Below the pieces are notes generated by a model, which was given only the letters and a program-made list of their open reading frames with translations, did no database searches and had not been told where the DNA came from. Below are positions 1 through 64,000 of a stretch of 64,000 nt of DNA, piece after piece. Each line of letters opens with the position of its first letter. The stretch's first letter is position 1. The DNA is from a virus, in IMG/VR virus record IMGVR_UViG_3300042869_001157, positions 1 to 64,000 of that record, one strand, 5' to 3'. The position numbers and the translations under genes were made by a program.

Positions 1-427
1 GCTCCATGTCATATTCACGAAGCATCTCACGATGCTTAGCAATCGCACGTTTCAAGAATTCGACCTCTTTCCACCCGTTGGAATCGAAAGCCTTACCGGT
101 CTCAATCATCGTCGTTACTTCATCAAGACGCTTTTCTACATGAAACTTAAAACGTTCTATTTTGAATTGACGATGCTTGTATTGGCTTGTTGCTTCGCTA
201 AGCATTCGGCGTGATCCAAGTTCCTGAAATCGCATTTCATCGGCGCTTCTATCCTCGTCAATGTTCCGCAATTGCTGATTTAGGTTATTCACAAGGGCAA
301 GGAGGCACTCTTGCCAACGTCCCCAGTTTTCTTTACTAAGAAGGATTCCTCTTTGAGCGGGTGAAAGTCTATTTTTTACTTCTTCCGCAACCATATAAAC
401 TATTTCATCATCTGTAATTGTTGTCAT
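1..427 (-). CDS. Hypothetical protein, 3' part outside window
   Basis: An open frame of 142 codons runs leftward from an ATG at 427 to the window edge without a stop, so the C-terminus is missing. It begins MTTITDDEIVYMVAEEV. The product is charged and mostly helical in appearance, with many Glu, Arg and Lys and no cysteine cluster or catalytic motif that I recognise. Its ATG overlaps the TGA of the upstream nuclease gene (ATGA), so it is probably translationally coupled to the recombination genes. Function unknown. That the frame is real is supported by the overlap, by the absence of stops over 427 nt and by the lack of any competing frame. Confidence 0.75.
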   Translation of the reverse strand, partial: MTTITDDEIVYMVAEEVKNRLSPAQRGILLSKENWGRWQECLLALVNNLNQQLRNIDEDRSADEMRFQELGSRRMLSEATSQYKHRQFKIERFKFHVEKRLDEVTTMIETGKAFDSNGWKEVEFLKRAIAKHREMLREYDME

Positions 428-1206
428 TTTTTCCATCCTGGACATATTGATTTATAGGCACACCAGTCGCATAGGCGTGATTTGTTATGTGGAAAATTCC
501 CAGTTTCACATGCATTTTGTATCGCATCATGTGATTCCTGAACATACTTTATTGTTTTTTCAAAGTCTTCTGCGACTAGGTGATGAGTAAAGTTAACGCC
601 GTCTTTGAGATATAACAACTGTATCTCTGTGACATTCGCAACACCGCTGTCGTTTAGTAATGTTGCATATATTTGAAGTTGAAGATATTTGTCAGCAAGC
701 CATGATTTTTTTGGGGTTTTCCCTGTTTTGTAGTCAGAAACACAAACTCCTGTTTCCGTTGTTTCAAAACGGTCAATAAAACCTTTTACCGTTGCCGTAC
801 CTATCGGTCCATTTACTTCAGATTCGATCCCTTTTACGTTGATAGTCGAAGGGTCCTCGACCTTAAATAGGTTCTCTAGACACCACCATGCCGACCAGCG
901 AAATTGCCGAATGTTATTAGGGTGGACATATCCACGGATTCTTTCTTCCCAATTAGCATTAGACCACACTTGTGCAGCAAGCATTTTTGCTGAATTCAAA
1001 TTTCTTTCCTCGGGAGGAAGGACATAGAACTCTTCTAATGTTTCATGGACGAAGTTCCCTAGAAGTGTCGCATCTGACGGCTTATCGGGGATGCCATCAA
1101 TTTTGTTATATTTAAATTTTAGAGGACATTGATGGAACGTCCCCATTGATGAAGCAGATAGATACGGCGGAGGAGTATAAGGGGGTCCTTGCTGATTCCC
1201 GCTCAT
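424..1206 (-). CDS. RecB/Cas4-like PD-(D/E)XK nuclease
   Basis: A 260-residue protein of the PDDEXK_1 (RecB nuclease domain, Cas4-like) superfamily. The N-terminal LSASSMGTFHQCPLKFKY segment is the typical opening with the first cluster cysteine. The core contains GFIDRFE, then SDYKTGK (the D...D-x-K active-site pattern) and the QLQIYATLL helix (QxxxY). Three more cysteines close the protein in LCDWCAYKSICPGW, so a 4Fe-4S cluster held by one N-terminal and three C-terminal cysteines is likely, as in AddB and Cas4. Known family members are DNA exonucleases that make single-stranded tails. The gene follows the Rad52-like gene with an ATGA overlap, which suggests a nuclease plus annealing-protein recombination pair. 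Confidence 0.88.
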   Translation of the reverse strand: MSGNQQGPPYTPPPYLSASSMGTFHQCPLKFKYNKIDGIPDKPSDATLLGNFVHETLEEFYVLPPEERNLNSAKMLAAQVWSNANWEERIRGYVHPNNIRQFRWSAWWCLENLFKVEDPSTINVKGIESEVNGPIGTATVKGFIDRFETTETGVCVSDYKTGKTPKKSWLADKYLQLQIYATLLNDSGVANVTEIQLLYLKDGVNFTHHLVAEDFEKTIKYVQESHDAIQNACETGNFPHNKSRLCDWCAYKSICPGWKK

Positions 1207-2027
1207 CCCTCAAACTCTGATCCAGGGAATGAAATACGAGTAGATTCCTCAATAAGAGCCATAATGTCCTGCATTGTTGCTGTCTCGGGGGAAGGCTTTG
1301 GGCGACCGCCAGAATACTTAGTCCAAAATTCGTTCAATTTTGTTTTCTGTTCAGCAGAGAAATCTTTGCTTGCTTCACGGAACTTATTCCACAAAGCCAA
1401 AATATTCGGATCAATTTTAGGTGCATGTGCTGCATGTTCGCGTTCAATCTCTTGATTCAATGCTTCGTCTGAACGAGAAAGATATAACGCCACACCAAAC
1501 TGCTGAGCAGCCTTTTTTAAAGCATCAGAAACAGCACCCTTGAATTCATTGCCGAGGTCTACGATTTCGCCAGTCTTAGTGCGTTTAATTTTCTGTCCAC
1601 CAAAACCATCTTTCTGAATCATCCCGCCCCAATCTGAACTAGAAACTTTAAGGCGAACATGCGCAACGATGCAGTCTGGGTCTAGAGCATCTCGTTCACA
1701 TTTAATAATTTCAGAGGACCAGCCAAGAACACCGAATACACGATTTAGGCGAGCGATAACTTCACTTACAGGAATGTAAATGAGCGTTGTTGCGCCTTTC
1801 CGTAGTTCTCTTTCAACTTCTGCCGAAAATGGTTCACTTAATTCGGCATGCATTCTGTCTTGTTCTAAACGATTTCGTTCAGCGACGACCTGATCTCGCT
1901 TGTCTCTTTCTGCCCAAAATTCTTCATTTGTTTGTTCAGTATGCATATAAGTGACCTCTCCTAATGTTTCTGTTTCTATTGCGCCCGCAATATCTGATGA
2001 TTGTTTATTTCTTGGTGACTGAGGCAT
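1203..2027 (-). CDS. Rad52/Rad22-like single-strand annealing protein
   Basis: The region from about residue 68 to 195 matches the Rad52/Rad22 family pattern: PFSAEVERELRKG, then YIPVSEVIARLNRVFGVLGW, and near the end GNEFKGAVSDALKKAAQQFG. Members anneal complementary single strands during phage recombination or replication. The C-terminal 70 residues are charged and probably flexible. A GTG at 2030 and an ATG at 2027 are both possible starts; I chose 2027 because it overlaps the upstream stop as TGATG and has a purine-rich GGGAAAG just before it. It sits between a small unknown gene and the RecB-like nuclease. Confidence 0.88.
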   Translation of the reverse strand: MPQSPRNKQSSDIAGAIETETLGEVTYMHTEQTNEEFWAERDKRDQVVAERNRLEQDRMHAELSEPFSAEVERELRKGATTLIYIPVSEVIARLNRVFGVLGWSSEIIKCERDALDPDCIVAHVRLKVSSSDWGGMIQKDGFGGQKIKRTKTGEIVDLGNEFKGAVSDALKKAAQQFGVALYLSRSDEALNQEIEREHAAHAPKIDPNILALWNKFREASKDFSAEQKTKLNEFWTKYSGGRPKPSPETATMQDIMALIEESTRISFPGSEFEG

Positions 2028-2524
2028 CACACTTTCCCTTTCTTAATAACAATGCTTGTACGCCCTTCGGATGTTTCGCAATACTTGGATGGGTTAACCC
2101 CAATCTTCCCAAGTTCGCCAACTCTCCAATATGATGGTGCTGCGTAGTCAAGCATCTTAATCATCATTTCTTGTGGTGTCAAGGTAATTTCCCCAGTATC
2201 CATATCTACTGCCATTTGAGAGATTCTTGTGGCCACTTCATCGGCCAAGCCTTTGTGGTCCCATGCTTTGCGGTCGGCGCTTTGTTTGCGTTCAATCTCT
2301 GTTCCATCTGGGAGGAAAATCATTGACTGTGGCATTTTATCTGCGATAACAGTGACCATCTCATCGTAGATATAATTAATATCTCTTTTAAGATTATAGA
2401 TATGCACTAAATTTGTGCATGATTCCTCGATGACAGCACCATCTTTGGTGAGTTCTGTGCTGATGTCAGCACAAATGTCAGATAATTCTCTGCGGAATGC
2501 TTCTAGGCGTTCTAGATGAGACAT
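2027..2524 (-). CDS. Conserved-looking phage protein of unknown function
   Basis: A 165-residue protein, soluble and mostly helical in the first 75 residues, then a mixed region that includes DMDTGEITLTPQEMMIKML. An AAAGGA element lies 6 nt before the ATG. Its stop overlaps the start of the Rad52-like gene, so it belongs to the same recombination operon. I do not recognise a family. A helper of the recombination proteins is possible from context only. Confidence 0.8.
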   Translation of the reverse strand: MSHLERLEAFRRELSDICADISTELTKDGAVIEESCTNLVHIYNLKRDINYIYDEMVTVIADKMPQSMIFLPDGTEIERKQSADRKAWDHKGLADEVATRISQMAVDMDTGEITLTPQEMMIKMLDYAAPSYWRVGELGKIGVNPSKYCETSEGRTSIVIKKGKV

Positions 2525-2548
2525 TGGCGTCCTTTCGTCGTAGTGATT

Positions 2549-5020
2549 TCAGACGATGATACCAACTCTTTTGCGTTGAGGCAAGCCTAATCCTGCTAAA
2601 TATGTGAATGCACTAACGGCGGAGTCAACTTGGTCGTCGTGGTTGCATGCTTCAGGGAATGAAGACATTTCATCAAGCCAGTCTGTAAGCCAAGGCCCTC
2701 TGAGGCATCGAACGTTTCCGTTAGCGACAGCAGCAGCAAATGGTCTGGCTCGTGTTATTTTATCTCCAGTTGAACGTATGCCACCAAAATCAAATCCGTG
2801 TAAAACATTTCTCGCATACTGATCAACTAGGGCTTTGCCGGATGAACCTGGTTCTTGCTCCATTCTGATGGCGACAGTGTGTCCGTCTTCGTATGCTGTT
2901 TGAGCAATGAGTTGTTCTACTTTTTCGCCTTTGACTCTGGCTTTCTTTACGTCCAATACATATGCTACGCCACCATCGAAAAGCATCAACGTGCCTACGG
3001 TCCAGTCAGGGTCTGGGTTGGTATAACTTGGTTCTGTGGCTGCTAAGTCCCAAAATCTGACTGCTCTTGCAGATGTTGTGATTGAAGGAATATCAGAGTG
3101 ATCTACGATAACGACTGCTTCTCTGCTGAACATCGAACCAAGCGTTGTCGCCCACCAGTCACCTTCTTCTAGTCTGCGACGTTCAAGCGGGTCTAGAGCC
3201 TGGAGTGCCTGACGATATGAGTCGGCATCAATTCCTGGGTTGTCGGAAAGTTTTGAAGGAACGAAAATTCTTCCTTCTGATATTCCTTCAACAATAAATC
3301 GTTGACGAACCCAGTTGGGTGCTGGGTTGCAAGCGGATCGCATTCTTAATGGGACTTGCGATAGGGGACCAGAACCAGGGCGACGTAGACGAGAGAACAT
3401 GTATCGATAATCTGATTCACGGATTTCTGTAACTTCGTCCATCCCAATAAATTGGAATTCTGCACCCTTGTAGCGAAGGAAGTCCTGCGAGTTATTGAGG
3501 TATCCGAATGAAATTCTTGCTCCTGAAGGGAATACGGCGGTGTAGTTGTTAGCGTTCCATCTGACGTCATCAATTGTTGACATCCAATGAATGAAACGGT
3601 CCATGATGGCTCCAGGAAGAGCAAGGTCGGCATAAGTACGACGGAAAATAATTGCTGAATAACCTGGTACATCGATATATTGCATCGCCGCCATGAGGAG
3701 CGCCGACGAATTATGCGTAGGAATAAAATCCTCTGATACTAAATATAAACTATCTGGCGAAGAAACACGAATACACTTCATCGGCAGAGGACCAGTACGT
3801 TCCGCAGAAACGATATAGCGGAAGTTTGTTACGCGTCGCTCTGTCCCCAATAACGGCTCAAGACGCTCGGCTTTCCTCGTCAGACGAAACACTTGAATCT
3901 TGGCACGAAACTTTACTTTCCATGTTGGTCCATAGTCTTTGCCATTCAGTTTGGCACGACCTTCTCTAATCGTTACTTTGTGTCCAAGAGAGCGAGCAAG
4001 GTGGGCCACCCCTTCTGTCAGGCTCTGGTTTGTATTGAGAAACTCAACAGTTCCGTTCGTAAGACAATTACCGTCGGTGTCCATCAATCCTTGAAGAAGC
4101 GCCAAACGCTGTTCTTTTGAAGCCCAAAGATAATCGTGCGGAATATGCTTGTTCTTTAATAGGTTGAGTGAACGTAGTTCACCCATAAGACGACCACCGA
4201 AGTAGAAACTAGAGGCCTTATTATCAATCTTGGTCTGCATGCTTGTAAGCGTGTACCCCGCCGTCTCTATTGTCTCGACAATCGAGTCATCCATAGAGGT
4301 GATAATTGGGTTGTTCTTACTTCCATCTCCTAGCCATACGCCTAGAATATACGGGTCTATCAACAGGTCTTTCTCTGGCAACTGGAGTGGCCCACAGACA
4401 GGAATGGCATGGTTTGCCCGACCACCACGAACGGTGAGCGTAGCGACGATTTGGGCGGTGGTACGAACCGTTCCGGTTGGAGTATCCATGACCTCTGGAG
4501 GATTTAACTTGTTCCACTCCTTACGAGACTCCGATAGGAACTCTCGATGTCCGGTTGTGTGATCAGTTTTTACTCCACCCCCAACGAGCGAACGAGATTC
4601 TCTTTTGTTTCTTCGCTTCTCACGGAATTCTGGTGTTCGCTTGGTTAGGGCCTCAAGTTCACGAGCATCATATGTGAGCCAAAGATGTTCATCGTGTGCG
4701 TCTACTGTTGAACCGTCATCAAAAGTTAATTTGTATCCATCCACAATTTCAACATCTGATTCAGCAAGAACAACATGCGGGTTTCCATCACGACCAAAAA
4801 TAAAATCACCCGGTTTGATATCCCCCATTTTTACAAATCCATTAGGAGTAGGTAACACATTGTTAGTGTATATGAGTTTACCTCCGCCTGCTGCTCCGCC
4901 AAATAGGGCTTCCAATGAGTAGGTTCTTAGGAATACCTTTTGTGTCAGCGATGGTGTTTCTGGGCAAAACGGTGGCATTTTTGGTTCCAGATATTCAAGA
5001 ACTTTATTCCAATCGGGCAT
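2549..5020 (-). CDS. terL: Terminase large subunit, interrupted by an intein
   Basis: The DNA packaging motor. Removing the 389-residue intein leaves about 434 residues. The Walker A motif GGAAGGGK-SS is split between K48 and S438. Walker B appears in QFIGMDEVTEI. The RNase H-like nuclease has its acidic residues in RFWDLAATEP, IRMEQEPGSSG and NHDDQVDSAV. The start at 5020 is preceded by GGAG with 7 nt spacing. The gene is the first of the leftward operon and is divergent from the portal gene. No small terminase was recognised in the window. Splicing must occur for ATPase activity, because the insertion is inside the P-loop. Confidence 0.95.
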   Translation of the reverse strand: MPDWNKVLEYLEPKMPPFCPETPSLTQKVFLRTYSLEALFGGAAGGGKLIYTNNVLPTPNGFVKMGDIKPGDFIFGRDGNPHVVLAESDVEIVDGYKLTFDDGSTVDAHDEHLWLTYDARELEALTKRTPEFREKRRNKRESRSLVGGGVKTDHTTGHREFLSESRKEWNKLNPPEVMDTPTGTVRTTAQIVATLTVRGGRANHAIPVCGPLQLPEKDLLIDPYILGVWLGDGSKNNPIITSMDDSIVETIETAGYTLTSMQTKIDNKASSFYFGGRLMGELRSLNLLKNKHIPHDYLWASKEQRLALLQGLMDTDGNCLTNGTVEFLNTNQSLTEGVAHLARSLGHKVTIREGRAKLNGKDYGPTWKVKFRAKIQVFRLTRKAERLEPLLGTERRVTNFRYIVSAERTGPLPMKCIRVSSPDSLYLVSEDFIPTHNSSALLMAAMQYIDVPGYSAIIFRRTYADLALPGAIMDRFIHWMSTIDDVRWNANNYTAVFPSGARISFGYLNNSQDFLRYKGAEFQFIGMDEVTEIRESDYRYMFSRLRRPGSGPLSQVPLRMRSACNPAPNWVRQRFIVEGISEGRIFVPSKLSDNPGIDADSYRQALQALDPLERRRLEEGDWWATTLGSMFSREAVVIVDHSDIPSITTSARAVRFWDLAATEPSYTNPDPDWTVGTLMLFDGGVAYVLDVKKARVKGEKVEQLIAQTAYEDGHTVAIRMEQEPGSSGKALVDQYARNVLHGFDFGGIRSTGDKITRARPFAAAVANGNVRCLRGPWLTDWLDEMSSFPEACNHDDQVDSAVSAFTYLAGLGLPQRKRVGIIV
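3710..4876 (-). mobile_element. Class 3-type intein with LAGLIDADG endonuclease in TerL
   Basis: The intein spans TerL residues 49-437. It starts with Leu (LIYTNNVLPTPNGF), not Cys, Ser or Ala, and ends in PTHN before Ser. Instead of an N-terminal nucleophile it has the three residues that define class 3 inteins: Trp at intein position 66 (DEHLWLT, block B), Cys at 368 (KCIRVSSPD, block F) and Thr at 387 (PTHN, block G). The centre holds two LAGLIDADG-type helices, DPYILGVWLGDGS and ALLQGLMDTDGN, so the homing endonuclease looks intact. Known class 3 inteins start splicing at the block F cysteine. Insertion into the terminase P-loop is a common conserved target for inteins. Confidence 0.9.
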
Positions 5021-5061
5021 TGTCCACTCCAGTCAGTGTTTTATGTATTAGATTGTTCTTT

Positions 5062-5295
5062 GTGAAAACTCGTAAAAAGCGAAACAAGACAGAACCTTCT
5101 CGTATCAAGATTACATTAACTCGTTTGAGATTGTTTTTATTGCGCATCAGAACACGTACAGTAGCAGCAAATATAATGATGGTATTATTCATACTGTTGA
5201 CAAGTGTCGGTACGTTTATGTATTCTCCTGCCCTCGGGCTGGTAGTTGCTGGAGTGTGTTGTGGAATTTTTGGCATCCTGTTAGGGCTTGAGTAA
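5062..5295 (+). CDS. Small membrane protein between terL and portal
   Basis: The frame ends 3 nt before the portal ATG. Its C-terminal 45 residues are two hydrophobic segments, IMMVLFILLTSVGTFMYS and ALGLVVAGVCCGIFGILLGL, separated by a short turn, after a strongly basic Arg/Lys-rich stretch. Such short two-helix proteins are frequent beside terminase and portal genes of actinobacterial phages. The start is uncertain: GTG at 5062 keeps the basic segment, while ATG at 5176 would give only the helices. Codons before about 5020 would overlap terL on the other strand and are unlikely to be used. Function unknown. Confidence 0.6.
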   Translation: MKTRKKRNKTEPSRIKITLTRLRLFLLRIRTRTVAANIMMVLFILLTSVGTFMYSPALGLVVAGVCCGIFGILLGLE

Positions 5296-5298
5296 AAC

Positions 5299-7338
5299 AT
5301 GGCTTGGAATATTTCTAATAAATCATTAAATGGCCAGAGTGGGAAGTCACTCATTGGTCCTGGCGCTCCAGTTTCGGCAAACCCAAGTTTTGTTGGGCGT
5401 GCCTATCGTGACCCCTGGGATATTGAGCGTGCTTATCGCGAAGGAATGCAGAAAGTCACATGGGTGGCACGCTGTATCGACGCCATTGCGGGTAACCAGG
5501 CTCGCCTCCCTGTCATTCTTCGTAAAGAAAATTCTCCAATCGGTCGCATCGTTCGTGGAGAAACCGCTTCTAAATCATCATTATTGACAATTTTGAACAC
5601 AAAATCCAATATTGGTGAAAATGCGTATATTTTTAGGTATCGCCTTTCTTCTCAAATTCTTCTTGGAACTCGCGGCGCTTTTATTGAGAAAGTTCGTGGT
5701 CGTGATGGCTCAATTATTGGCCTGAACCTCCTCCCCCCTCAATCAACGGCACCTATCCCTGATCCGATTAAGTTTGTTTCTGGATATGAAGTCTTGATGC
5801 CAACTGGGGATAAAATCATCATGAATCCTGATGATGTTATTTGGGTTCGTCGTCCTCACCCGCTAGACCCATATTTGTCATTGACACCTATGGAATCTGC
5901 TGGCATTGCCATCGAAATTGAAAACTTAGCCAAACTATATAACCGCAACTACCTCCTTAATGATGGTCGTCCAGGTGGTTTATTGGTTTTGCGTGGTGAA
6001 ATTGATGACGATGATAAAGATGAGTTAAGGAACCGTTTTAGAGGAAACTTGGGTCGTGTTGGCTCAACTTCTGTTATTTCGGCTGATGATGGCGTTGATT
6101 ATGTTGATACTTCGTCAAATCCGCGTGATGCTGCCTATATTCAGATGCGTCAGATCACTAAAGAGGAAATTCTTGCTTCGTTTGGTGTTCCTGAGTCGGT
6201 TATTGGTAATGCGTCTGGTCGAACGTTTAGTAACGCTGCCGAGGAAGTGAGCGTTTTCTGGAATGAGACTATGTCTCCTCACTTGGAGATTTTGGCACGA
6301 GCACTTGATGACCTTGATGCCGAACATTATGTTGACTTTGATACTTCTGACGTTCCGTACTTGATTATCACTAAGCAGGAGCGCGAAAGATACCTGTTAG
6401 ATGAGCAGAGTCGCGGTCTTATTAGCGTCAACGAATATCGTGAAGGAACCGGTCGTAAGAAAGTTGAATCAGAGTTGGCGGACAGTCTTCTCATGAACCC
6501 CAATTTGACTCCAATCGCAAATACAACGAAACCCACCCCTCCTCCTGGTCAGGGCGGCGTGCCTATGGGTGGCGGTGCTCCTGGCGTTCCTGGGATGCCC
6601 CCTGGAATGCCTCCTGGCGCCCCCGGAATGCCTCCTGGCGCTGATGGGGCTCCTGCTCCAGATACTATGGCCGGAGCACTTATGGCAGAACAGGGTGGAA
6701 TCCCTGGTGCACCTGCTGGTTTTCCTGGAATGGGGATGCCTGGTGGTGGGGTCCCTGGAGGGCCTGAAGGTGCGATGGGTCAAATGTCAGACACTCAGCC
6801 GTTGGCTTATAAGGATGAGGGCACGGAGCGAGATACGGCGATTGTGCGCTGGGAAGAAATTTTGGATCGAAGCCTTGAGCGGGTGCTTGAACGTCAGCAG
6901 CGTGTTGTTTTGGAGAAGGTCGGTGGCAAGAAGGCTAGGGATTTCTTGAGTTCTGGTTCTTTGGACTCTGAAAGTATATTGAATAGCGATACTTGGACTA
7001 AGCAGATGGATGAGGATATTCGTCCTGTGCTTTCGGCTATTTTGAAAGACTCAAAGTCTATTTATGCAGAAAAGTCAGCGGATTATTCTGGTCCTTCGGC
7101 GTCAGATGTTCATGCACATCTTGATGCTCAGATGACTAGAATTAAGTCCATTAACGATGATACTCGCTCTCTTTTGGATATGGCTATCTTTAATTCGTTT
7201 GGAATCAAGAACGAAGAAGAACGATTGAGTGCCCTCAAAACATCTATTGTCAGCATTTATACTGATTTGTTGGTGAAGGTTCGTCCAGAGATTGCTTCGT
7301 CGGAGGCTCGCCGTGCCTGGGACTACTGTAGGCCATAG
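5299..7338 (+). CDS. HK97-type portal protein with Gly/Pro-rich insert
   Basis: Residues about 20-400 form an HK97-family portal: WVARCIDAIAGNQARLP near the N-terminus, RRPHPLDPYLSLTPMESA in the middle, and EILASFGVPESVIG plus TFSNAAEEVSVFWNETM at the end. It makes the dodecameric DNA gate of the head. Residues about 405-500 are a low-complexity Gly/Pro/Met region with collagen-like G-x-P steps. Residues about 510-679 are a separate helical domain (RWEEILDRSLERVLERQQ) of unknown role. At 679 residues it is longer than typical 400-500 residue HK97 portals. The next gene is the protease-headed polyprotein. Confidence 0.93.
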   Translation: MAWNISNKSLNGQSGKSLIGPGAPVSANPSFVGRAYRDPWDIERAYREGMQKVTWVARCIDAIAGNQARLPVILRKENSPIGRIVRGETASKSSLLTILNTKSNIGENAYIFRYRLSSQILLGTRGAFIEKVRGRDGSIIGLNLLPPQSTAPIPDPIKFVSGYEVLMPTGDKIIMNPDDVIWVRRPHPLDPYLSLTPMESAGIAIEIENLAKLYNRNYLLNDGRPGGLLVLRGEIDDDDKDELRNRFRGNLGRVGSTSVISADDGVDYVDTSSNPRDAAYIQMRQITKEEILASFGVPESVIGNASGRTFSNAAEEVSVFWNETMSPHLEILARALDDLDAEHYVDFDTSDVPYLIITKQERERYLLDEQSRGLISVNEYREGTGRKKVESELADSLLMNPNLTPIANTTKPTPPPGQGGVPMGGGAPGVPGMPPGMPPGAPGMPPGADGAPAPDTMAGALMAEQGGIPGAPAGFPGMGMPGGGVPGGPEGAMGQMSDTQPLAYKDEGTERDTAIVRWEEILDRSLERVLERQQRVVLEKVGGKKARDFLSSGSLDSESILNSDTWTKQMDEDIRPVLSAILKDSKSIYAEKSADYSGPSASDVHAHLDAQMTRIKSINDDTRSLLDMAIFNSFGIKNEEERLSALKTSIVSIYTDLLVKVRPEIASSEARRAWDYCRP

Positions 7339-7370
7339 TTTCCGTAAACTAAAACACTTTCCGTAAACTA
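7337..7370 (+). repeat. Two 13-bp direct repeats, each palindromic in part
   Basis: The 119-nt gap between portal and the giant gene contains TTTCCGTAAACTA at 7339-7351 and again at 7358-7370, 19 bp apart, about two helical turns. The first copy is inside the inverted repeat AGTTT-ccgt-AAACT (7337-7350). Spacing and symmetry suggest an operator for a dimeric protein. No binding protein can be named. Confidence 0.55.
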
Positions 7371-7420
7371 ATTTATATTTGGCCGAAAAATACTTAACAG
7401 TTGCATTAAACCATTAGCCA

Positions 7421-7452
7421 CTTAACTATTATGGTACAAGATAGTTAAGGAG
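7421..7452 (+). promoter_or_regulatory. Hairpin touching the Shine-Dalgarno of the giant gene
   Basis: CTTAACTAT (7421-7429) pairs perfectly with ATAGTTAAG (7441-7449) across an 11-nt loop. The right arm includes the first bases of the AAGGAG Shine-Dalgarno (7447-7452), which lies 5 nt before the ATG at 7458. As RNA it could reduce translation initiation; as DNA it could be an operator. An AT-rich stretch before it (TTGCAT at 7401, TATTAT at 7428) may hold a promoter, but the spacing is poor. Confidence 0.5.
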
Positions 7453-7457
7453 CCCTA

Positions 7458-10400
7458 ATGTCCAATTTCTCCACGTCAGACATACTTTTCAAAGCACTCG
7501 ATGGTCAAATCAATATTGACTCAGCGCAAGGAATTGTTGAATGTTTCGTAGCCGCCATCGGCAACAAGGACTCGGTAGGTGATGTCATCGTCAGCGGTGC
7601 GTTTACGGAAAGTCTCAAGCGTCGTAAGCCACGCGTAGTTTGGGGACACAACTGGAACGATCCCATCGGTAAGGTTCTAGAAATCTACGAAGTACCAGCG
7701 AACGACCCACGCATCCCCATGAAGATGAAGATGGCTGGCGTTGGTGGACTGTACTCTCGCGTTCAGTTCAACCTTGCAACCGAAAAGGGACGTGAAGCCT
7801 TCGCCAGTGTGGCGTTCTTTGGACAAGAACAAGAATGGTCAATTGGCTACAAGACACTCCAAGCAACATTTGACCCCACAATGCAAGCAAACGTTCTACG
7901 TGAAGTTGAACTATATGAAGTCAGCCCTGTTCTTCACGGCGCAAACCAACTAACCGCAACACTTTCCGTCAAGAGCGATGATGGTGGAGAAAAGTGTGGA
8001 CCTGAAGGAATGCACGGCGGGATGCACGGTGGAATGAACGCCAGCCGACCAGGATCAACCACTATCGATATCCCTCGCTTCAACCTTATTCCGGCAAAGC
8101 CACGATCATTCTCGACAGAGAACGAACGTACCGACATTTTTGCTCAAGGCGAATCTGGACAGTTGGGCGACGAGGCCCGCACAGCACTTGAAATGGAATT
8201 ATCATCACGTTCAGCAAGCCCACTCAGAGTAGTCAATGCAACCGAAAATAGTGTTGTATTTGATCGCACAATGCCAGATGGAACACGCATGACCTATCGC
8301 ATTGGGTACCATCGCGAGTCACAAAGCGGCAGATACATGTTCGGCAAGCCAGAGAAGATGGCTTCACAACAGATAGTTCCATCACAAATGCCTTCAATGC
8401 CAATGTCGGTCAAGCCAGGATACGTAACTCGGTCCTACAGTGATGCGCAGCAGCCAATCGCAATGATGAAATCATTCGATGAGCAACTTGATCAGGCCGT
8501 TGAAATTCTCTCCAATGCCGGAGAAGATGAAACAATCAAAGAAAGCGAATTGCAAAAAATTCAAGACGCCATCGACTATCTACGCAATCTCGCCGATGGA
8601 CAGCAGAAAAAAACTGCTTTAGAATATTCGGTATGGTGTAAGCCACAATATGCATACAAAGTCAAGTCACTACTAGACCCCGTACTCAATTACCATCGCC
8701 TAGAAGCACACGTTGACGACTACGGTGTTCATGTAACTAGCGGGCTCAATGAAGATTCGCTACAGGCACTCAGATCAGCCCATAAAAATATTGCTTCCTA
8801 CCTTGATGGTGGCGGTGGTTCAAAAAAAGGTGATGGGGCGCCTAACACCAAAGCCGCCCCCAAGACCAGAATAAAAGCCCTTAGTGGCAAAATTGGTCCT
8901 AAAATTGGTGGCGGTTTGCGTGCTGCTCCTGCAGGCATGGCATTCGTCGACATCACTGGCGTTACTGACGCCGACTCTGACGGCATTGTTTTTGAAGGTA
9001 AACCAGGCTTAGAACGACCAATTATTCCTCGCTTTATCGTACCTAAGAACCTTGCCAGAAAACTTTCAAGCATTGTCGAAGGCGATGCCGAATCAATTGA
9101 GAAGCAGCGTCGTGCAGGTAATGGCAATGTTTCTTTTGATGAAAAGAAACTTCGCGGGATTATTGATGACATCGGTGGTGACCCCAATCTCTTGCAGAAT
9201 ATTTCTTCTGACGGCATGCGCTCGCGTGGCGAAATGCGACCCATTGGTTCTGACTTACCATTTGATCTACAAACTGGCAAACCACGCAAACGATTTGATG
9301 AAACTGATGAGGAATTTGCAAAAAGAACTCGCCCACTTGCGTTTGATTTGAGGCAGACAAAACCTAGCAAGGCAAAGTATTCTATTACGAATTTCTCCAG
9401 TCGAAGCGGCATGCGCTCACGACGTGGTGAATCAAAAGAACGAAGAAAGGCTATTTCGGAAATCGATGACGCAATTTCATTTACCGAGTCATTGAAACGT
9501 TCCGACGATGGTCCTGCTTTCTTTTTTTCTGATGGCATTGAGGCAGCAAGCGATTTTACCCGTGCTCTTGAATACAATAATCTGTTCAAGTATCTTGATT
9601 ATGAGTCAGATTCTGATTCCGATTCAGGATATCGCGTTAGTCTTGATTTGGAATCAATGGATGATTCTGAACTAAATGACCTTATTGATATTCTTAATGA
9701 TGGTCAAGAACCCGAAGACTATCTTGAAAAAATTCCAACTGATGATTCTCGTGGCATGCGTTCACGCTCGGGTGATCCGGAAATCGATTATCAACTTGAC
9801 GAACAAGATGACCGTCAGTTCCGTGACAATCGTCTTGATGCACCGCGCAAGAAGCCCCAGAAGTCGATGCGAGAACTTCGTGAAGAGAATCGCCTGAAGC
9901 GTCAGCGTGAGGCAGAGAATGACCCCGAGTACATTCAGTATATGCTTGACGAGCAAGCAGACATGCAGCGCGATATGGAACGCGAAGAACGTGGCATGCG
10001 TTCACGACGTGGTTCAACTTATAGAGAACGTGGTCCAAGTTATGAAGAGCAATTCGAGGACCTAGATCAAGATTCTGGTCATTTCAATAATTTACTTGAA
10101 CGTACTGTCGAAACAATGATCGAAGATGACGAACTTGACCCGAAGGACGTTGATTGGTCAAACATTCTTGACAATGAAAAAGTAATGAGTCGTGCCGAAG
10201 AAATGTGGAATTCTGACGTTGAAGATCATTGGGCTGATGTTGGCGAACGACAGCGCGATGACCGTGGCATGCGTTCACGACGTGGCTATGTTGGTCCTCC
10301 TGATTCGTGGTATGAGCCAGATGACGATCCTTTGGAGCCACTAGAAGAACTAGTCGGTGAAGAGTGGAACAGGGGTGACTCGGATAGATATTACGAGACT

Positions 10401-13400
10401 GCTCGCGATTGGACTAGAGAAAATGTAGACCAATACAAGGACATGACTGATGATGAATGGGATTCCCTTTTGGATGACGTCAATGCATCAGACGACCCTA
10501 TTGCAGCAATGCATAAATTGTTTAAAGAATACGATAATTCCGACGCCTTCGATGATGATATTCGTCGTTTTGCCGAAAGTGATTTAAATAGTTTTGATGA
10601 AGATTACGATGACCGTGGTTTCCGTTCACGTCTTGGCGACGCGGTACGTAAGCAAGGTCGCGAAATTGGCAAAGACCTCAAGAGAGAGGCTAAGAAATTT
10701 GCTAGAGAAAAGGGTCGCGAACTCCTTGATGATGCTGTAGACAATATTTTTGATCGCAACAGAAGAGATCGCGGGATGCGTTCGCGTAGATTCAGGGAAG
10801 ATAGCAAGCCAGACAAAAAATTAAAACCAGCGTACGGAAGAAGAGGGCCAGTTCAAGCACTTCAAAATATGAGTGACGAGGAACTTGTTAAACTTCTTCA
10901 ATCGTATGGCGAAACGGCATGGCGTCCATGGGACAGGAATCCACAATCTTCTTCCCTCCTTTTGAGAGATCGCCCATCATTGAGTTCTTTGGTTCAAGAA
11001 CTTGATTCACGTGGTTACGACGTATATCAAAGCGAGGGACGTGAGCCTGAATATTTCGGTGATTATTCCGCCGGAGATAAGAGCGTTTATGCACGCAAGC
11101 GCGGACAAGAGCCATCACCATTGGAAAGAATGCTCAATGGCGAAATGTCATGGGGAGTGGAGGAAGAAACAAAGCCGCAAGATGTCATTGACTCCCAACT
11201 AGAAGATCGTCGTCGTAGCGAAAGCAAAACATGGAAAGCAACAGTCCCTGACGACTACAAGCCATCAGATGGTGCCCTAGAAACTCTGACACCTGCTGAA
11301 AGAAGACTTCTAGAGACTTTTAAGCCAAAATCTAAAGCACAACGCAAACAAGAAATGCTTGATTCTTTCCGCAATCAAGCAAAACGTGATGTCGACAGCA
11401 ATAAACCTTACGATACTTGGGATTGGTACCCCACTTTCGAAGAGTGGGATCAGGAATACAAAAAGAAATTGCGCCAATACAGAAAAGCGCAAAGAAAAGC
11501 CTACGCCCACGATCTAGAAAAAGGCAATGTCAAGCCAGTAGAAGAGCGTGCTGTTCAGCAAACTGGCTGGTCAGTAGAAAATCTTGACTGGGATAACTTT
11601 AAACCAAAGCCTCTTCGCTTTGGACCTTATGGCGGTCCTCGCGACGTACCGGAACTACTTCGTGGTTTCCGTTCAAAAATTACTGATGGTTTAAGAAATG
11701 AACGCGATAACAGCGTTAAATCTACGACAACCATAGAACAACGAGCATTCGATATTCTTGCCCAAATGTCGCAGCGTAGCGGCCAGAAATTTGGTTTGAG
11801 CGATAAAGAACTGCAAGACATTTTTGATGGTGACCAAAAGATTAATCCCGAATTGATGAAAATTGTTCGTTCTGAACTAAAGCGTCAAGGGTTCACTAAA
11901 GATGATGTTGCAGATGTATTGAGTGGTCGCTATGCGGGGTATGCCCGAAATAAAATATCCGGAGCACCAGACGATGCTGATCGTGTATTTGAAGGAGAAA
12001 TGGAATCTATTTCCAATCGTGCATTCCAGGAATCGATGGACATACTCAGCGATGGGTTGACCATTGAAGAATTCCAAGATTTTGTTTCTTCTGGCAGAAT
12101 TCCTCAAGGCAAAGAAAGCATCTTGAGACGCGCCAATGAAGTGTATGACAACATTGTTCAAGATAGTGACAAGCAGCGCGCAATGGGCCTACGTTCTCGC
12201 ACAGGACGCAATATTGATGCAGAAATCGACACCAATATCAAGAAGCAACGCGATCTTGAAAAAGAACTCGATGATGAAAAAATTGATTTAGCAGAATTCC
12301 GTCGCCGTCAAGCACCATTACGCCAAGAGTTTTCTGACCTACGTAAAGAGCAAGGCGCTCAATCAGCAACTAGAAAAGCGCCAGAGTTAGATGCCACTGG
12401 TCGTCCACGTCGTGAAATGATTGAACGTGACGAAAAAGGAAAAGTCAAATTTGATTCAGAAAAATTCTTAGCAGAACAGAATAGTAAGCGTCGTTCTACG
12501 ATGTCGGAACTTGGTTTCACTGAAGAAGAGATAAATGCTTTGATGGGTGCATCTTCTTCTGGCATGCGTTCACGAGGCAGATCGAACGAAAGTTTCAAGA
12601 ATGCTCGCGCTCTGTACTCATCTAAAAACAAAGAAAAAATTGCCGACAGATTGACAGAACTTACGCAACGTCGAAATGAACTTAATGCCAAATCAAAAGA
12701 ATTATTGGATCAATATTATGCCAATGGGCGAGATTTTAATGATGAAGAAAATGACATTTATGATGAAATTGAAAATGAATTAGACGACGTCAATGACGAA
12801 ATTAGAGGAATTTCTGATTGGGCAAAATATGCGACAAGTGAAGACACTCAAAGATGGGTTGGTCGAACTGGTATTAGAAAAACCCGTATGGCTTATAGAA
12901 AAATGCTTGACGACGGTGAAATTAGTCAAGGAAAATACGACAGACTCCTTGAGGACCTTATCGACCCTACATTTTTTGATGATGAACATTGGGACAGCGT
13001 AGGCGCCATCCCGTTCATATCATATCTTCGCGATGTTTTTGAAGATGATGATGACATCTTCGTAGATGTAGATAACCAATTATTGACATCTGAAAAAATT
13101 GATGATTTGTCATCTGATTTTGCTGCAGAAAAAGTTGCAGAAGGCCTTGCTAACTTAAACAACAGAGGAATGCGTTCGCGTTCCGGAAAAAAGAATAATT
13201 CCGAAAAACGCAAAATGGTCACGAAGTTGACTCCAGATCAAGTTCGTATTATGCAAGAACAAAAACTTCGTTCAAAGAAAATTCCTGGCAAGAAAAAAGA
13301 TGGCCCGTCCAAGAATGAGTGGGGTTTCCGTTCACGCGAAGACTTTGGCAATTCTGCTGGCGCAGCAATCAACTATTTGAGCGAAATTTTCTCTAAAGAC

Positions 13401-16400
13401 AACAATGATTTGTCTTCTAACGAAAAATATTTGCGTCGCCACCTCTTGGATAACGGAATCAAAATTGATTTCTATCGCGGAGGTCGCGAAGGCTCTATCG
13501 GTTCAGATATCTCCTTGCGAGATAACGATAGAGCAGGCATGGACGACAAACTAGATGCTTTATTGAACACAATATCTAAAGATAAAAAAGCATCAGATAT
13601 CTTGTCTGATAACGGATTCTTAATGGATGATCGTATTTGGGAAACTATGCCCTCATACAAGAATCGCCCAAACCGAAAAGGACCCAAATTAGGTGACAGA
13701 GAACGTGGTGTTCAGGCGCGAGCAAACATTACAGATTTAGCACCTGGTGATGTTCTCCCCGAAAATTGGGATGATGAAACTAGTGCTGTTGGTGGGCCAA
13801 TGGTTCGTATTGCCGATATTCGTAGTGATGGTCAAGAAGATGGCTACGTCACGATGGTGTTAGAGAACATGTCTGATGGTACTACTGAAACACGCACATT
13901 TGGTACGAATGACACATTCCCGAACGTAAGCAGACCGTCTGGTTCTCGTGGTGGACGTCAGCAAGGAATGCGATCCAGAGGTGGCGGGCAATACTGGACC
14001 GACGGCGCACACAGGATTTGGATTTCCGATGATGAAGAACAAAATAGTGACGTCGGAGTCGATGCCATGCGAGATGGTTTCCGACCAGAGGGTGGCTCGG
14101 GTAGCGGTAGAGACTACTACCCATCTCGTCGCCGAAGATACCCCACGAGTACCCCCAAGCAAACAGCACCAAAACCAGATGATGGAGATCAATTAATAAG
14201 CGATGCTTCGTCTATTACTGGAAATGACCTTGCTGCGTCCATTGTTCAACAATATAAACAACGTGGCCGACTTACGGACAAACAATGGAATGCACTACGT
14301 GGCATAGTTTCTAAAAACAAAAAACCATCAGCCGGTCCATCTGCAAAAGAAGGAGTAGATAAGGCTGAAGATATTGCGCCTTCACTTTCCAATGAAGATA
14401 AGAAGGCAATCATTGAGGCTGCTCGTGGTTTAAGTGGTGATTTTGCGAAAAGTGTTGTTTCTCAATATAATTCTCGTGGCCGTTTAAGTGACAAGCAGTG
14501 GGCTGCACTAGATAAGGCTACCCGCAAAATACGTGGTACCTCTACTAGTGCTGGCATGCGTTCACGGGCAAATACTGGATCAATTAACTGGGATGAACCC
14601 GACGAAAACTGGGGAGATGGTGCGGGCGGGGATGTAGAAACATGGACGTTGCCAGATGGTGGCTATTATCAAATCTCCCGTTGGGAAGGCGGCGGGAATA
14701 ACCCTGGCGGTTCAGTCGCTACAGTATATGACGCCAACAATAAACAAGTTGCACGAAGTGAAGAATTTGGTTGGTATTCAGACGACGCAAAGAAGTTCTT
14801 GCAGGATTATCACAAAGAAAATACACCTACAGAAGGTGGCATGCGTTCACGTCGTTCTTACGATGACGAAAGTGGTTCGCGTGGGGTCCGCGAAGGAGTC
14901 GCAGAATCTGAACATTTTGAAGGCTCCATGTGGATTGATCAACTCAAGGGCGACAATGTTGATGCCGATGTTATTCCATTAGCGGATATTTATGGTGACG
15001 ACAGGCCTGGATATGGCGTGGTCGGCGTTTATAGAACTGACGATGGATTCGGTGGGATTGAGTATTTCTATGGCGGAGACGATGAAGAGTTCGATTCTGT
15101 TGAAGACGCCATGGACTTCTTGCAAAATGTCGAAGACCAGGGTAATGAGGACATTCTGTATGGTGATCCGGAATTCCGTAGTCTTGACCGTGTTCGTGCT
15201 GCAGGAAAGCCTGGCAGACGTCCCCTAGAAGGATTGCGTTCACGTTCTGGTGGAACGTCAGCAAATGTAGAAGCAGACCGAAGAGATGCTGCCGACAATT
15301 CCGTATCCAACCCAATATCGCCTAATCGCCTTAATGAACTTTCGGGTAGCGATGATGTTGAAACTAGAATAAATGTTGCAAACAATGATGGAGCATTCTT
15401 AGAAACAGTTAATAGATTGCTTGAAGATGACGATCTTGACGTTCGTAAGGCTGCAGATGAGAATATTCAACGACGCTTTGGCGCTATAGCAAACCAGCCT
15501 GGTTCGGATCGACGTAAGCCTGCCTCGCGTCAAAGACGAGAAGCCGCGAAAAACTATTTGGCTCAGCATGAAGAGCGAATGCAGAAAGCCGGCATGCGTT
15601 CCCGCACTATGCGCGAACAAGACCCAAGAGCATACGATGACGTTTATGAATTGATCGATCAAGGTTTGTCTGATCAGGAAATTTATGATTCGCTTGCTTC
15701 TTCGCGGATATCGGGCGCGCGAGAAATAACATTATCTAAAATTGGTCAAATCCGTTCTGGTGGCAGGGAATTAACTCAGGACTCAAATAAGCGCGGATTT
15801 GTAAGAAAAAAGAATACGCGTAAAATCAATGACCGATTTGATGGACAGCAAGTGGCTCGTTTGAGTGCTTCGCGTGGTGGCCGTTACGGTGAGCGTGCGG
15901 ATATCGAAGAAGGCCTCAGTGATGTGCAAGAAATTGCTGACGGCATGCGAAGCAAAGCCGGAACAGGGTTGGGCGAATCACGCGAAATCTATCCTTCACG
16001 CAGAATGGCCGAAAGTAGTGCTGTTGACTTCGTTCGTTACGATGCCGCTAAAGAAGAGTTGGTCGTCCAATATAAGGGCGGCGGCGCTTACGTATTTGGT
16101 GGTATTTCTGCTGATGACGCAGACAGCATTGAAGAAGCAGAGAGTCTTGGTAAAGCACTCAATGATGTGAAGCGCAATGCGACATATTCCGTTAAGCCGA
16201 ATGGTGATGTTAATGGTGTTGAGTCAACGACTGCTGATTTCTTGGAACGTGATTTGCGTCGTGTCCCACTAAGCGAAGACAACAGGTCCGTATACGGTAA
16301 CGCTATTCGGTTACTTCGTGATGGGGTTGATGAAGATAGCGACTTTGCACAGGTTCAGTCTCAGGTTACAAACATAAGCAACCTTGCAAATGAGATGTGG

Positions 16401-18434
16401 GAAAATGATGAGTATGCCGCATCTAATTTCTTGTCAGATGCAGCAGAGAAAATCAATAAGAAACTTAATTCCGTTAGAGGTCAGGGCGGTTTCCGTTCAC
16501 GCGCCGGAGCAAGACATCAACGCATGGAAGTCAATCTTTCCGTAGATGAAATTGGTTTAATTCGTGATGAAATTCGTGGGATTACCGCGAAGCATGGCGG
16601 AAATGGCCTAATTACTTACGGTATGAAGAAGTACGATAATCTTCTTGAAGAGTTACAGAATCAGAAAAAATCTAATCCTGGTCGTTCTTTGATAGTTCTT
16701 TCCTCGGAATACGACAACGTTATGACGGCGTACGATGAATTGGAGAAAGTTGATCCATCATGGATCAAGATGTTTGGTGCCGATCCACTAGAAATGGCCT
16801 CAGTCAGCAAAGAAGGAAAGTACATCAGCCCCAATGTTGATATGCCTGGCGAGGAATTCGATGGCAAGCGCATCAATAACGGTGCTCCAGCAGATATCAC
16901 TCCAAGAATGCAGGGTCAACTTGTTGACTGGGGTCGTCGTCAGCCTAACTTCCGCATAGTTAAGGGTCTCATTGAGGCTCATAAGAAGAATAACGGCACC
17001 ATGACGGCGCGTCAGTGGAGTACTTTGCGCAACATGTTTGACCGCTTCTCTGAAGAGAACCGTAGTGGTGGAGTTAGATCACGAGTTGGTTCTGGTATGC
17101 GTTCAGAAACTGGCAGCGCCGTGTCTAGTTCTCGTACAGGAAAGGGCAAGGGTCCTCGCTCGGCTAAAGATGTTCTTCCTGAAAACTATGAAACTTTGTC
17201 ATTGGATGAGAAGTTTGATGCATTAATTTCTGCAGGTAAATACGATGAGTCGACTAATCCTAACGGTATCCAGGTTGGTGAATATAACGCTGCGTTTAGA
17301 CGTTTGCGTGATGCTGAAGATGAGCAGGACAGAATTACTGCTCGTCGTGAGGCCCTTGCTGAAAGAATGAAGCGTTCGGCGGAGGCCGGTCCGGTAACGC
17401 GTCGTCCGGAAGTTATGGAGCAAGAGTCACCTCGTCGGGCGAATGATGTTGAGACGACTCCTGAGAAGCGGGCGGCATTGGCGAAGAGGACTCGCCAGAA
17501 GCAAATGTCGGCTATTGAAAAAGTCGTTGCTAAGGCGCAGGACAGTATTAGTGGTGCAATTATTGATGGTGATGCTGAAGATGAGCATGGCAACGTCTGG
17601 AATGAAGTGATGGATTTGGTTCAGGCTGAGGATGGCGGCGATGACGCTGACTTGACTCTTTCTAAATTGAGTTCGATCATTGAGGCACTTGATGATTACA
17701 CTATTGGTTTTGAGGGCGAGGAAATGAGCCCAGCGGAACGCAAGAGTGTCAATAACGCTACTAAACTCAAGAACACCCTTGAGGAATTGTATGACGATAT
17801 AGATTCTGATCCGTTCATCAAGCGTGGAAGCACTTCCCGTGAACAAACAGGGATAACTCTCGCTGGAGAGGAAGATGATTCAATTCCACGATTTATGACT
17901 GGAGAAGGTTTACGTTCTCGTTCTAGCCTAGTCAATGGTTATATAGGTGCTCGTAAGAATGCCGAACGTCAACCCAGAGCGGGCATGCGTTCACGTTCTG
18001 GAACTGAACAAGATGGTCGCGCTGAAATTCGCTGGGAAGCAACTGAGTTCAATAAGGTAGAACAGTCGTTGAGTAGGGAAATTTCTGAAGCACAAAAGTC
18101 TGGAGATTCCAAGACTGCTAATGCACTCAGGAATTTGACGAAGATTATGGATAGGCAGAAGTCTGGCGATGTTGGTGGAAAGAGGACTAACGCTGGTGCT
18201 TTGTATCTTACTCAGAATGAACTTGATGATGTGATGGATGCTTTGATGCATGTTGTTGATCGTCAAACTCAAACGGATGGTTCCAGAACCAATATGTTCG
18301 CCCAAATGCTTGACAAACTGGCCGAAGCGGGCATGACAACATTTATCAGAAAAACAGCAAAACCGGTTAATTCTCGATTTGTAGAAAAAACAAACGAGTC
18401 CGGCAGAACTGTAAAGATTCCGCTCAATGAATAA
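7458..18434 (+). CDS. Giant polyprotein with N-terminal S78 prohead protease
   Basis: A 3658-residue protein, the largest in the window. Residues about 18-175 are a Caudovirus prohead serine protease (Peptidase_S78): VWGHNWNDPIGKV with His64, EWSIGYK with Ser128, and LYEVSPVLHGAN. A DADSDG loop follows at residue 504 with RPIIP, inside a 105-residue module that is also found in the 2517-aa protein. From residue 586 onward about 23 copies of a GMRSR-type motif punctuate the chain. Between them are small modules: three GxLTxKQWxAL modules (around residues 2258, 2315, 3152), a HEAT/LRV-like segment (about 2618-2674) and a KTSC-like domain (about 2843-2913). The rest is acidic, charged and unrecognised. 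It is not a tape measure: it lies between portal and capsid genes and lacks long coiled coil or transmembrane segments. AAGGAG precedes the ATG. Confidence 0.93.
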   Translation: MSNFSTSDILFKALDGQINIDSAQGIVECFVAAIGNKDSVGDVIVSGAFTESLKRRKPRVVWGHNWNDPIGKVLEIYEVPANDPRIPMKMKMAGVGGLYSRVQFNLATEKGREAFASVAFFGQEQEWSIGYKTLQATFDPTMQANVLREVELYEVSPVLHGANQLTATLSVKSDDGGEKCGPEGMHGGMHGGMNASRPGSTTIDIPRFNLIPAKPRSFSTENERTDIFAQGESGQLGDEARTALEMELSSRSASPLRVVNATENSVVFDRTMPDGTRMTYRIGYHRESQSGRYMFGKPEKMASQQIVPSQMPSMPMSVKPGYVTRSYSDAQQPIAMMKSFDEQLDQAVEILSNAGEDETIKESELQKIQDAIDYLRNLADGQQKKTALEYSVWCKPQYAYKVKSLLDPVLNYHRLEAHVDDYGVHVTSGLNEDSLQALRSAHKNIASYLDGGGGSKKGDGAPNTKAAPKTRIKALSGKIGPKIGGGLRAAPAGMAFVDITGVTDADSDGIVFEGKPGLERPIIPRFIVPKNLARKLSSIVEGDAESIEKQRRAGNGNVSFDEKKLRGIIDDIGGDPNLLQNISSDGMRSRGEMRPIGSDLPFDLQTGKPRKRFDETDEEFAKRTRPLAFDLRQTKPSKAKYSITNFSSRSGMRSRRGESKERRKAISEIDDAISFTESLKRSDDGPAFFFSDGIEAASDFTRALEYNNLFKYLDYESDSDSDSGYRVSLDLESMDDSELNDLIDILNDGQEPEDYLEKIPTDDSRGMRSRSGDPEIDYQLDEQDDRQFRDNRLDAPRKKPQKSMRELREENRLKRQREAENDPEYIQYMLDEQADMQRDMEREERGMRSRRGSTYRERGPSYEEQFEDLDQDSGHFNNLLERTVETMIEDDELDPKDVDWSNILDNEKVMSRAEEMWNSDVEDHWADVGERQRDDRGMRSRRGYVGPPDSWYEPDDDPLEPLEELVGEEWNRGDSDRYYETARDWTRENVDQYKDMTDDEWDSLLDDVNASDDPIAAMHKLFKEYDNSDAFDDDIRRFAESDLNSFDEDYDDRGFRSRLGDAVRKQGREIGKDLKREAKKFAREKGRELLDDAVDNIFDRNRRDRGMRSRRFREDSKPDKKLKPAYGRRGPVQALQNMSDEELVKLLQSYGETAWRPWDRNPQSSSLLLRDRPSLSSLVQELDSRGYDVYQSEGREPEYFGDYSAGDKSVYARKRGQEPSPLERMLNGEMSWGVEEETKPQDVIDSQLEDRRRSESKTWKATVPDDYKPSDGALETLTPAERRLLETFKPKSKAQRKQEMLDSFRNQAKRDVDSNKPYDTWDWYPTFEEWDQEYKKKLRQYRKAQRKAYAHDLEKGNVKPVEERAVQQTGWSVENLDWDNFKPKPLRFGPYGGPRDVPELLRGFRSKITDGLRNERDNSVKSTTTIEQRAFDILAQMSQRSGQKFGLSDKELQDIFDGDQKINPELMKIVRSELKRQGFTKDDVADVLSGRYAGYARNKISGAPDDADRVFEGEMESISNRAFQESMDILSDGLTIEEFQDFVSSGRIPQGKESILRRANEVYDNIVQDSDKQRAMGLRSRTGRNIDAEIDTNIKKQRDLEKELDDEKIDLAEFRRRQAPLRQEFSDLRKEQGAQSATRKAPELDATGRPRREMIERDEKGKVKFDSEKFLAEQNSKRRSTMSELGFTEEEINALMGASSSGMRSRGRSNESFKNARALYSSKNKEKIADRLTELTQRRNELNAKSKELLDQYYANGRDFNDEENDIYDEIENELDDVNDEIRGISDWAKYATSEDTQRWVGRTGIRKTRMAYRKMLDDGEISQGKYDRLLEDLIDPTFFDDEHWDSVGAIPFISYLRDVFEDDDDIFVDVDNQLLTSEKIDDLSSDFAAEKVAEGLANLNNRGMRSRSGKKNNSEKRKMVTKLTPDQVRIMQEQKLRSKKIPGKKKDGPSKNEWGFRSREDFGNSAGAAINYLSEIFSKDNNDLSSNEKYLRRHLLDNGIKIDFYRGGREGSIGSDISLRDNDRAGMDDKLDALLNTISKDKKASDILSDNGFLMDDRIWETMPSYKNRPNRKGPKLGDRERGVQARANITDLAPGDVLPENWDDETSAVGGPMVRIADIRSDGQEDGYVTMVLENMSDGTTETRTFGTNDTFPNVSRPSGSRGGRQQGMRSRGGGQYWTDGAHRIWISDDEEQNSDVGVDAMRDGFRPEGGSGSGRDYYPSRRRRYPTSTPKQTAPKPDDGDQLISDASSITGNDLAASIVQQYKQRGRLTDKQWNALRGIVSKNKKPSAGPSAKEGVDKAEDIAPSLSNEDKKAIIEAARGLSGDFAKSVVSQYNSRGRLSDKQWAALDKATRKIRGTSTSAGMRSRANTGSINWDEPDENWGDGAGGDVETWTLPDGGYYQISRWEGGGNNPGGSVATVYDANNKQVARSEEFGWYSDDAKKFLQDYHKENTPTEGGMRSRRSYDDESGSRGVREGVAESEHFEGSMWIDQLKGDNVDADVIPLADIYGDDRPGYGVVGVYRTDDGFGGIEYFYGGDDEEFDSVEDAMDFLQNVEDQGNEDILYGDPEFRSLDRVRAAGKPGRRPLEGLRSRSGGTSANVEADRRDAADNSVSNPISPNRLNELSGSDDVETRINVANNDGAFLETVNRLLEDDDLDVRKAADENIQRRFGAIANQPGSDRRKPASRQRREAAKNYLAQHEERMQKAGMRSRTMREQDPRAYDDVYELIDQGLSDQEIYDSLASSRISGAREITLSKIGQIRSGGRELTQDSNKRGFVRKKNTRKINDRFDGQQVARLSASRGGRYGERADIEEGLSDVQEIADGMRSKAGTGLGESREIYPSRRMAESSAVDFVRYDAAKEELVVQYKGGGAYVFGGISADDADSIEEAESLGKALNDVKRNATYSVKPNGDVNGVESTTADFLERDLRRVPLSEDNRSVYGNAIRLLRDGVDEDSDFAQVQSQVTNISNLANEMWENDEYAASNFLSDAAEKINKKLNSVRGQGGFRSRAGARHQRMEVNLSVDEIGLIRDEIRGITAKHGGNGLITYGMKKYDNLLEELQNQKKSNPGRSLIVLSSEYDNVMTAYDELEKVDPSWIKMFGADPLEMASVSKEGKYISPNVDMPGEEFDGKRINNGAPADITPRMQGQLVDWGRRQPNFRIVKGLIEAHKKNNGTMTARQWSTLRNMFDRFSEENRSGGVRSRVGSGMRSETGSAVSSSRTGKGKGPRSAKDVLPENYETLSLDEKFDALISAGKYDESTNPNGIQVGEYNAAFRRLRDAEDEQDRITARREALAERMKRSAEAGPVTRRPEVMEQESPRRANDVETTPEKRAALAKRTRQKQMSAIEKVVAKAQDSISGAIIDGDAEDEHGNVWNEVMDLVQAEDGGDDADLTLSKLSSIIEALDDYTIGFEGEEMSPAERKSVNNATKLKNTLEELYDDIDSDPFIKRGSTSREQTGITLAGEEDDSIPRFMTGEGLRSRSSLVNGYIGARKNAERQPRAGMRSRSGTEQDGRAEIRWEATEFNKVEQSLSREISEAQKSGDSKTANALRNLTKIMDRQKSGDVGGKRTNAGALYLTQNELDDVMDALMHVVDRQTQTDGSRTNMFAQMLDKLAEAGMTTFIRKTAKPVNSRFVEKTNESGRTVKIPLNE

Positions 18435-18487
18435 CATTAATTTACATACACATATGCTACTTTGTTGTACACTTAAAATAGATTAAA

Positions 18488-20383
18488 ATGAAAAAAATAT
18501 CTAAATACTTCTGCACGGTAGACGGCCAACAGGCTAATATTCCTTGTAGTGGTTGCCCCAGCCATAACGGATGCCTCGATAAGAGCATCCACTATAAGGA
18601 GTCTCACACAATGGATTTAAACGAAAAATCAGTCGTCAAAATTGATGGCGACGGTACCGTAGTCAAATGTGCAAAATCCTTGCCCGGTTCAGAATGCGGA
18701 TACGAAGCAGACAAAAAAGTCTGTGGAAAATGTGGCGCAATGGCTGTCGAAATCAAAATGGTTCCCGTCGACGAAGAAGACGAAGAAGAAACCACTGATG
18801 AAGAAGATTTATTAGAAGAATCAGAAGAAGAAGCACCAATGGAGAATGGCAAGCCCATGCTCAAAACCAAGGGTGCTGGAATGTGGCAAACACCAAAAGC
18901 AACCCGTCGCGCCTACACCGCATCAATGCAAGATGGTCTCTACCGCCCAGTCAAGGGTGAAGAAATGATGCCCGAAGATGACGAGGACGAAGAAATGTAT
19001 ATGGACGACGAAGAGAACATGGGCATGGAAGACGAAGGCAAAGAGTTGGGACGAAGTCCCCGACCCCCGAGCCCGGGCTATTCAAGCAATCGCCGCAGTG
19101 AAGCAATGTGGGGTCCATGGGGACGAAGATCAAATGGTGGCAGTGGCGCACTCTTCACGGTAGGACGCAACGCAATCGGCATTTCTGATGCGATGCCCGG
19201 TAAGGCTTCTAACGAAGAAATGTACGACGAGGACGAAGAAATGTATATGGACGACGAAGGTAACGAGTACATGATGGACGAAGAAGGCAAAATGTACGCA
19301 ATGCCAGGGCGAAACGACGGTTATTTTCAACCACAACAAAAGCGTCGCAGCATGATGCGCCGCATGGCAGATGAAATGATGCCTGAAGATGAAGACAACG
19401 AAGAAATGTATTTAGACGATGAAGAAGGAGAAGCCGACGATATGGACATGGCACCCGATCTAGAAGCAATGCGTATGGCACGCCTACGTAAACTTGGAAC
19501 AAAGTCAGCAGATGTAGGCATGAATGGCTACATGTGTGCTATCGACCGCAAGGTATATCCAGGCGCAGCATCAGTATGTGACGACTGCCCAGGTGGATGT
19601 ATGGCAGAAAAAGGAATGCCAGGCCTCCTCCACGTCGAAGGACTCGTCGAAGTCATGTTCAAGGGCGATGTTATCGACTCTGGCTACTCACAAGATGCAG
19701 ACATGTATGTTGTTGACGTAGAAACAAAGTCCGGAAGCATTAACGAAGTATTCGTTGATGGAACATCGGCAGAAGTTCTTGGCTTCCACCGTCTGGACGA
19801 TTCGGTTCTTTCACAGAAGTCAATCATGGATGACATCGAACTCATCGACTTCAACGAAGCAGCAGACATTGCTGTCAAATCGATCCCTGGCAGTGTTGTC
19901 GCCGTAGAACCAGCAGTGTTTGAAGGTTTCGACTCATACCAAGTTGAAATCGATGGCGTTGACGGCAAGTCATACGACGTTTTTGTTGCGCTTGATGGCG
20001 AAACACTCGGCTACGACTCATACAACTCTGACGAAACAGCAGAAATCGAAGCGGAAGCAGCAGAAATTGCCCTTAAGCGTGCATTCTCGGAAGATAAGCG
20101 CGAAGAAATGGCTAAAGAAGGCACCGCAATGTCTGATGGATCGTTCCCAATCGCAAGCGAGAACGATCTTCGCAACGCAATTATGGCTCATGGACGAGCA
20201 AAAGACATCGAAGCAGCAAAAGCACACATTAAGTCACGTGCCGCAGCCTTGGGTCTTGAAGCAATGCTTCCCGACAATTGGAAAGCAGCAGAAAAGTCCA
20301 GCCCAGCAGAAGAGTTCATTCAATCTCTCGTTGAGTTTGAGATGCTCACCGCTGAGGTAGAGAATCCTTCAACAACTAAGTAA
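18488..20383 (+). CDS. Acidic head-region protein with PepSY-like and DUF6582-like parts
   Basis: A 631-residue protein. Residues about 8-30 and 350-372 both carry a cysteine motif, C-x-(V/I)-D then CxxCPxxGC or similar, probably metal binding. The middle (about 90-330) is Asp/Glu-rich with repeated EEMYMDDEE units. Residues about 400-515 look like two PepSY-type units (for example SYQVEIDGVDGKSYDVFVAL). Residues about 548-598 match the phage DUF6582 pattern (GSFPIASENDLRNAI, GRAKDIEAAKAHI, RAAALG). A second start, ATG at 18611, has a better AAGGAG, but it would remove the first cysteine motif, so I kept 18488. DUF6582 segments often occur in head-module proteins. Role unknown, perhaps an internal or scaffold-like head protein. 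Confidence 0.82.
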   Translation: MKKISKYFCTVDGQQANIPCSGCPSHNGCLDKSIHYKESHTMDLNEKSVVKIDGDGTVVKCAKSLPGSECGYEADKKVCGKCGAMAVEIKMVPVDEEDEEETTDEEDLLEESEEEAPMENGKPMLKTKGAGMWQTPKATRRAYTASMQDGLYRPVKGEEMMPEDDEDEEMYMDDEENMGMEDEGKELGRSPRPPSPGYSSNRRSEAMWGPWGRRSNGGSGALFTVGRNAIGISDAMPGKASNEEMYDEDEEMYMDDEGNEYMMDEEGKMYAMPGRNDGYFQPQQKRRSMMRRMADEMMPEDEDNEEMYLDDEEGEADDMDMAPDLEAMRMARLRKLGTKSADVGMNGYMCAIDRKVYPGAASVCDDCPGGCMAEKGMPGLLHVEGLVEVMFKGDVIDSGYSQDADMYVVDVETKSGSINEVFVDGTSAEVLGFHRLDDSVLSQKSIMDDIELIDFNEAADIAVKSIPGSVVAVEPAVFEGFDSYQVEIDGVDGKSYDVFVALDGETLGYDSYNSDETAEIEAEAAEIALKRAFSEDKREEMAKEGTAMSDGSFPIASENDLRNAIMAHGRAKDIEAAKAHIKSRAAALGLEAMLPDNWKAAEKSSPAEEFIQSLVEFEMLTAEVENPSTTK

Positions 20384-20407
20384 CTACAACAGGGATTGGA
20401 GCCCGGT

Positions 20408-23400
20408 ATGACGGGTAGAGGTATCCCTCAACGGAATAAACTTTCGCCACGTTTGAACGTGCCTGTCCGCAATTATGACGGAAAGGCTATGTACTTCCGT
20501 GAACGACAGAAGTTCTCATTAACTCAACCATACTTGGATGCAGATATTGCGGTCAAAGTTTTGGCCGAGGGCATGGTTGCTACCGGTTCTGGTGGGGACA
20601 GGGAGATGACTGGTGATGACGATCAGCCGGCTATGGCTGAGTTTCGTTTCGATCCCCTGGCTCGCCGTCAACCTGGGCAAGTACTAAAACTTCACACTAC
20701 CTATAAAGAAGCGACGACCCCTGGTGATGATCATAACTGGGGCTGGGTTGATCCTGAGCCCGAATTGTCTGATGAGGATCGTCTCCAGTTATCCGAGGAG
20801 GCTGCTGATTTTGTTAGTAAGCGTCCCCAGGTTATTGTTCGTCAATTTCTTGTTGATAAAGATGGGAACGAGACTGGTGAAACTAACGAAATTGCGGTAA
20901 AGCAGTTGGGTCCCACCATAAATGACATGATGCCTGGACAAGCAATCAAATTACGTAAGGCTATTGCTAAGGGTATTGTTATTGATGCCAACGGACAAAT
21001 GCGTTGTCCTCCCGGCACTCCTAACGCCAACCAATTCACCGATGTCGATATGTCTAATTGTTTCAATATTGGTGTTGGTGCTGTTCAAAAAGAGATTCGT
21101 CGTATCCGTGGTTTTTGGAAAGAGTGGAACGAAGATGTAGCAGCGATTCGCTCTGCTCGGACTGCTAAAGAAAGACTTGGTAAGGCTAAAGAGAACTATA
21201 CGAGCCTTGAACAGAATGCTGAATGGCTTGCCCGTAATGAACAATCTATTCAGGATGCTTATGAGACTTTGGGGATTGATTTATCTCAGTTTACGCCAGA
21301 GCAGTTAAAAAACAATGTTCATCTCTTTACTGCCATGGATGAATTGTTCAAAAATCATGATGGTCCTGAGTTTAGAAGATTTTTGCATGATGCCATTGGT
21401 TTCAAATGGGATGACTCTAAGAGTGTTGATGAAAATATGAAAGATTACTGGGAGACATTACGTGAGACGGCTTACAAGTTGGTTCCAGAGGAAGTTAAAA
21501 AAGCGTTATTGATTGACCCGTCAACAAAGAAGCCCATTTATCCCGATCAGTACGATGAAGCGCAAAAAATCGTTGACATGATGATTGATCGATTTAGGGA
21601 AGTTCAAGAAGGCATCATCCATGGTGCTTTGGTGTCTTTTAATGATAATCCTCAAATGTTTCAAACTTTGCGCGAAATTGGTTTTGATGCTTGGAATGGA
21701 AGAGTTGGCCTAAATGAATGGATGAGTTATGAGGGCATCACTAATCCTATTACTGATGAACTAAGCCCTGGTAGACTTGGCACTCAAATAAATTTCAATA
21801 CCTGGGCGCTTGCATTTAAGCCTTTGATTGATTTGAGAAAACTGGAAGGAGAAGGTAGGTTTGAAATTGATCTCAAGCCCGTGGATGCCCAAGGCACACC
21901 TTTGAGCGATATTGAAAAATTAAAACAAATACGCGACATTATCGCCCATTCTAATGAAGTTGATCATTTTATTCATGGTGTTGGTTATGCGAACGAACAG
22001 TCATCTGCTCGTGCATCCGCAGTGGCTGGTATGTCTCCCGCAAAAGCCAAGGCAATGCACGTTATGTTTCATGAGTTTGGGCATGTTTTACAATATGCCG
22101 AAGCACAAAATGCGATTATCGATTATGTGAACAAGCATGGTCAACTTGTTGTTACTAATAACGGCGCACTCAATGTTCTTACTGGTGATTGGCGAACATG
22201 GTCCAATAATGATTGGTACGATGCATTGAATACTGTCATGAGAGGAACTTTTGAAGGGATGAATTATCCGCCAGTTACCGTTGACTGGTTAGAGGATTCA
22301 ATGCTTCACCTTCTTGCTGGACAGTATTATCAAGATGAATTAGGAAAATGGCAGCGAATGCACCTTAGTGGGGGTGAAGGCTCCCCGATGTTAAAAAATG
22401 CCCAGGTTGGTTTGATGATTCAGGAGGCTCGCGCTGAGTTGTATGCGTTGAGGCAGATGGGCGTTATTTCTGGGCCAGATATCGACAAGGCTATTGGTGG
22501 TATGGATGAGGTGAGAAGGCCTCCCGGTATTGAATTGGCTTCGCGTCCTATTTATGATGCCCCTACGGAGAATATTTCTAGACTTGTTCCGAAAAGTATT
22601 TTTTCAGATAAAAGAGATTTACGAAGAAAACCCGAATACCCCCCCGAAGTTACTAAACTTGTCAAGAAAATGAAAAAGGAAAATTATACTCCTGAACAAA
22701 TATTGAATGAGTTAAATGCTGGTGATCCTGAAAATCCTAAGTTTACTTTGGATGATGTTAATAACATGATCGGCGATACAGGGGCAGATGACGTTCCTTC
22801 GGATTGGAAGTCCCCCGAAAGAGAAAATGGTATTCCTAAATTTGATCCTGCAAATGGTATTTATGCTGACTGGTCACCCGATCCAAATGATGATGGGAAA
22901 ACGCGTCAAGCAAAATTAAATCAAGCCATAGAAGATTATGCATATTCTGATGAATTTTTGCAAGATATGGAAGATGCTGGTTTTGATCAGACCGACGAAA
23001 ATCATATGGGTGATTTTGTTGGAACAAAAAAATATAAAGAAGGTTTAAAAAAATATCAAGAAAAATATGGCAAACCTTCATCCGATAGCGGCAATAAAAC
23101 AAACGAAGAAGGAACCTCCATTCCTGATGAGACACTTCCAGAACCTAAGAAAAAACGTGACATTCCGGCATGGGATGGACAAGTGGACCCGTTTGCAAAC
23201 GATTATTCAGAAGTAAAGTTAACGGATGCTTTAATTGACGATTACACTAATACAGACTACACAATTGATGAACTCGCAGAACGCTATGACCGTACGCCGG
23301 AAGAAGTCAAAGCCAAAATTGATTTGGAACAAAAACTAAATGGTCCCATACGATCAGCCGACTACTATGCTGCTCTCAAGAGGGGCGAATGGGTTAATTA

Positions 23401-26400
23401 TAGAAATCCGAACGAAGACGACAAGTATTCAGATGACAGTAGGGGTTACAGAAAATACAAGGATGGAATATATCCAAGTGAACGGGAGTATGAGATACGA
23501 AAGGAGGGTGGCAAGACTCAAGTTCGCCTAAGGCAAATTCCCTCTTCGGAAGACACTGCACCAGTTACTCCTGCTTCCAACCCTAAGGAGTGGGGACGTC
23601 AGAGAAGACAAGAAATATTAAATACAACAGAACCAGAAACCGTTGCTTTATTAGATGGGTCTATTCCTCCCGATAAACGCACATCGACGTCATCTTTGTC
23701 GCCACGCAATATTGATACAACACTCAGAAACTCAATGAATGCTCGTAGTAAAGCAAAAGAAGAAGCAAATACCATTGCAGCGCCCACGCCAGACGCTGAG
23801 TCACCTTTGCTTGATGAGGAAATTAGAGATGCGGTAGCCCCAATGTTGTTCCACATTGACTCACATGAATTTGATGAAGATATGTCGGTATTGATGGTTA
23901 TTGATTTGCCAGAAAATTATGAAATTGGCGGAGGAGATTTTGTTAATTTCGAAATGCCAATGCGTGGAGTTTTGCCAGGCCGTCTTCAGCCAAAGTCTTC
24001 GGGAAATAAGAGAGCGGTTCGCGTGATGTTTCCTGCCGGAAGTCGTGGAGTTATTGTTGGTAACTCTTACAATGGCGATAGCGATGGTGTACTCTTGCCT
24101 CCCGGCAGAGTTTCTTTAATTGATGTTGATGAGAACGGCGTTATTAATGCAATAATTGCTTCTCAGGAAAATCCATTAGAGACATTGAAACGTATGGATG
24201 GAAACATTGATGATGTTTCTTCTGCTGAAGGTGCTGACGATTTTATTAGGGGCGAAGCATCGATTGTTAAAGCAGAAATTGGTAGACAGATTGATAAGTA
24301 TGCGAATAGTGAGCGTGGTCGGGGTATGCGTTCACGTTCGCGTGGCAGCAGCAATGATGCTTTGACTCGAAGAGATCAAAAGCAACGAAATGATTCTATT
24401 TCTAGCATTATGCGTAGGAAAAATAGTGCCCCATTTAATGTTGATAATAATTTTTCTGCTCGTCACAGAAACCCTGATGGGACGGCGTTGTCTACCCAGT
24501 GGGGCGACGTGGTCCCACGTGAAGTTCATGTAGATAGACGCAACAATCGTGTTACTGCCTCAATTGGGCGTATGAGAAATATTTTGAATGGTGATGTCGC
24601 TCCTTCTAGTGAGAGCGAATTCGATTTTATTAACAATATTGATCCTCGTGTCAAAAATTTGTTGAATAATCGATCTCCAGAAGAAATTCGTCAACTCATT
24701 GATGATGCCTATGTGGATTTCCATAAGGGTTTTGATGATCGGGTACGCATTCCGATGAATGATAACACGTTGAATGGAATGATGTCTGAGGGCCGCCTGA
24801 AGGCGATTCAAGAAATTAAACCGAATAGTCCTATTTCTAAACTTAAATCAGACCATGAACTGTTTTTGGGTTACGATCCGGAAGTTTCTAATAACATGCG
24901 ATCAATTTCTGGATATATGGTTCATCGTAATGCTAAAAATGTTATTTCTGATCACCTTGATTCAATACCAAGCGACGGCATCAATAGAAACCCAGATTTC
25001 TTTCATGAAAGTGGCGACATTCAACCGATGGGTGATGTACGCATTGGTGGAAATGACATTGATCTAGTGTTAAAACCAGAAGTTGCTTCTCGTTCAGCAT
25101 ATTCGCGTGGTGAAGCAATTCGTTCACACAACTACCCGACTCCAGTTTTGTTTGACAATCCCGGGGATGTCGGATCGGCTCACTTAAACGAGTCAATCAC
25201 TTCAGGTAATTCCGACGCTGACAGAATGCGCAATATTACTAATGCTCTACAAAATGTTATTGACAATAACTTCAGTGGTTCACTTTCTGATGACATTTCA
25301 GCAAGTAGATCAGAACGTGCACTCAGGCCAGGAAATAAATATGAAGCACTTGTTGCCGGTGGAGTGAGTTTGGATGACGTTGCTGAAATACGTTACCCAG
25401 TAAATAAACTTGACATAAATAATGAAAAGTTAGATATGAATTCCTCGATAGGCGACAGCGGGCGAGAACTATTGAAAGTTAATGGTTTTGGTGACGGGGA
25501 GATTGACGAATATTTACGTATGGTTGATGACGGCGAAGTCGAACTTCAATCTGCCCGCTGGCTAAAACAACATCGTGCCGCTAAGAAGTTTGAAACAGAT
25601 TTTAGAAAGAAAAACAATTTTGATGGTCGTATTGTTTTTACTAACTCTGATGGTATAGACCTTTTGTCTCCTGAAACTTTTAGGGAACATCCAAATTCGC
25701 GTGGTCTTCAGACTGTTGAGCAAATGTTGTCGGCAAGAATGCTTGCCGATATGGCACCGAATATGAAGAAAACTTTGAAGGCTATTAAGAAGTCTCCTGA
25801 TGCTCAGGCTCGTATTCGTTCTGCACAAATTGGTCAAAACAAAAAACCGAATGTTGATGTTCCGAATGCTGGTTCGCGTATAAATAGTATTGAAGATAAT
25901 GAAGTCGATGATATTTTTAATTCCTTAACTGATGATTTAAGAAACATTGCTCAGGGTGTCGATGTGGAGGATCGCGGAATGCGTTCACGTTCCGTCCCAG
26001 AAAATTTACCCCCTGAAACGTTCTCCTATGGAGACCCAGAGAACGCTGACGTTCCTGGCAAAAAAGCGTTCCGTGACAATTCAATTTATGTGACCAGAAA
26101 TGATGACGGAACATTTAACGCTTACACGATTGAAAACTATCCTGGCACTGAACTTGGCTATTTGAGACAGGTCGGAAATAATAATCACGAGAGTCTTGCT
26201 GCAGCAAAAAATGCCGCTAACGGTCGAAGTAAACTTTCCTCAAGTGGTCGCGGGATGCGCTCCATTACTGGTAGTAACGATTCCAATGCTGCACGAGAGT
26301 CCAGAAGACTTACCGGCACAAATTTTGATGAAATGAGCGATGAGGAACTTGATAAAATTATCAATGAAGGAGATACATCTCAAATAGGTGGAAATCGTGA

Positions 26401-28567
26401 CATTTATTTCTTTGGCGCAGTAGAAGAAAGAAATAGACGTAAGGGAATCAAGCCATTTAACTCAAATGATTTTGATTTTGATATTTCTCGTTTCTCAAAT
26501 TCCTCAAGACCAACTTCACGAAGAAATAGTCGTCAATCACCTCCAGACAATCGCTTATTAGACAACGAATCAGGCACACGTTCACGTCCTGTCCCAAAAA
26601 CATTCAATGACTATGTAGAAAACCCCCCACGTCAAGGGATGCGTTCACAATCTAGACCCAAACCTCCGCAATATCCTCGCAAGCCAACAATGGGTGCGTT
26701 CATCGGTTCTGCAGATTCAGAATTTGATGGAATAACAAATTGGGAAGATTTTAAACGCGTGCTTGCAGATAAAGAAATTGTTTTCATCGACTACGAAACA
26801 ACTGGTCTCAAATTCAATGAATTTAACGAATCAGCAGGAAATGGACTACCTACTCAAATAGGTGCCGTAAAAATGAAAAATGGCAAAGTCATTGACCGTT
26901 TCAACGTATTCGTCAACCCAGGAACACCAATGTCCCAATGGGAAAAATGGTCACAAGACAACCTGAAAGACGGCGACGGCAACCCAATAACTGACGCATA
27001 TCTTGCCGACAAACCCTCAATAGCAGAAGCCCATAAACAATTAGTTGAATTCATGGGCAATACAGAATTGATGGGTATGCAAAATGCCGTTTTCGATAAC
27101 GAAGTACTAGAAGACGCATTGAAAGATTCAGGAATTGATTGGCGACCCAAAGGCATTATCGATACTAAAGAAATTTCAGATATGGTTCTTCCAAAATGGT
27201 CTGAAACAAATCAGAACGCCCCATTCAAGATCAACAAAGATGGAACAAAGTCACCATCAAACTCACTTGGAGATATAACAAAATATCTTGGTATCGAACT
27301 TGGAGACAAACACCATAACGCAGACGCGGATGCCGAAGCAACAGCAAAAGTAATGCAAGGAATTATTGACGGTGCCATAGAAAACAACTGGCCCACGGAC
27401 GTATTAGACAAGTCCAAACGACGATCCAAAGAGAACGAAACTAAAACTAAATTTGAAAAAGCAGTTGCGGCATTTGAAAGTGAAAAAGAAACTTTCCTAA
27501 ATGACAGACCTTCTTCCAATGATGAAGGCGGCATGCGATCACGTACTGCAACAAAGCCGACTAAATCAACCACCAAGCGGACGCCTAAACCAAAAGCAGT
27601 TGAGCCACGCGAATATAGGAATTCAAATACCGAAAATCTTCCACAATCACGTGATTATTACAATGTTGAAGATATTGACAACGCAATGCGAGACATTATC
27701 GATGATGTTTATTCTGGTGTCAGGGAACCACAAGACATTACGGACAGAGTTAATGCTTTACGTGATGAAATCAAAGAACTTGGATCATCGTCGGGCATGC
27801 CTGATGACATGATTGAAGATTTGCTTGATGGTACCAAGACTGGGCCAATTGCATCCGAGGTCAATGATGTGGTAGGTGGATTTGAAAGATGGGGTGGATT
27901 ACGTTCCCGTTCCAATGTTGGATCAAATGCACGGTCCAAGGCCGGTGTTGCTGGAAGAATTATTTCATCTGAAAGATCACGTAAGGCATTAGAAAAAATT
28001 GGTATTGATGAAGATAGAGCAGAGGCTGTTCAACTTCTTGGCGAAATGGCTGCAGCGTTCAGTATCAGTGGTCCTGCTGGCATGGGTACTGTTCTCGCTC
28101 GACGAGCAGGACGGGATGTTGCCGACTTTGGTTTAGCGGAAGCGGTAGAACGAGGCTGGATGAGTCAGGCGACAGCGGACAAGATTGCTAAGCGAATGTT
28201 GGATCGTGTCGCCCCAGAAGGATTACCAGACGATATTAAAGATATTATTGAAAAAGGTAAGGATGCTGTCACTTCTGATGAAAGCAAGGCTAAGGCTGCT
28301 GAACTTTTAGACACCATTCGCGAAACTGTTCGCTCGGGTGGCATGCAACGTCTTGTGGATTCGGCGAAACAAAGAACCAGGGTCTTGACGGACATCGCTA
28401 AAGAACGTGGTAGAGAATTGGCGGCAGAAAAAATGCGTGAGGCTCGTGAAATAGCGAGGGATAAAGCATCGGAGTTGGCGGACGATGCAATGGACGCACT
28501 GAAAGAGCGCGGCAAAGAAGCGGCAGGACGTCTAGTTGGTAGATTTGCAAGAAGAGGGGGCAGATAA
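20408..28567 (+). CDS. Giant polyprotein with zincin, ART-like and DEDDh exonuclease parts
   Basis: A 2719-residue protein, started at ATG 20408 because GGAG lies 7 nt upstream (a TTG at 20396 is in frame). Residues about 198-218 hold CPPGTPNANQFTD with flanking cysteines. A zincin helix HEFGH is at residue 555. A GDSDG loop is at 1224, and only after it do GMRSR-type motifs appear (seven, from 1306). Residues about 1478-1778 include LVLKPEVASRSAYSRGEAI and VSLDDVAEIRYP, which resemble DUF3626/ADP-ribosyltransferase-like phage domains (tentative). Residues about 2122-2318 are a DEDDh 3'-5' exonuclease: DYETTG (Asp2128), QNAVFDNEVLEDAL, HHNADADAEATAKVM. The last 220 residues are charged helices ending in GRFARRGGR. 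It follows the acidic protein by 24 nt. Confidence 0.92.
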   Translation: MTGRGIPQRNKLSPRLNVPVRNYDGKAMYFRERQKFSLTQPYLDADIAVKVLAEGMVATGSGGDREMTGDDDQPAMAEFRFDPLARRQPGQVLKLHTTYKEATTPGDDHNWGWVDPEPELSDEDRLQLSEEAADFVSKRPQVIVRQFLVDKDGNETGETNEIAVKQLGPTINDMMPGQAIKLRKAIAKGIVIDANGQMRCPPGTPNANQFTDVDMSNCFNIGVGAVQKEIRRIRGFWKEWNEDVAAIRSARTAKERLGKAKENYTSLEQNAEWLARNEQSIQDAYETLGIDLSQFTPEQLKNNVHLFTAMDELFKNHDGPEFRRFLHDAIGFKWDDSKSVDENMKDYWETLRETAYKLVPEEVKKALLIDPSTKKPIYPDQYDEAQKIVDMMIDRFREVQEGIIHGALVSFNDNPQMFQTLREIGFDAWNGRVGLNEWMSYEGITNPITDELSPGRLGTQINFNTWALAFKPLIDLRKLEGEGRFEIDLKPVDAQGTPLSDIEKLKQIRDIIAHSNEVDHFIHGVGYANEQSSARASAVAGMSPAKAKAMHVMFHEFGHVLQYAEAQNAIIDYVNKHGQLVVTNNGALNVLTGDWRTWSNNDWYDALNTVMRGTFEGMNYPPVTVDWLEDSMLHLLAGQYYQDELGKWQRMHLSGGEGSPMLKNAQVGLMIQEARAELYALRQMGVISGPDIDKAIGGMDEVRRPPGIELASRPIYDAPTENISRLVPKSIFSDKRDLRRKPEYPPEVTKLVKKMKKENYTPEQILNELNAGDPENPKFTLDDVNNMIGDTGADDVPSDWKSPERENGIPKFDPANGIYADWSPDPNDDGKTRQAKLNQAIEDYAYSDEFLQDMEDAGFDQTDENHMGDFVGTKKYKEGLKKYQEKYGKPSSDSGNKTNEEGTSIPDETLPEPKKKRDIPAWDGQVDPFANDYSEVKLTDALIDDYTNTDYTIDELAERYDRTPEEVKAKIDLEQKLNGPIRSADYYAALKRGEWVNYRNPNEDDKYSDDSRGYRKYKDGIYPSEREYEIRKEGGKTQVRLRQIPSSEDTAPVTPASNPKEWGRQRRQEILNTTEPETVALLDGSIPPDKRTSTSSLSPRNIDTTLRNSMNARSKAKEEANTIAAPTPDAESPLLDEEIRDAVAPMLFHIDSHEFDEDMSVLMVIDLPENYEIGGGDFVNFEMPMRGVLPGRLQPKSSGNKRAVRVMFPAGSRGVIVGNSYNGDSDGVLLPPGRVSLIDVDENGVINAIIASQENPLETLKRMDGNIDDVSSAEGADDFIRGEASIVKAEIGRQIDKYANSERGRGMRSRSRGSSNDALTRRDQKQRNDSISSIMRRKNSAPFNVDNNFSARHRNPDGTALSTQWGDVVPREVHVDRRNNRVTASIGRMRNILNGDVAPSSESEFDFINNIDPRVKNLLNNRSPEEIRQLIDDAYVDFHKGFDDRVRIPMNDNTLNGMMSEGRLKAIQEIKPNSPISKLKSDHELFLGYDPEVSNNMRSISGYMVHRNAKNVISDHLDSIPSDGINRNPDFFHESGDIQPMGDVRIGGNDIDLVLKPEVASRSAYSRGEAIRSHNYPTPVLFDNPGDVGSAHLNESITSGNSDADRMRNITNALQNVIDNNFSGSLSDDISASRSERALRPGNKYEALVAGGVSLDDVAEIRYPVNKLDINNEKLDMNSSIGDSGRELLKVNGFGDGEIDEYLRMVDDGEVELQSARWLKQHRAAKKFETDFRKKNNFDGRIVFTNSDGIDLLSPETFREHPNSRGLQTVEQMLSARMLADMAPNMKKTLKAIKKSPDAQARIRSAQIGQNKKPNVDVPNAGSRINSIEDNEVDDIFNSLTDDLRNIAQGVDVEDRGMRSRSVPENLPPETFSYGDPENADVPGKKAFRDNSIYVTRNDDGTFNAYTIENYPGTELGYLRQVGNNNHESLAAAKNAANGRSKLSSSGRGMRSITGSNDSNAARESRRLTGTNFDEMSDEELDKIINEGDTSQIGGNRDIYFFGAVEERNRRKGIKPFNSNDFDFDISRFSNSSRPTSRRNSRQSPPDNRLLDNESGTRSRPVPKTFNDYVENPPRQGMRSQSRPKPPQYPRKPTMGAFIGSADSEFDGITNWEDFKRVLADKEIVFIDYETTGLKFNEFNESAGNGLPTQIGAVKMKNGKVIDRFNVFVNPGTPMSQWEKWSQDNLKDGDGNPITDAYLADKPSIAEAHKQLVEFMGNTELMGMQNAVFDNEVLEDALKDSGIDWRPKGIIDTKEISDMVLPKWSETNQNAPFKINKDGTKSPSNSLGDITKYLGIELGDKHHNADADAEATAKVMQGIIDGAIENNWPTDVLDKSKRRSKENETKTKFEKAVAAFESEKETFLNDRPSSNDEGGMRSRTATKPTKSTTKRTPKPKAVEPREYRNSNTENLPQSRDYYNVEDIDNAMRDIIDDVYSGVREPQDITDRVNALRDEIKELGSSSGMPDDMIEDLLDGTKTGPIASEVNDVVGGFERWGGLRSRSNVGSNARSKAGVAGRIISSERSRKALEKIGIDEDRAEAVQLLGEMAAAFSISGPAGMGTVLARRAGRDVADFGLAEAVERGWMSQATADKIAKRMLDRVAPEGLPDDIKDIIEKGKDAVTSDESKAKAAELLDTIRETVRSGGMQRLVDSAKQRTRVLTDIAKERGRELAAEKMREAREIARDKASELADDAMDALKERGKEAAGRLVGRFARRGGR

Positions 28568-31347
28568 TGCCTACGCGCCTTATTTTTGTTGGCAATACAA
28601 CTGAGGGAAAGTTGTTCTATAACGCTGACGCCAACCCTACTGAAAAGAACGCAATTTTTATTGATTCACAGGAAACTGAAACTCCAGTTGATTTAGTTTC
28701 TTTTATTAGTAGCAATCCTGATATGAACGAAATTAGATCAACACCGTTCCACCAGTTTTTATGGGATGGCGCTGAAGGACAGATGGCTGATCGCTGGAAG
28801 CGCGTTTTTATGAATCGCACACAGCCAGTCGATGAAAGCCTCATCAAAGATGTTGAAGTTAAGAAAAAACCCAAGAAACGCCTTGTTGCTCAGAGTAAGA
28901 ACAATCAAATCATGGCATTTAAGTCATTGGTATTTTCTCAACAATTTGAAAAGATGCCGAATTCGGCGCTTGGTAATCGGAGATCGTCTAATCGCACAAT
29001 TATGGGGATGAATTCTAAAATTCTTGGTCCTGTTCGTGCTGGTTATGACGGTGACAATGATGGATTTATTGATGATGGCTTGCCTACGATGCGTCCATTC
29101 ATACCTGGTTTAGATGTAGCGAATATACGAATTCCAAAATCTGTTCGTGCTCAGGGGATGAGGGTGCGAACATCGTCTGCTCCTGTTGATAGGTTCGCAA
29201 CGATTTCGGTTGATCAAATTCGTCAAACAGTGTTGAATCAAGATAAATTTCTTGAAGAAAGATTCAATGATGGGAAACCAATAACTTCCATTGGTGATGT
29301 TAAAAGAATATTGATGGATGAGTTACCTAGTTTTGCTAATGGTGGATCAAATTTTGATTTCTTAGATGGTCCAGATGACCAACCGCTAGAACCCTACGCA
29401 TATGAGAATATGGTTGGTTTTTTACTCGTATTGCATGCTAACCCAAGTATGAAAAAGTTTTCTTATGACATGAAACCTTTTGGTATTGGTGACGAGCCGG
29501 GTGTTGGTGGAAAAACTCGCTATCAATCAGGAAATCAGTGGACTGTAGTCAATGGGGCATATGTTGCTACAAAAAATAGAACACCAAAAATCACTATTAC
29601 TTATCGTCACCCGATGGACCCAATGTACAAGATGGCGAGTCCATCCATCTTATTCAGTGAAGGTCGATTTGATGTAAGTTCAAATATTATTGGTTCTGCC
29701 ATGATGAGCGGAATGGCGGAGAGTTTGGGCGGATCGTTGGATGACGAGGCCTTGATGTCTGTTTATGAATTTCTCAATTACAATAATATGAATAACTCTT
29801 TGGGCAATTTTATTGATTTAGTTACTCCCCAATTTGGTTCCAACCCAGACGCACGGCTTCCTGGTGTTGATCAAGCAACAATGGACACTATTAAGTACTT
29901 AACTGATACTGGGGTTATCCCTGACGATATGTTTAATAATGGGGCAACGATTCGGCTTATTGAAAAAGTTCGTGACATAGCAAAGAATCAATCATCTGCC
30001 ATATCTGACGGATTTACAGATCAGGCCAAGGGTGCTCTCAAATACCATGAAGAGATGTGGTCTGTTTTGGCCAGGTCTACGGCGATACACGAAGCCACGC
30101 ATGCCGCACACCTTGCGCAAATGCATGAAGATATGTTGGCCTATCTACTTCAACGCGGTGTTGACCCTTCTGTTGGTATCCCTGAGATCGCTTCAATGAT
30201 GACGAAATCTATGGATAAAAAACAATTGAAACAAATTTTGGATGATGCAACCGATATGAATGCGGTAGTTCTGAATAAGATATTTTCTGATGTATTTAAA
30301 AACCTTGCTTATAAGGCATCATCTACTGGCAATCAGAATGCGCAAAATACTTTAGAAGATTTTATGAATCAGCCTCTTTATAATAAAGATGGTTCGGTTA
30401 TTAAAATAAATAAAGAAATTGCTGATCTTTTTAATCACCTTGAATCCATGAGTGGACAAAGTGTTTTTGGTGAAGGATATCCTTATAAAGAAGGAGATAA
30501 TTTCACTTTTGCACAAGCACACATGCTTGCAGACGGAAGAATTCTCAGCCTTCAGAGACAAGATGCTAGAAGGCAATTTGCGGGAATTAAATTGTATTAC
30601 GATAAAGACAAAACTGTTGCGAGCAATGCATTAACGTTGATTAGGCAAGAGGGATACCCGGCGCTCGTGATGCAGCGAGGGAAAACTCGCCCCTTATCTA
30701 AGGAATCAGGAAAATTGATCGCTGATTCCGTCAATTCTGCAATGGGTATGGTCGGAAGAATTGTTCATTCTGGCGTTGATCTGAGAAGTGTTCGTGCTGT
30801 TGGGTCTTTTAGGCATACCCCGACTGATGTTGCTGGGCCGTTGTTGCATTCAACACAAGTGAATGCGCGGACAATTCAGGACATGGCAGCAATGGATGAT
30901 GTGGATGGGTTGAAAAATATTGCAGAAATGTCTATTATTAATTCTTTTGCTCCTCTTGCAAGAAATGCTGATCCTGCAACGCTTGGAACCATTATGGAAA
31001 CTACTGGTATGGATTTTTGGCATTTTGATTCGCTGAAAGATGATGATGTGAAAAGTATTATTGATATGGCTAGACGGTCTGCTGAGCCGGGATACAGGAA
31101 CTATATGTCAACGGCGCTCAATAGGAGAATCGTTAGTTTCCTTCAATCGAATCCTGATAGTTCGGAGTTGATGGCTGAGTTGGCAGTTTATGATGCTTTT
31201 GGTATACCTATTCAGGTTCATGAGGATGTTGTTGGTCGGTCAACTTCAAAACGCGCATTAACTTCTGATGAAATTAAATTGTTTGATAAGTTACTTAGTT
31301 GGCTTTTCCCAAAGGGTAAATTGAGTAACATTAATGAGGTCAAATAA
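28567..31347 (+). CDS. Large zincin-like member of the DxDxDG / GMRSR protein group
   Basis: A 926-residue protein whose ATG overlaps the upstream stop by one base (TAATG). A DGDNDG loop at residue 161 is followed by RPFIP and then by the single motif GMRVR at residue 197, the shortest version of the shared architecture. At residue 508 AIHEATHAAHLAQMHED has the HExxH signature of zinc metallopeptidases; the third ligand cannot be named. The C-terminal third has no recognised domain. It is the third of five proteins in this group and the only one with a single copy of the motif. Confidence 0.88.
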   Translation: MPTRLIFVGNTTEGKLFYNADANPTEKNAIFIDSQETETPVDLVSFISSNPDMNEIRSTPFHQFLWDGAEGQMADRWKRVFMNRTQPVDESLIKDVEVKKKPKKRLVAQSKNNQIMAFKSLVFSQQFEKMPNSALGNRRSSNRTIMGMNSKILGPVRAGYDGDNDGFIDDGLPTMRPFIPGLDVANIRIPKSVRAQGMRVRTSSAPVDRFATISVDQIRQTVLNQDKFLEERFNDGKPITSIGDVKRILMDELPSFANGGSNFDFLDGPDDQPLEPYAYENMVGFLLVLHANPSMKKFSYDMKPFGIGDEPGVGGKTRYQSGNQWTVVNGAYVATKNRTPKITITYRHPMDPMYKMASPSILFSEGRFDVSSNIIGSAMMSGMAESLGGSLDDEALMSVYEFLNYNNMNNSLGNFIDLVTPQFGSNPDARLPGVDQATMDTIKYLTDTGVIPDDMFNNGATIRLIEKVRDIAKNQSSAISDGFTDQAKGALKYHEEMWSVLARSTAIHEATHAAHLAQMHEDMLAYLLQRGVDPSVGIPEIASMMTKSMDKKQLKQILDDATDMNAVVLNKIFSDVFKNLAYKASSTGNQNAQNTLEDFMNQPLYNKDGSVIKINKEIADLFNHLESMSGQSVFGEGYPYKEGDNFTFAQAHMLADGRILSLQRQDARRQFAGIKLYYDKDKTVASNALTLIRQEGYPALVMQRGKTRPLSKESGKLIADSVNSAMGMVGRIVHSGVDLRSVRAVGSFRHTPTDVAGPLLHSTQVNARTIQDMAAMDDVDGLKNIAEMSIINSFAPLARNADPATLGTIMETTGMDFWHFDSLKDDDVKSIIDMARRSAEPGYRNYMSTALNRRIVSFLQSNPDSSELMAELAVYDAFGIPIQVHEDVVGRSTSKRALTSDEIKLFDKLLSWLFPKGKLSNINEVK

Positions 31348-31348
31348 T

Positions 31349-31690
31349 ATGATTAGCCAAGAAGAGTGGAATCAAAAAATTAAACAACTCTGGGGGACGA
31401 CTTTAGTCTCAGTGAATAATTCAGATTTATCTATTGACGAACACATTAGTAGGGCTAGGAAACTCCAAACAGGAATCGACCCCCACGAAGCCAGACGCAA
31501 AAACAAAGCACAAGAAATCGCCGCAATCATGTCACTCCCAGGAAAAAAGAACTGGGTACGAGAAGACGATAAGCCATATTTTGAACTAATCACAAGCGGA
31601 CTAATTAATTATCCTCCCGAAGATAGGCTAGACTTATTAGAGTTAACGAAATCTGATGATTTCCTCAAAAAATATATATCGGAGTTATGA
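31349..31690 (+). CDS. Small hypothetical protein
   Basis: A 113-residue soluble protein starting MISQEEWNQKIKQLWG. The start at 31349 directly follows the upstream stop with GAGGT about 8 nt before it; an ATG at 31334 would overlap the upstream gene by 14 nt. It is charged and helical, with PPEDRLDLLELTKSDDFL near the end. It lies in the operon between two larger genes, with overlapping or adjacent ends on both sides. Function unknown. Confidence 0.75.
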   Translation: MISQEEWNQKIKQLWGTTLVSVNNSDLSIDEHISRARKLQTGIDPHEARRKNKAQEIAAIMSLPGKKNWVREDDKPYFELITSGLINYPPEDRLDLLELTKSDDFLKKYISEL

Positions 31691-32331
31691 TGGAAACTGG
31701 ACGCTACTCTTACAAAGCAGCGATACCTGAGGTCGGTATCCCTCAAGAAAAATTCACTGGCGACGTACTAAAGGGGTACGGCCCACGAAGAGGGAATCTT
31801 GAACGCCTCCTCCGCTACTGGCGTCCCATTATGCGCAAACCAGGCGGCTTCAGGCGATGCAAAGTCATCCTGGCAGACCATCCAGAACTGTATCCATTAA
31901 ATAATATTTGCGCATGGCTACACCATGAAACTACAGGCTTATGGCCCAATGAGGGGTGTCATCACCCTGGAATGAAGAATTGTCGCCGCAAACTTAAAAA
32001 AGGCAAAAATGGTTCATTGTGGTCTAATGAGCAATTCAATAACCGTCTATCCCGTATCCCCAAAGCGGGCGCAAAGTCACTTCAAAGCGATGTTTTCTTT
32101 GATGCTGACTGGTATACCAAGGGATTGGATGTGTATGCGGGTAACGAAAATTATGTTGTCACGCCAGATGATTTAACTCATGCATTTAAAGTGCTATCGG
32201 ATTTTTGTGAAATGGAATCAAAGTTTGCCGAATATTTGCGCAATAACGACAATTGGGAATTTGAAGGCGAAAATGAAGCCGGGTTCACCCTCAAGTCGCT
32301 TATGCCTGTAGAGGATTGTGGATGTGACTGA
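31690..32331 (+). CDS. Hypothetical protein, Cys/His-containing
   Basis: A 213-residue protein. ATG codons at 31687 and 31690 are both possible; GGAG at 31681 fits 31690 better. The core contains YGPRRGNLERLLRYWRPIM, then CKVILADHPELYPL, AWLHHETTGLWPNEGC and HHPGMKNC, with several histidines and cysteines that could bind a metal. The protein ends in EDCGCD. The strongly patterned central part looks like a conserved phage family, but I cannot name a function. The next gene starts on its stop codon (TGATG). Confidence 0.78.
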   Translation: METGRYSYKAAIPEVGIPQEKFTGDVLKGYGPRRGNLERLLRYWRPIMRKPGGFRRCKVILADHPELYPLNNICAWLHHETTGLWPNEGCHHPGMKNCRRKLKKGKNGSLWSNEQFNNRLSRIPKAGAKSLQSDVFFDADWYTKGLDVYAGNENYVVTPDDLTHAFKVLSDFCEMESKFAEYLRNNDNWEFEGENEAGFTLKSLMPVEDCGCD

Positions 32332-34355
32332 TGAACTCTTTTGAGATCATTAAACCAAGCAAATGCTGTCCTGATCAGCAGATTGTTGTTCAACGCCATG
32401 TTCTGACAGCAAAAAATGTTGATGGCAATGCATTTGTTGGGTCTATTGCTTCAAAACAAGAAATAGTCAACTACAAAGCAATGGTGAAAATGCTTGGTCT
32501 TGGTGACAACTATCGAGTTAAACGTGTCGGCACCATCGGTTCATCTTCCACTATTGGACAAACGGCGCAGGCAGTCGGTTCATATTTCTTGCCTGGCGAT
32601 ACGTCAATCCTGAGAAGCCCTATTCGTTCAACCGGATTTTCTTTACTAACCCCAGGAACACCCAATATCCCCAGACTTCCTAGTATGCGCACTGGTCGCG
32701 ACAAAGTCCATAGATGTCCTGAAGGATTTCAGTATGGCGGTCGTTTTACAGATAATCAGTTCACTACATGTGGAGCAAAATTGTTCGACATTCCAAGCCC
32801 TCTTGGATTAGCCATGTCTGCTTTGCGTGCGTTACGCAGGGGAACAACCCTGAAGCCCATTCCTGTAGAAGGAAGGGCATTGACCCCGGGAGAGTACGGA
32901 GGATCAGTGATTGATTCTCGTGCACCACAAATCCCACGAGTTACAGATAGTGATGTCAAAAAACAACTTGAAAGTATTAGGCAAATTGTCAAAGACATGA
33001 ATCAACCGAACCTTGATGCCAAGAGAATGGTACGGCGTGACGGGTTCATTCTGGAACCAGTGGTATCTCCAAAAGTTTTGAGAACCATTCCCGATAACCG
33101 TGACATGGAAGGGGCAGCATACATTTTAAATGCAAATAATGTTTCTACCCTCGGTGGCGAAGAACTTGGGTTGCTCTCAAATACTGGAGTAACCAAACTT
33201 ATGTACGTTTTACCTGGTGGATCAACACTTAGTTTAGAAAAAGTTAGACCATTAACCGTTGGTGAACGTCGCAAACTTGGTAGAACAGTCAATGCTGCCT
33301 CTCGTATTGATAATAGTCAGATCGCTGCGGCAAGACTGATGTCTGTTGCTGAAGAAACTGGTGACGGGATTCAATATTCTGAAAATTTTGTTGGTGTCAG
33401 CAACCCCCATAAGAGAATTGCTACAAGAAATGGCAAAATGGTTGAAAGTTGGGTTGGTCAAGTATTTGCCAACCGCAAAGGCAAGCCATTGCCCGAGACG
33501 AGACAGACTTCTTCTGAGGCTGGCATTTCTGAAAAAATATCTTCACTTCAAGAAGCGATTGAGCATATTGCGGCGGGTGGAAGTCTTGCTTCTATTTCCC
33601 CCGATATTCTCCAACAGGCGCTTATTCAGGCTGGATTATTCAAAGCACGCAATATTGGCAATAATCAGAAAATTTTCGACGGACCCAATGGAAGATCGTA
33701 TTTGTCTATTAGTCCTATTAATGATTTTGAACATTTGAACGCAACTCTCGTTTCTGATATTCAACAGCATTTTGGTATTGAATCTCCAGACGTTTATCCA
33801 TATGGCTCGGGTCCTCGTCGTTCATATTTGAAAGAAACTTCTGGGACTGTTTATCCAGGAAATGTGCCATCTACCAGCAAACTATTTAAAGATGGCGACA
33901 TTTCTCATGTGGCTGCGCTTTTAGTGTCCGACTTATTGATCGGTGATTCCAATAGGTCGCCCGCAAGCGTCGAAATTATAGAATTGTCAGACAAAAATGC
34001 GGTTGTCCCGACCATCAACTTGCCCGATTTTACTGAGATTCAAAAGAAAATCAAGACCCCCGAAGAACTCATCAGACAAATGGCATCACTTGCTGAAAAT
34101 GGCTCCTATCAGGAGTATTATAGAGAGTTGAAGAGTCAACAAAAAAGACAATTCCTTGCCATCATCAATAAGTTGCTAGCAAGAGCACGGGCTTTTAATT
34201 TTGAAAAATATCAAGCCAGATTTGTTATTGATGGAAGATTGACCGAAGTAGAAAAAAGTCATTTACTAATAATGCAGAAGATAGTCAAGCAGAGAATTGG
34301 CTCTCTGGAAAGAGCCGGAGATTTGATCCGGAATATACTTGGAGGATTTCAGTGA
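32331..34355 (+). CDS. Large hypothetical protein with kinase-fold-like C-terminal motif
   Basis: A 674-residue protein. Around residues 128-150 it has HRCPEGFQYGGRFTDNQF plus a cysteine, the same C-P-x-G...FTD pattern as in the 2719-aa protein. Around residues 500-560 it reads RRSYLKETSG, then VAALLVSDLLIGDSNRSP, which recalls the catalytic-loop region of HipA/PI4-kinase-like folds (D-x-LIGNxDRxxxN), though the usual Asn is not evident, so a degenerate or unrelated fold is possible. It has neither the DxDxDG loop nor GMRSR motifs, unlike its large neighbours. Start and stop overlap both adjacent genes. Confidence 0.82.
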   Translation: MNSFEIIKPSKCCPDQQIVVQRHVLTAKNVDGNAFVGSIASKQEIVNYKAMVKMLGLGDNYRVKRVGTIGSSSTIGQTAQAVGSYFLPGDTSILRSPIRSTGFSLLTPGTPNIPRLPSMRTGRDKVHRCPEGFQYGGRFTDNQFTTCGAKLFDIPSPLGLAMSALRALRRGTTLKPIPVEGRALTPGEYGGSVIDSRAPQIPRVTDSDVKKQLESIRQIVKDMNQPNLDAKRMVRRDGFILEPVVSPKVLRTIPDNRDMEGAAYILNANNVSTLGGEELGLLSNTGVTKLMYVLPGGSTLSLEKVRPLTVGERRKLGRTVNAASRIDNSQIAAARLMSVAEETGDGIQYSENFVGVSNPHKRIATRNGKMVESWVGQVFANRKGKPLPETRQTSSEAGISEKISSLQEAIEHIAAGGSLASISPDILQQALIQAGLFKARNIGNNQKIFDGPNGRSYLSISPINDFEHLNATLVSDIQQHFGIESPDVYPYGSGPRRSYLKETSGTVYPGNVPSTSKLFKDGDISHVAALLVSDLLIGDSNRSPASVEIIELSDKNAVVPTINLPDFTEIQKKIKTPEELIRQMASLAENGSYQEYYRELKSQQKRQFLAIINKLLARARAFNFEKYQARFVIDGRLTEVEKSHLLIMQKIVKQRIGSLERAGDLIRNILGGFQ

Positions 34356-37300
34356 ATCGTTACGCCCTATTAAAAGATTCTATTAATGACAGTATTTTTG
34401 GAGTAATCGTTGATAGTAACGGTCTCTCAAAATTCTATGGCGTAAGCGCCAAAGGGCTAGAATGGTCCAAGTGGGCCAACGGGATTAACGTTAAAAGCGA
34501 AAACAACGGTTTACCAATTGGCGTAGTGGTAGGCGGTTACTCGGCCCTTCGTAACACTAACCCCAACTATATTCAAGCACTCGTAGATACTGTATCTCTC
34601 CGCAATCCTTCAATCAATAAGAAACAAGGCATCTCTGATTCTTTGATCAAGAACTCTTCCTCGGTTGTCCCTGGTGTTCGTGACGCGGAATTGCGTGCAT
34701 TTGACATCGACAAGCGTAATGAAGCCATTGCTTTCAAAGCGCGTGCATTCCGTACCGACTCCAAAGTTTCATCGTTGCTTACCCAGGTGCGTGCGGAGCG
34801 ACTGGGATTTGTTTCAGCCGAAGGCGTATTCAGTTCACGTAACCCAATCCATACCCCTGAAGTGAAGCAAGCAGAAATTATTGATTCGTATGGTCGTTCT
34901 TTGCAGCGTGCTATTGGCTTGAGTCTTATTCGTAAGAAGTCAGCCAAGATGCTTGCTGTTGTCCGCAAGGATCAGGCGCTTGCTCAGTCTTTTGGTATTG
35001 AATTCAAGGCGGCTGGCATTGGTCCGAAGATTGGCAGTCGTTTGGGTGGCGGTCTTCGTTCTGCTCCTGCTGGCATGTCTTTTGTTGACGTTACTGGTGT
35101 GACTGACGCTGATACTGACGGTATCGTTTTTGAAGGTAAGCCTGGTCTTGAGCGTCCGATTATTCCTCGTTTTATGGTTCCGAAGGACCTTGCTCGTAAG
35201 TTGTCTGGGATTGTTGATGGTGATGCTGAAGAGATTGAGAAGCAGCGTCGTGCCGGCAATACGAGTGTTCAGTTTGATGAAGGTAAGTTGCGTAATATTG
35301 TTGCGAGTGTTGGTGGGGATGCGAGTCTTCTTCAGGCTGTAACTAATGATCGTGGTGTTCCTGCTACTACGACTTCTGGGCGTGAGCGTGTTTCTGCTGC
35401 TGCACGTAATGTTGCTGGCAATATTGCTTCTCGTCGTAGGGAGATTGCTTCGCGTCGTGGTATGCGTAGTGGTCAGCGTGCCGATCTTGGTGATGCGACT
35501 CCGCTTTCTCCTGGTGAGTTGAATAAGTTGTCGGAGCAGGAGATCGTTGATCGTTTGATTGAGGATCGTTATGCTGGTTTGAATCTTGATGAGGCTGCGA
35601 AGAAGTATGGTTTGAAGGGTGGTCGTGTTGAGGCTCGTCGTCTTGAGGCTCGCGAAATGCAGCGCCGTAATAACCAAGGTATGCGCTCGCGGACAACACC
35701 TCCAGGAATAGTTCGCGAAGATTATTTCAACTTTGAAGAATATGATTTCAATGATCAGGTTGTTGACGCGATGGGGAACTGGATGGGTCGACCGGATCAG
35801 CAAGAAATGCGCGAAAGAAGCGGTGGACTTGAGGCACTCTGGGAAGACTTCAAGAAGTCTGACGAATACCGCGACATGGAAGCCGACATGCTGGATGACA
35901 ACCTTAAGTTCAGTGGAGCAACTTCGGATAATCCGGTACTAGTCTCAACCGCAGGCAATGACCGTGGTCAGGCAGAAATCAAATATGACGGAGAAATGTT
36001 CACTGTTGACGTAAGTTTATGGAATAACGAACAAGACGAACTTTTTGATACTCCAGAAGCCAAGAAAGAATTCGATAATCTGTCTGAAGCAGAAGAATAT
36101 GCATCGTCGCTATTTTCTGATGGCATGCGTTCACGTAACTTAAAAATGTCAGGTGCTCCAAAAGAAATTCAAGATTCTTACTCCGAAGATGACATTAAAA
36201 AAATTGAAAATTCATTACGTACTGGAGGTCGTCAGGAACTTCGCCTGTCGTGGGACTCAGAAAATAACGGTTGGATGCTTGATTCTTTTGATGCCGACGG
36301 AGAAGTCTTTATTGAAGCAGACGCACCACTAGTTCGTTTAACTGATGCAATATCTGATGTTATTGCAGATCGATATGACTCAGAGGCATATGGTGGCGAA
36401 CCGCCATACCTTAGCAATATGAATGAATTACTGCCCGATGAAGAAGATAGGGACGATAGTTGGATTAAAGAATATCCAGTTTCTGGTATGCGTTCAGTTA
36501 CTGGTATTTCAGAAATGAACACTTCTGGCGCTCCAAAAGAATATGCAGATGCTCTAGAAAAATGGCGTGGCTATTTTGGCGAAACACCTACTCGTAGGAA
36601 TAGAAGAACAGGAAAAGTAACTGAAAGTGAGCGGAATCACCCAGCACTACCTTCAGTCTATTGGAATAAAGAAAATGAATCGTGGGTGCTTTCGTTCGAT
36701 GGCGAACCGACCGAATTAAGTATTTATTCTGACGATCCAAGAGAAGCAGCAAAGGCAGTTTCGGATATTCTTGAAACAACAGCAGATCGTTATCGTTGGG
36801 AAAATGAAGACAACTTTGGGGATATTAGCGATTTGGCAGATATCGGTGAGATGTACAGTGATGGCGACGGTAAAGATAGAACCGTAAAAATTACCGCTGG
36901 TATGCGTTCCAGTTCAGGAAACATTAATAGTTTTGACGACTATCTGAACCATCCCGCATTTGATAGAGATTTTGCTGAATGGCGCAAAGACAATCCAGGT
37001 AAAAATAAGAGAGATTTTATTGACGACCCAGACGGCGCAGAAGAATACTTCTCGCTTGGTATGGAAGAAGCAGGCGCATCCTTAAACCCAGAATCATATT
37101 TTGGCACTTCTGGCATGCGTTCACGTTCAGGTGGTATGCGTTCACGAGTTGGTGGTGGCAAATGGGATGGCAAGCGACCAGAACCACAAGACATTAAAGC
37201 AGGTGCAGACTTAAGCGGAGCGGACCTTAGTTATCAAATTTTGCGTCGTATTGACTTGAGTGATGCTAATCTAACTGGAGCAAATCTTGTTGGTACAAAA

Positions 37301-40300
37301 ATTAATGGTGCTAATTTGAAAGGTGCAAATCTAACAGATGCCAACCTTAGTAGAACAGAATTGCAAGCCTCAAATCTTGTTGGCGCAAAACTTACTGGCA
37401 CTGATTTCACTAGTGCAAACCTATCAAATGTCAACCTAACAAATGCCGACCTATCTTCCGCAAACCTGTATAGCACAATGCTTGATGGGGCAAATCTAAC
37501 TAACGCAAACCTTCAGGGCGCAAACCTTCGCGGTGCAAAAATGCAAGCAACAAACTTGAACAATGCAAACTTAATTAAAGCAAACTTAACTGACGCAAAT
37601 CTTACTGACGCAAAACTAATTGCCGCAGACTTAATTTACGCAGACCTACGAAAAGCAAAAATGATTCGTGCAGACTTGCGATTTGCGAACTTGGCAGGCG
37701 CAAACTTAACTAGAGCAAACCTTGGTACTGCAAACCTAAAAAAAGCAAATCTAGAAGAAGCAAACTTAACTGACGCAAACGTCACTGACGCAAATCTTAC
37801 TGACGCAAAACTGGATAATGCAGTTTTAACGAACGTAAGAATGCCCAGAGACTGGATCATCAGCAATTTGGGCACTGCTGGTATGCGTTCACGTGGCTAT
37901 CGTAATGACGATGATTCGGATTACGATAATGAGGATTACGGAGTTGACAGGGGAGACTGGGACGATGATCTAGACCCCGATGAGCGTCGACGCATCATGG
38001 ATGGTATGCGTCGACGTTCAGGTGGAATGCGTTCCAGGTACTCTGATGACAGTGCAGATGGCTACGCGGAAGCAGATGCGCCCGATCTTGATAGAGAAGA
38101 TTACGAGAACTACATAGATACTCCTACGTTTGAAGAACATTTAGGTGAATGGCTCGTAGATAACCCGGGCAAGACTAGAGAAGATTTCATCAATGACCCC
38201 GACGGTGCAGAACTCGCATGGGACAAATTTTTTGAAAACGATGATCCAAAAAAGTATTACGGCATTAGTGATGCTGAGTGGGCTGCCGCTTTCCGTTCAC
38301 GTTCAGGGAACATAAATAGTTTTGACGACTATTTGAACCATCCCGCATTCGATAGAGATTTTGCTGAATGGCGCAAAGACAATCCAGGTAAAAATAAGAG
38401 AGATTTTATTGACGACCCAGACGGCGCAGAAGAATACTTCTCGCTTGGTATGGAAGAAGCAGGCGCATCCTTAAACCCAGAATCATATTTTGGCACTTCT
38501 GGCATGCGTTCACGTTCAGGTGGTATGCGTTCCAGTACAAAACCATTAGTGGAAGCAGAACTCCTAACTGGCGATGATCTCACGCGAGAACAAGAAGAAA
38601 TGCTATTTGAAATAGTTTTCAATAATGGAGGTATAAGTGATGCCAGGCTAAACGATGGTGATTACGAAACTGGCGATTTGATGGAAGCAGCAGGTATCAA
38701 TTTATACAATATTCAGGTTAATGACGAACTTGCACAACGTATTGAAGACGCCATAGTTGAGCGCGATAAAAATTATAACCGTTACATGGGTAAAAGTTAC
38801 AATAGAGATTATGCTAGGACAATTATTGAACGTTGGCAAGATTCTGTAAATGACGACCCAGATGAAATGTTTGACGCACTTTCTTTATATGAAGGCGATT
38901 TAGTTGCCGCAATGGAAAACCACTACGATGAATATGTGTATAGCCAATTAGATACTTTTGAAAATAGCCGTGATGGCGGCATGCGTTCACGTTCAGGTGG
39001 TATGCGTTCCAGTACGCAACTACGTGGCAGGGACTTCAAGCGTGATGCCAATATCAGAGCCAATCACCTTGGCAAAGATGCTGAAACATGGCCAAGAACA
39101 GCAAGATTGCAAGACGTAATCTATCCCGAGAGACCTTATTATGGTGCTCAAGACGTGAGTCGGTCAGATAAAATTATTCTGAGTGCTCCAAGTGAAAATG
39201 GTGGCCCTGAAGGAAAAGTATATATCGCAGAGTTTGACGACGAAACTGGAACACTCACAGTCAGTTGGGGCAGGGCAGACAGTAGAAATCTTCAGACAAA
39301 AGTTTATTCAGGTAAAACTGAAGAAGATTTTCACAAGTTATTACGAGACAAAGAAAAGCGTGGATATCGACTAGAAGGTGGTCATATTCCTGCCAAATCT
39401 TCATCATATGACAAAGATGTTGATTGGAAGGCAGATCATGAAAAACAAGCCAAGATGGGTATGCGTTCCAGTACAGGGACAGAACAGCGCCCCTATACGA
39501 ATGTCCCAGTAACAGGTTCATCAGCATTGCGACAAGCAAGTTATAACGCAGAAAAACAAGAACTAGTTGTAACTTACGCGAATGGAAAAACATACACATA
39601 CAAAAACTTTTCAAATGATGACTTAGATAATTCTCTATCTGGGCCCGACTATGTCCTGACGGGCACTGCAGTAAATCAGATAAAGAAAAATCACGATTTC
39701 CGCGAAGGTGGAACACACACATTTGATCCTCAATATCAAGATGTTCAAGGTCCAGGTGGAGAATTCAGTGTAGAAAAACTTTCCCGCCTTGGACGTGGAG
39801 AAAAAACTCAAATTCCAGTAAGCGGTTCTTCAGCAATCGAAGCACTCACATGGGACGATGAAAACGAAGACCTTATCGTAACCTACGCAGGTGGACGCAC
39901 ATACACATACAAAGATGTTGACTCTTACTGGATCGAAGATTTAGAAAGAGAAACTGGCACTGGCCGAATTATCAACAACATCAAAAAAGAAGGTTATCGC
40001 GTAGTCGATGGCGGTGAACATGGTGATATGCCAAGTGAAGGCCTAACGGCAGAACGCGCAGAATTCGGTATGCGTTCACGCATGGCTCCCTCGTCAGGCC
40101 GTATCCGTGCAGCAGAAATGGAAATCTCCGCTCGCCCACAAGGAATGGCATCACGTCGCTCCGAAGGCCTCAAAGACCCACGTTTCGCCGTACCAGGACG
40201 CGACCGCGTTGACCCATCAGATGGACAACTATGGAACCGCCTATCAGACGAAGAAAAAACAACCGTTGCAAACCGTGCCGTTAATCGCGAAAGAATGCTT

Positions 40301-41905
40301 CTCAACGAGTTCAAGCAACGATTCCCAAGATGGTGGGATAGAGCAAGTAAGGAAGCAGACAAAAAAGGTTGGGACAAAGATTTGATGAAGGGAGGCAACG
40401 CTGGATGGCTTGACGAATTGCACAGATTCGTTACTAATCTTGCTGATGATCCGAACTATCCAGAGAAGAGTAGAGCCGACGCGGAGAAGCAGTTCAATGA
40501 CCTGCAGGCCCTTTATAACATGAGAATCAACCGAGGCTCACATGACCTTCTAGAACACTTGAATCCTACTTCGCGACGCTACCTATTTGACGATGCTCGA
40601 CGCGATGACAGTAAGAAAACTGGGATTTCTGCTAGCAGTAAAGAAATGAAAACACCTTCTACTGCACCACGCCCATTCGGTGATCCGATTGATGTCGGAA
40701 CACCAATTCGTGAACAGGTTGGACAGAATCAAAAGAAGCCAATGAAAGAACGTCTAGACGCATACTACAAGAGAATGTCAGACAAGATTCTTTATTCTGA
40801 TCCCGCACGTCAGGCTCGCCGCGAAATGCGTAAAGCACGACGTCAAGGCATTAACGCTGGAGGATTCACCGAAAGAGAAGCCAACCCAGTAGATGACGCA
40901 AAACGTAAGATTCGTCGCCGCAAGCGCCTCAAGCAAATGCGCAAAAATCGCACACGCGACGTCAGCACCATCTCTGACTCATCAACAAGTAACCGTATAG
41001 ATGGACGCCTTGCTCACACCGATGGCCAAGGTTCATTAGTATTCGGAGATAAGTTGGCTTCAACTCTTTCAACGATGATGCAAAATTATCGTACAGAAGC
41101 AAAACTGAAGCAGACCAAGGGCGGCGTTAATAAGAATAGAGCCCTTGCTGTTCTTTGGGATGGTGCCGGATATAACGGCACACCAAACATTGTTACACCC
41201 GATGAATTCAAAGCACTTCATGCAGCCGGCTGGGTCCCTGTAGTAAGAGGACATGGCAACGGTTCAAATGGAGTTCGTTATGCGAACGACTGGATTGACG
41301 ATCCCGTACGTTTCATCACAGGACAAGGCGGAGAAGCGCAAGGCGAAGGTGAATACTGGGCAAGGGCTACGCAAGGCGGTGGTGGCTGGTTCAGTTGGAT
41401 GGATGGTTCATTGCCTGCAGGCACTGTAGGTCTCCTCCCTCCATCAACACGTCGTGTTAATAAGGCAGAGTTGCGTAAAATTCAAGCAGAGCATGCTCCT
41501 TTGGCGAAAGCAATTAAGGCTTTTGACGCAGGACTGCCGACTGGAGAACGCGAAAAAATGAATGCTGAAGAGTATGTGGATCAATTGCGTGATCATTTAC
41601 GTGGCTCGCTTGGACCAATTTATGAATCAACAATGTCCACCAAGATGGGTCAGATGACATCAAAGATTTTGGAATCACTAAGTGGTTCTTCGGATTCCAA
41701 GAAACAAGAACTTCTTGATTCTTTAGAATTCCTTGAACTTATTAGTAAGAAGAGAACTTCTAACTCATATGCTCCGCTATTAGGCTACGATACAATTATG
41801 GCTGATAGCGGCGTAGAATTGATTCATAACCGCACGGCAATCACTATCGTTGGTGATACATTCAAGAGAGATGACGCAGTCAATTTGGCTAAGTCGAAAG
41901 CATAA
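34352..41905 (+). CDS. Giant polyprotein with pentapeptide, WGR, KTSC and ART-like modules
   Basis: A 2517-residue protein starting at a GTG that overlaps the upstream TGA; GGAG lies about 8 nt before it. The N-terminal 230 residues are unique. A DADTDG loop at residue 252 with RPIIP is in a module about three-quarters identical to that of the protease-headed protein. About 17 GMRSR-type motifs follow from residue 370. Modules between them: a bead copied almost exactly (36912 and 38301), a pentapeptide repeat domain (residues about 950-1164), a WGR-like domain (about 1606-1675, VSWGRADSRN), two KTSC-like domains (about 1718-1783 and 1820-1885) and, near the C-terminus (about 2257-2376), an ADP-ribosyltransferase-like segment with VPVVRGHG and GEGEYWARA. 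WGR domains often accompany PARP-type enzymes. Confidence 0.92.
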   Translation: MNRYALLKDSINDSIFGVIVDSNGLSKFYGVSAKGLEWSKWANGINVKSENNGLPIGVVVGGYSALRNTNPNYIQALVDTVSLRNPSINKKQGISDSLIKNSSSVVPGVRDAELRAFDIDKRNEAIAFKARAFRTDSKVSSLLTQVRAERLGFVSAEGVFSSRNPIHTPEVKQAEIIDSYGRSLQRAIGLSLIRKKSAKMLAVVRKDQALAQSFGIEFKAAGIGPKIGSRLGGGLRSAPAGMSFVDVTGVTDADTDGIVFEGKPGLERPIIPRFMVPKDLARKLSGIVDGDAEEIEKQRRAGNTSVQFDEGKLRNIVASVGGDASLLQAVTNDRGVPATTTSGRERVSAAARNVAGNIASRRREIASRRGMRSGQRADLGDATPLSPGELNKLSEQEIVDRLIEDRYAGLNLDEAAKKYGLKGGRVEARRLEAREMQRRNNQGMRSRTTPPGIVREDYFNFEEYDFNDQVVDAMGNWMGRPDQQEMRERSGGLEALWEDFKKSDEYRDMEADMLDDNLKFSGATSDNPVLVSTAGNDRGQAEIKYDGEMFTVDVSLWNNEQDELFDTPEAKKEFDNLSEAEEYASSLFSDGMRSRNLKMSGAPKEIQDSYSEDDIKKIENSLRTGGRQELRLSWDSENNGWMLDSFDADGEVFIEADAPLVRLTDAISDVIADRYDSEAYGGEPPYLSNMNELLPDEEDRDDSWIKEYPVSGMRSVTGISEMNTSGAPKEYADALEKWRGYFGETPTRRNRRTGKVTESERNHPALPSVYWNKENESWVLSFDGEPTELSIYSDDPREAAKAVSDILETTADRYRWENEDNFGDISDLADIGEMYSDGDGKDRTVKITAGMRSSSGNINSFDDYLNHPAFDRDFAEWRKDNPGKNKRDFIDDPDGAEEYFSLGMEEAGASLNPESYFGTSGMRSRSGGMRSRVGGGKWDGKRPEPQDIKAGADLSGADLSYQILRRIDLSDANLTGANLVGTKINGANLKGANLTDANLSRTELQASNLVGAKLTGTDFTSANLSNVNLTNADLSSANLYSTMLDGANLTNANLQGANLRGAKMQATNLNNANLIKANLTDANLTDAKLIAADLIYADLRKAKMIRADLRFANLAGANLTRANLGTANLKKANLEEANLTDANVTDANLTDAKLDNAVLTNVRMPRDWIISNLGTAGMRSRGYRNDDDSDYDNEDYGVDRGDWDDDLDPDERRRIMDGMRRRSGGMRSRYSDDSADGYAEADAPDLDREDYENYIDTPTFEEHLGEWLVDNPGKTREDFINDPDGAELAWDKFFENDDPKKYYGISDAEWAAAFRSRSGNINSFDDYLNHPAFDRDFAEWRKDNPGKNKRDFIDDPDGAEEYFSLGMEEAGASLNPESYFGTSGMRSRSGGMRSSTKPLVEAELLTGDDLTREQEEMLFEIVFNNGGISDARLNDGDYETGDLMEAAGINLYNIQVNDELAQRIEDAIVERDKNYNRYMGKSYNRDYARTIIERWQDSVNDDPDEMFDALSLYEGDLVAAMENHYDEYVYSQLDTFENSRDGGMRSRSGGMRSSTQLRGRDFKRDANIRANHLGKDAETWPRTARLQDVIYPERPYYGAQDVSRSDKIILSAPSENGGPEGKVYIAEFDDETGTLTVSWGRADSRNLQTKVYSGKTEEDFHKLLRDKEKRGYRLEGGHIPAKSSSYDKDVDWKADHEKQAKMGMRSSTGTEQRPYTNVPVTGSSALRQASYNAEKQELVVTYANGKTYTYKNFSNDDLDNSLSGPDYVLTGTAVNQIKKNHDFREGGTHTFDPQYQDVQGPGGEFSVEKLSRLGRGEKTQIPVSGSSAIEALTWDDENEDLIVTYAGGRTYTYKDVDSYWIEDLERETGTGRIINNIKKEGYRVVDGGEHGDMPSEGLTAERAEFGMRSRMAPSSGRIRAAEMEISARPQGMASRRSEGLKDPRFAVPGRDRVDPSDGQLWNRLSDEEKTTVANRAVNRERMLLNEFKQRFPRWWDRASKEADKKGWDKDLMKGGNAGWLDELHRFVTNLADDPNYPEKSRADAEKQFNDLQALYNMRINRGSHDLLEHLNPTSRRYLFDDARRDDSKKTGISASSKEMKTPSTAPRPFGDPIDVGTPIREQVGQNQKKPMKERLDAYYKRMSDKILYSDPARQARREMRKARRQGINAGGFTEREANPVDDAKRKIRRRKRLKQMRKNRTRDVSTISDSSTSNRIDGRLAHTDGQGSLVFGDKLASTLSTMMQNYRTEAKLKQTKGGVNKNRALAVLWDGAGYNGTPNIVTPDEFKALHAAGWVPVVRGHGNGSNGVRYANDWIDDPVRFITGQGGEAQGEGEYWARATQGGGGWFSWMDGSLPAGTVGLLPPSTRRVNKAELRKIQAEHAPLAKAIKAFDAGLPTGEREKMNAEEYVDQLRDHLRGSLGPIYESTMSTKMGQMTSKILESLSGSSDSKKQELLDSLEFLELISKKRTSNSYAPLLGYDTIMADSGVELIHNRTAITIVGDTFKRDDAVNLAKSKA
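36912..37141 (+). repeat. Bead duplication, copy 1
   Basis: This 230-bp unit is repeated at 38301-38530 in the same frame. The first 60 bp differ at a few positions and the remaining about 170 bp read as identical. It encodes SGNINSFDDYLNHPAF through the GMRSR-SGGMRS end, so the copied unit begins and ends at GMRSR motifs. A third, diverged version (PTFEEHLGEWLVDNPGKTRE) lies just before copy 2. Confidence 0.9.
37200..37842 (+). repeat. Pentapeptide repeat domain, about 40 units
   Basis: The frame of the 2517-aa protein becomes a run of A(D/N)Lxx units such as ADLSGADLS, ANLTDANLT and ADLRKAKMI for over 200 residues. Such runs form a right-handed quadrilateral beta-helix; some known members mimic DNA and bind gyrase. 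The DNA is also repetitive, with many gcaaacytw-type units. GMRSR motifs flank it on both sides. Confidence 0.92.
38301..38530 (+). repeat. Bead duplication, copy 2
   Basis: Second copy of the 230-bp unit at 36912-37141, displaced by 1389 bp. The near identity in synonymous positions shows a recent copy or gene conversion. Confidence 0.9.
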
Positions 41906-41918
41906 GGTGAAGGGCATC

Positions 41919-42275
41919 ATGGAAACTGGAACAAATGAACGCATGTTCATGCAGCAACACTCTCATTTATCGGAATTGATGGATTATCCGCCATTTACGA
42001 CAAGTATTGAAAAATCTCAAGCATTTGAAGATGCATTGTCCGCAGCATATGACGTTATCTCTAAAAAACTTAACAAATTAGATGACGATATGGGAATTGG
42101 TCGTGATGAAACTTTCAAGGACTCATATAAGGCTGTTGTTTCTAAATATATCGATGATATTGAAGAAGCAGAATTGTATCGTGTTCGCTATGGTGAGGAC
42201 ATTGAAGCAGCGCAAGCAGCAGCACTTGAGGCTGAAGGCAAGACAATAGACGATGATGGGGTACCATATCTCTAA
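41919..42275 (+). CDS. Small hypothetical protein
   Basis: A 118-residue acidic, helical protein starting METGTNERMFMQQHS. The ATG at 41919 is preceded by AAGGTGAAGGG; earlier in-frame ATGs lie inside the upstream gene. It contains FEDALSAAYDVISKKLNKLDDD and DIEEAELYRVRYGEDIEAA, which suggests a coiled or helical bundle. It sits between two giant genes. Function unknown. Confidence 0.75.
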   Translation: METGTNERMFMQQHSHLSELMDYPPFTTSIEKSQAFEDALSAAYDVISKKLNKLDDDMGIGRDETFKDSYKAVVSKYIDDIEEAELYRVRYGEDIEAAQAAALEAEGKTIDDDGVPYL

Positions 42276-42306
42276 TAGTTAATTAGAATGTGAAGGATTA
42301 CTCTAC

Positions 42307-45300
42307 ATGAAATCTACATCGTCCAGCACATATAAGAAGATGCGGGCGTTGCGGGAAGCCCAAAAATTAGGTTGTTCTGGCGCTCATCAAAATAGCGATG
42401 GCCGCTGGATGCCTTGTTCTTCGCATGACAAATTAACTCAAGTCGCCCCAGTGATTGCTTCTGCCAGTAGGGATGCCATATCTCAAAATCGTGGAAAAAG
42501 AACCCTAAAGGGCTCTAACAAGATTAAGAAACAATGGGAGAACCTCGGTCAAAGTGGCATCCTCAATTTAGGCAACGTCGCTGGCGGCGGGTTAGTGGCT
42601 GGTAGTCCTACAGGGAATTTTGGTGGAGATGCTGCTGGCATGAGCGCCAAAGCATTACCCAATATTTTTGGTCCACGCGATCAAGACGTTGATGTTTTCA
42701 CTGACATTGAATCTGCCAGACAGCGTTCGCGTCAATTAGGTTGCGTTGGTGTTAGTCGACGCATCTCCAAAACTGGAGCGACAGTCTGGATGCCCTGCAC
42801 AAACATGTCTGATTATTCGTCGCTTGCTGGAACAACCAGCCTGGGCAGACGTCATCAAAAAGAACGTTTAGAGCGAGTCATTAATGCCGCCATTGAAAAG
42901 AAACTAAAAAAGAACAATAAACGTAATAAGAAATCTCTTGCTGGTGATATCAATTTCAAAGCACTTGGCGGTGGCTTGGGTGGAAACCTGAACCGTCCTG
43001 CATTCTTTGATCCCAACGCATGGGACGGAGACAACGACGGTCGCGTACAAGACAACACGCCATTTGAACGCCCATCCATTCCTGGAGTCAACGGACTGCC
43101 CGTGAGTGGGATGAGAAGTGTCAGTAAACCGAGACTGAACATAGATGAAGCGCAACGGGAAAGCATAGAAAGCGGCGACACCGCATTTGATGAACTGGTA
43201 CTTTCTAAAAAAGCAAAAAAGTATGCCCGAAAATATTTGAAATTATTTGAATCAACTTTTGAACCAATTGATGAAAAATATCGCTATATGGACGATGACG
43301 AAATTATCGATCTAATCAGAAGTAGCATGCCCGCATCTGCCGAAGAACTAAAACAATTAGTCCGCACAAATCCATTCACAAAAAACAAAGCAAGAACTGC
43401 ATGGAGCCGACTCATGCAGGCAAATCCAGACTTTGAAGCAACAGCCAAAATGCGTGATGCTTTCATTAAGCAAATCAAAGATAACCCTGGTGTTTTGGAA
43501 ATGGTTCGTCGTTATGGCGTTCCACCAATTGTGGCCACAGAGTATGTTCCAGCATTGGCCTGGTATGGCAATAACACTGAAGGGTGGGGTGAAAGCGGTG
43601 GCGGCTGGGCCCATCTTGGTGTCATAGCAATGAACTATACGTGGGTTGAATTCGATCACGGGATGTCAATCGAAGATGCTGTACGCCACGAAATGGGTCA
43701 CGCGTGGGAAGCAATGGCTGCAGTTCAAAATGATAAAGCAAGAGCACATTACGCTTTACAATTTTCTGAACTTTATGAAGGACTTATTCAAATGTCCAGG
43801 AATAAGGAAAAAGCATCCTCCTATCACGACGCCAAATGGGGTAATGAATCAGAGCATGCCTCAGCAGCAAAAATATCTGAGTATGCAACGACAGCAAGAA
43901 TTGAATGGTTAGCAGAAACAATTGCTGCCCTAACTAGTTCCGACCCAAGTAAAAGAGCAAAAGTTGATGCTACTGCTAAAGAGAATATTAGCGAATCATT
44001 CGGCATTGCACCTTGGGAAGTTGAACAAATATTCACTCCCATAGATGGTTCTGGAGGTTTTGCTAGCAGAATTTCTTCTTTGCCAAACAAACGTGATTTA
44101 GATAACCCAAGTTTGAGTGATTTTCTTAAAAAAAGATATGAAATAGATGAAGATTCATTATCAGAATCTATGAAATGGGTTGAAAAAAATCCTGAGTATT
44201 TATCGGATATGTCGCTATCCGTCCAGTTATCTTCCTCCCCAGGGGTTCAGAGTCAATACAGGCGATCAGTCGTTGAAGGATTCAGGTCATATAACTCACA
44301 GGGACGCCAAGGTTCTGGTGGTAGAGAAATGGGCCAAAAAATACTCGGGCGTGTCAACCCAGAAGAATCCAATCAAGACGAACCAACATTATATTTCGTT
44401 GGTGGCACTACCGGTTCCGGAAAATCGACATTAGTAGCCAGAGGGGTAATGGACGGTGTGCCAAATCAAAGTTCTGCCGCGCATATTGATCCCGACGAAA
44501 TAAAAACAGGGTTAGTTGGCTGGAATGGCGGGCAGGGGGCCAGTGCAGTGCATCAAGCCTCACGGGTTGCCACCGACAAAATCATGGATGATGCCGCATT
44601 ACAGCGAATGCATATGGTTGTCCAGGGTACGGGCAAGCGTCGCGAACATCTAACCAATATGCGCAGACGAGGATATAAGACTTCAGGTCATTTTGTGTGG
44701 ATTCCTGATGATCTCGCAGATCAAAGAGTTGCGGAAAGGAAACGTAACGGCGGAGCGAATATACCGACATATTTTGGTTCGCAAATTGCGAGAGAACTTA
44801 GAAGTGGGCCTGATTCTGTTTCTCGTCAGATAACTGACGGTCTTTATGATGAATTTTTTCTTTACGATAACAGTGGAGATGTCCCAAAACTTGTAGCCAA
44901 ACGTTTAACGGATGGTTCGTTTGAAATATTGAATAATCAGGTGTTTAATTCTTTCTTTAGTCCAACTGGGGCAAAGTTTGTTCGTGATTATTGGGAGAGT
45001 AACTCTCCATCAAATAAAAAGAATTTAACCCGTACCGGAATGTCTAGCAGAAGAGGTCTTTCTTCGATGGGTGACAAAGTTGGGATGCGATCACGTCGTC
45101 TCGGCGAATGGGAAGATGTAACTGATTACGACAAATTTGGTGAATCAAGTATCGCTTTAAAAAATACTTATGGTGAAGATAGTCTGCGTGATCTCTCAGA
45201 AATTTTGGAAAGCGAACAATCATCTATTAAGAAAGCAATTGCGCATTGGGAAAAAACTGGTGAATGGCTTGGTGAAGATTTCAATGTTTCTATGCCAAGA

Positions 45301-48300
45301 ACACCAAATGCGAAATCTGGAATAACAAAAAATCATACTGCCGAAAGTCTGTTAAAAAATCAGACAAAAGAACAAATGAAAAATAACTTTGATTTGTATT
45401 TAAATAACATTGATGCTCAACTAAAGCATGTTCGTGGGCGACTAAAGAATATTGAAGAAATAAATAATGGCGCTGAACCATTGCACATCAATTTTGCTAC
45501 TTTGCGTGACATGCCGGATTTTGATGCTTTAGTAAAACGTGGGAAAGAAATTAATAACTTGAGATATGGAGACGAAAATCCACTTATTTCAGATGATTAT
45601 ATTTATTTAACACATACTGGTCATCCAGAACTTGAAAATGGCATTCTTGACCCCAACTTTAGCCTTGACGCTGGTGGTGGAGGCATCCCTGGTCGTGGAT
45701 CAATGGATACAAAACGTTTAAATAAAGTCGGCAGGGACATGATTGTCCGAAAGTACGAAACGGCAGAGAAAGACCTGACCGCATGGCAGGAAGTTGTTGA
45801 TCATTTTAGTAAAACTGGTGAATGGCGTGGAGCAAAATTGGCTAAATCACTTCAATTGGGAGCACAAAAACCCACTGGAAGAATTTTTAATGACTACAGT
45901 GCCGATGATTTAGACAATAAAATTTCTTCAGAGTACCTTCTTGATCAAGCATCCAACAGTATTGACTTCAACAAAGAAGTTCTTCAAAGATTAAGCAAGC
46001 AGTACGGTCCTGCTAAACGTAATGAAGAACATTTAAGTTACGAATTTGCTGGCAGTGGACCAAATTTTGGTTATAGCCGACGAGACACCCCCAGCAGTAA
46101 GACTTATCTTGTAAGAGTTCCTCGCGATGAGGCAACTACAGAGGCTGGACCGTCCACAATGGGGGAATTCCAAGTTTTCGGTCAACTCAAACCTGTTGCT
46201 TCATTTGAATTCCCAAGCAATATCAATGATTGGGACACCAACGCTGCCGCTACTGCTTATTTTGAAAAAATAGCGTTAAAAAATGAAGGAATTGCCACTT
46301 CTGGTATGCGTTCACGAAATCAACTTGGACAATCTATAGAAAAAGATGAGATTTTCGGAGGTTCAGTATTCTCTGGATTCACTCCACGAAATCCGCTTAC
46401 AACAAGGGACCTAAACAACAATAATTTGCGTATGGCAGAAATGATTTCGATACATGTCGACCCTCGTATTGATTTCAAAAACAGAAACATGGATTATGCA
46501 AACCTTACAAGAGCACATTTGGGTGGAATTGACTTAACAGAGTCATCGTTGTTTAGTTCCAACTTAAGTAATCTCAATGGTTCTGGAGTCATATTTGGCA
46601 AAACAAATTCCAAACCTGCTGATTTACGTTACTCAATATTGAGTGCAGCACAAATGCCAAATTCCCAATTTGAGGGAGTTGATTTATCTGGCGCACTAAT
46701 GATTTCAACAAATTTCAACAAAGCGAATTTAAAAAATACCAATTTTGAAAATGCCGTCTTATGGAATTCAGATTTTCGTGGTGCGGATTTGCGTGGATCG
46801 AATATTACCGTAGAGCAGTTAATGAATTCAAAATTTGATTCAACAACCAAATTGCCTGAAGGTATGTCGTTGCCAATTGCGGAGAATAATGGGACCAATA
46901 CGCAAAAACCATCAACTCACAAGATTCCTCTTGGTGTTATTGGCAACGATGATGCCGATTTGCTTCGTAAAAATCTTGTTGATGGTGTTTTGAAAATTGA
47001 TGGGCCGCTAGATGCCAAGAAACTTGAATTATTACGTAGAAATTTGAGTAAATCAGAAATTTCCAATACTGATTTACGACGATCAACCTTTAATGAAAGC
47101 ACTTTTTTTAATTCAACAATGGCAAATGTGGATTTAACTGGAAGTTCTTTGTTTAAATCAAACTTCAATAAGAGTACATTGAACAATATAAAATTTAATC
47201 ATGCAAATTTGGTTGGTGCTAATTTTAGAAATGCAATAATTGGTCGAAATGTCTCATTCAAGGGCGCAAATCTTACTGACGCAAATTTTGCTGATGCTAA
47301 AATACAAGGCAAGATAGACTTGTCTGGTGCCGATCTTACCGGAGCGATATTAGATGGTGTGGATTTGCGTGATGCCATAGTTGATAGTCAGACAAAACTT
47401 GATGGCGCTATTGGTCTTGACAGGAATAAAACACCTAAAATGGTTGTCCGTGGTTTGAGATCACGTAATTATTCTGATATGTCGACAGAAGATTTAATAA
47501 ATACTCCAGGCAATGTTCTTTTGTCTGATGCCAATGATGCATTGCTAGAAATTGGCAAGATGAGTAATGCCAAGCGTCCAGATGCAAACATTGATCCCCT
47601 AGTATCTAAAATACAAATTATTTATGGACATCTTAATGATGTTCCTGGAATCAATGAAGATTTCTCTATCAAGAATTCTGAGTTAGATAATCAAATATCT
47701 GCAGTAAATAACATTATTGATCAGTTTGGAACATTCAAATTCGGTGATGGACAACCCATAGATGTTAGAAAATTCATTGAAAATAAAGATAAATCAGGAT
47801 ATGTCAAGGCAATTAAGTCTTCTGGACAAAATGTTCCACTCAGTATTCCAATTAATGAGTGGAATAAAATAAATTCTCAATTAATTGCACGCGATATGTT
47901 GAATGATCGCAAAGAATTGTTATCTCCAACAACAAAGATAGTTAAAAGTAAACTGAATAGTTCTGTTGCTACAGAAGCGATGCTTTCTGACTATGGAATT
48001 ATGAGCAATATTAATAATCTTCCAGATTTTTCAATCGCTGAACCGATTCGTAAGAAGCGACCAACGCCTTCAATAGCCAGTGGTGAACTTGGGCCAAATG
48101 AAATGTTGATTTATAACTCCAATAACCGTCCAACAATTTCCAAAATACCTAAATCACAAAGAATTGAACAATCGATCAATCGTGTAAACGGTATGGCGAG
48201 CAGATCGAAGCCAACTTCTGAAACAGGGAGAGCAAATAGGTCAGAAGAAATCTATAAAACTGTTTCTGATGCACTCATTGCAGCCCTAGAGGAATCTGTT

Positions 48301-49152
48301 GATGGGAATTGGGAACGTCCTTGGAATTTGGGGACGACAATTCCAAGAAACGCTTCCACTGGCAGACAATATGGCGGGTTTAATGTCATCCTTTTTTCTC
48401 TTGTCCAACAGAATCGTAAATACGAGTATCCTGTATGGGCCACATACAAGCAATGGGAAGCACTTGGCGCCCAAGTTCAAAGAGGCGAAAGGGGTTTGAC
48501 CGGAATTAAGTGGGTTTCTCGCGAACGCGACGTCAAACTCCCAGATGGCACCCCGACCAAGGATACGTTCTTGACCCCTAGTGCCTTCACGGTTTTTAAT
48601 ATTGCCCAAGTTACTGGGGCGAATCCAGATGATTTCCTCCCTCCAAGGCTTTCTCCAGAAGAAAGAATTCCTGCTCTAGAAGAAATCTTTGGACAAATTC
48701 TTCCCAATATTAAAACAATCAATGGAGATTCTGCATACTATAGTCCGGCTAGTGACTACATCAATATGCCCCCGTTCTCAGCCTTTAATGACCCAAGCGC
48801 ATACTATGCAACACTTTCTCACGAATTGATTCACTGGACAGGAAATAAAAAAAGAGCCGACCGCCCAAATATGAACCGATTTGGGACACCAGAATATGCT
48901 TTTGAAGAATTAGTAGCAGAAATAGGTTCTGCTTATCTAATGGCACTCCTTGGGATGGAAGCAACACCTCAAAAACAACACGCCCAATATTTGAAATCAT
49001 GGATCGAAATATTAAAAGATGACCCTACCGCAATTCAACGTGCCGCAAGCCAAGCACAAAAAGCAGTAGATTATCTTATTGCTCAATCACCAAAACTACA
49101 AGAATTATCGACGCCTATTAACATTTCACAAAATTTAGTGGAAGAAGCCTGA
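42307..49152 (+). CDS. Giant polyprotein with zincin, Zeta-like kinase, pentapeptide and ArdC domains
   Basis: A 2281-residue protein. Two N-terminal units share LGCxG...WMPC (about residues 20-40 and 140-165). A DGDNDG loop at 240 with RPSIP is followed by the first motif copy, GMRSV, at 268. A zincin helix HEMGH is at 461. Residues about 695-865 are a Zeta-toxin-like P-loop kinase: GGTTGSGKST, then HIDPDEIK. GMRSR-type motifs recur around 911-926, 1333 and 1716. Pentapeptide runs occupy about 1365-1502 and 1577-1697. The C-terminal 300 residues (from about 1978) are a complete ArdC antirestriction protein: an N-terminal ssDNA-binding part (WNLGTTIPRNASTGRQYGG) and a zincin with HELIH at 2172 and a downstream FEELVAEIGSAYL. 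GAAGGA precedes the ATG. Confidence 0.93.
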   Translation: MKSTSSSTYKKMRALREAQKLGCSGAHQNSDGRWMPCSSHDKLTQVAPVIASASRDAISQNRGKRTLKGSNKIKKQWENLGQSGILNLGNVAGGGLVAGSPTGNFGGDAAGMSAKALPNIFGPRDQDVDVFTDIESARQRSRQLGCVGVSRRISKTGATVWMPCTNMSDYSSLAGTTSLGRRHQKERLERVINAAIEKKLKKNNKRNKKSLAGDINFKALGGGLGGNLNRPAFFDPNAWDGDNDGRVQDNTPFERPSIPGVNGLPVSGMRSVSKPRLNIDEAQRESIESGDTAFDELVLSKKAKKYARKYLKLFESTFEPIDEKYRYMDDDEIIDLIRSSMPASAEELKQLVRTNPFTKNKARTAWSRLMQANPDFEATAKMRDAFIKQIKDNPGVLEMVRRYGVPPIVATEYVPALAWYGNNTEGWGESGGGWAHLGVIAMNYTWVEFDHGMSIEDAVRHEMGHAWEAMAAVQNDKARAHYALQFSELYEGLIQMSRNKEKASSYHDAKWGNESEHASAAKISEYATTARIEWLAETIAALTSSDPSKRAKVDATAKENISESFGIAPWEVEQIFTPIDGSGGFASRISSLPNKRDLDNPSLSDFLKKRYEIDEDSLSESMKWVEKNPEYLSDMSLSVQLSSSPGVQSQYRRSVVEGFRSYNSQGRQGSGGREMGQKILGRVNPEESNQDEPTLYFVGGTTGSGKSTLVARGVMDGVPNQSSAAHIDPDEIKTGLVGWNGGQGASAVHQASRVATDKIMDDAALQRMHMVVQGTGKRREHLTNMRRRGYKTSGHFVWIPDDLADQRVAERKRNGGANIPTYFGSQIARELRSGPDSVSRQITDGLYDEFFLYDNSGDVPKLVAKRLTDGSFEILNNQVFNSFFSPTGAKFVRDYWESNSPSNKKNLTRTGMSSRRGLSSMGDKVGMRSRRLGEWEDVTDYDKFGESSIALKNTYGEDSLRDLSEILESEQSSIKKAIAHWEKTGEWLGEDFNVSMPRTPNAKSGITKNHTAESLLKNQTKEQMKNNFDLYLNNIDAQLKHVRGRLKNIEEINNGAEPLHINFATLRDMPDFDALVKRGKEINNLRYGDENPLISDDYIYLTHTGHPELENGILDPNFSLDAGGGGIPGRGSMDTKRLNKVGRDMIVRKYETAEKDLTAWQEVVDHFSKTGEWRGAKLAKSLQLGAQKPTGRIFNDYSADDLDNKISSEYLLDQASNSIDFNKEVLQRLSKQYGPAKRNEEHLSYEFAGSGPNFGYSRRDTPSSKTYLVRVPRDEATTEAGPSTMGEFQVFGQLKPVASFEFPSNINDWDTNAAATAYFEKIALKNEGIATSGMRSRNQLGQSIEKDEIFGGSVFSGFTPRNPLTTRDLNNNNLRMAEMISIHVDPRIDFKNRNMDYANLTRAHLGGIDLTESSLFSSNLSNLNGSGVIFGKTNSKPADLRYSILSAAQMPNSQFEGVDLSGALMISTNFNKANLKNTNFENAVLWNSDFRGADLRGSNITVEQLMNSKFDSTTKLPEGMSLPIAENNGTNTQKPSTHKIPLGVIGNDDADLLRKNLVDGVLKIDGPLDAKKLELLRRNLSKSEISNTDLRRSTFNESTFFNSTMANVDLTGSSLFKSNFNKSTLNNIKFNHANLVGANFRNAIIGRNVSFKGANLTDANFADAKIQGKIDLSGADLTGAILDGVDLRDAIVDSQTKLDGAIGLDRNKTPKMVVRGLRSRNYSDMSTEDLINTPGNVLLSDANDALLEIGKMSNAKRPDANIDPLVSKIQIIYGHLNDVPGINEDFSIKNSELDNQISAVNNIIDQFGTFKFGDGQPIDVRKFIENKDKSGYVKAIKSSGQNVPLSIPINEWNKINSQLIARDMLNDRKELLSPTTKIVKSKLNSSVATEAMLSDYGIMSNINNLPDFSIAEPIRKKRPTPSIASGELGPNEMLIYNSNNRPTISKIPKSQRIEQSINRVNGMASRSKPTSETGRANRSEEIYKTVSDALIAALEESVDGNWERPWNLGTTIPRNASTGRQYGGFNVILFSLVQQNRKYEYPVWATYKQWEALGAQVQRGERGLTGIKWVSRERDVKLPDGTPTKDTFLTPSAFTVFNIAQVTGANPDDFLPPRLSPEERIPALEEIFGQILPNIKTINGDSAYYSPASDYINMPPFSAFNDPSAYYATLSHELIHWTGNKKRADRPNMNRFGTPEYAFEELVAEIGSAYLMALLGMEATPQKQHAQYLKSWIEILKDDPTAIQRAASQAQKAVDYLIAQSPKLQELSTPINISQNLVEEA
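46399..46810 (+). repeat. Degenerate pentapeptide repeat run
   Basis: Within the 2281-aa protein, units such as ANLTRAHLGGIDL, VDLSGALM and ADLRGSNI follow the A(D/N)LxX rule loosely. The run is less regular than that of the 2517-aa protein and may be a diverged relative of it. Confidence 0.8.
47035..47395 (+). repeat. Second pentapeptide repeat run
   Basis: Units such as TDLRRSTFNEST, ANLVGANFRNA and ADLTGAILDGVDLRDA make a second beta-helix-like run. About 75 residues of unrelated sequence separate it from the first run, and a GLRSR motif follows it at 47452. Confidence 0.82.
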
Positions 49153-49153
49153 C

Positions 49154-49357
49154 ATGCTGCAACGACCAAAAGGACCAAACGGTTCATTTACGGATGATCA
49201 AATTAGAAAAGCAAAAGCGTACGCCTTAGAAGTAAACGCCGCCGCATTTAACATGCCAGAAAAAAGCCAAACACTGTTAGAAAAGATCAAAAAAACGTTC
49301 CGACGCAACATTGTTAAACGCACGGAATCAGTAGAACCAGAAAATAGTCGTCATTAA
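49154..49357 (+). CDS. Small basic protein with PNGSFTDDQ motif
   Basis: A 67-residue protein one base after the ArdC-bearing gene. It begins MLQRPKGPNGSFTDDQIRK and has a helical, basic middle and a charged tail. The PxGxFTD pattern recurs in several other proteins of this window. It is the last gene before the capsid protein. Function unknown. Confidence 0.65.
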   Translation: MLQRPKGPNGSFTDDQIRKAKAYALEVNAAAFNMPEKSQTLLEKIKKTFRRNIVKRTESVEPENSRH

Positions 49358-49489
49358 ATAAAATACTGATAAAATTTGCTATTGTTGCACTAAAGTAGCA
49401 GCATAATAATGTAGTTTAGTAAGACAGGGCTGGGTGCTTACCTAAGCCAAGCAAACAACAACCCAACAACCCTCAACTAGGAGTAAAAA
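49358..49489 (+). promoter_or_regulatory. Leader of the major capsid gene, possible promoter
   Basis: A 132-nt non-coding leader. TTGTTG at about 49382 and AATAAT at about 49405 are spaced 17 nt and could be a late promoter. The A-rich stretch CAAACAACAACCCAACAACC and a Shine-Dalgarno TAGGAG follow, with the ATG at 49490. An unstructured leader and separate promoter would suit a highly expressed gene. The promoter is a weak match. Confidence 0.35.
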
Positions 49490-50797
49490 ATGTCACAAGA
49501 CACCGCTCGCCTGAACGAATTGCAGACCGCACTTCGTCAGAAGATGACCGACAATAAGGCCATCGCAGATTCATTCAAAATTGAAAACGGCACCGTCGTA
49601 GTTTCAGCCGCTCAAAAGTCAGCATTCGACGTCAACATGAAGGACATCAAGGAAATTAAAAGCCTTATCGATGGCCTTCAGGGTATGAGTGCTGCTGAAG
49701 AGTGGAACCGCTCGGGATACTCTTCCGTCGGTGGCTCGGCTGCTGCAGGTGCATCGTACAACGGTCGCACCTCATTCAAGTCAATCGGTGATGAGTTCAT
49801 CCAGTCCGCAGAATTCAAGTCACTCAACGGTGGCCGCAATGGCGCGAACATGACCTCACCATTCACAACCAATGCAGTTCTCACCGGTTCATACAACCAG
49901 AAGGACATGTACTCGGCCCTCCCGACCGGAACCCCCGGAACGTTTGGCGCTGTTCAGCGTGACCCTATCGTTGTTCCTCCGATGCGCACCAAGCGTGTTC
50001 GTGACTTGTTCCCGGTTCGTACCACAACCGCACAAGTTATTGAATACTTCCGTATGACTGGTTTCGCCAATAACGCTGCTGCAGTTGCACAGCGCAACAA
50101 CGACAACACCAACTTCGGTGTCAAGCCGCAGTCGTCATTCACCTTCGTAGGCGAGCAGGCTCCGGTCCGCACCATCGCTCACTGGGAAGCCGCACACCGC
50201 AACGTTCTTGCTGACGAACCGCAATTGCGTTCGATCATCGACAACGAATTGATGTACGGTCTTCGTTTGCAGGAAGATGCACAGATTCTTGCTGGTGACG
50301 GTACTGGTGAAAACCTTCAGGGTGTTTTGACTACTACCGGCATTCAGGAATACGACTGGTCATCAGGTGCCACCCTCCCCGTAGTCGACACCAAGGCTGA
50401 CGCGATTCGTCGTGCCGCAACCTTGTCGTTCCTCGCCTACTACGAGCCAACCGGCATCGTTATGCACCCGAACGACTGGGAAGACATCGAATTGACCAAG
50501 GATTCACAAGGTCAGTACCTCGTAGCGGTTTCGGTCGCTATGGGTGGCGAGCCCAAGTTGTGGCGTATCCCGATTGTCGAAACTCCAGCCATCGCCGAAG
50601 GTACCGCACTTGTCGGTGCATTCGGTACCGGCGCACAGTTGTACGACCGTGAGCAGGCCAGTATCCGTATCAGCGAACAGCACAGCGACTTCTTCGTCCG
50701 TAACGCCATTGTGGTGTTGGCCGAACAGCGTTTGGCTCTTGCTGTTAAGCGTCCGGAAGCATTCGTCAAGGTTAACTTCGACGCCAAGCCTGCCTGA
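49490..50797 (+). CDS. HK97-type major capsid protein
   Basis: A 435-residue protein. Residues 1-about 70 are a helical, charged scaffold-like delta domain. The rest is the HK97 fold family: PMRTKRVRDLFPVRTTTAQV, the EQAPVRTIAHWEAAHRNVLAD strand-helix region, and LQEDAQILAGDGTGENLQG in the P-domain/A-domain segment. It forms the head shell. No separate scaffold gene is seen, which agrees with a delta domain. A cleavage site after the delta domain is expected for this family but cannot be placed; no GMRSR motif exists in the protein. Codon use is more uniform and GC-richer than in the neighbours, as expected for high expression. A strong hairpin follows. Confidence 0.95.
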   Translation: MSQDTARLNELQTALRQKMTDNKAIADSFKIENGTVVVSAAQKSAFDVNMKDIKEIKSLIDGLQGMSAAEEWNRSGYSSVGGSAAAGASYNGRTSFKSIGDEFIQSAEFKSLNGGRNGANMTSPFTTNAVLTGSYNQKDMYSALPTGTPGTFGAVQRDPIVVPPMRTKRVRDLFPVRTTTAQVIEYFRMTGFANNAAAVAQRNNDNTNFGVKPQSSFTFVGEQAPVRTIAHWEAAHRNVLADEPQLRSIIDNELMYGLRLQEDAQILAGDGTGENLQGVLTTTGIQEYDWSSGATLPVVDTKADAIRRAATLSFLAYYEPTGIVMHPNDWEDIELTKDSQGQYLVAVSVAMGGEPKLWRIPIVETPAIAEGTALVGAFGTGAQLYDREQASIRISEQHSDFFVRNAIVVLAEQRLALAVKRPEAFVKVNFDAKPA

Positions 50798-50820
50798 TAA
50801 GCAAACAAAATAATTAGTGT

Positions 50821-50859
50821 GAAACCCCCCGGTTGGATGCGAATCCTCTGGGGGGTTTC
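50821..50859 (+). terminator. Hairpin terminator after the capsid gene
   Basis: GAAACCCCCC (50821-50830) and GGGGGGTTTC (50850-50859) form a perfect 10-bp stem with a 19-nt loop, followed by a weak T-rich tract. It lies 24 nt after the capsid stop codon. Confidence 0.85.
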
Positions 50860-50900
50860 TCATTTATAACTACAAAACTTGTGAGATAATAAGAAGTGTT

Positions 50901-51077
50901 ATGGGAAAGCAAAATCATTTTGATGATGAAGATGACTTCAATTGGGAAGACATTGAACGCATCACTAAAAATTTTAAAGGTTCTGCAGATGACATTGAAG
51001 ACATCATTTTCAATGAAGCACAACCGAAGAAAAAGAAAAAACAACAAATTTTTAAAACTAGATTTGATCAGGATTAA
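50901..51077 (+). CDS. Small acidic/basic bipartite protein
   Basis: A 58-residue frame, ATG at 50901 to TAA at 51077. The first 40 residues are acidic (HFDDEDDFNWEDIE), then KKKKK and a short tail. It lies 8 nt before the next gene, which also begins with a similar acidic NFHWDDINVKVDD start. Coding is supported by position and composition only. Function unknown. Confidence 0.55.
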   Translation: MGKQNHFDDEDDFNWEDIERITKNFKGSADDIEDIIFNEAQPKKKKKQQIFKTRFDQD

Positions 51078-51085
51078 GGTGCTTC

Positions 51086-53794
51086 ATGAGCAATTTTCAT
51101 TGGGATGATATCAACGTTAAGGTTGATGATTCTTGTCCTATTGCTACTAGCGATATTTCTGTCAATCTAAAGAACCGTCAGAAGGCAATTGATACTGCTG
51201 GTTATGGTCCGCTTAATCCAACGAAACCAAATAACGAATTTTGGGATGCTAAGGCAGAGCGTTGGAATGTTACTGCTGATGATGCACGTGATCAAAAGTG
51301 CGGTAACTGTGCTGCTTTTATTCAAACAAAGAGAATGCTTGATTGTATTGATAAAGGTTTAGGCAACGAGTCAGGCAATTCTGCTTGGGATGTTATTAAT
51401 GCTGGTGATCTTGGTTATTGTGAGGCTTTCGATTTTAAGTGTGCCTCATCTCGTACTTGTGATACTTGGATCGTTGGTGGTCCTATTACTGAAGAGAAGG
51501 AAAATAATATGGAAGAGAAATCTCTTGAAGATATGTATTCGGAACTCTTGGCTATTGAAGAGAAGTCTTTAGAGGATACTTATTTGGAACTTTTGGCTAT
51601 TGAAGAAAAGGCGGGCTTGATGGTTCCAGTTCGCCCTGACATTGAGGGCCTTAGACTTAGAAAACCCAAGTTTGAAAAAAGGCTTCGCCCCCGACCGCCA
51701 CTACCTGGGCCTGGTCCTGGTGGCATGGGTAGGGGTAGATATAAGGCTGAGGAAGAAGATGAGCCTGAAGAGGACATGCTTTATGATGAAGAGTATGTAG
51801 GCGACGATGAAGATGATAAAGCAATGATGAGGCCTATGGGTGGCGGTGGTGGTGCTGCTAATAATCCTGGTAGTCCTCGTGCTGCTGACGAACGTCAACG
51901 AGGTCGTCAGTTTATGAATTGGGCTAGTGGTCAATCGCCAAGTGGCAATAATGTTCATCCGACCTCTGTTGGCAATATGGATATCGGTGATTCTGGACGA
52001 AGAAACGTTGCTAATAGCAGAATGACTGATCTTATGAGAAATAGGTCTTGGACGAACCCAAGTCCGCGCCCTCGTGTTCGTCCTGAACGTGGTCCTGGAA
52101 ATCCCGGACCGGCGAAAAAACCGAATATTCAACCGGCCCCACTACCCTCACAAAACTACAAACCTAAAGATAAACCGAAGGATTGGGGTAGCGATAATAA
52201 CGCTCAACTAATTTCTGGTGGTATTCCACAGAAGTCGGCGTGGGATGAAGAAGCATATTATGAGTACGATTACGACTTCGATATGAAGAAGTTGCCGATT
52301 CAAGGTTCTTCACCTAAGCCATACAAGGCTTCTGGGCCTTCTGCTGATGCTCGTGCTGGTGCTTCTGTTGCTAAAGATCGTGCAGGTCTTGCTGCTGCGG
52401 GAAGATATTTTGGCGACCCGCAGAAAGGTAAAGAAAGAATAAGAAGTTTTGGCAATACCGCTATTGGGGCGGCTGGTTCAGCATCGGGTGCCCCTATGGG
52501 TGATAATAGGAATGGCACAATTCGTCCGAATCGCGGAGCAGGCAATCCTGGCAGACCCGCACCGCGACCTGTTCGTGGACCAGGGAAGGCCGCACCTACT
52601 TCTTTTGGTGATTACTTGCGTGGCAATGACCTTGGTCAGTCTAAGGGTCGTAGTGCTGCTGTGGGTCGTCGTGGTGCTAGTATTCGTCAGGCGGCATATG
52701 ATATTGCTGGTAGCGAAGGACCTAAGCGTGGGCCGTCTTCTGTTGATCGCCCTCAGCAACAAAAGCCAATGGCATTCAATCAGGCTGTCCCTCGTCAAGA
52801 TAAGCCCTCACAAGGTTCACTGGGTAAGTTTGGTAAGCCGAAGACGTGGAGTGGTTCGCCTGGTGCTGGCGGCCCTCGCCAAAGTGTTAATCCTAATATT
52901 CGATCATTCGCAGGCAAGTCGTATGATGAAGGCTACGAGTATGATGAGTACGACGAGTACTTGTACCAGAAGTCTTACGATCAAGGCTATGACGAGTACG
53001 ACGAGTACGACGAGTACATTGATTTCAAGGGCATGACTGATGAGCAGGCTGCTGGTTTGCGTGCAGCAGGCAACTACTTCAGTGGCCGCAATGTCGGCGG
53101 TAGTTCATTTGGCTCCGCTGATACTATGGCATCACGTGGAGCAGTGCGTCGATCAGCAGCACTTCAAAATTTTGGTAGCGAAGGACCGAAGCGTGGTGCA
53201 CCATCCAAGCCTAGACCCGCTATGAGGAATACCCCGAATAGAACGCGCCCGGGGAATGTTTCGCCTGGTGCTGGTGGTCCTCGCGGTCCTCGACCTGGTG
53301 CAAAACCAGCATCATCTGGCGGTGGCGGCGGCGGCTTCTATGGTGAAAGTCTTAGTTCTAGATGGGACAGATGGACCGGCAAGGGTTCTGATGAAGAAAT
53401 GTATTGGGATGACGAAGATGAGATGGCGATTCCTCCAGACACCGATGATAAGGCAGCAAATCCTGGAAGTTACGAACAAGCAGCAGGACGTGAAAGATTC
53501 CGACAGTTTGGTGATCACCTTAATGCTACGGATGTCGCTAAGGGCCCCCAGCGTGATGCAGAATCTGCAAAACGCAAAGCAGGTCTGAGTAAATACGTTG
53601 CAGGTTATAGTTCCGCAATGGGGACGGCTCAGACTTATGGTGGTAATAGAAGCGCCAGTAAACCACGGCCAATTCGTGGTCCAGGGAACACAGGGGCACC
53701 AAAACCACCAAGACCAATTCGTGGACCTGGTAATCCTGGACGTACGACCAACGCTCCCCGTCCTGGAACACCTAATCCTAGACGATATGTCTGA
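51086..53794 (+). CDS. Large disordered structural-region protein with Cys motif
   Basis: A 902-residue protein. Near the N-terminus (about residues 70-130) is a cysteine-rich unit: KCGNCAAF, LDCIDKG, GYCEAFDFKCASSRTCDTW; it may bind a metal or an Fe-S cluster. The remainder is low complexity: acidic stretches, a Tyr/Asp/Glu run (DEYDEYDEY) and Pro/Arg/Gly-rich tracts with recurrent RGPGNPG units. Several phrases repeat internally, for example GSEGPKRG and AAGxYF. AAGG precedes the ATG. Disordered proteins after the capsid gene are sometimes head decoration or linker proteins, but that is only a guess here. Confidence 0.85.
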   Translation: MSNFHWDDINVKVDDSCPIATSDISVNLKNRQKAIDTAGYGPLNPTKPNNEFWDAKAERWNVTADDARDQKCGNCAAFIQTKRMLDCIDKGLGNESGNSAWDVINAGDLGYCEAFDFKCASSRTCDTWIVGGPITEEKENNMEEKSLEDMYSELLAIEEKSLEDTYLELLAIEEKAGLMVPVRPDIEGLRLRKPKFEKRLRPRPPLPGPGPGGMGRGRYKAEEEDEPEEDMLYDEEYVGDDEDDKAMMRPMGGGGGAANNPGSPRAADERQRGRQFMNWASGQSPSGNNVHPTSVGNMDIGDSGRRNVANSRMTDLMRNRSWTNPSPRPRVRPERGPGNPGPAKKPNIQPAPLPSQNYKPKDKPKDWGSDNNAQLISGGIPQKSAWDEEAYYEYDYDFDMKKLPIQGSSPKPYKASGPSADARAGASVAKDRAGLAAAGRYFGDPQKGKERIRSFGNTAIGAAGSASGAPMGDNRNGTIRPNRGAGNPGRPAPRPVRGPGKAAPTSFGDYLRGNDLGQSKGRSAAVGRRGASIRQAAYDIAGSEGPKRGPSSVDRPQQQKPMAFNQAVPRQDKPSQGSLGKFGKPKTWSGSPGAGGPRQSVNPNIRSFAGKSYDEGYEYDEYDEYLYQKSYDQGYDEYDEYDEYIDFKGMTDEQAAGLRAAGNYFSGRNVGGSSFGSADTMASRGAVRRSAALQNFGSEGPKRGAPSKPRPAMRNTPNRTRPGNVSPGAGGPRGPRPGAKPASSGGGGGGFYGESLSSRWDRWTGKGSDEEMYWDDEDEMAIPPDTDDKAANPGSYEQAAGRERFRQFGDHLNATDVAKGPQRDAESAKRKAGLSKYVAGYSSAMGTAQTYGGNRSASKPRPIRGPGNTGAPKPPRPIRGPGNPGRTTNAPRPGTPNPRRYV

Positions 53795-55187
53795 TAACTA
53801 TCTTCATAATTGGGAAGTAAAAAAACTTCGTATCGCAGAATACGACGATCTTCCTGACGATTACATCATCGACGAAGATGGGAAAATGGTTGTTATGCCA
53901 ACTGAAGAGTTGTATGACGACGGGTCTGAAGACGATGAAGAAGATTCTTCTGATGAAGAGGAGAAGGCTGCTTTTTCTGGTTCGGCAGATACTCGTGAAC
54001 GTAGAGCAGTTTCTGATGAGTTTCGTCGTACCGGTAAGGGTCAGGGATACGACAAACTAACTACACCTAGCCAGGTTGCTGCTTATCGTTCGTCGTATGG
54101 TTTGGGTCCAGCGAAGCCGGGTAGTGGTTCAAATCCACCTCCTGGACCTGCGCCGATGCCGAATCAAACACTGCCAATCAATCCAAGACGCAGACCAGCC
54201 CCCATGCCAGTAAACCGAGGCAGACAAACAAACGATCCAGGATTCAGAAGGCCCGCGCCCAATCAAAATCGTAGACCTGCACCCATGCCGACATACCGAG
54301 CAAACGAAACAAACGATCAAGGATTCATGAAATCCGCACAACAACCATTACGTGACCCCGACGGCGGGTTAACCGCTGCTGGTCGTAAACATTTCAAGGA
54401 GACAGAAGGTGCGAATCTTAAACCCGGTGTTAAAGGTGCGGCAGATACGCCAACCAAAATGCGTCGCAAAGGTTCTTTCTTGGTTAGGTTCTTTACGAAT
54501 CCGCGTGGACCAATGGTTGATCCGAAAGGAAGACCGACTCGTCTCGCGTTATCAGCGCGAGCGTGGGGCGAACCCGTACCACGAAACTTGGAAGACGCAG
54601 CAAAACTTGCAGCAAAAGGACGTCGACTCCTAGATCGATATAGAAACAGCAAAGAAGAATCCAAAGGTCAGAAATCTTTTGAACAATTTGAATTATCTAT
54701 GAAGCAGTTAAAGAGACCTCGCAATTCTAATGATGGAATGATCGAACCTGGCAACATCGATGTATCAAAGCGCCGTGCCGTAAAACTCCCAGGTGGAGAT
54801 TATGGCACTGTTCGAAGCATGGGAATTACTGACAACGGAAAAGAAGTCCTCATTCCAACAATTGGTCCTCGTGGAGAAAATTGGAGCGGCCCCAAGGGTG
54901 AACAAAGTGCTCGGGATCACTATAAAAGAACTGGACAACATCTAGGTAAGTTCAATTCAATATCAGCGTCAAATGCGGCTGGGAAAAGACTTTCTAACAA
55001 TGAAGCAAACCGCATCAATAAACCGCGTAAGGCATACAACACAACCAGTGGAACAATGGATAGTCGTGAGCGAGCGAGTGCTGCAGAAGGACGAGACATA
55101 AATAGTAATCTTACCCGCCCTATTCGTGGTCCAGGGAACCCAGGAAGACCAAAAGCACCATCCATACGACCAAAGCCTAATAGATAA
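53787..55187 (+). CDS. Phage protein with DUF6321-like domain
   Basis: A 466-residue protein; the ATG at 53787 overlaps the upstream stop by 8 nt, and earlier in-frame starts lie inside the upstream gene. The N-terminus is acidic. Residues about 188-295 match a phage domain (DUF6321-like): GGLTAAGRKHFKETEGANL, RRKGSFLVRFF, RLALSARAWGEPVPR. Residues about 320-400 hold a second common phage unit: GKEVLIPTIG, YKRTGQHLGKFNS. The end carries RPIRGPGNPGRP, the tract motif of the preceding protein. Probably a virion-associated protein; no enzymatic role can be given. Confidence 0.82.
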   Translation: MSDNYLHNWEVKKLRIAEYDDLPDDYIIDEDGKMVVMPTEELYDDGSEDDEEDSSDEEEKAAFSGSADTRERRAVSDEFRRTGKGQGYDKLTTPSQVAAYRSSYGLGPAKPGSGSNPPPGPAPMPNQTLPINPRRRPAPMPVNRGRQTNDPGFRRPAPNQNRRPAPMPTYRANETNDQGFMKSAQQPLRDPDGGLTAAGRKHFKETEGANLKPGVKGAADTPTKMRRKGSFLVRFFTNPRGPMVDPKGRPTRLALSARAWGEPVPRNLEDAAKLAAKGRRLLDRYRNSKEESKGQKSFEQFELSMKQLKRPRNSNDGMIEPGNIDVSKRRAVKLPGGDYGTVRSMGITDNGKEVLIPTIGPRGENWSGPKGEQSARDHYKRTGQHLGKFNSISASNAAGKRLSNNEANRINKPRKAYNTTSGTMDSRERASAAEGRDINSNLTRPIRGPGNPGRPKAPSIRPKPNR

Positions 55188-55188
55188 C

Positions 55189-55593
55189 ATGATCAATCCA
55201 TACTGGTACACAGGAAAAGTTCTAGGAGTCGTAGATGGTGACACCGTTGACCTAATGGTCGACCTTGGTTTTAGTGTTCATCATAAGATTCGTGTTCGTC
55301 TCTATGGAATCAACACACCCGAATCACGCACTAAGGACGCAGCCGAAAAACAAATGGGTCTCAAAGCCAAAGAATTCACAAAAGATTGGCTACACAACCA
55401 CGAGACGGTTTTCATCAAAACCATCGTTGATAAGAACGAAAAGTACGGTCGTGTACTTGCCGAACTCTACTCATCGGGCGACATCGAATCACCAACAACC
55501 GCATGCCTCAACAAAGACATCGTTGGCGCAGGATATGCACGCGAATACTTCGGTGTTGGCGACAAGACATGGACTGAATTCAAAACCAAATAA
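55189..55593 (+). CDS. Micrococcal (staphylococcal) nuclease-like protein
   Basis: A 134-residue single-domain SNase homologue. VVDGDTVDLMVDLG, then RVRLYGINTPES and KYGRVLAELY carry the calcium and catalytic positions (Asp18, Arg37, Glu45 and the Arg of YGR); the position equal to staphylococcal Asp40 is Asn42, as in many family members. No signal peptide is seen, so the enzyme would act inside the cell. The ATG at 55189 follows the upstream stop directly. A role in host DNA breakdown or genome processing is possible. Confidence 0.92.
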   Translation: MINPYWYTGKVLGVVDGDTVDLMVDLGFSVHHKIRVRLYGINTPESRTKDAAEKQMGLKAKEFTKDWLHNHETVFIKTIVDKNEKYGRVLAELYSSGDIESPTTACLNKDIVGAGYAREYFGVGDKTWTEFKTK

Positions 55594-55635
55594 AAGTTTG
55601 AGTTAAACAAAACTTACTTACTGAAGGAAAATAAA

Positions 55636-56343
55636 ATGGCAGCACAAAAAGGTATTGGAGTTGTTTTTCATTGCTCAGACTGTGACCCCTATGAAGTGAG
55701 GTCTTACGGTTGGGGTGGTGAATGGCCAGGTTCGGACTGCGGTTATCACGCACTTACCGAAAACGCCAGAAAGTACATCCACGCTCATCCTGAAGAGAAC
55801 CACACGTTTGAAGACATGATTGCCATGGAGGTGGGAGACGAAGTACTACCAGTACTCATTGATTTAGGAAATAAAATAGAATCAGGCTATGAAATAGTAA
55901 AAGATGGCGTAATCGATGCCTACCATTGGGTGGATGAAAACGGTTGCAACATAGCAGTGACTGCAGCAATCTCGGCTGGGGTTATTGCCTATTTTACGCC
56001 AGCACAACCCGCAGGTGCAGCAACATCAACCACTCTATCAATTATGGCACAGCCGCTTCTTTATGTTGCAGATATGGCAACCAAGGCAGTGGCAGTAGCG
56101 GCAATGAGCGAAATCATAACGGAAGGATTTTTACTAATACCATTCGTTAGTGAGAGTATTGACCACACGCTATTAAAAAACATAATCTCAAACTGTTTAG
56201 CCAAAAGTTTAGATTCAGCAGCATTATGGGCAACGCCAGCGGGTGTTGGTATTGCAATCGGAGCAGCAGTTGCACCTGTTATCGCAGATTTGATATGCAA
56301 AAAAACTTGTCCTGAAGGATTTACTAAAGCGTTTAATGCGTAA
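55636..56343 (+). CDS. Membrane protein of unknown function
   Basis: A 235-residue protein with GAAGGA before the ATG. The first 75 residues are soluble with cysteines (HCSDCDPYEV, GSDCGYHA). Two to four hydrophobic stretches follow: AVTAAISAGVIAYFT, SEIITEGFLLIPFVS and ATPAGVGIAIGAAVAPVIAD. The end is KKTCPEGFTKAFNA. The Gly/Ala-rich hydrophobic segments recall pore-forming or channel-type proteins, but no family is recognised. A ferredoxin gene follows 21 nt downstream. Confidence 0.75.
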   Translation: MAAQKGIGVVFHCSDCDPYEVRSYGWGGEWPGSDCGYHALTENARKYIHAHPEENHTFEDMIAMEVGDEVLPVLIDLGNKIESGYEIVKDGVIDAYHWVDENGCNIAVTAAISAGVIAYFTPAQPAGAATSTTLSIMAQPLLYVADMATKAVAVAAMSEIITEGFLLIPFVSESIDHTLLKNIISNCLAKSLDSAALWATPAGVGIAIGAAVAPVIADLICKKTCPEGFTKAFNA

Positions 56344-56364
56344 TGCAGAATACGGAGCCTGTAA

Positions 56365-56610
56365 ATGAAAGTTTGGATTGACCAAGATTTATGTACCGGG
56401 GACGGTTTATGCGCGGAGATAGCCCCAGATGTATTCGTAATGATGTCGGATGGTCTTGCCTATGTGCAAGAGAGCGGAAAGATTTATGCGGCAGCAGCGG
56501 GCAATTTAGAGGGTTCCGCTGGCCTGGCTTCTTTCTCAGACGACAGAATAGATGATGTTGTTGAGGCTGCCGAGGATTGTCCTGGGGAATGCATTTTTAT
56601 AGAACCCTAA
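56365..56610 (+). CDS. Ferredoxin, single 3Fe-4S or 4Fe-4S cluster
   Basis: An 81-residue ferredoxin. The cluster ligands are Cys10 and Cys16 in CTGDGLC, and Cys72 and Cys76 in CPGEC. The C-x2-D-x2-C spacing with Asp13 in the middle is typical of the actinobacterial-type 3Fe-4S ferredoxins that serve P450 and other oxygenases. The centre has a longer loop (residues about 35-60) than usual. GGAG lies 9 nt before the ATG. The nearest oxygenase is the 2-oxoglutarate enzyme at 62776, which should not need it, so its partner is unknown. Confidence 0.9.
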   Translation: MKVWIDQDLCTGDGLCAEIAPDVFVMMSDGLAYVQESGKIYAAAAGNLEGSAGLASFSDDRIDDVVEAAEDCPGECIFIEP

Positions 56611-56637
56611 GTTTCGGTTGAATTATCTTTTAATAGG

Positions 56638-56666
56638 TTGACAACTGGGCAATCAGCGGGTAGGTT
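56638..56666 (+). promoter_or_regulatory. Sigma70/SigA-type promoter for a leaderless gene
   Basis: TTGACA (56638-56643), exactly 17 nt, then TAGGTT (56661-56666), which fits the TANNNT form of the -10 box. The ATG of the next gene is at 56674, so transcription would begin on or one base before it. No Shine-Dalgarno is present. Confidence 0.75.
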
Positions 56667-56673
56667 AATCACC

Positions 56674-57057
56674 ATGACCGACACCACAGTAAGCAAATCA
56701 AAAAAGAAGTACCCCACGCTTTGCGTTCGTATTAATACTACATTACGCTCCCACCTCGACAATGCGGCATTGGTGCATGACATCACAAGAGGTGAGGTTG
56801 TCCGTCGGATACTTTCCGAACACTTTAGTAATCCAACATTCGTGACCCGTGATCGCGACTCGCGCGGGTCACGTATTCCAGCAGGCTATCCAAACGCAGG
56901 ACAATTTACAGAAACGCCCGACACTAAGCAAGGTCCTTCAGGTCCCTTTACGGACTTGTCCCTATTTGCAAAGGGCGCCAACGGACCAGCAGGTCCCTTT
57001 ACAGATTTGTTCTCAACTGAGAAAGGCTTTACTCAACAAGGAACAACGGGTCCATGA
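56674..57057 (+). CDS. Ribbon-helix-helix-like protein with FTD repeats
   Basis: A 127-residue protein. Residues about 12-55 (TLCVRINTTLRSHLDNAALV, then TRGEVVRRILSEHF) fit a ribbon-helix-helix DNA-binding domain: a beta strand followed by two helices. The tail has IPAGYPNAGQFTE and two copies of GPxGPFTDL, a motif seen in other proteins of the window. A TTG at 56638 is in frame, but those codons are the promoter, so I chose ATG 56674. It is likely a small transcription regulator. Its stop overlaps the next start. Confidence 0.75.
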   Translation: MTDTTVSKSKKKYPTLCVRINTTLRSHLDNAALVHDITRGEVVRRILSEHFSNPTFVTRDRDSRGSRIPAGYPNAGQFTETPDTKQGPSGPFTDLSLFAKGANGPAGPFTDLFSTEKGFTQQGTTGP

Positions 57058-57368
57058 AACGCCTCATATGCCAATCAAAAAGAAAAGACGGGAACCAATG
57101 CAAAGGAAATGCAATGGGAGCCACTTACTTCTGCTACGTGCATCAAGACTCCAGAGACCCAATAACGTACAGAGACCCAATGATAGAAGCATTTCGCGAA
57201 ATGAATAACTCAATAACATCCCTTATTGACTGGCACTACCGCACAGGCGGAGACATCTCTAGATATTTCGGAAACTACACCCCACCCCCAGGGAAAAACC
57301 CCTACCGCAAACGACCAAATTCAAACAAACGCTACACACCCCCAATGAGAAAGAAATATCATGACTAA
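57054..57368 (+). CDS. Small zinc-binding protein
   Basis: A 104-residue protein. CQSKRKDGNQCKGNAM followed by FCYVHQ gives C-x9-C-x10-C-x2-H, the DUF5763-like short zinc motif found in many phage proteins. The second half is Pro/Lys/Asn/Tyr-rich (TPPPGKNPYRKRPN) and probably disordered. Start overlaps the upstream stop (ATGA). Function unknown. Confidence 0.8.
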   Translation: MKRLICQSKRKDGNQCKGNAMGATYFCYVHQDSRDPITYRDPMIEAFREMNNSITSLIDWHYRTGGDISRYFGNYTPPPGKNPYRKRPNSNKRYTPPMRKKYHD

Positions 57369-57582
57369 CAGAGACACCCACGACATCCTTGCTTACGAAC
57401 AAGAACAACAAAATAGCGGAATCAACATTCAAATCAACACTCTAATTGATGCAATGATTGATGCAGAGAAATGTTTGTTTCATAATAGTGACGCAAACCT
57501 CATGACGAACTCACTTGAAAATTCTGAAATCATAATCAAAGACCCATTCATCTGGCGTGGATGCCACCCCATTACGTCATAA
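57361..57582 (+). CDS. Small hypothetical protein
   Basis: A 73-residue acidic protein overlapping the zinc-binding gene by 8 nt. It contains NIQINTLIDAMIDAEKCLFH and no recognised motif. It is the last rightward gene before the leftward accessory block. Function unknown. Confidence 0.6.
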   Translation: MTNRDTHDILAYEQEQQNSGINIQINTLIDAMIDAEKCLFHNSDANLMTNSLENSEIIIKDPFIWRGCHPITS

Positions 57583-57614
57583 AATATTGGTTAATAAAAT
57601 TTTTCTATAGAGCA

Positions 57615-58097
57615 TTAGTCATTGGTCGTTTTATATTTATTTCTTCTGCGTATATTAATTTTATTTCTATTGTTTTTATGATACTCATTGCTTGCTTTAT
57701 TAGAACAATATTTGCACACCCTATGTCCACTGCTCCTATGATAAGTATTTTCAATGGAGTATTCGCGTGAACATGTTCCACAATGTGTTTTTACTTGATT
57801 TCGATGTCTTTTTTTCCCAATCATGTCATCGACATTTCCTTGATTATCAGAAACAAATAAATGACTTGGATTTACACATGATGGATTATCGCATGAATGG
57901 CAAACAAAAATATCACTGAATATTTCCCCATTAAGTAATGACCATGAGATACGAGATGCCGTGACTGTCTTCCCATTTAATTTAAAATTACCGTATCCAC
58001 GAGAATTTTTTCCAGCAATCCATTCCCAGCATTCACTTTCTGTTTTTTTATCTACTTTTGCCCAAAATCTTTTTAGTTGTTCATCTGTAAGTTTCAT
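57615..58097 (-). CDS. HNH endonuclease, copy B
   Basis: A 160-residue HNH_3-type homing-like nuclease. The N-terminus FWAKVDKKTESECWEWIAG is the usual opening; the catalytic part is ISWSLLNGE...VCHSCDNPSCVNPSHLF, with HxC and the N-x-x-H of the beta-beta-alpha metal fold. The C-terminus has a CxxC...CKYC zinc pair. Its ATG overlaps the stop of a paralogue, so both are translated together. Free-standing HNH genes of this type spread within phage genomes. Confidence 0.92.
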   Translation of the reverse strand: MKLTDEQLKRFWAKVDKKTESECWEWIAGKNSRGYGNFKLNGKTVTASRISWSLLNGEIFSDIFVCHSCDNPSCVNPSHLFVSDNQGNVDDMIGKKRHRNQVKTHCGTCSREYSIENTYHRSSGHRVCKYCSNKASNEYHKNNRNKINIRRRNKYKTTND

Positions 58098-58588
58098 TTG
58101 ATTTCTTTAGTGTCCGTGTGGAAACTTTCTGTTGTGTGAATTTTAATTTTTGTAAAAATTCTACGTTTTCTTTCAGCATCACGTTTGCAAGACCTACAAA
58201 CACGAGTAATCCCGCGGCCTTTTCGATCCCGAAGAAATGTATTTTCTTGATTAAACTCATGCCCATTTTTACAATGTGTTTTTGACTGTTCAAAATGACG
58301 CATTTCACGAACGGATTGCTTCATATTGTCACTGCTTGTTCCGGCGTAAAGGTGATTTGGGTTTATACAGGGAGGGTTGTTGCATGTGTGACAAATCATA
58401 AGTCCGTCTGGTATTTCACCCTTGTGGATTATGTAACTAATTCGGTGCGTTGATTTGGCAATTTTATTTAGAGCAAACTGCCCATATCCCTTACTGCTTG
58501 TTGCCGCCGTCCATTCCCAGCATCCGTTATCCGCTTCTTTATTTACTTTTGCCCAAAACTTTTTTGATTGTTCTTCTGTAAGTTCCAT
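58094..58588 (-). CDS. HNH endonuclease, copy A
   Basis: A 164-residue paralogue of the downstream gene: FWAKVNKEADNGCWEWTAA and MICHTCNNPPCINPNHLYAG line up with it, as does the closing CRSCKRDAERKRR. About half of the aligned residues are identical. GAGGG precedes the ATG. The pair looks like a tandem duplication followed by divergence. Confidence 0.92.
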   Translation of the reverse strand: MELTEEQSKKFWAKVNKEADNGCWEWTAATSSKGYGQFALNKIAKSTHRISYIIHKGEIPDGLMICHTCNNPPCINPNHLYAGTSSDNMKQSVREMRHFEQSKTHCKNGHEFNQENTFLRDRKGRGITRVCRSCKRDAERKRRIFTKIKIHTTESFHTDTKEIK

Positions 58589-58621
58589 GTTTCCCTCTAT
58601 GGTGTTTTGAGTTACTTCAAC

Positions 58622-59263
58622 TTATTCCGTATCAATTATGTCAATACCATACTCATACCTATCATCGTCTGAGGTGCGCCATTTATCAGCGTCCTCCACA
58701 TCCCACAGGCGAGTGTTAATGAGTCTTTCGATGAGTGTTCCGTCTTTGGTGGTGAACGACGGGTCAAACAGTCTTACCCTGTTGTTGGGTTGGATAGCGA
58801 AGTTGCCGTCGTTCCTGAGGATTACATGGCCGCATTTGTGTTGACCGGGGTTTTCGCTGAAACCTGCGTTGATTTGGTTGGCATCAGGGGAGTGCCAGTC
58901 AAGAGTGAATAGGTATTTGCCGTTAACAAATTCGCCTGACCGAGCAACATAGGTCATTCGCATATGGCGCATTGCTTCAAACTCTGTAACAGAGATTTGT
59001 GAACTAAAAGAGTTCCACAGAACTAAATCATGAATATCTACTTCGGGTACACCTGGTTCGGCACAAAACGCTGAAATGGGCATTCTCCACCAAACAGCAC
59101 CATCTTCCATCAAGAAATGAAATAACGGTGACCGACCCTGCATTGAGGCCACGCCAAAAATCATGCAAGGAAAATATTGGTCGTGTGAGTCAACCTGGTT
59201 ACGAAGATAGTTACCTCGTACATAACATTCGATTGCAGGTATGTTTGCGTTTAGTTCGGGCAT
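58622..59263 (-). CDS. Conserved-looking phage protein of unknown function
   Basis: A 213-residue protein started at MPELNANIPAIECYVR because AGGAG lies 8 nt before that ATG; a longer frame to 59335 would run into the methyltransferase gene. It has no transmembrane segment and contains MEDGAVWWRMPISAF, HMRMTYVARSGEFVNGKYLF and RTSDDDRYEYGID. It seems a compact globular protein. I recall similar uncharacterised proteins in aquatic phages but cannot name a family. Confidence 0.75.
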   Translation of the reverse strand: MPELNANIPAIECYVRGNYLRNQVDSHDQYFPCMIFGVASMQGRSPLFHFLMEDGAVWWRMPISAFCAEPGVPEVDIHDLVLWNSFSSQISVTEFEAMRHMRMTYVARSGEFVNGKYLFTLDWHSPDANQINAGFSENPGQHKCGHVILRNDGNFAIQPNNRVRLFDPSFTTKDGTLIERLINTRLWDVEDADKWRTSDDDRYEYGIDIIDTE

Positions 59264-59306
59264 TTTTATTACTCCTTTATTGACATTGCTATATCTTTTG
59301 AAATAA

Positions 59307-59813
59307 CTATTTGTGTGCACTCCAACGAACATCATTATTGACTGTATTCACTAGCACATTTTTGAAATTGTTGCGCTCTAAGGTCCATCGCATATCGCGA
59401 GCACCAATATTTGCATAGTATTCCCAATCACGAATTGGGTTTTCATCAATTGCGGAATGAGGGAATCTGCCTTCACCGGCAGCAGTGCCAATGAAGATTC
59501 CGCCTGGTTTCAAGTTTTTGTAAGTCATTTCTACGATTCTTCGCCACTCTTGAGCATGTTCGAAAACTTCGCAGCAAACAATTATGTCTACTGGTTCTGG
59601 GGCTAGCCAATATGCGGAATCCGCTATTAGGTCAACGCCAGGGCCTGTTTGTATATCAACGCCACAGTAGTTTTCGGCATCATTGAAAATTGTTCTAATA
59701 GTGCCGTTAATGTTTAGGCTACCAATTTCAATAACTCTATAGTTATCGTTCGGGTGAACTTCTTTCCATTTTTTGAATGAACTTTCTACCCAGTCAAATA
59801 CTTCAGCGTGCAT
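59307..59813 (-). CDS. Class I SAM-dependent methyltransferase
   Basis: A 168-residue protein. YRVIEIGSLNINGTIR is motif I (the SAM-binding turn, variant E-I-G-S), NYCGVDIQTGPGVD is motif II, and VDIIVCCEVFEHAQEW is the D...E-x-x-E-H motif typical of Methyltransf_11/25 proteins. The C-terminus is short. It overlaps the glycosyltransferase gene by 11 nt, so it may act on the same glycan or sugar. Substrate unknown. Confidence 0.82.
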   Translation of the reverse strand: MHAEVFDWVESSFKKWKEVHPNDNYRVIEIGSLNINGTIRTIFNDAENYCGVDIQTGPGVDLIADSAYWLAPEPVDIIVCCEVFEHAQEWRRIVEMTYKNLKPGGIFIGTAAGEGRFPHSAIDENPIRDWEYYANIGARDMRWTLERNNFKNVLVNTVNNDVRWSAHK

Positions 59814-61569
59814 TGTTCTCTCCCCATTTCATAATGAAACGTTTTTTGTCTTCTTCAACAATATTTTCAAAGTCTTCTGGTGGATTTGTCTTTATGGTCA
59901 TGCTATCTGCATGGACGCAGTGTGTTTTGTGTGAAATAACAGTTTTGTATGGCGTATTATGATTTACCCAATTAACTAAATCGTCGTCGCCGTACCACCA
60001 CTTGTACCCTTCATCGAACGACCATGCTTTGACGAGTTCTGAACGTAGAACCATAGCGAAACCAGCCATGCCACCAGTGCCGTCATATCGTGAACGACAA
60101 GTATCAAAAACTTGCTTATCTTCAGTCATTTCAATTTCTGTATAGTTGGGGCAAACTAGACCAATGTTTTTGTTTCTGTCTAAGGTTTCACAAAGTGAAC
60201 TAATACATGAGACATCTAGCCGCACATCGTCGTTCAAGAATGCTATATGGTTTTTTCTACCAACAGTATTCATACCTAAATTCCATAAATACTGGATTCC
60301 TTTGCCTTCTTCGGCAGTAAAAAATTGAATAGATTCATTGATTTCTAAGTCGTATGGCAATTCTAGAAGATTGTCAAATACGTGAGGTCCATCGGCAACT
60401 ACGCATATTTTGCCAACTTTTTTATCGATGCATAAATCTTGCAATAAAGCAATAAGTCCTTCAAAATTACTTTTTGTTGGTATAACAACATTGACGCAAG
60501 TTTTTGCGCTCTCATACCAGTATTGATTATCTAGAAGACGTTCATCTTCGGGATGAAAACTCAGCGCTTCTAAACCATGCTTGATTGCTTCATCGTATAG
60601 GCCTAGACGATAAGCGCTGATCGCTGCAAGGTCATGCGGCAAATATCCCCATGATTTTGCTTCATTAAGATATAACGACCCTCGTTCAGTAATCGCTAGG
60701 GTACGTTTGGCGGCCCAGTAACATCCTTCCCATTTGGAAGTATCAAAACAATGTTGTGCTAGGTCAAGCCATGGTTCCCGACCTTCTGGATATTCGGCAC
60801 ATGCTCGCAGAAGCCAAAATTCTGCTTTATGTGGATGCATTATTGCGAGGAATCGCATTGAATAAGCACGTTCTGCATTCCAGTTGGAATCCTTCATTAC
60901 TAGATGGCGTTCAAATAGTTTTGTTGCTTCTTCGTATCTGTTGTTAAAAAACAGTTCTCGTGCTGTGTAGTAGGTTTGCCGACCATTTTCTGGATCGTCT
61001 TCTATGTCTTGCAGTAATAGGGGGAGGTAGGAACTTCGTGATTTAGTTTGGTCTGGGAAATGATGTATTTGAAATTCGTTAGTGAAGTGGTGGCGTTCTT
61101 CCCCACTTGTTTGTACGTTGACTTCGTGACATGCGCCTTTCCATCTGAACATTTGGCGTCTAACTATTTTGTCTCCATGATAAACCAGGCCCGGGCTTCC
61201 GTCTTCTAGCCAATTCCAGGTATATGAGTAACGTACTCGTGTTGCCCAATCTGGTGCATTTTTTAATGCGGTAGTCCAGTCACCTAGTAATTGTTCATCT
61301 AAATCTAGGTTGATTATCCATGCATCAACATCTGGTAGTAAATCAAGTAAATGATTTCGTGCGTTAGCAAAATGCCATGGATTGAACGTTTGTTCAAATA
61401 CGCTAATGCCACATTCTTTGGCTATTGAAACAGTGTTATCCGTTGAGCCAGTATCGAGAAGGAATATGCCATCTGCACCCTTGGCACTTTCTACCCAAGT
61501 TTTAACATACTTTTCTTCATTCTTGGCAATAGATGCAACAAAAATTGGTTTACTCATATCGCTCATCAT
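59803..61569 (-). CDS. Two-domain glycosyltransferase with tetratricopeptide-like middle
   Basis: A 588-residue protein. Residues about 8-200 are a family 2-type GT-A domain (SIAKNEEKYVKTW, LLDTGSTDNT, INLDLDEQ with a D-x-D at 89-91). Residues about 210-350 are helical repeats of TPR type. Residues about 363-585 are a second GT2-like domain: NVVIPTKSNFEGLIALLQ, HIAFLNDDVRLD and GYKWWYGDDDLVNW. Possible starts are 61569 and 61557 (MSKPIF); no strong Shine-Dalgarno is seen. Phage enzymes of this type may modify virion proteins, DNA bases or host surface glycans. The downstream overlap with a methyltransferase suggests a joint pathway. Confidence 0.88.
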   Translation of the reverse strand: MMSDMSKPIFVASIAKNEEKYVKTWVESAKGADGIFLLDTGSTDNTVSIAKECGISVFEQTFNPWHFANARNHLLDLLPDVDAWIINLDLDEQLLGDWTTALKNAPDWATRVRYSYTWNWLEDGSPGLVYHGDKIVRRQMFRWKGACHEVNVQTSGEERHHFTNEFQIHHFPDQTKSRSSYLPLLLQDIEDDPENGRQTYYTARELFFNNRYEEATKLFERHLVMKDSNWNAERAYSMRFLAIMHPHKAEFWLLRACAEYPEGREPWLDLAQHCFDTSKWEGCYWAAKRTLAITERGSLYLNEAKSWGYLPHDLAAISAYRLGLYDEAIKHGLEALSFHPEDERLLDNQYWYESAKTCVNVVIPTKSNFEGLIALLQDLCIDKKVGKICVVADGPHVFDNLLELPYDLEINESIQFFTAEEGKGIQYLWNLGMNTVGRKNHIAFLNDDVRLDVSCISSLCETLDRNKNIGLVCPNYTEIEMTEDKQVFDTCRSRYDGTGGMAGFAMVLRSELVKAWSFDEGYKWWYGDDDLVNWVNHNTPYKTVISHKTHCVHADSMTIKTNPPEDFENIVEEDKKRFIMKWGENNAR

Positions 61570-61596
61570 AATATAAATATCTAAACAATTTTTCTT

Positions 61597-62085
61597 TTAT
61601 GGCAAATCTATTTTTAAATGTTCTTTATTGAGTAGGCGAGTTGTTTCTGGAGCATAATGTGCTGGTTCTGCCAATTCCCATGCTTTGTCGTAATCTAACC
61701 ATCCCCAGATATCAACATTAATAAATTCTGGTACTTCGGGTTGGGCAGCAAAAAGAACTAAACCTTTTCCTAATTGATGTTTCCGCACTGCGACAGTGTT
61801 TCCTTTGCGTACACGTCGTACTTCAATGTTTCTGCCGACATCGGGAACATTTCGATATTTATTATGTTCTTCTTTTGACCATACATGCCCACTCCAAAAA
61901 CGATTAGTTGCTTTGGCTACGGCGAGTTCACAAATAGCAGATGCGACTGTTGCCGTTCTATCGTCTTCCATTAATTCTTTTTTATAATGTGGAGCATCTT
62001 GTTTTCCCCAATTTGCAGCAAACCTTGCTATGCCAACATTGCACGCATGCACGTATTCCCAGGGTTCAAGAGTGATAATGGTCAT
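61597..62085 (-). CDS. Hypothetical protein, possible PD-(D/E)XK fold
   Basis: A 162-residue protein, started at MTIITLEPWEYVHACNVG; an upstream extension would cross the divergent gene. The order ICELAVAKATNRFWSG, then DVGRNIEVRRVRKG, then VRKHQLGKGLVLFAAQ and INVDIWGWLDYDKAWE resembles the E...D-x-E-x-(K/R) layout of small restriction-endonuclease-like phage proteins. The catalytic Lys would be Arg in EVR, so activity is doubtful. It is divergent from the next gene. Confidence in the gene is high; the fold is tentative. Confidence 0.75.
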   Translation of the reverse strand: MTIITLEPWEYVHACNVGIARFAANWGKQDAPHYKKELMEDDRTATVASAICELAVAKATNRFWSGHVWSKEEHNKYRNVPDVGRNIEVRRVRKGNTVAVRKHQLGKGLVLFAAQPEVPEFINVDIWGWLDYDKAWELAEPAHYAPETTRLLNKEHLKIDLP

Positions 62086-62128
62086 ATATAAATTCCGTTT
62101 CGTAACGTGATGGCAATATGAGTTCAAG

Positions 62129-62134
62129 TATAAT
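62129..62134 (+). promoter_or_regulatory. TATAAT -10 box directly before a start codon
   Basis: A perfect TATAAT ends 6 nt before the ATG at 62141. No Shine-Dalgarno is visible and the -35 region is not convincing. The spacing predicts transcription from the A of the ATG. Confidence 0.55.
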
Positions 62135-62140
62135 TGAAAG

Positions 62141-62779
62141 ATGTTAGAAAAGCACCTAAAATCATCTAGTGAACGCAAGTTTTCTGGCGTTTACACAGAT
62201 TCTGATATTGCGGTGTTAATGAACTATGGGCGCGTAAGTAGTAACAGATATAAAAATAGACAAATAATGCATGACCCAATGTTTTTGAATGCAATGCGCA
62301 TGCTCATTGACCACGAACGGCCTTCATATGTAATGGAATTCGGTACTTTTGATGGTGGCCTATCTGAGTACATGAGCGATACTGCTAAAAATATTAATCA
62401 TGACATGAAGATCATTTCGTACGACATCGATTTTTTGAGAAATGTTATTCAGGAACCAATTAGTGATGTTGAGTTAGTTCAACTTGATATTTTTGACATC
62501 AAAAATTATTTAACAGTTAATCACGAAATGATCGCAAATCTTGATGGACCAAAATTTGTTATTGACGATGTTGGAATTAACACAATTGAGTTATTGGAAG
62601 CGATTGACCCATATTTAAAAAAGGGAGATCATTTCATCTGTTGTCATACTTTGAATAAAGATACACATGACGGAATTTTAAACCACATAGGTGATAGTTA
62701 TTCTATAAATACCTATGCTTGCGATATGTTTGGTGAGAACTTCATAGAAAATCCAAACGGATTTCTAGTAAAAAACTAA
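62141..62779 (+). CDS. Methyltransferase-fold protein, cephalosporin hydroxylase-like
   Basis: A 212-residue protein. YVMEFGTFDGGLSEYMSD is a glycine-rich SAM-type motif, MKIISYDIDF carries the acidic motif II residue, and FVIDDVGINTIELLEAIDPYLKKGDHFICC follows the CmcI/RhmB-like methyltransferase layout. Members methylate small molecules or sugars. It is the only rightward gene in this block; its stop overlaps the oxygenase gene stop by 4 nt (convergent). Probably leaderless. Confidence 0.72.
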   Translation: MLEKHLKSSSERKFSGVYTDSDIAVLMNYGRVSSNRYKNRQIMHDPMFLNAMRMLIDHERPSYVMEFGTFDGGLSEYMSDTAKNINHDMKIISYDIDFLRNVIQEPISDVELVQLDIFDIKNYLTVNHEMIANLDGPKFVIDDVGINTIELLEAIDPYLKKGDHFICCHTLNKDTHDGILNHIGDSYSINTYACDMFGENFIENPNGFLVKN

Positions 62780-63600
62780 AAAGTTGTCTTAACAATATAA
62801 TGTTCTTTGTCGGCAATCTTATAAATATCGTGCTGATGAGGCATGGAACGTCTAACCATCACTCTTTTCAACCATCTATCATTGCCATCATAATTAGGAA
62901 CGAATGGTGTTCTCCCGTGAACAACTTTCCAATTTTCAATAATGGCAATATTACCAGTAGATAATACAAAAGCCTGCTTGCAACTTTCTATGGCAGAAGA
63001 AAGAACTTCCAAAGCGTGATTCGCGTCCTTGTTGAGTCCATTCATCAAAACGCGATCATAAGCCATCGACGTGCCATTATTAAAAAATACTGCAGTTTTA
63101 ATTAAAGAGTCTTTCTGATTCGAATTTTGAAAACTCTTATCTAATGTTGTTGTAAACATCGGTTGATGCAAAATATCAATAGTTTCTTGATCCATGCCAT
63201 ATAAAATATCATCAAGAATTGCATAAGTTGTTTCAGCACGCTCATCTCCACGAACACAAAGAAGAATTACATACTGTGGACGCCAAGGATGAAAAGCAGT
63301 CTCAGTATGCATCTCCAAAGTAGCCAAAGATGAAGAAGAAATTTGTTCACTTTCATTTTTCTTTATTGGAAAAAGATTCTGAACAATAGCGCCATCCTGT
63401 TCCTGAATAAAACCATAAGGTTTACCCCATGCCTCGCAAAATCTAATTAACGAAGAATCAATTAGACGAAGATTATCTGAATCCCAAAACTTCGTACCGT
63501 ACTCAAGCAACGTCGGCGTTTTAATATCATGCATTAACTCCGCAACAGAAGGAGAGTCCTTGTGGCATTTAAAGTCAATGATCTGTAAGCCTGCACCCAC
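62776..63600 (-). CDS. Fe(II)/2-oxoglutarate oxygenase, clavaminate synthase-like
   Basis: A 274-residue TauD/TfdA-superfamily enzyme. The metal ligands are His98 and Glu100 in EMHTETAFHPWRPQY and the distal His228 in VVHGRTPF; Arg246 or Arg250 in RWLKRVMVRR would bind 2-oxoglutarate. HTE instead of HxD and the AFHPWRP phrase are typical of the amino-acid hydroxylases near AsnO, VioC and clavaminate synthase. The start is a GTG right after the stop of the small DNA-binding gene, with AGGA 7 nt upstream. Likely substrate: an amino acid, free or in a peptide; this is inferred from the subfamily. Confidence 0.88.
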   Translation of the reverse strand: MGAGLQIIDFKCHKDSPSVAELMHDIKTPTLLEYGTKFWDSDNLRLIDSSLIRFCEAWGKPYGFIQEQDGAIVQNLFPIKKNESEQISSSSLATLEMHTETAFHPWRPQYVILLCVRGDERAETTYAILDDILYGMDQETIDILHQPMFTTTLDKSFQNSNQKDSLIKTAVFFNNGTSMAYDRVLMNGLNKDANHALEVLSSAIESCKQAFVLSTGNIAIIENWKVVHGRTPFVPNYDGNDRWLKRVMVRRSMPHQHDIYKIADKEHYIVKTTF

Positions 63601-63601
63601 T

Positions 63602-63772
63602 TCATTTTCCTACGTCTCTCAACACCAACAACTCCACATACTCCCTAATACTCAACCCATACCCCTCAGCCTGCGCCAACACCAACCTCTTAAAATCAGC
63701 AGACACCTTCAACGACAAAGACGCACGATCCCCAACCGGAACAACCGGAGGCCTACCCGTCAACCGCTTCAT
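63602..63772 (-). CDS. Small ribbon-helix-helix-like protein
   Basis: A 56-residue frame from ATG 63772 to TGA. It reads RASLSLKVSADFKRLVLAQA then GYGLSIREYVELLVL, the strand-helix-helix order of CopG/Arc-type DNA-binding proteins. It overlaps the upstream gene stop as ATGA, and the oxygenase GTG follows its stop by one base, so the three genes look like a coupled operon. Codon use is GC-richer at third positions than in most of the window. It could be an autoregulator. Confidence 0.7.
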   Translation of the reverse strand: MKRLTGRPPVVPVGDRASLSLKVSADFKRLVLAQAEGYGLSIREYVELLVLRDVGK

Positions 63773-64000
63773 ACACCCACCCTCAACAACTCAACCAATC
63801 GCGCCTCACAAACATCACGATACACCTCCAAAAAATACTCCCGATCACCATTAGTCGTCAAACCAAACACAACATCTCCCAACTTCTGAATCGTTTCCAC
63901 CACCGTCACAGCAAGCACCGGACGCTCCACACCAGAATTCAAAGCAACCCGCAACCCCTGCAACTGACCCCACGCAACAGCAGGAGAAACAACATCACTA
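63769..64000 (-). CDS. Hypothetical protein, 5' part outside window
   Basis: The frame stays open to the right edge of the window, so the true start lies beyond 64000; the visible C-terminal 76 codons include AVAWGQLQGLRVALNSGV, VAVTVVETIQKLGDVVFGL-like helices and REYFLEVYRDVCEARLVELL. It is helical and has no recognised motif. The stop overlaps the start of the ribbon-helix-helix gene. Such a pair could be a toxin-antitoxin or regulator pair, but nothing in the sequence proves it. Confidence 0.6.
   Translation of the reverse strand, partial: SDVVSPAVAWGQLQGLRVALNSGVERPVLAVTVVETIQKLGDVVFGLTTNGDREYFLEVYRDVCEARLVELLRVGV

Follow-up and report, generated by a model that had tools for sequence, protein, structure and literature searches.

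Apparent ribosomal slippage in the prohead protease gene of a group of uncultured tailed phages, with a separate protease and a giant fusion protein as predicted products

How a head maturation protease comes to stand in front of several thousand further residues, and whether it is also made without them, is the question raised by a 64-kb stretch of DNA (64,000 nucleotides, here called the window) from the 66.6 kb IMG/VR virus record IMGVR_UViG_3300042869_001157. An open reading frame (ORF) of 3658 amino acids (aa), open from its ATG (7458..18434, + strand), encodes an S78 prohead protease followed by a polyprotein-like array of beads. An earlier note on this DNA had described a prohead protease with intact His64 and Ser128 heading a 3658-residue protein, and this description is borne out by the uninterrupted frame, the Pfam match, 25 relatives and independent contigs. 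Residues 24-168 (7527..7961, +) match Peptidase_S78 (PF04586; 6.8e-11, 43 bits against a Pfam gathering score of 21), and the catalytic-type residues H64 (7647-7649), S128 (7839-7841) and E154 (7917-7919, all +) are invariant in an alignment of the 25 relatives. Because the identical fused layout is found in independent IMG/VR contigs (L002, L003, L006-L008), an assembly artefact is excluded for the fused ORF. In the 25 relatives the conserved protease unit stops near residue 455, at the predicted end of the short product described below. About 3,490 residues lie C-terminal of the S78 domain proper and about 3,200 C-terminal of the conserved unit; Pfam recognises among them one KTSC domain (residues 2852-2907; 16011..16178, +), and the remainder consists mostly of unannotated domains. 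The structure predicted for the 458-aa short product is a low-confidence model (pLDDT 60.7) with no PDB fold match at E<=0.001, and no PDB sequence was matched in a profile search either. Judged from its sequence, the S78 protease is active-looking and stands at the head of a giant, probably packaged polyprotein.

The surrounding genes are those of a phage head. The portal protein is encoded immediately upstream of the protease (5299..7338, +), and the HK97-type major capsid protein (MCP; 49490..50797, +) follows 31 kb downstream, past further giant ORFs on the same strand. The second giant ORF (20396..28567, 2723 aa) contains a HEFGH zincin motif, an RNase_T exonuclease and six G[ML]RS linkers, the third (34352..41905, 2517 aa) a DxDxDG motif, pentapeptide repeats, two KTSC domains and about 15 G[ML]RS linkers, and the fourth (42307..49152, 2281 aa) a zeta toxin-like kinase, pentapeptides, ArdC-N together with MPTase-PolyVal and five G[MLF]RS linkers. 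Behind the protease unit of the first giant ORF lies the motif DxDxDG...ERPIIP (8967..9044, +), which is conserved in sequence comparisons and marks the start region of a separate polyprotein gene in relatives. Its general form DxDxDG...RPxIP, with an EF-hand-like loop, is found a single time close to the N-terminus in many giant ORFs (at 8967, 29047, 35105 and 43024 of the window, and in relatives) and may be an element of packaging or folding which they have in common.

IMG/VR contains more than 500 relatives. A close one of 125 kb (G002), whose protease is 97% identical, also encodes proteins which we take, by sequence likeness, to be tape measure-like and tail-sheath-like; the window is thus assigned to a tailed phage with its tail region beyond the window. 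In a scan of GTDB genomes the only matches were three MAG contigs with the labels Gammaproteobacteria and Phycisphaerae, which do not fix the host. The nearest cultivated phages infect Actinobacteria. Elsewhere in the window an intein bearing a LAGLIDADG endonuclease splits the large terminase (2549-5020, −); this intein is probably mobile, since the terminase of the 97%-related G002 is uninterrupted (434 aa). Between 51086 and 55187 acidic low-complexity neighbour ORFs have RPIRGPGNPGR-like repeats in common and overlap one another in different frames (53598-53794).

At the junction between the conserved protease unit and the beads, codons 456-457 form the slippery heptamer A AAA AAA (8822..8828, +), which is conserved in relatives. 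The junction of the window reads GGT GGT TCA AAA AAA and stays open in frame 0; after a −1 shift it would be read as AAA AAA AGG TGA, with a TGA stop (8831..8833, +) two codons past the heptamer. The predicted product of a −1 shift is a protease of 458 aa ending in GGGGSKKR (7458..8833, +). At the same spot the −1 frame of two relatives reads AGA TAG (L009) and AGA TAA (L031). Fold prediction places a hairpin GGGGCG...CGCCCC (8835..8860, +; outer pairs 8829-8867) 6 nt 3' of the heptamer, with a z of -1.9 in comparison to dinucleotide shuffles and -2.8 in comparison to synonymous recoding; its stem is kept in L004, L009 and L025. With -17.1 kcal/mol the fold 3' of the junction is the most stable among the in-frame candidate heptamers of the window. 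A blastn search with the junction against cultivated phages gave no match.

In relatives with a protease domain 84-86% identical to that of the window, the protease is an ORF of its own with 460-490 codons, followed by a separate giant ORF. The two ORFs overlap, with the giant ORF running open through the junction in the −1 frame, where the protease ends in GGT GGT TCA AAA AAA TAA or in TAC AAG CGC CCT TAG. A shift would therefore end the protease in the fused genomes, whereas in the split genomes, with their stop in frame 0, it would lead into the giant ORF. In two of the split loci (L010/L011) the conserved block ESKGLGPKIG...APP sits upstream of the first ATG, GTG or TTG; as no such start precedes the block, its translation is most simply explained by a −1 shift at A AAA AAA. 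The default product is thus predicted to be reversed between fused and split genomes, with both products retained. On the protease tree the fused or split state changes at least three times. One lineage (L034, L035, L036) has plain split genes without a slip site and a giant ORF behind its own ATG, and offers a natural control for the fusion. An internal stop with the protease made separately had been named in the earlier note as what would refute a single polyprotein; a stop of this kind is present in a form which the note had not foreseen, the conserved −1 site ending in AGG TGA, and in close relatives the protease is indeed a separate ORF.

Two scans of IMG/VR yielded 57 distinct junctions; A AAA AAA or G GGA AAA is present in 45 of them, 36 fused and 9 split. 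The background for these in-frame heptamers is 52 in 126,597 codons, or 0.025 per 60 codons; the junctions are related by descent, and their counts are not independent trials. The codon ahead of GGA AAA is GGG, CTG, TCG, CCG, TGG or AAG, so that the residue varies and G is kept throughout as the last base. With the amino acids taken as given, a heptamer has mostly a chance of 0.01-0.2 per lineage, values which describe each lineage and are no independent test, as the junctions were preselected for the heptamer. All 36 heptamer-bearing fused junctions have a −1 stop (TGA, TAG or TAA) within 13 codons, and in 15 of the 36 it stands exactly at codon 2, for which the background probability is 8.5%. 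Behind the heptamer the RNA is predicted to fold more stably than expected, both in comparison to synonymous recoding (mean z -2.19, n=30; 27 of 30 below -1) and in comparison to dinucleotide shuffles (mean z -2.16, 37 sequences). Compensatory changes are seen in the stem and the pairing is lost when the partner is slid; the covariation is modest against shuffles in each small alignment. Ten fused junctions possess neither heptamer, and some of these carry C CCT TTT or T7 instead. Slip heptamers of all these kinds are missing at the L181 and L191 junctions, and no hairpin was found at those of L203/L211. Taken together, the sequences display a heptamer conserved beyond the amino-acid constraint and a 3' structure a few nucleotides downstream, as is characteristic of programmed −1 sites. 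The slip cassette is very probably real, and in all likelihood both the short protease and the giant fusion are made; we infer that frameshifting takes place in vivo.

Where the protease would cut is indicated by a motif which recurs in the head proteins. HK97 is cleaved at K103/S104 (PMC10275583). In the window the likely S78 motif is K/[SAT][LIM]xG, with a cut after Lys. Candidate sites are K12/A13 (LFKALDG; 7491..7496, +) for autocleavage at the N-terminus of the protease, K8/S9 (NKSLNG) in the portal protein, K110/S111 (EFKSLNGG; 49817-49822) at the delta boundary of the MCP and, just behind the slip site, K473/A474 (TRIKALSGKIG; 8874..8879, +) for release of the protease. The N-terminal form [FY]K[AS]xxG is present in 79 of 80 loci of relatives, the MCP form [EQ]FK[STA]L in all 15 full-length related MCPs as well as in the window, and NKSLNG and its variants near the portal N-terminus in relatives. 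Over the whole genome K[AST][LIMA]xG is mildly enriched in the window (11 against 3.8) and occurs at about chance level in G005 and G017. Some split relatives have K-G or K-Q at the junction, so that the conservation of K/A at this position may reflect the following domain. Self-release of the protease from the polyprotein by cleavage is plausible in view of the sites at its own N-terminus, in MCP and portal and at residue 473. The span 7458-9230 of the earlier note ends at the first GMRSR linker (residue 586), which is a less likely S78 cut site.

This linker is the first of 23 of the form G[MLFV]RS which divide the bead array (residues 586-3513; 9213..17996, +). The pattern [GAS][MFLVI]RS has 24 matches in the 3658-aa ORF against 1.4 expected from shuffles, and G[MLFV]RS amounts to 50 in the giant ORFs of the window, far more than shuffled sequences give. 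Across genomes the linker occurs in dialects (GMRSR, GLRSS, GLSSG, GSKST, GM[SR]S, GFSSST, GFAS, SSRS and STRS); a single one dominates the giant ORFs of each genome and recurs in its tape measure protein, where it sits at a Gly-rich joint near residues 540-640 (G002, G009, G010, G017, G031). Since the dialect is uniform within a genome and shared by giant ORFs and tape measure, a reader acting in trans is suggested. The motif is encoded by varied codons (26 of 26 distinct 15-mers in G010, 14 of 14 in G024), so that selection acts on the protein, and a repeat or recombination site at the DNA level is ruled out as the cause. Internal starts at the ATG inside GMRSR are ruled out as well by dialects without Met. 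A cut by S78 at residue 586 was dropped as the leading idea because the dialects vary while the sites of MCP, portal and protease keep Lys. The chance that the linkers serve as sites of proteolysis at all is slightly better than even.

Several explanations of this arrangement have to be weighed. We regard it as fairly probable that the protease gene is recoded, with the fusion as frame-0 product and the short protease as −1 product, that S78 cuts at K/[SAT][LIM]xG and that the bead array is carried into the prohead. Ribosomes remaining in frame 0 would make the 3658-aa fusion, and some would slip at A AAA AAA (8822-8828), aided by the hairpin, and stop at AGG TGA to leave the 458-aa protease. 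S78 would then cut after Lys at its own N-terminus, at the portal N-terminus, at the delta boundary of the capsid protein and at K473/A474, the last cut freeing the protease from the polyprotein. The fusion would carry the beads, a polyvalent-type effector, into the prohead, and the short product would supply extra protease. By analogy with frameshift-fused viral proteins (PMC5009743) and with the ejection proteins of T4 and SPN3US (PMC7411985), we give roughly even chances to the proposal that the fusion brings polyvalent cargo into the head and is freed at K473/A474. The conserved slip cassette, its two reading outcomes, the constant K/S or K/A motif and the genome-specific linkers can be seen in the sequences themselves; cut sites, packaging, delivery and frameshift efficiency are inferred. 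A coincidental heptamer and hairpin without functional frameshifting, fused and split genes being two mere gene architectures, would fit the minority of relatives in which the cassette is missing; we consider this very improbable in the face of 45 distinct junctions conserved despite amino acid change, of the −1 stops and of a fold beyond codon controls. A single self-cleaving product, with S78 cutting every GMRSR linker in all giant proteins, is improbable too. The minimal frame of GMR/SR, a hydrophobic residue, Arg or Lys and Ser, resembles FK/SL of the MCP and K/S of HK97, the linkers are non-random and their Ser keeps its position in all dialects. However, in GLSSG, GFSS and GFAS the invariant Ser follows Ser or Ala, and the genomes with these dialects retain Lys in MCP and protease N-terminus; linkers occur also in the tape measure protein outside the prohead and in genomes with a separate protease, and a short protease is predicted besides. 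Of the self-cleaving packaged polyprotein proposed earlier, the active-looking S78 and a plausible self-release at K/[SA]LxG thus remain; cleavage near residue 586 and processing of the other giants by S78 at their linkers are not supported, as the linker changes between genomes and can have Ser or Ala for Arg where the MCP site stays K/[STA]L.

As a reader of the linkers S78 is unlikely, since Lys is retained at its other sites in every dialect. A different protease, either a packaged zincin (for example the MPTase-PolyVal or HEFGH domain) or one of the host, may cut them and free the beads during or after ejection, a possibility to which we give somewhat less than even chances from the sequences at hand. 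In each of the eight genomes examined, giant ORFs contain HExxH zincin motifs; processing of polyvalent proteins by zincins has been proposed before (Iyer et al. 2017, PMC5512222), the dialect is common to proteins expected in the cell, the tape measure included, and the diverse codons point to selection on the protein. It is more doubtful that the linkers stay uncut as spacers or as binding motifs for a phage chaperone or packaging factor, uniform per genome by co-evolution. A binding partner acting in trans would also give uniformity within a genome and a changing dialect; however, the position between unrelated domains suits processing better. Similarly tentative is a combined picture in which a dialect of the genome's own, in giant head proteins and tape measure, is cut or otherwise handled by a co-evolving phage or host factor and forms, together with the recoded protease fusion, a two-stage, polyprotein-style delivery in a dsDNA phage.

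The ingredients of this arrangement are each known already. The S78 proteases of Caudoviricetes (HK97 gp4 type; Gordonia GMA6 and DalanDe, Brevibacterium Cantare) have the same domain, the same catalytic residues and the same set of portal, protease and MCP, and those of GMA6, DalanDe and Cantare are about 40-42% identical to the protease of the window. HK97-type and actinophage proteases likewise have Lys before Ser or Ala at candidate cut sites. In comparison to these proteases the window adds about 3,200 residues fused at the C-terminus and the slip cassette at the junction; a scan of the GMA6, Cantare and DalanDe protease genes found neither an A AAA AAA nor a G GGA AAA heptamer. The capsid maturation protease gp27 of the cultivated phage DalanDe (L082; 1634 aa) is a reverse fusion, in which the beads come first and about 1,110 residues precede S78, with QYKAVPVGG ahead of the protease. 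In tailed phages, tail chaperones and some capsid proteins are known to use programmed frameshifting.

Polyvalent proteins combine ArdC-N, MPTase-PolyVal, zeta toxin, nuclease and other domains in one giant chain; an assemblin-like peptidase fused to them is always C-terminal, and zincins were proposed as their processors (Iyer et al. 2017, PMC5512222). In their KTSC, ArdC-N/MPTase, zeta and pentapeptide domains the giant ORFs of the window resemble them. The polyvalent make-up of disparate effector domains in one polypeptide is seen in the ORF at 42307-49152; in the 3658-aa ORF Pfam finds only S78 and KTSC. What differs from the polyvalent proteins described (PMC5512222) is that S78 is N-terminal and recoded here and that the beads are parted by a genome-specific linker. 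In dnaX a −1 shift yields the short product, with reversed roles in some species (PMC5009743); the likeness lies in an A AAA AAN heptamer with a 3' hairpin and a shift to the short product, here in a phage head gene. Retroviral Gag-Pol and the capsid-polymerase of totiviruses package a partner by frameshift fusion to a capsid-assembly component, with cleavage next (PMC5009743); here, in contrast, the virus is a dsDNA tailed phage and the fusion of the window lineage is the in-frame product. The internal proteins and Alt of T4 and the ejection proteins of SPN3US have N-terminal targeting parts which the prohead protease trims before delivery to the cell, the SPN3US motif being AXE (PMC7411985). 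The protease motifs there are different, and in the window it is the protease itself which would act as targeting part.

A literature search did not find frameshifting joined to a prohead or capsid maturation protease, although descriptions outside the literature searched could exist. In this group of uncultured tailed phages a ribosomal slip appears to yield both a protease alone and a giant fusion, like Gag and Gag-Pol. Because the cassette is kept through a reversal of the default product, it is suggested that making both products matters. For a search for the processing enzyme, the genome-specific linkers provide material that can be compared at once. Should the fusion direct polyvalent effectors into heads, this would explain how such giants are packaged and would represent a Gag-Pol-like logic in a dsDNA phage.
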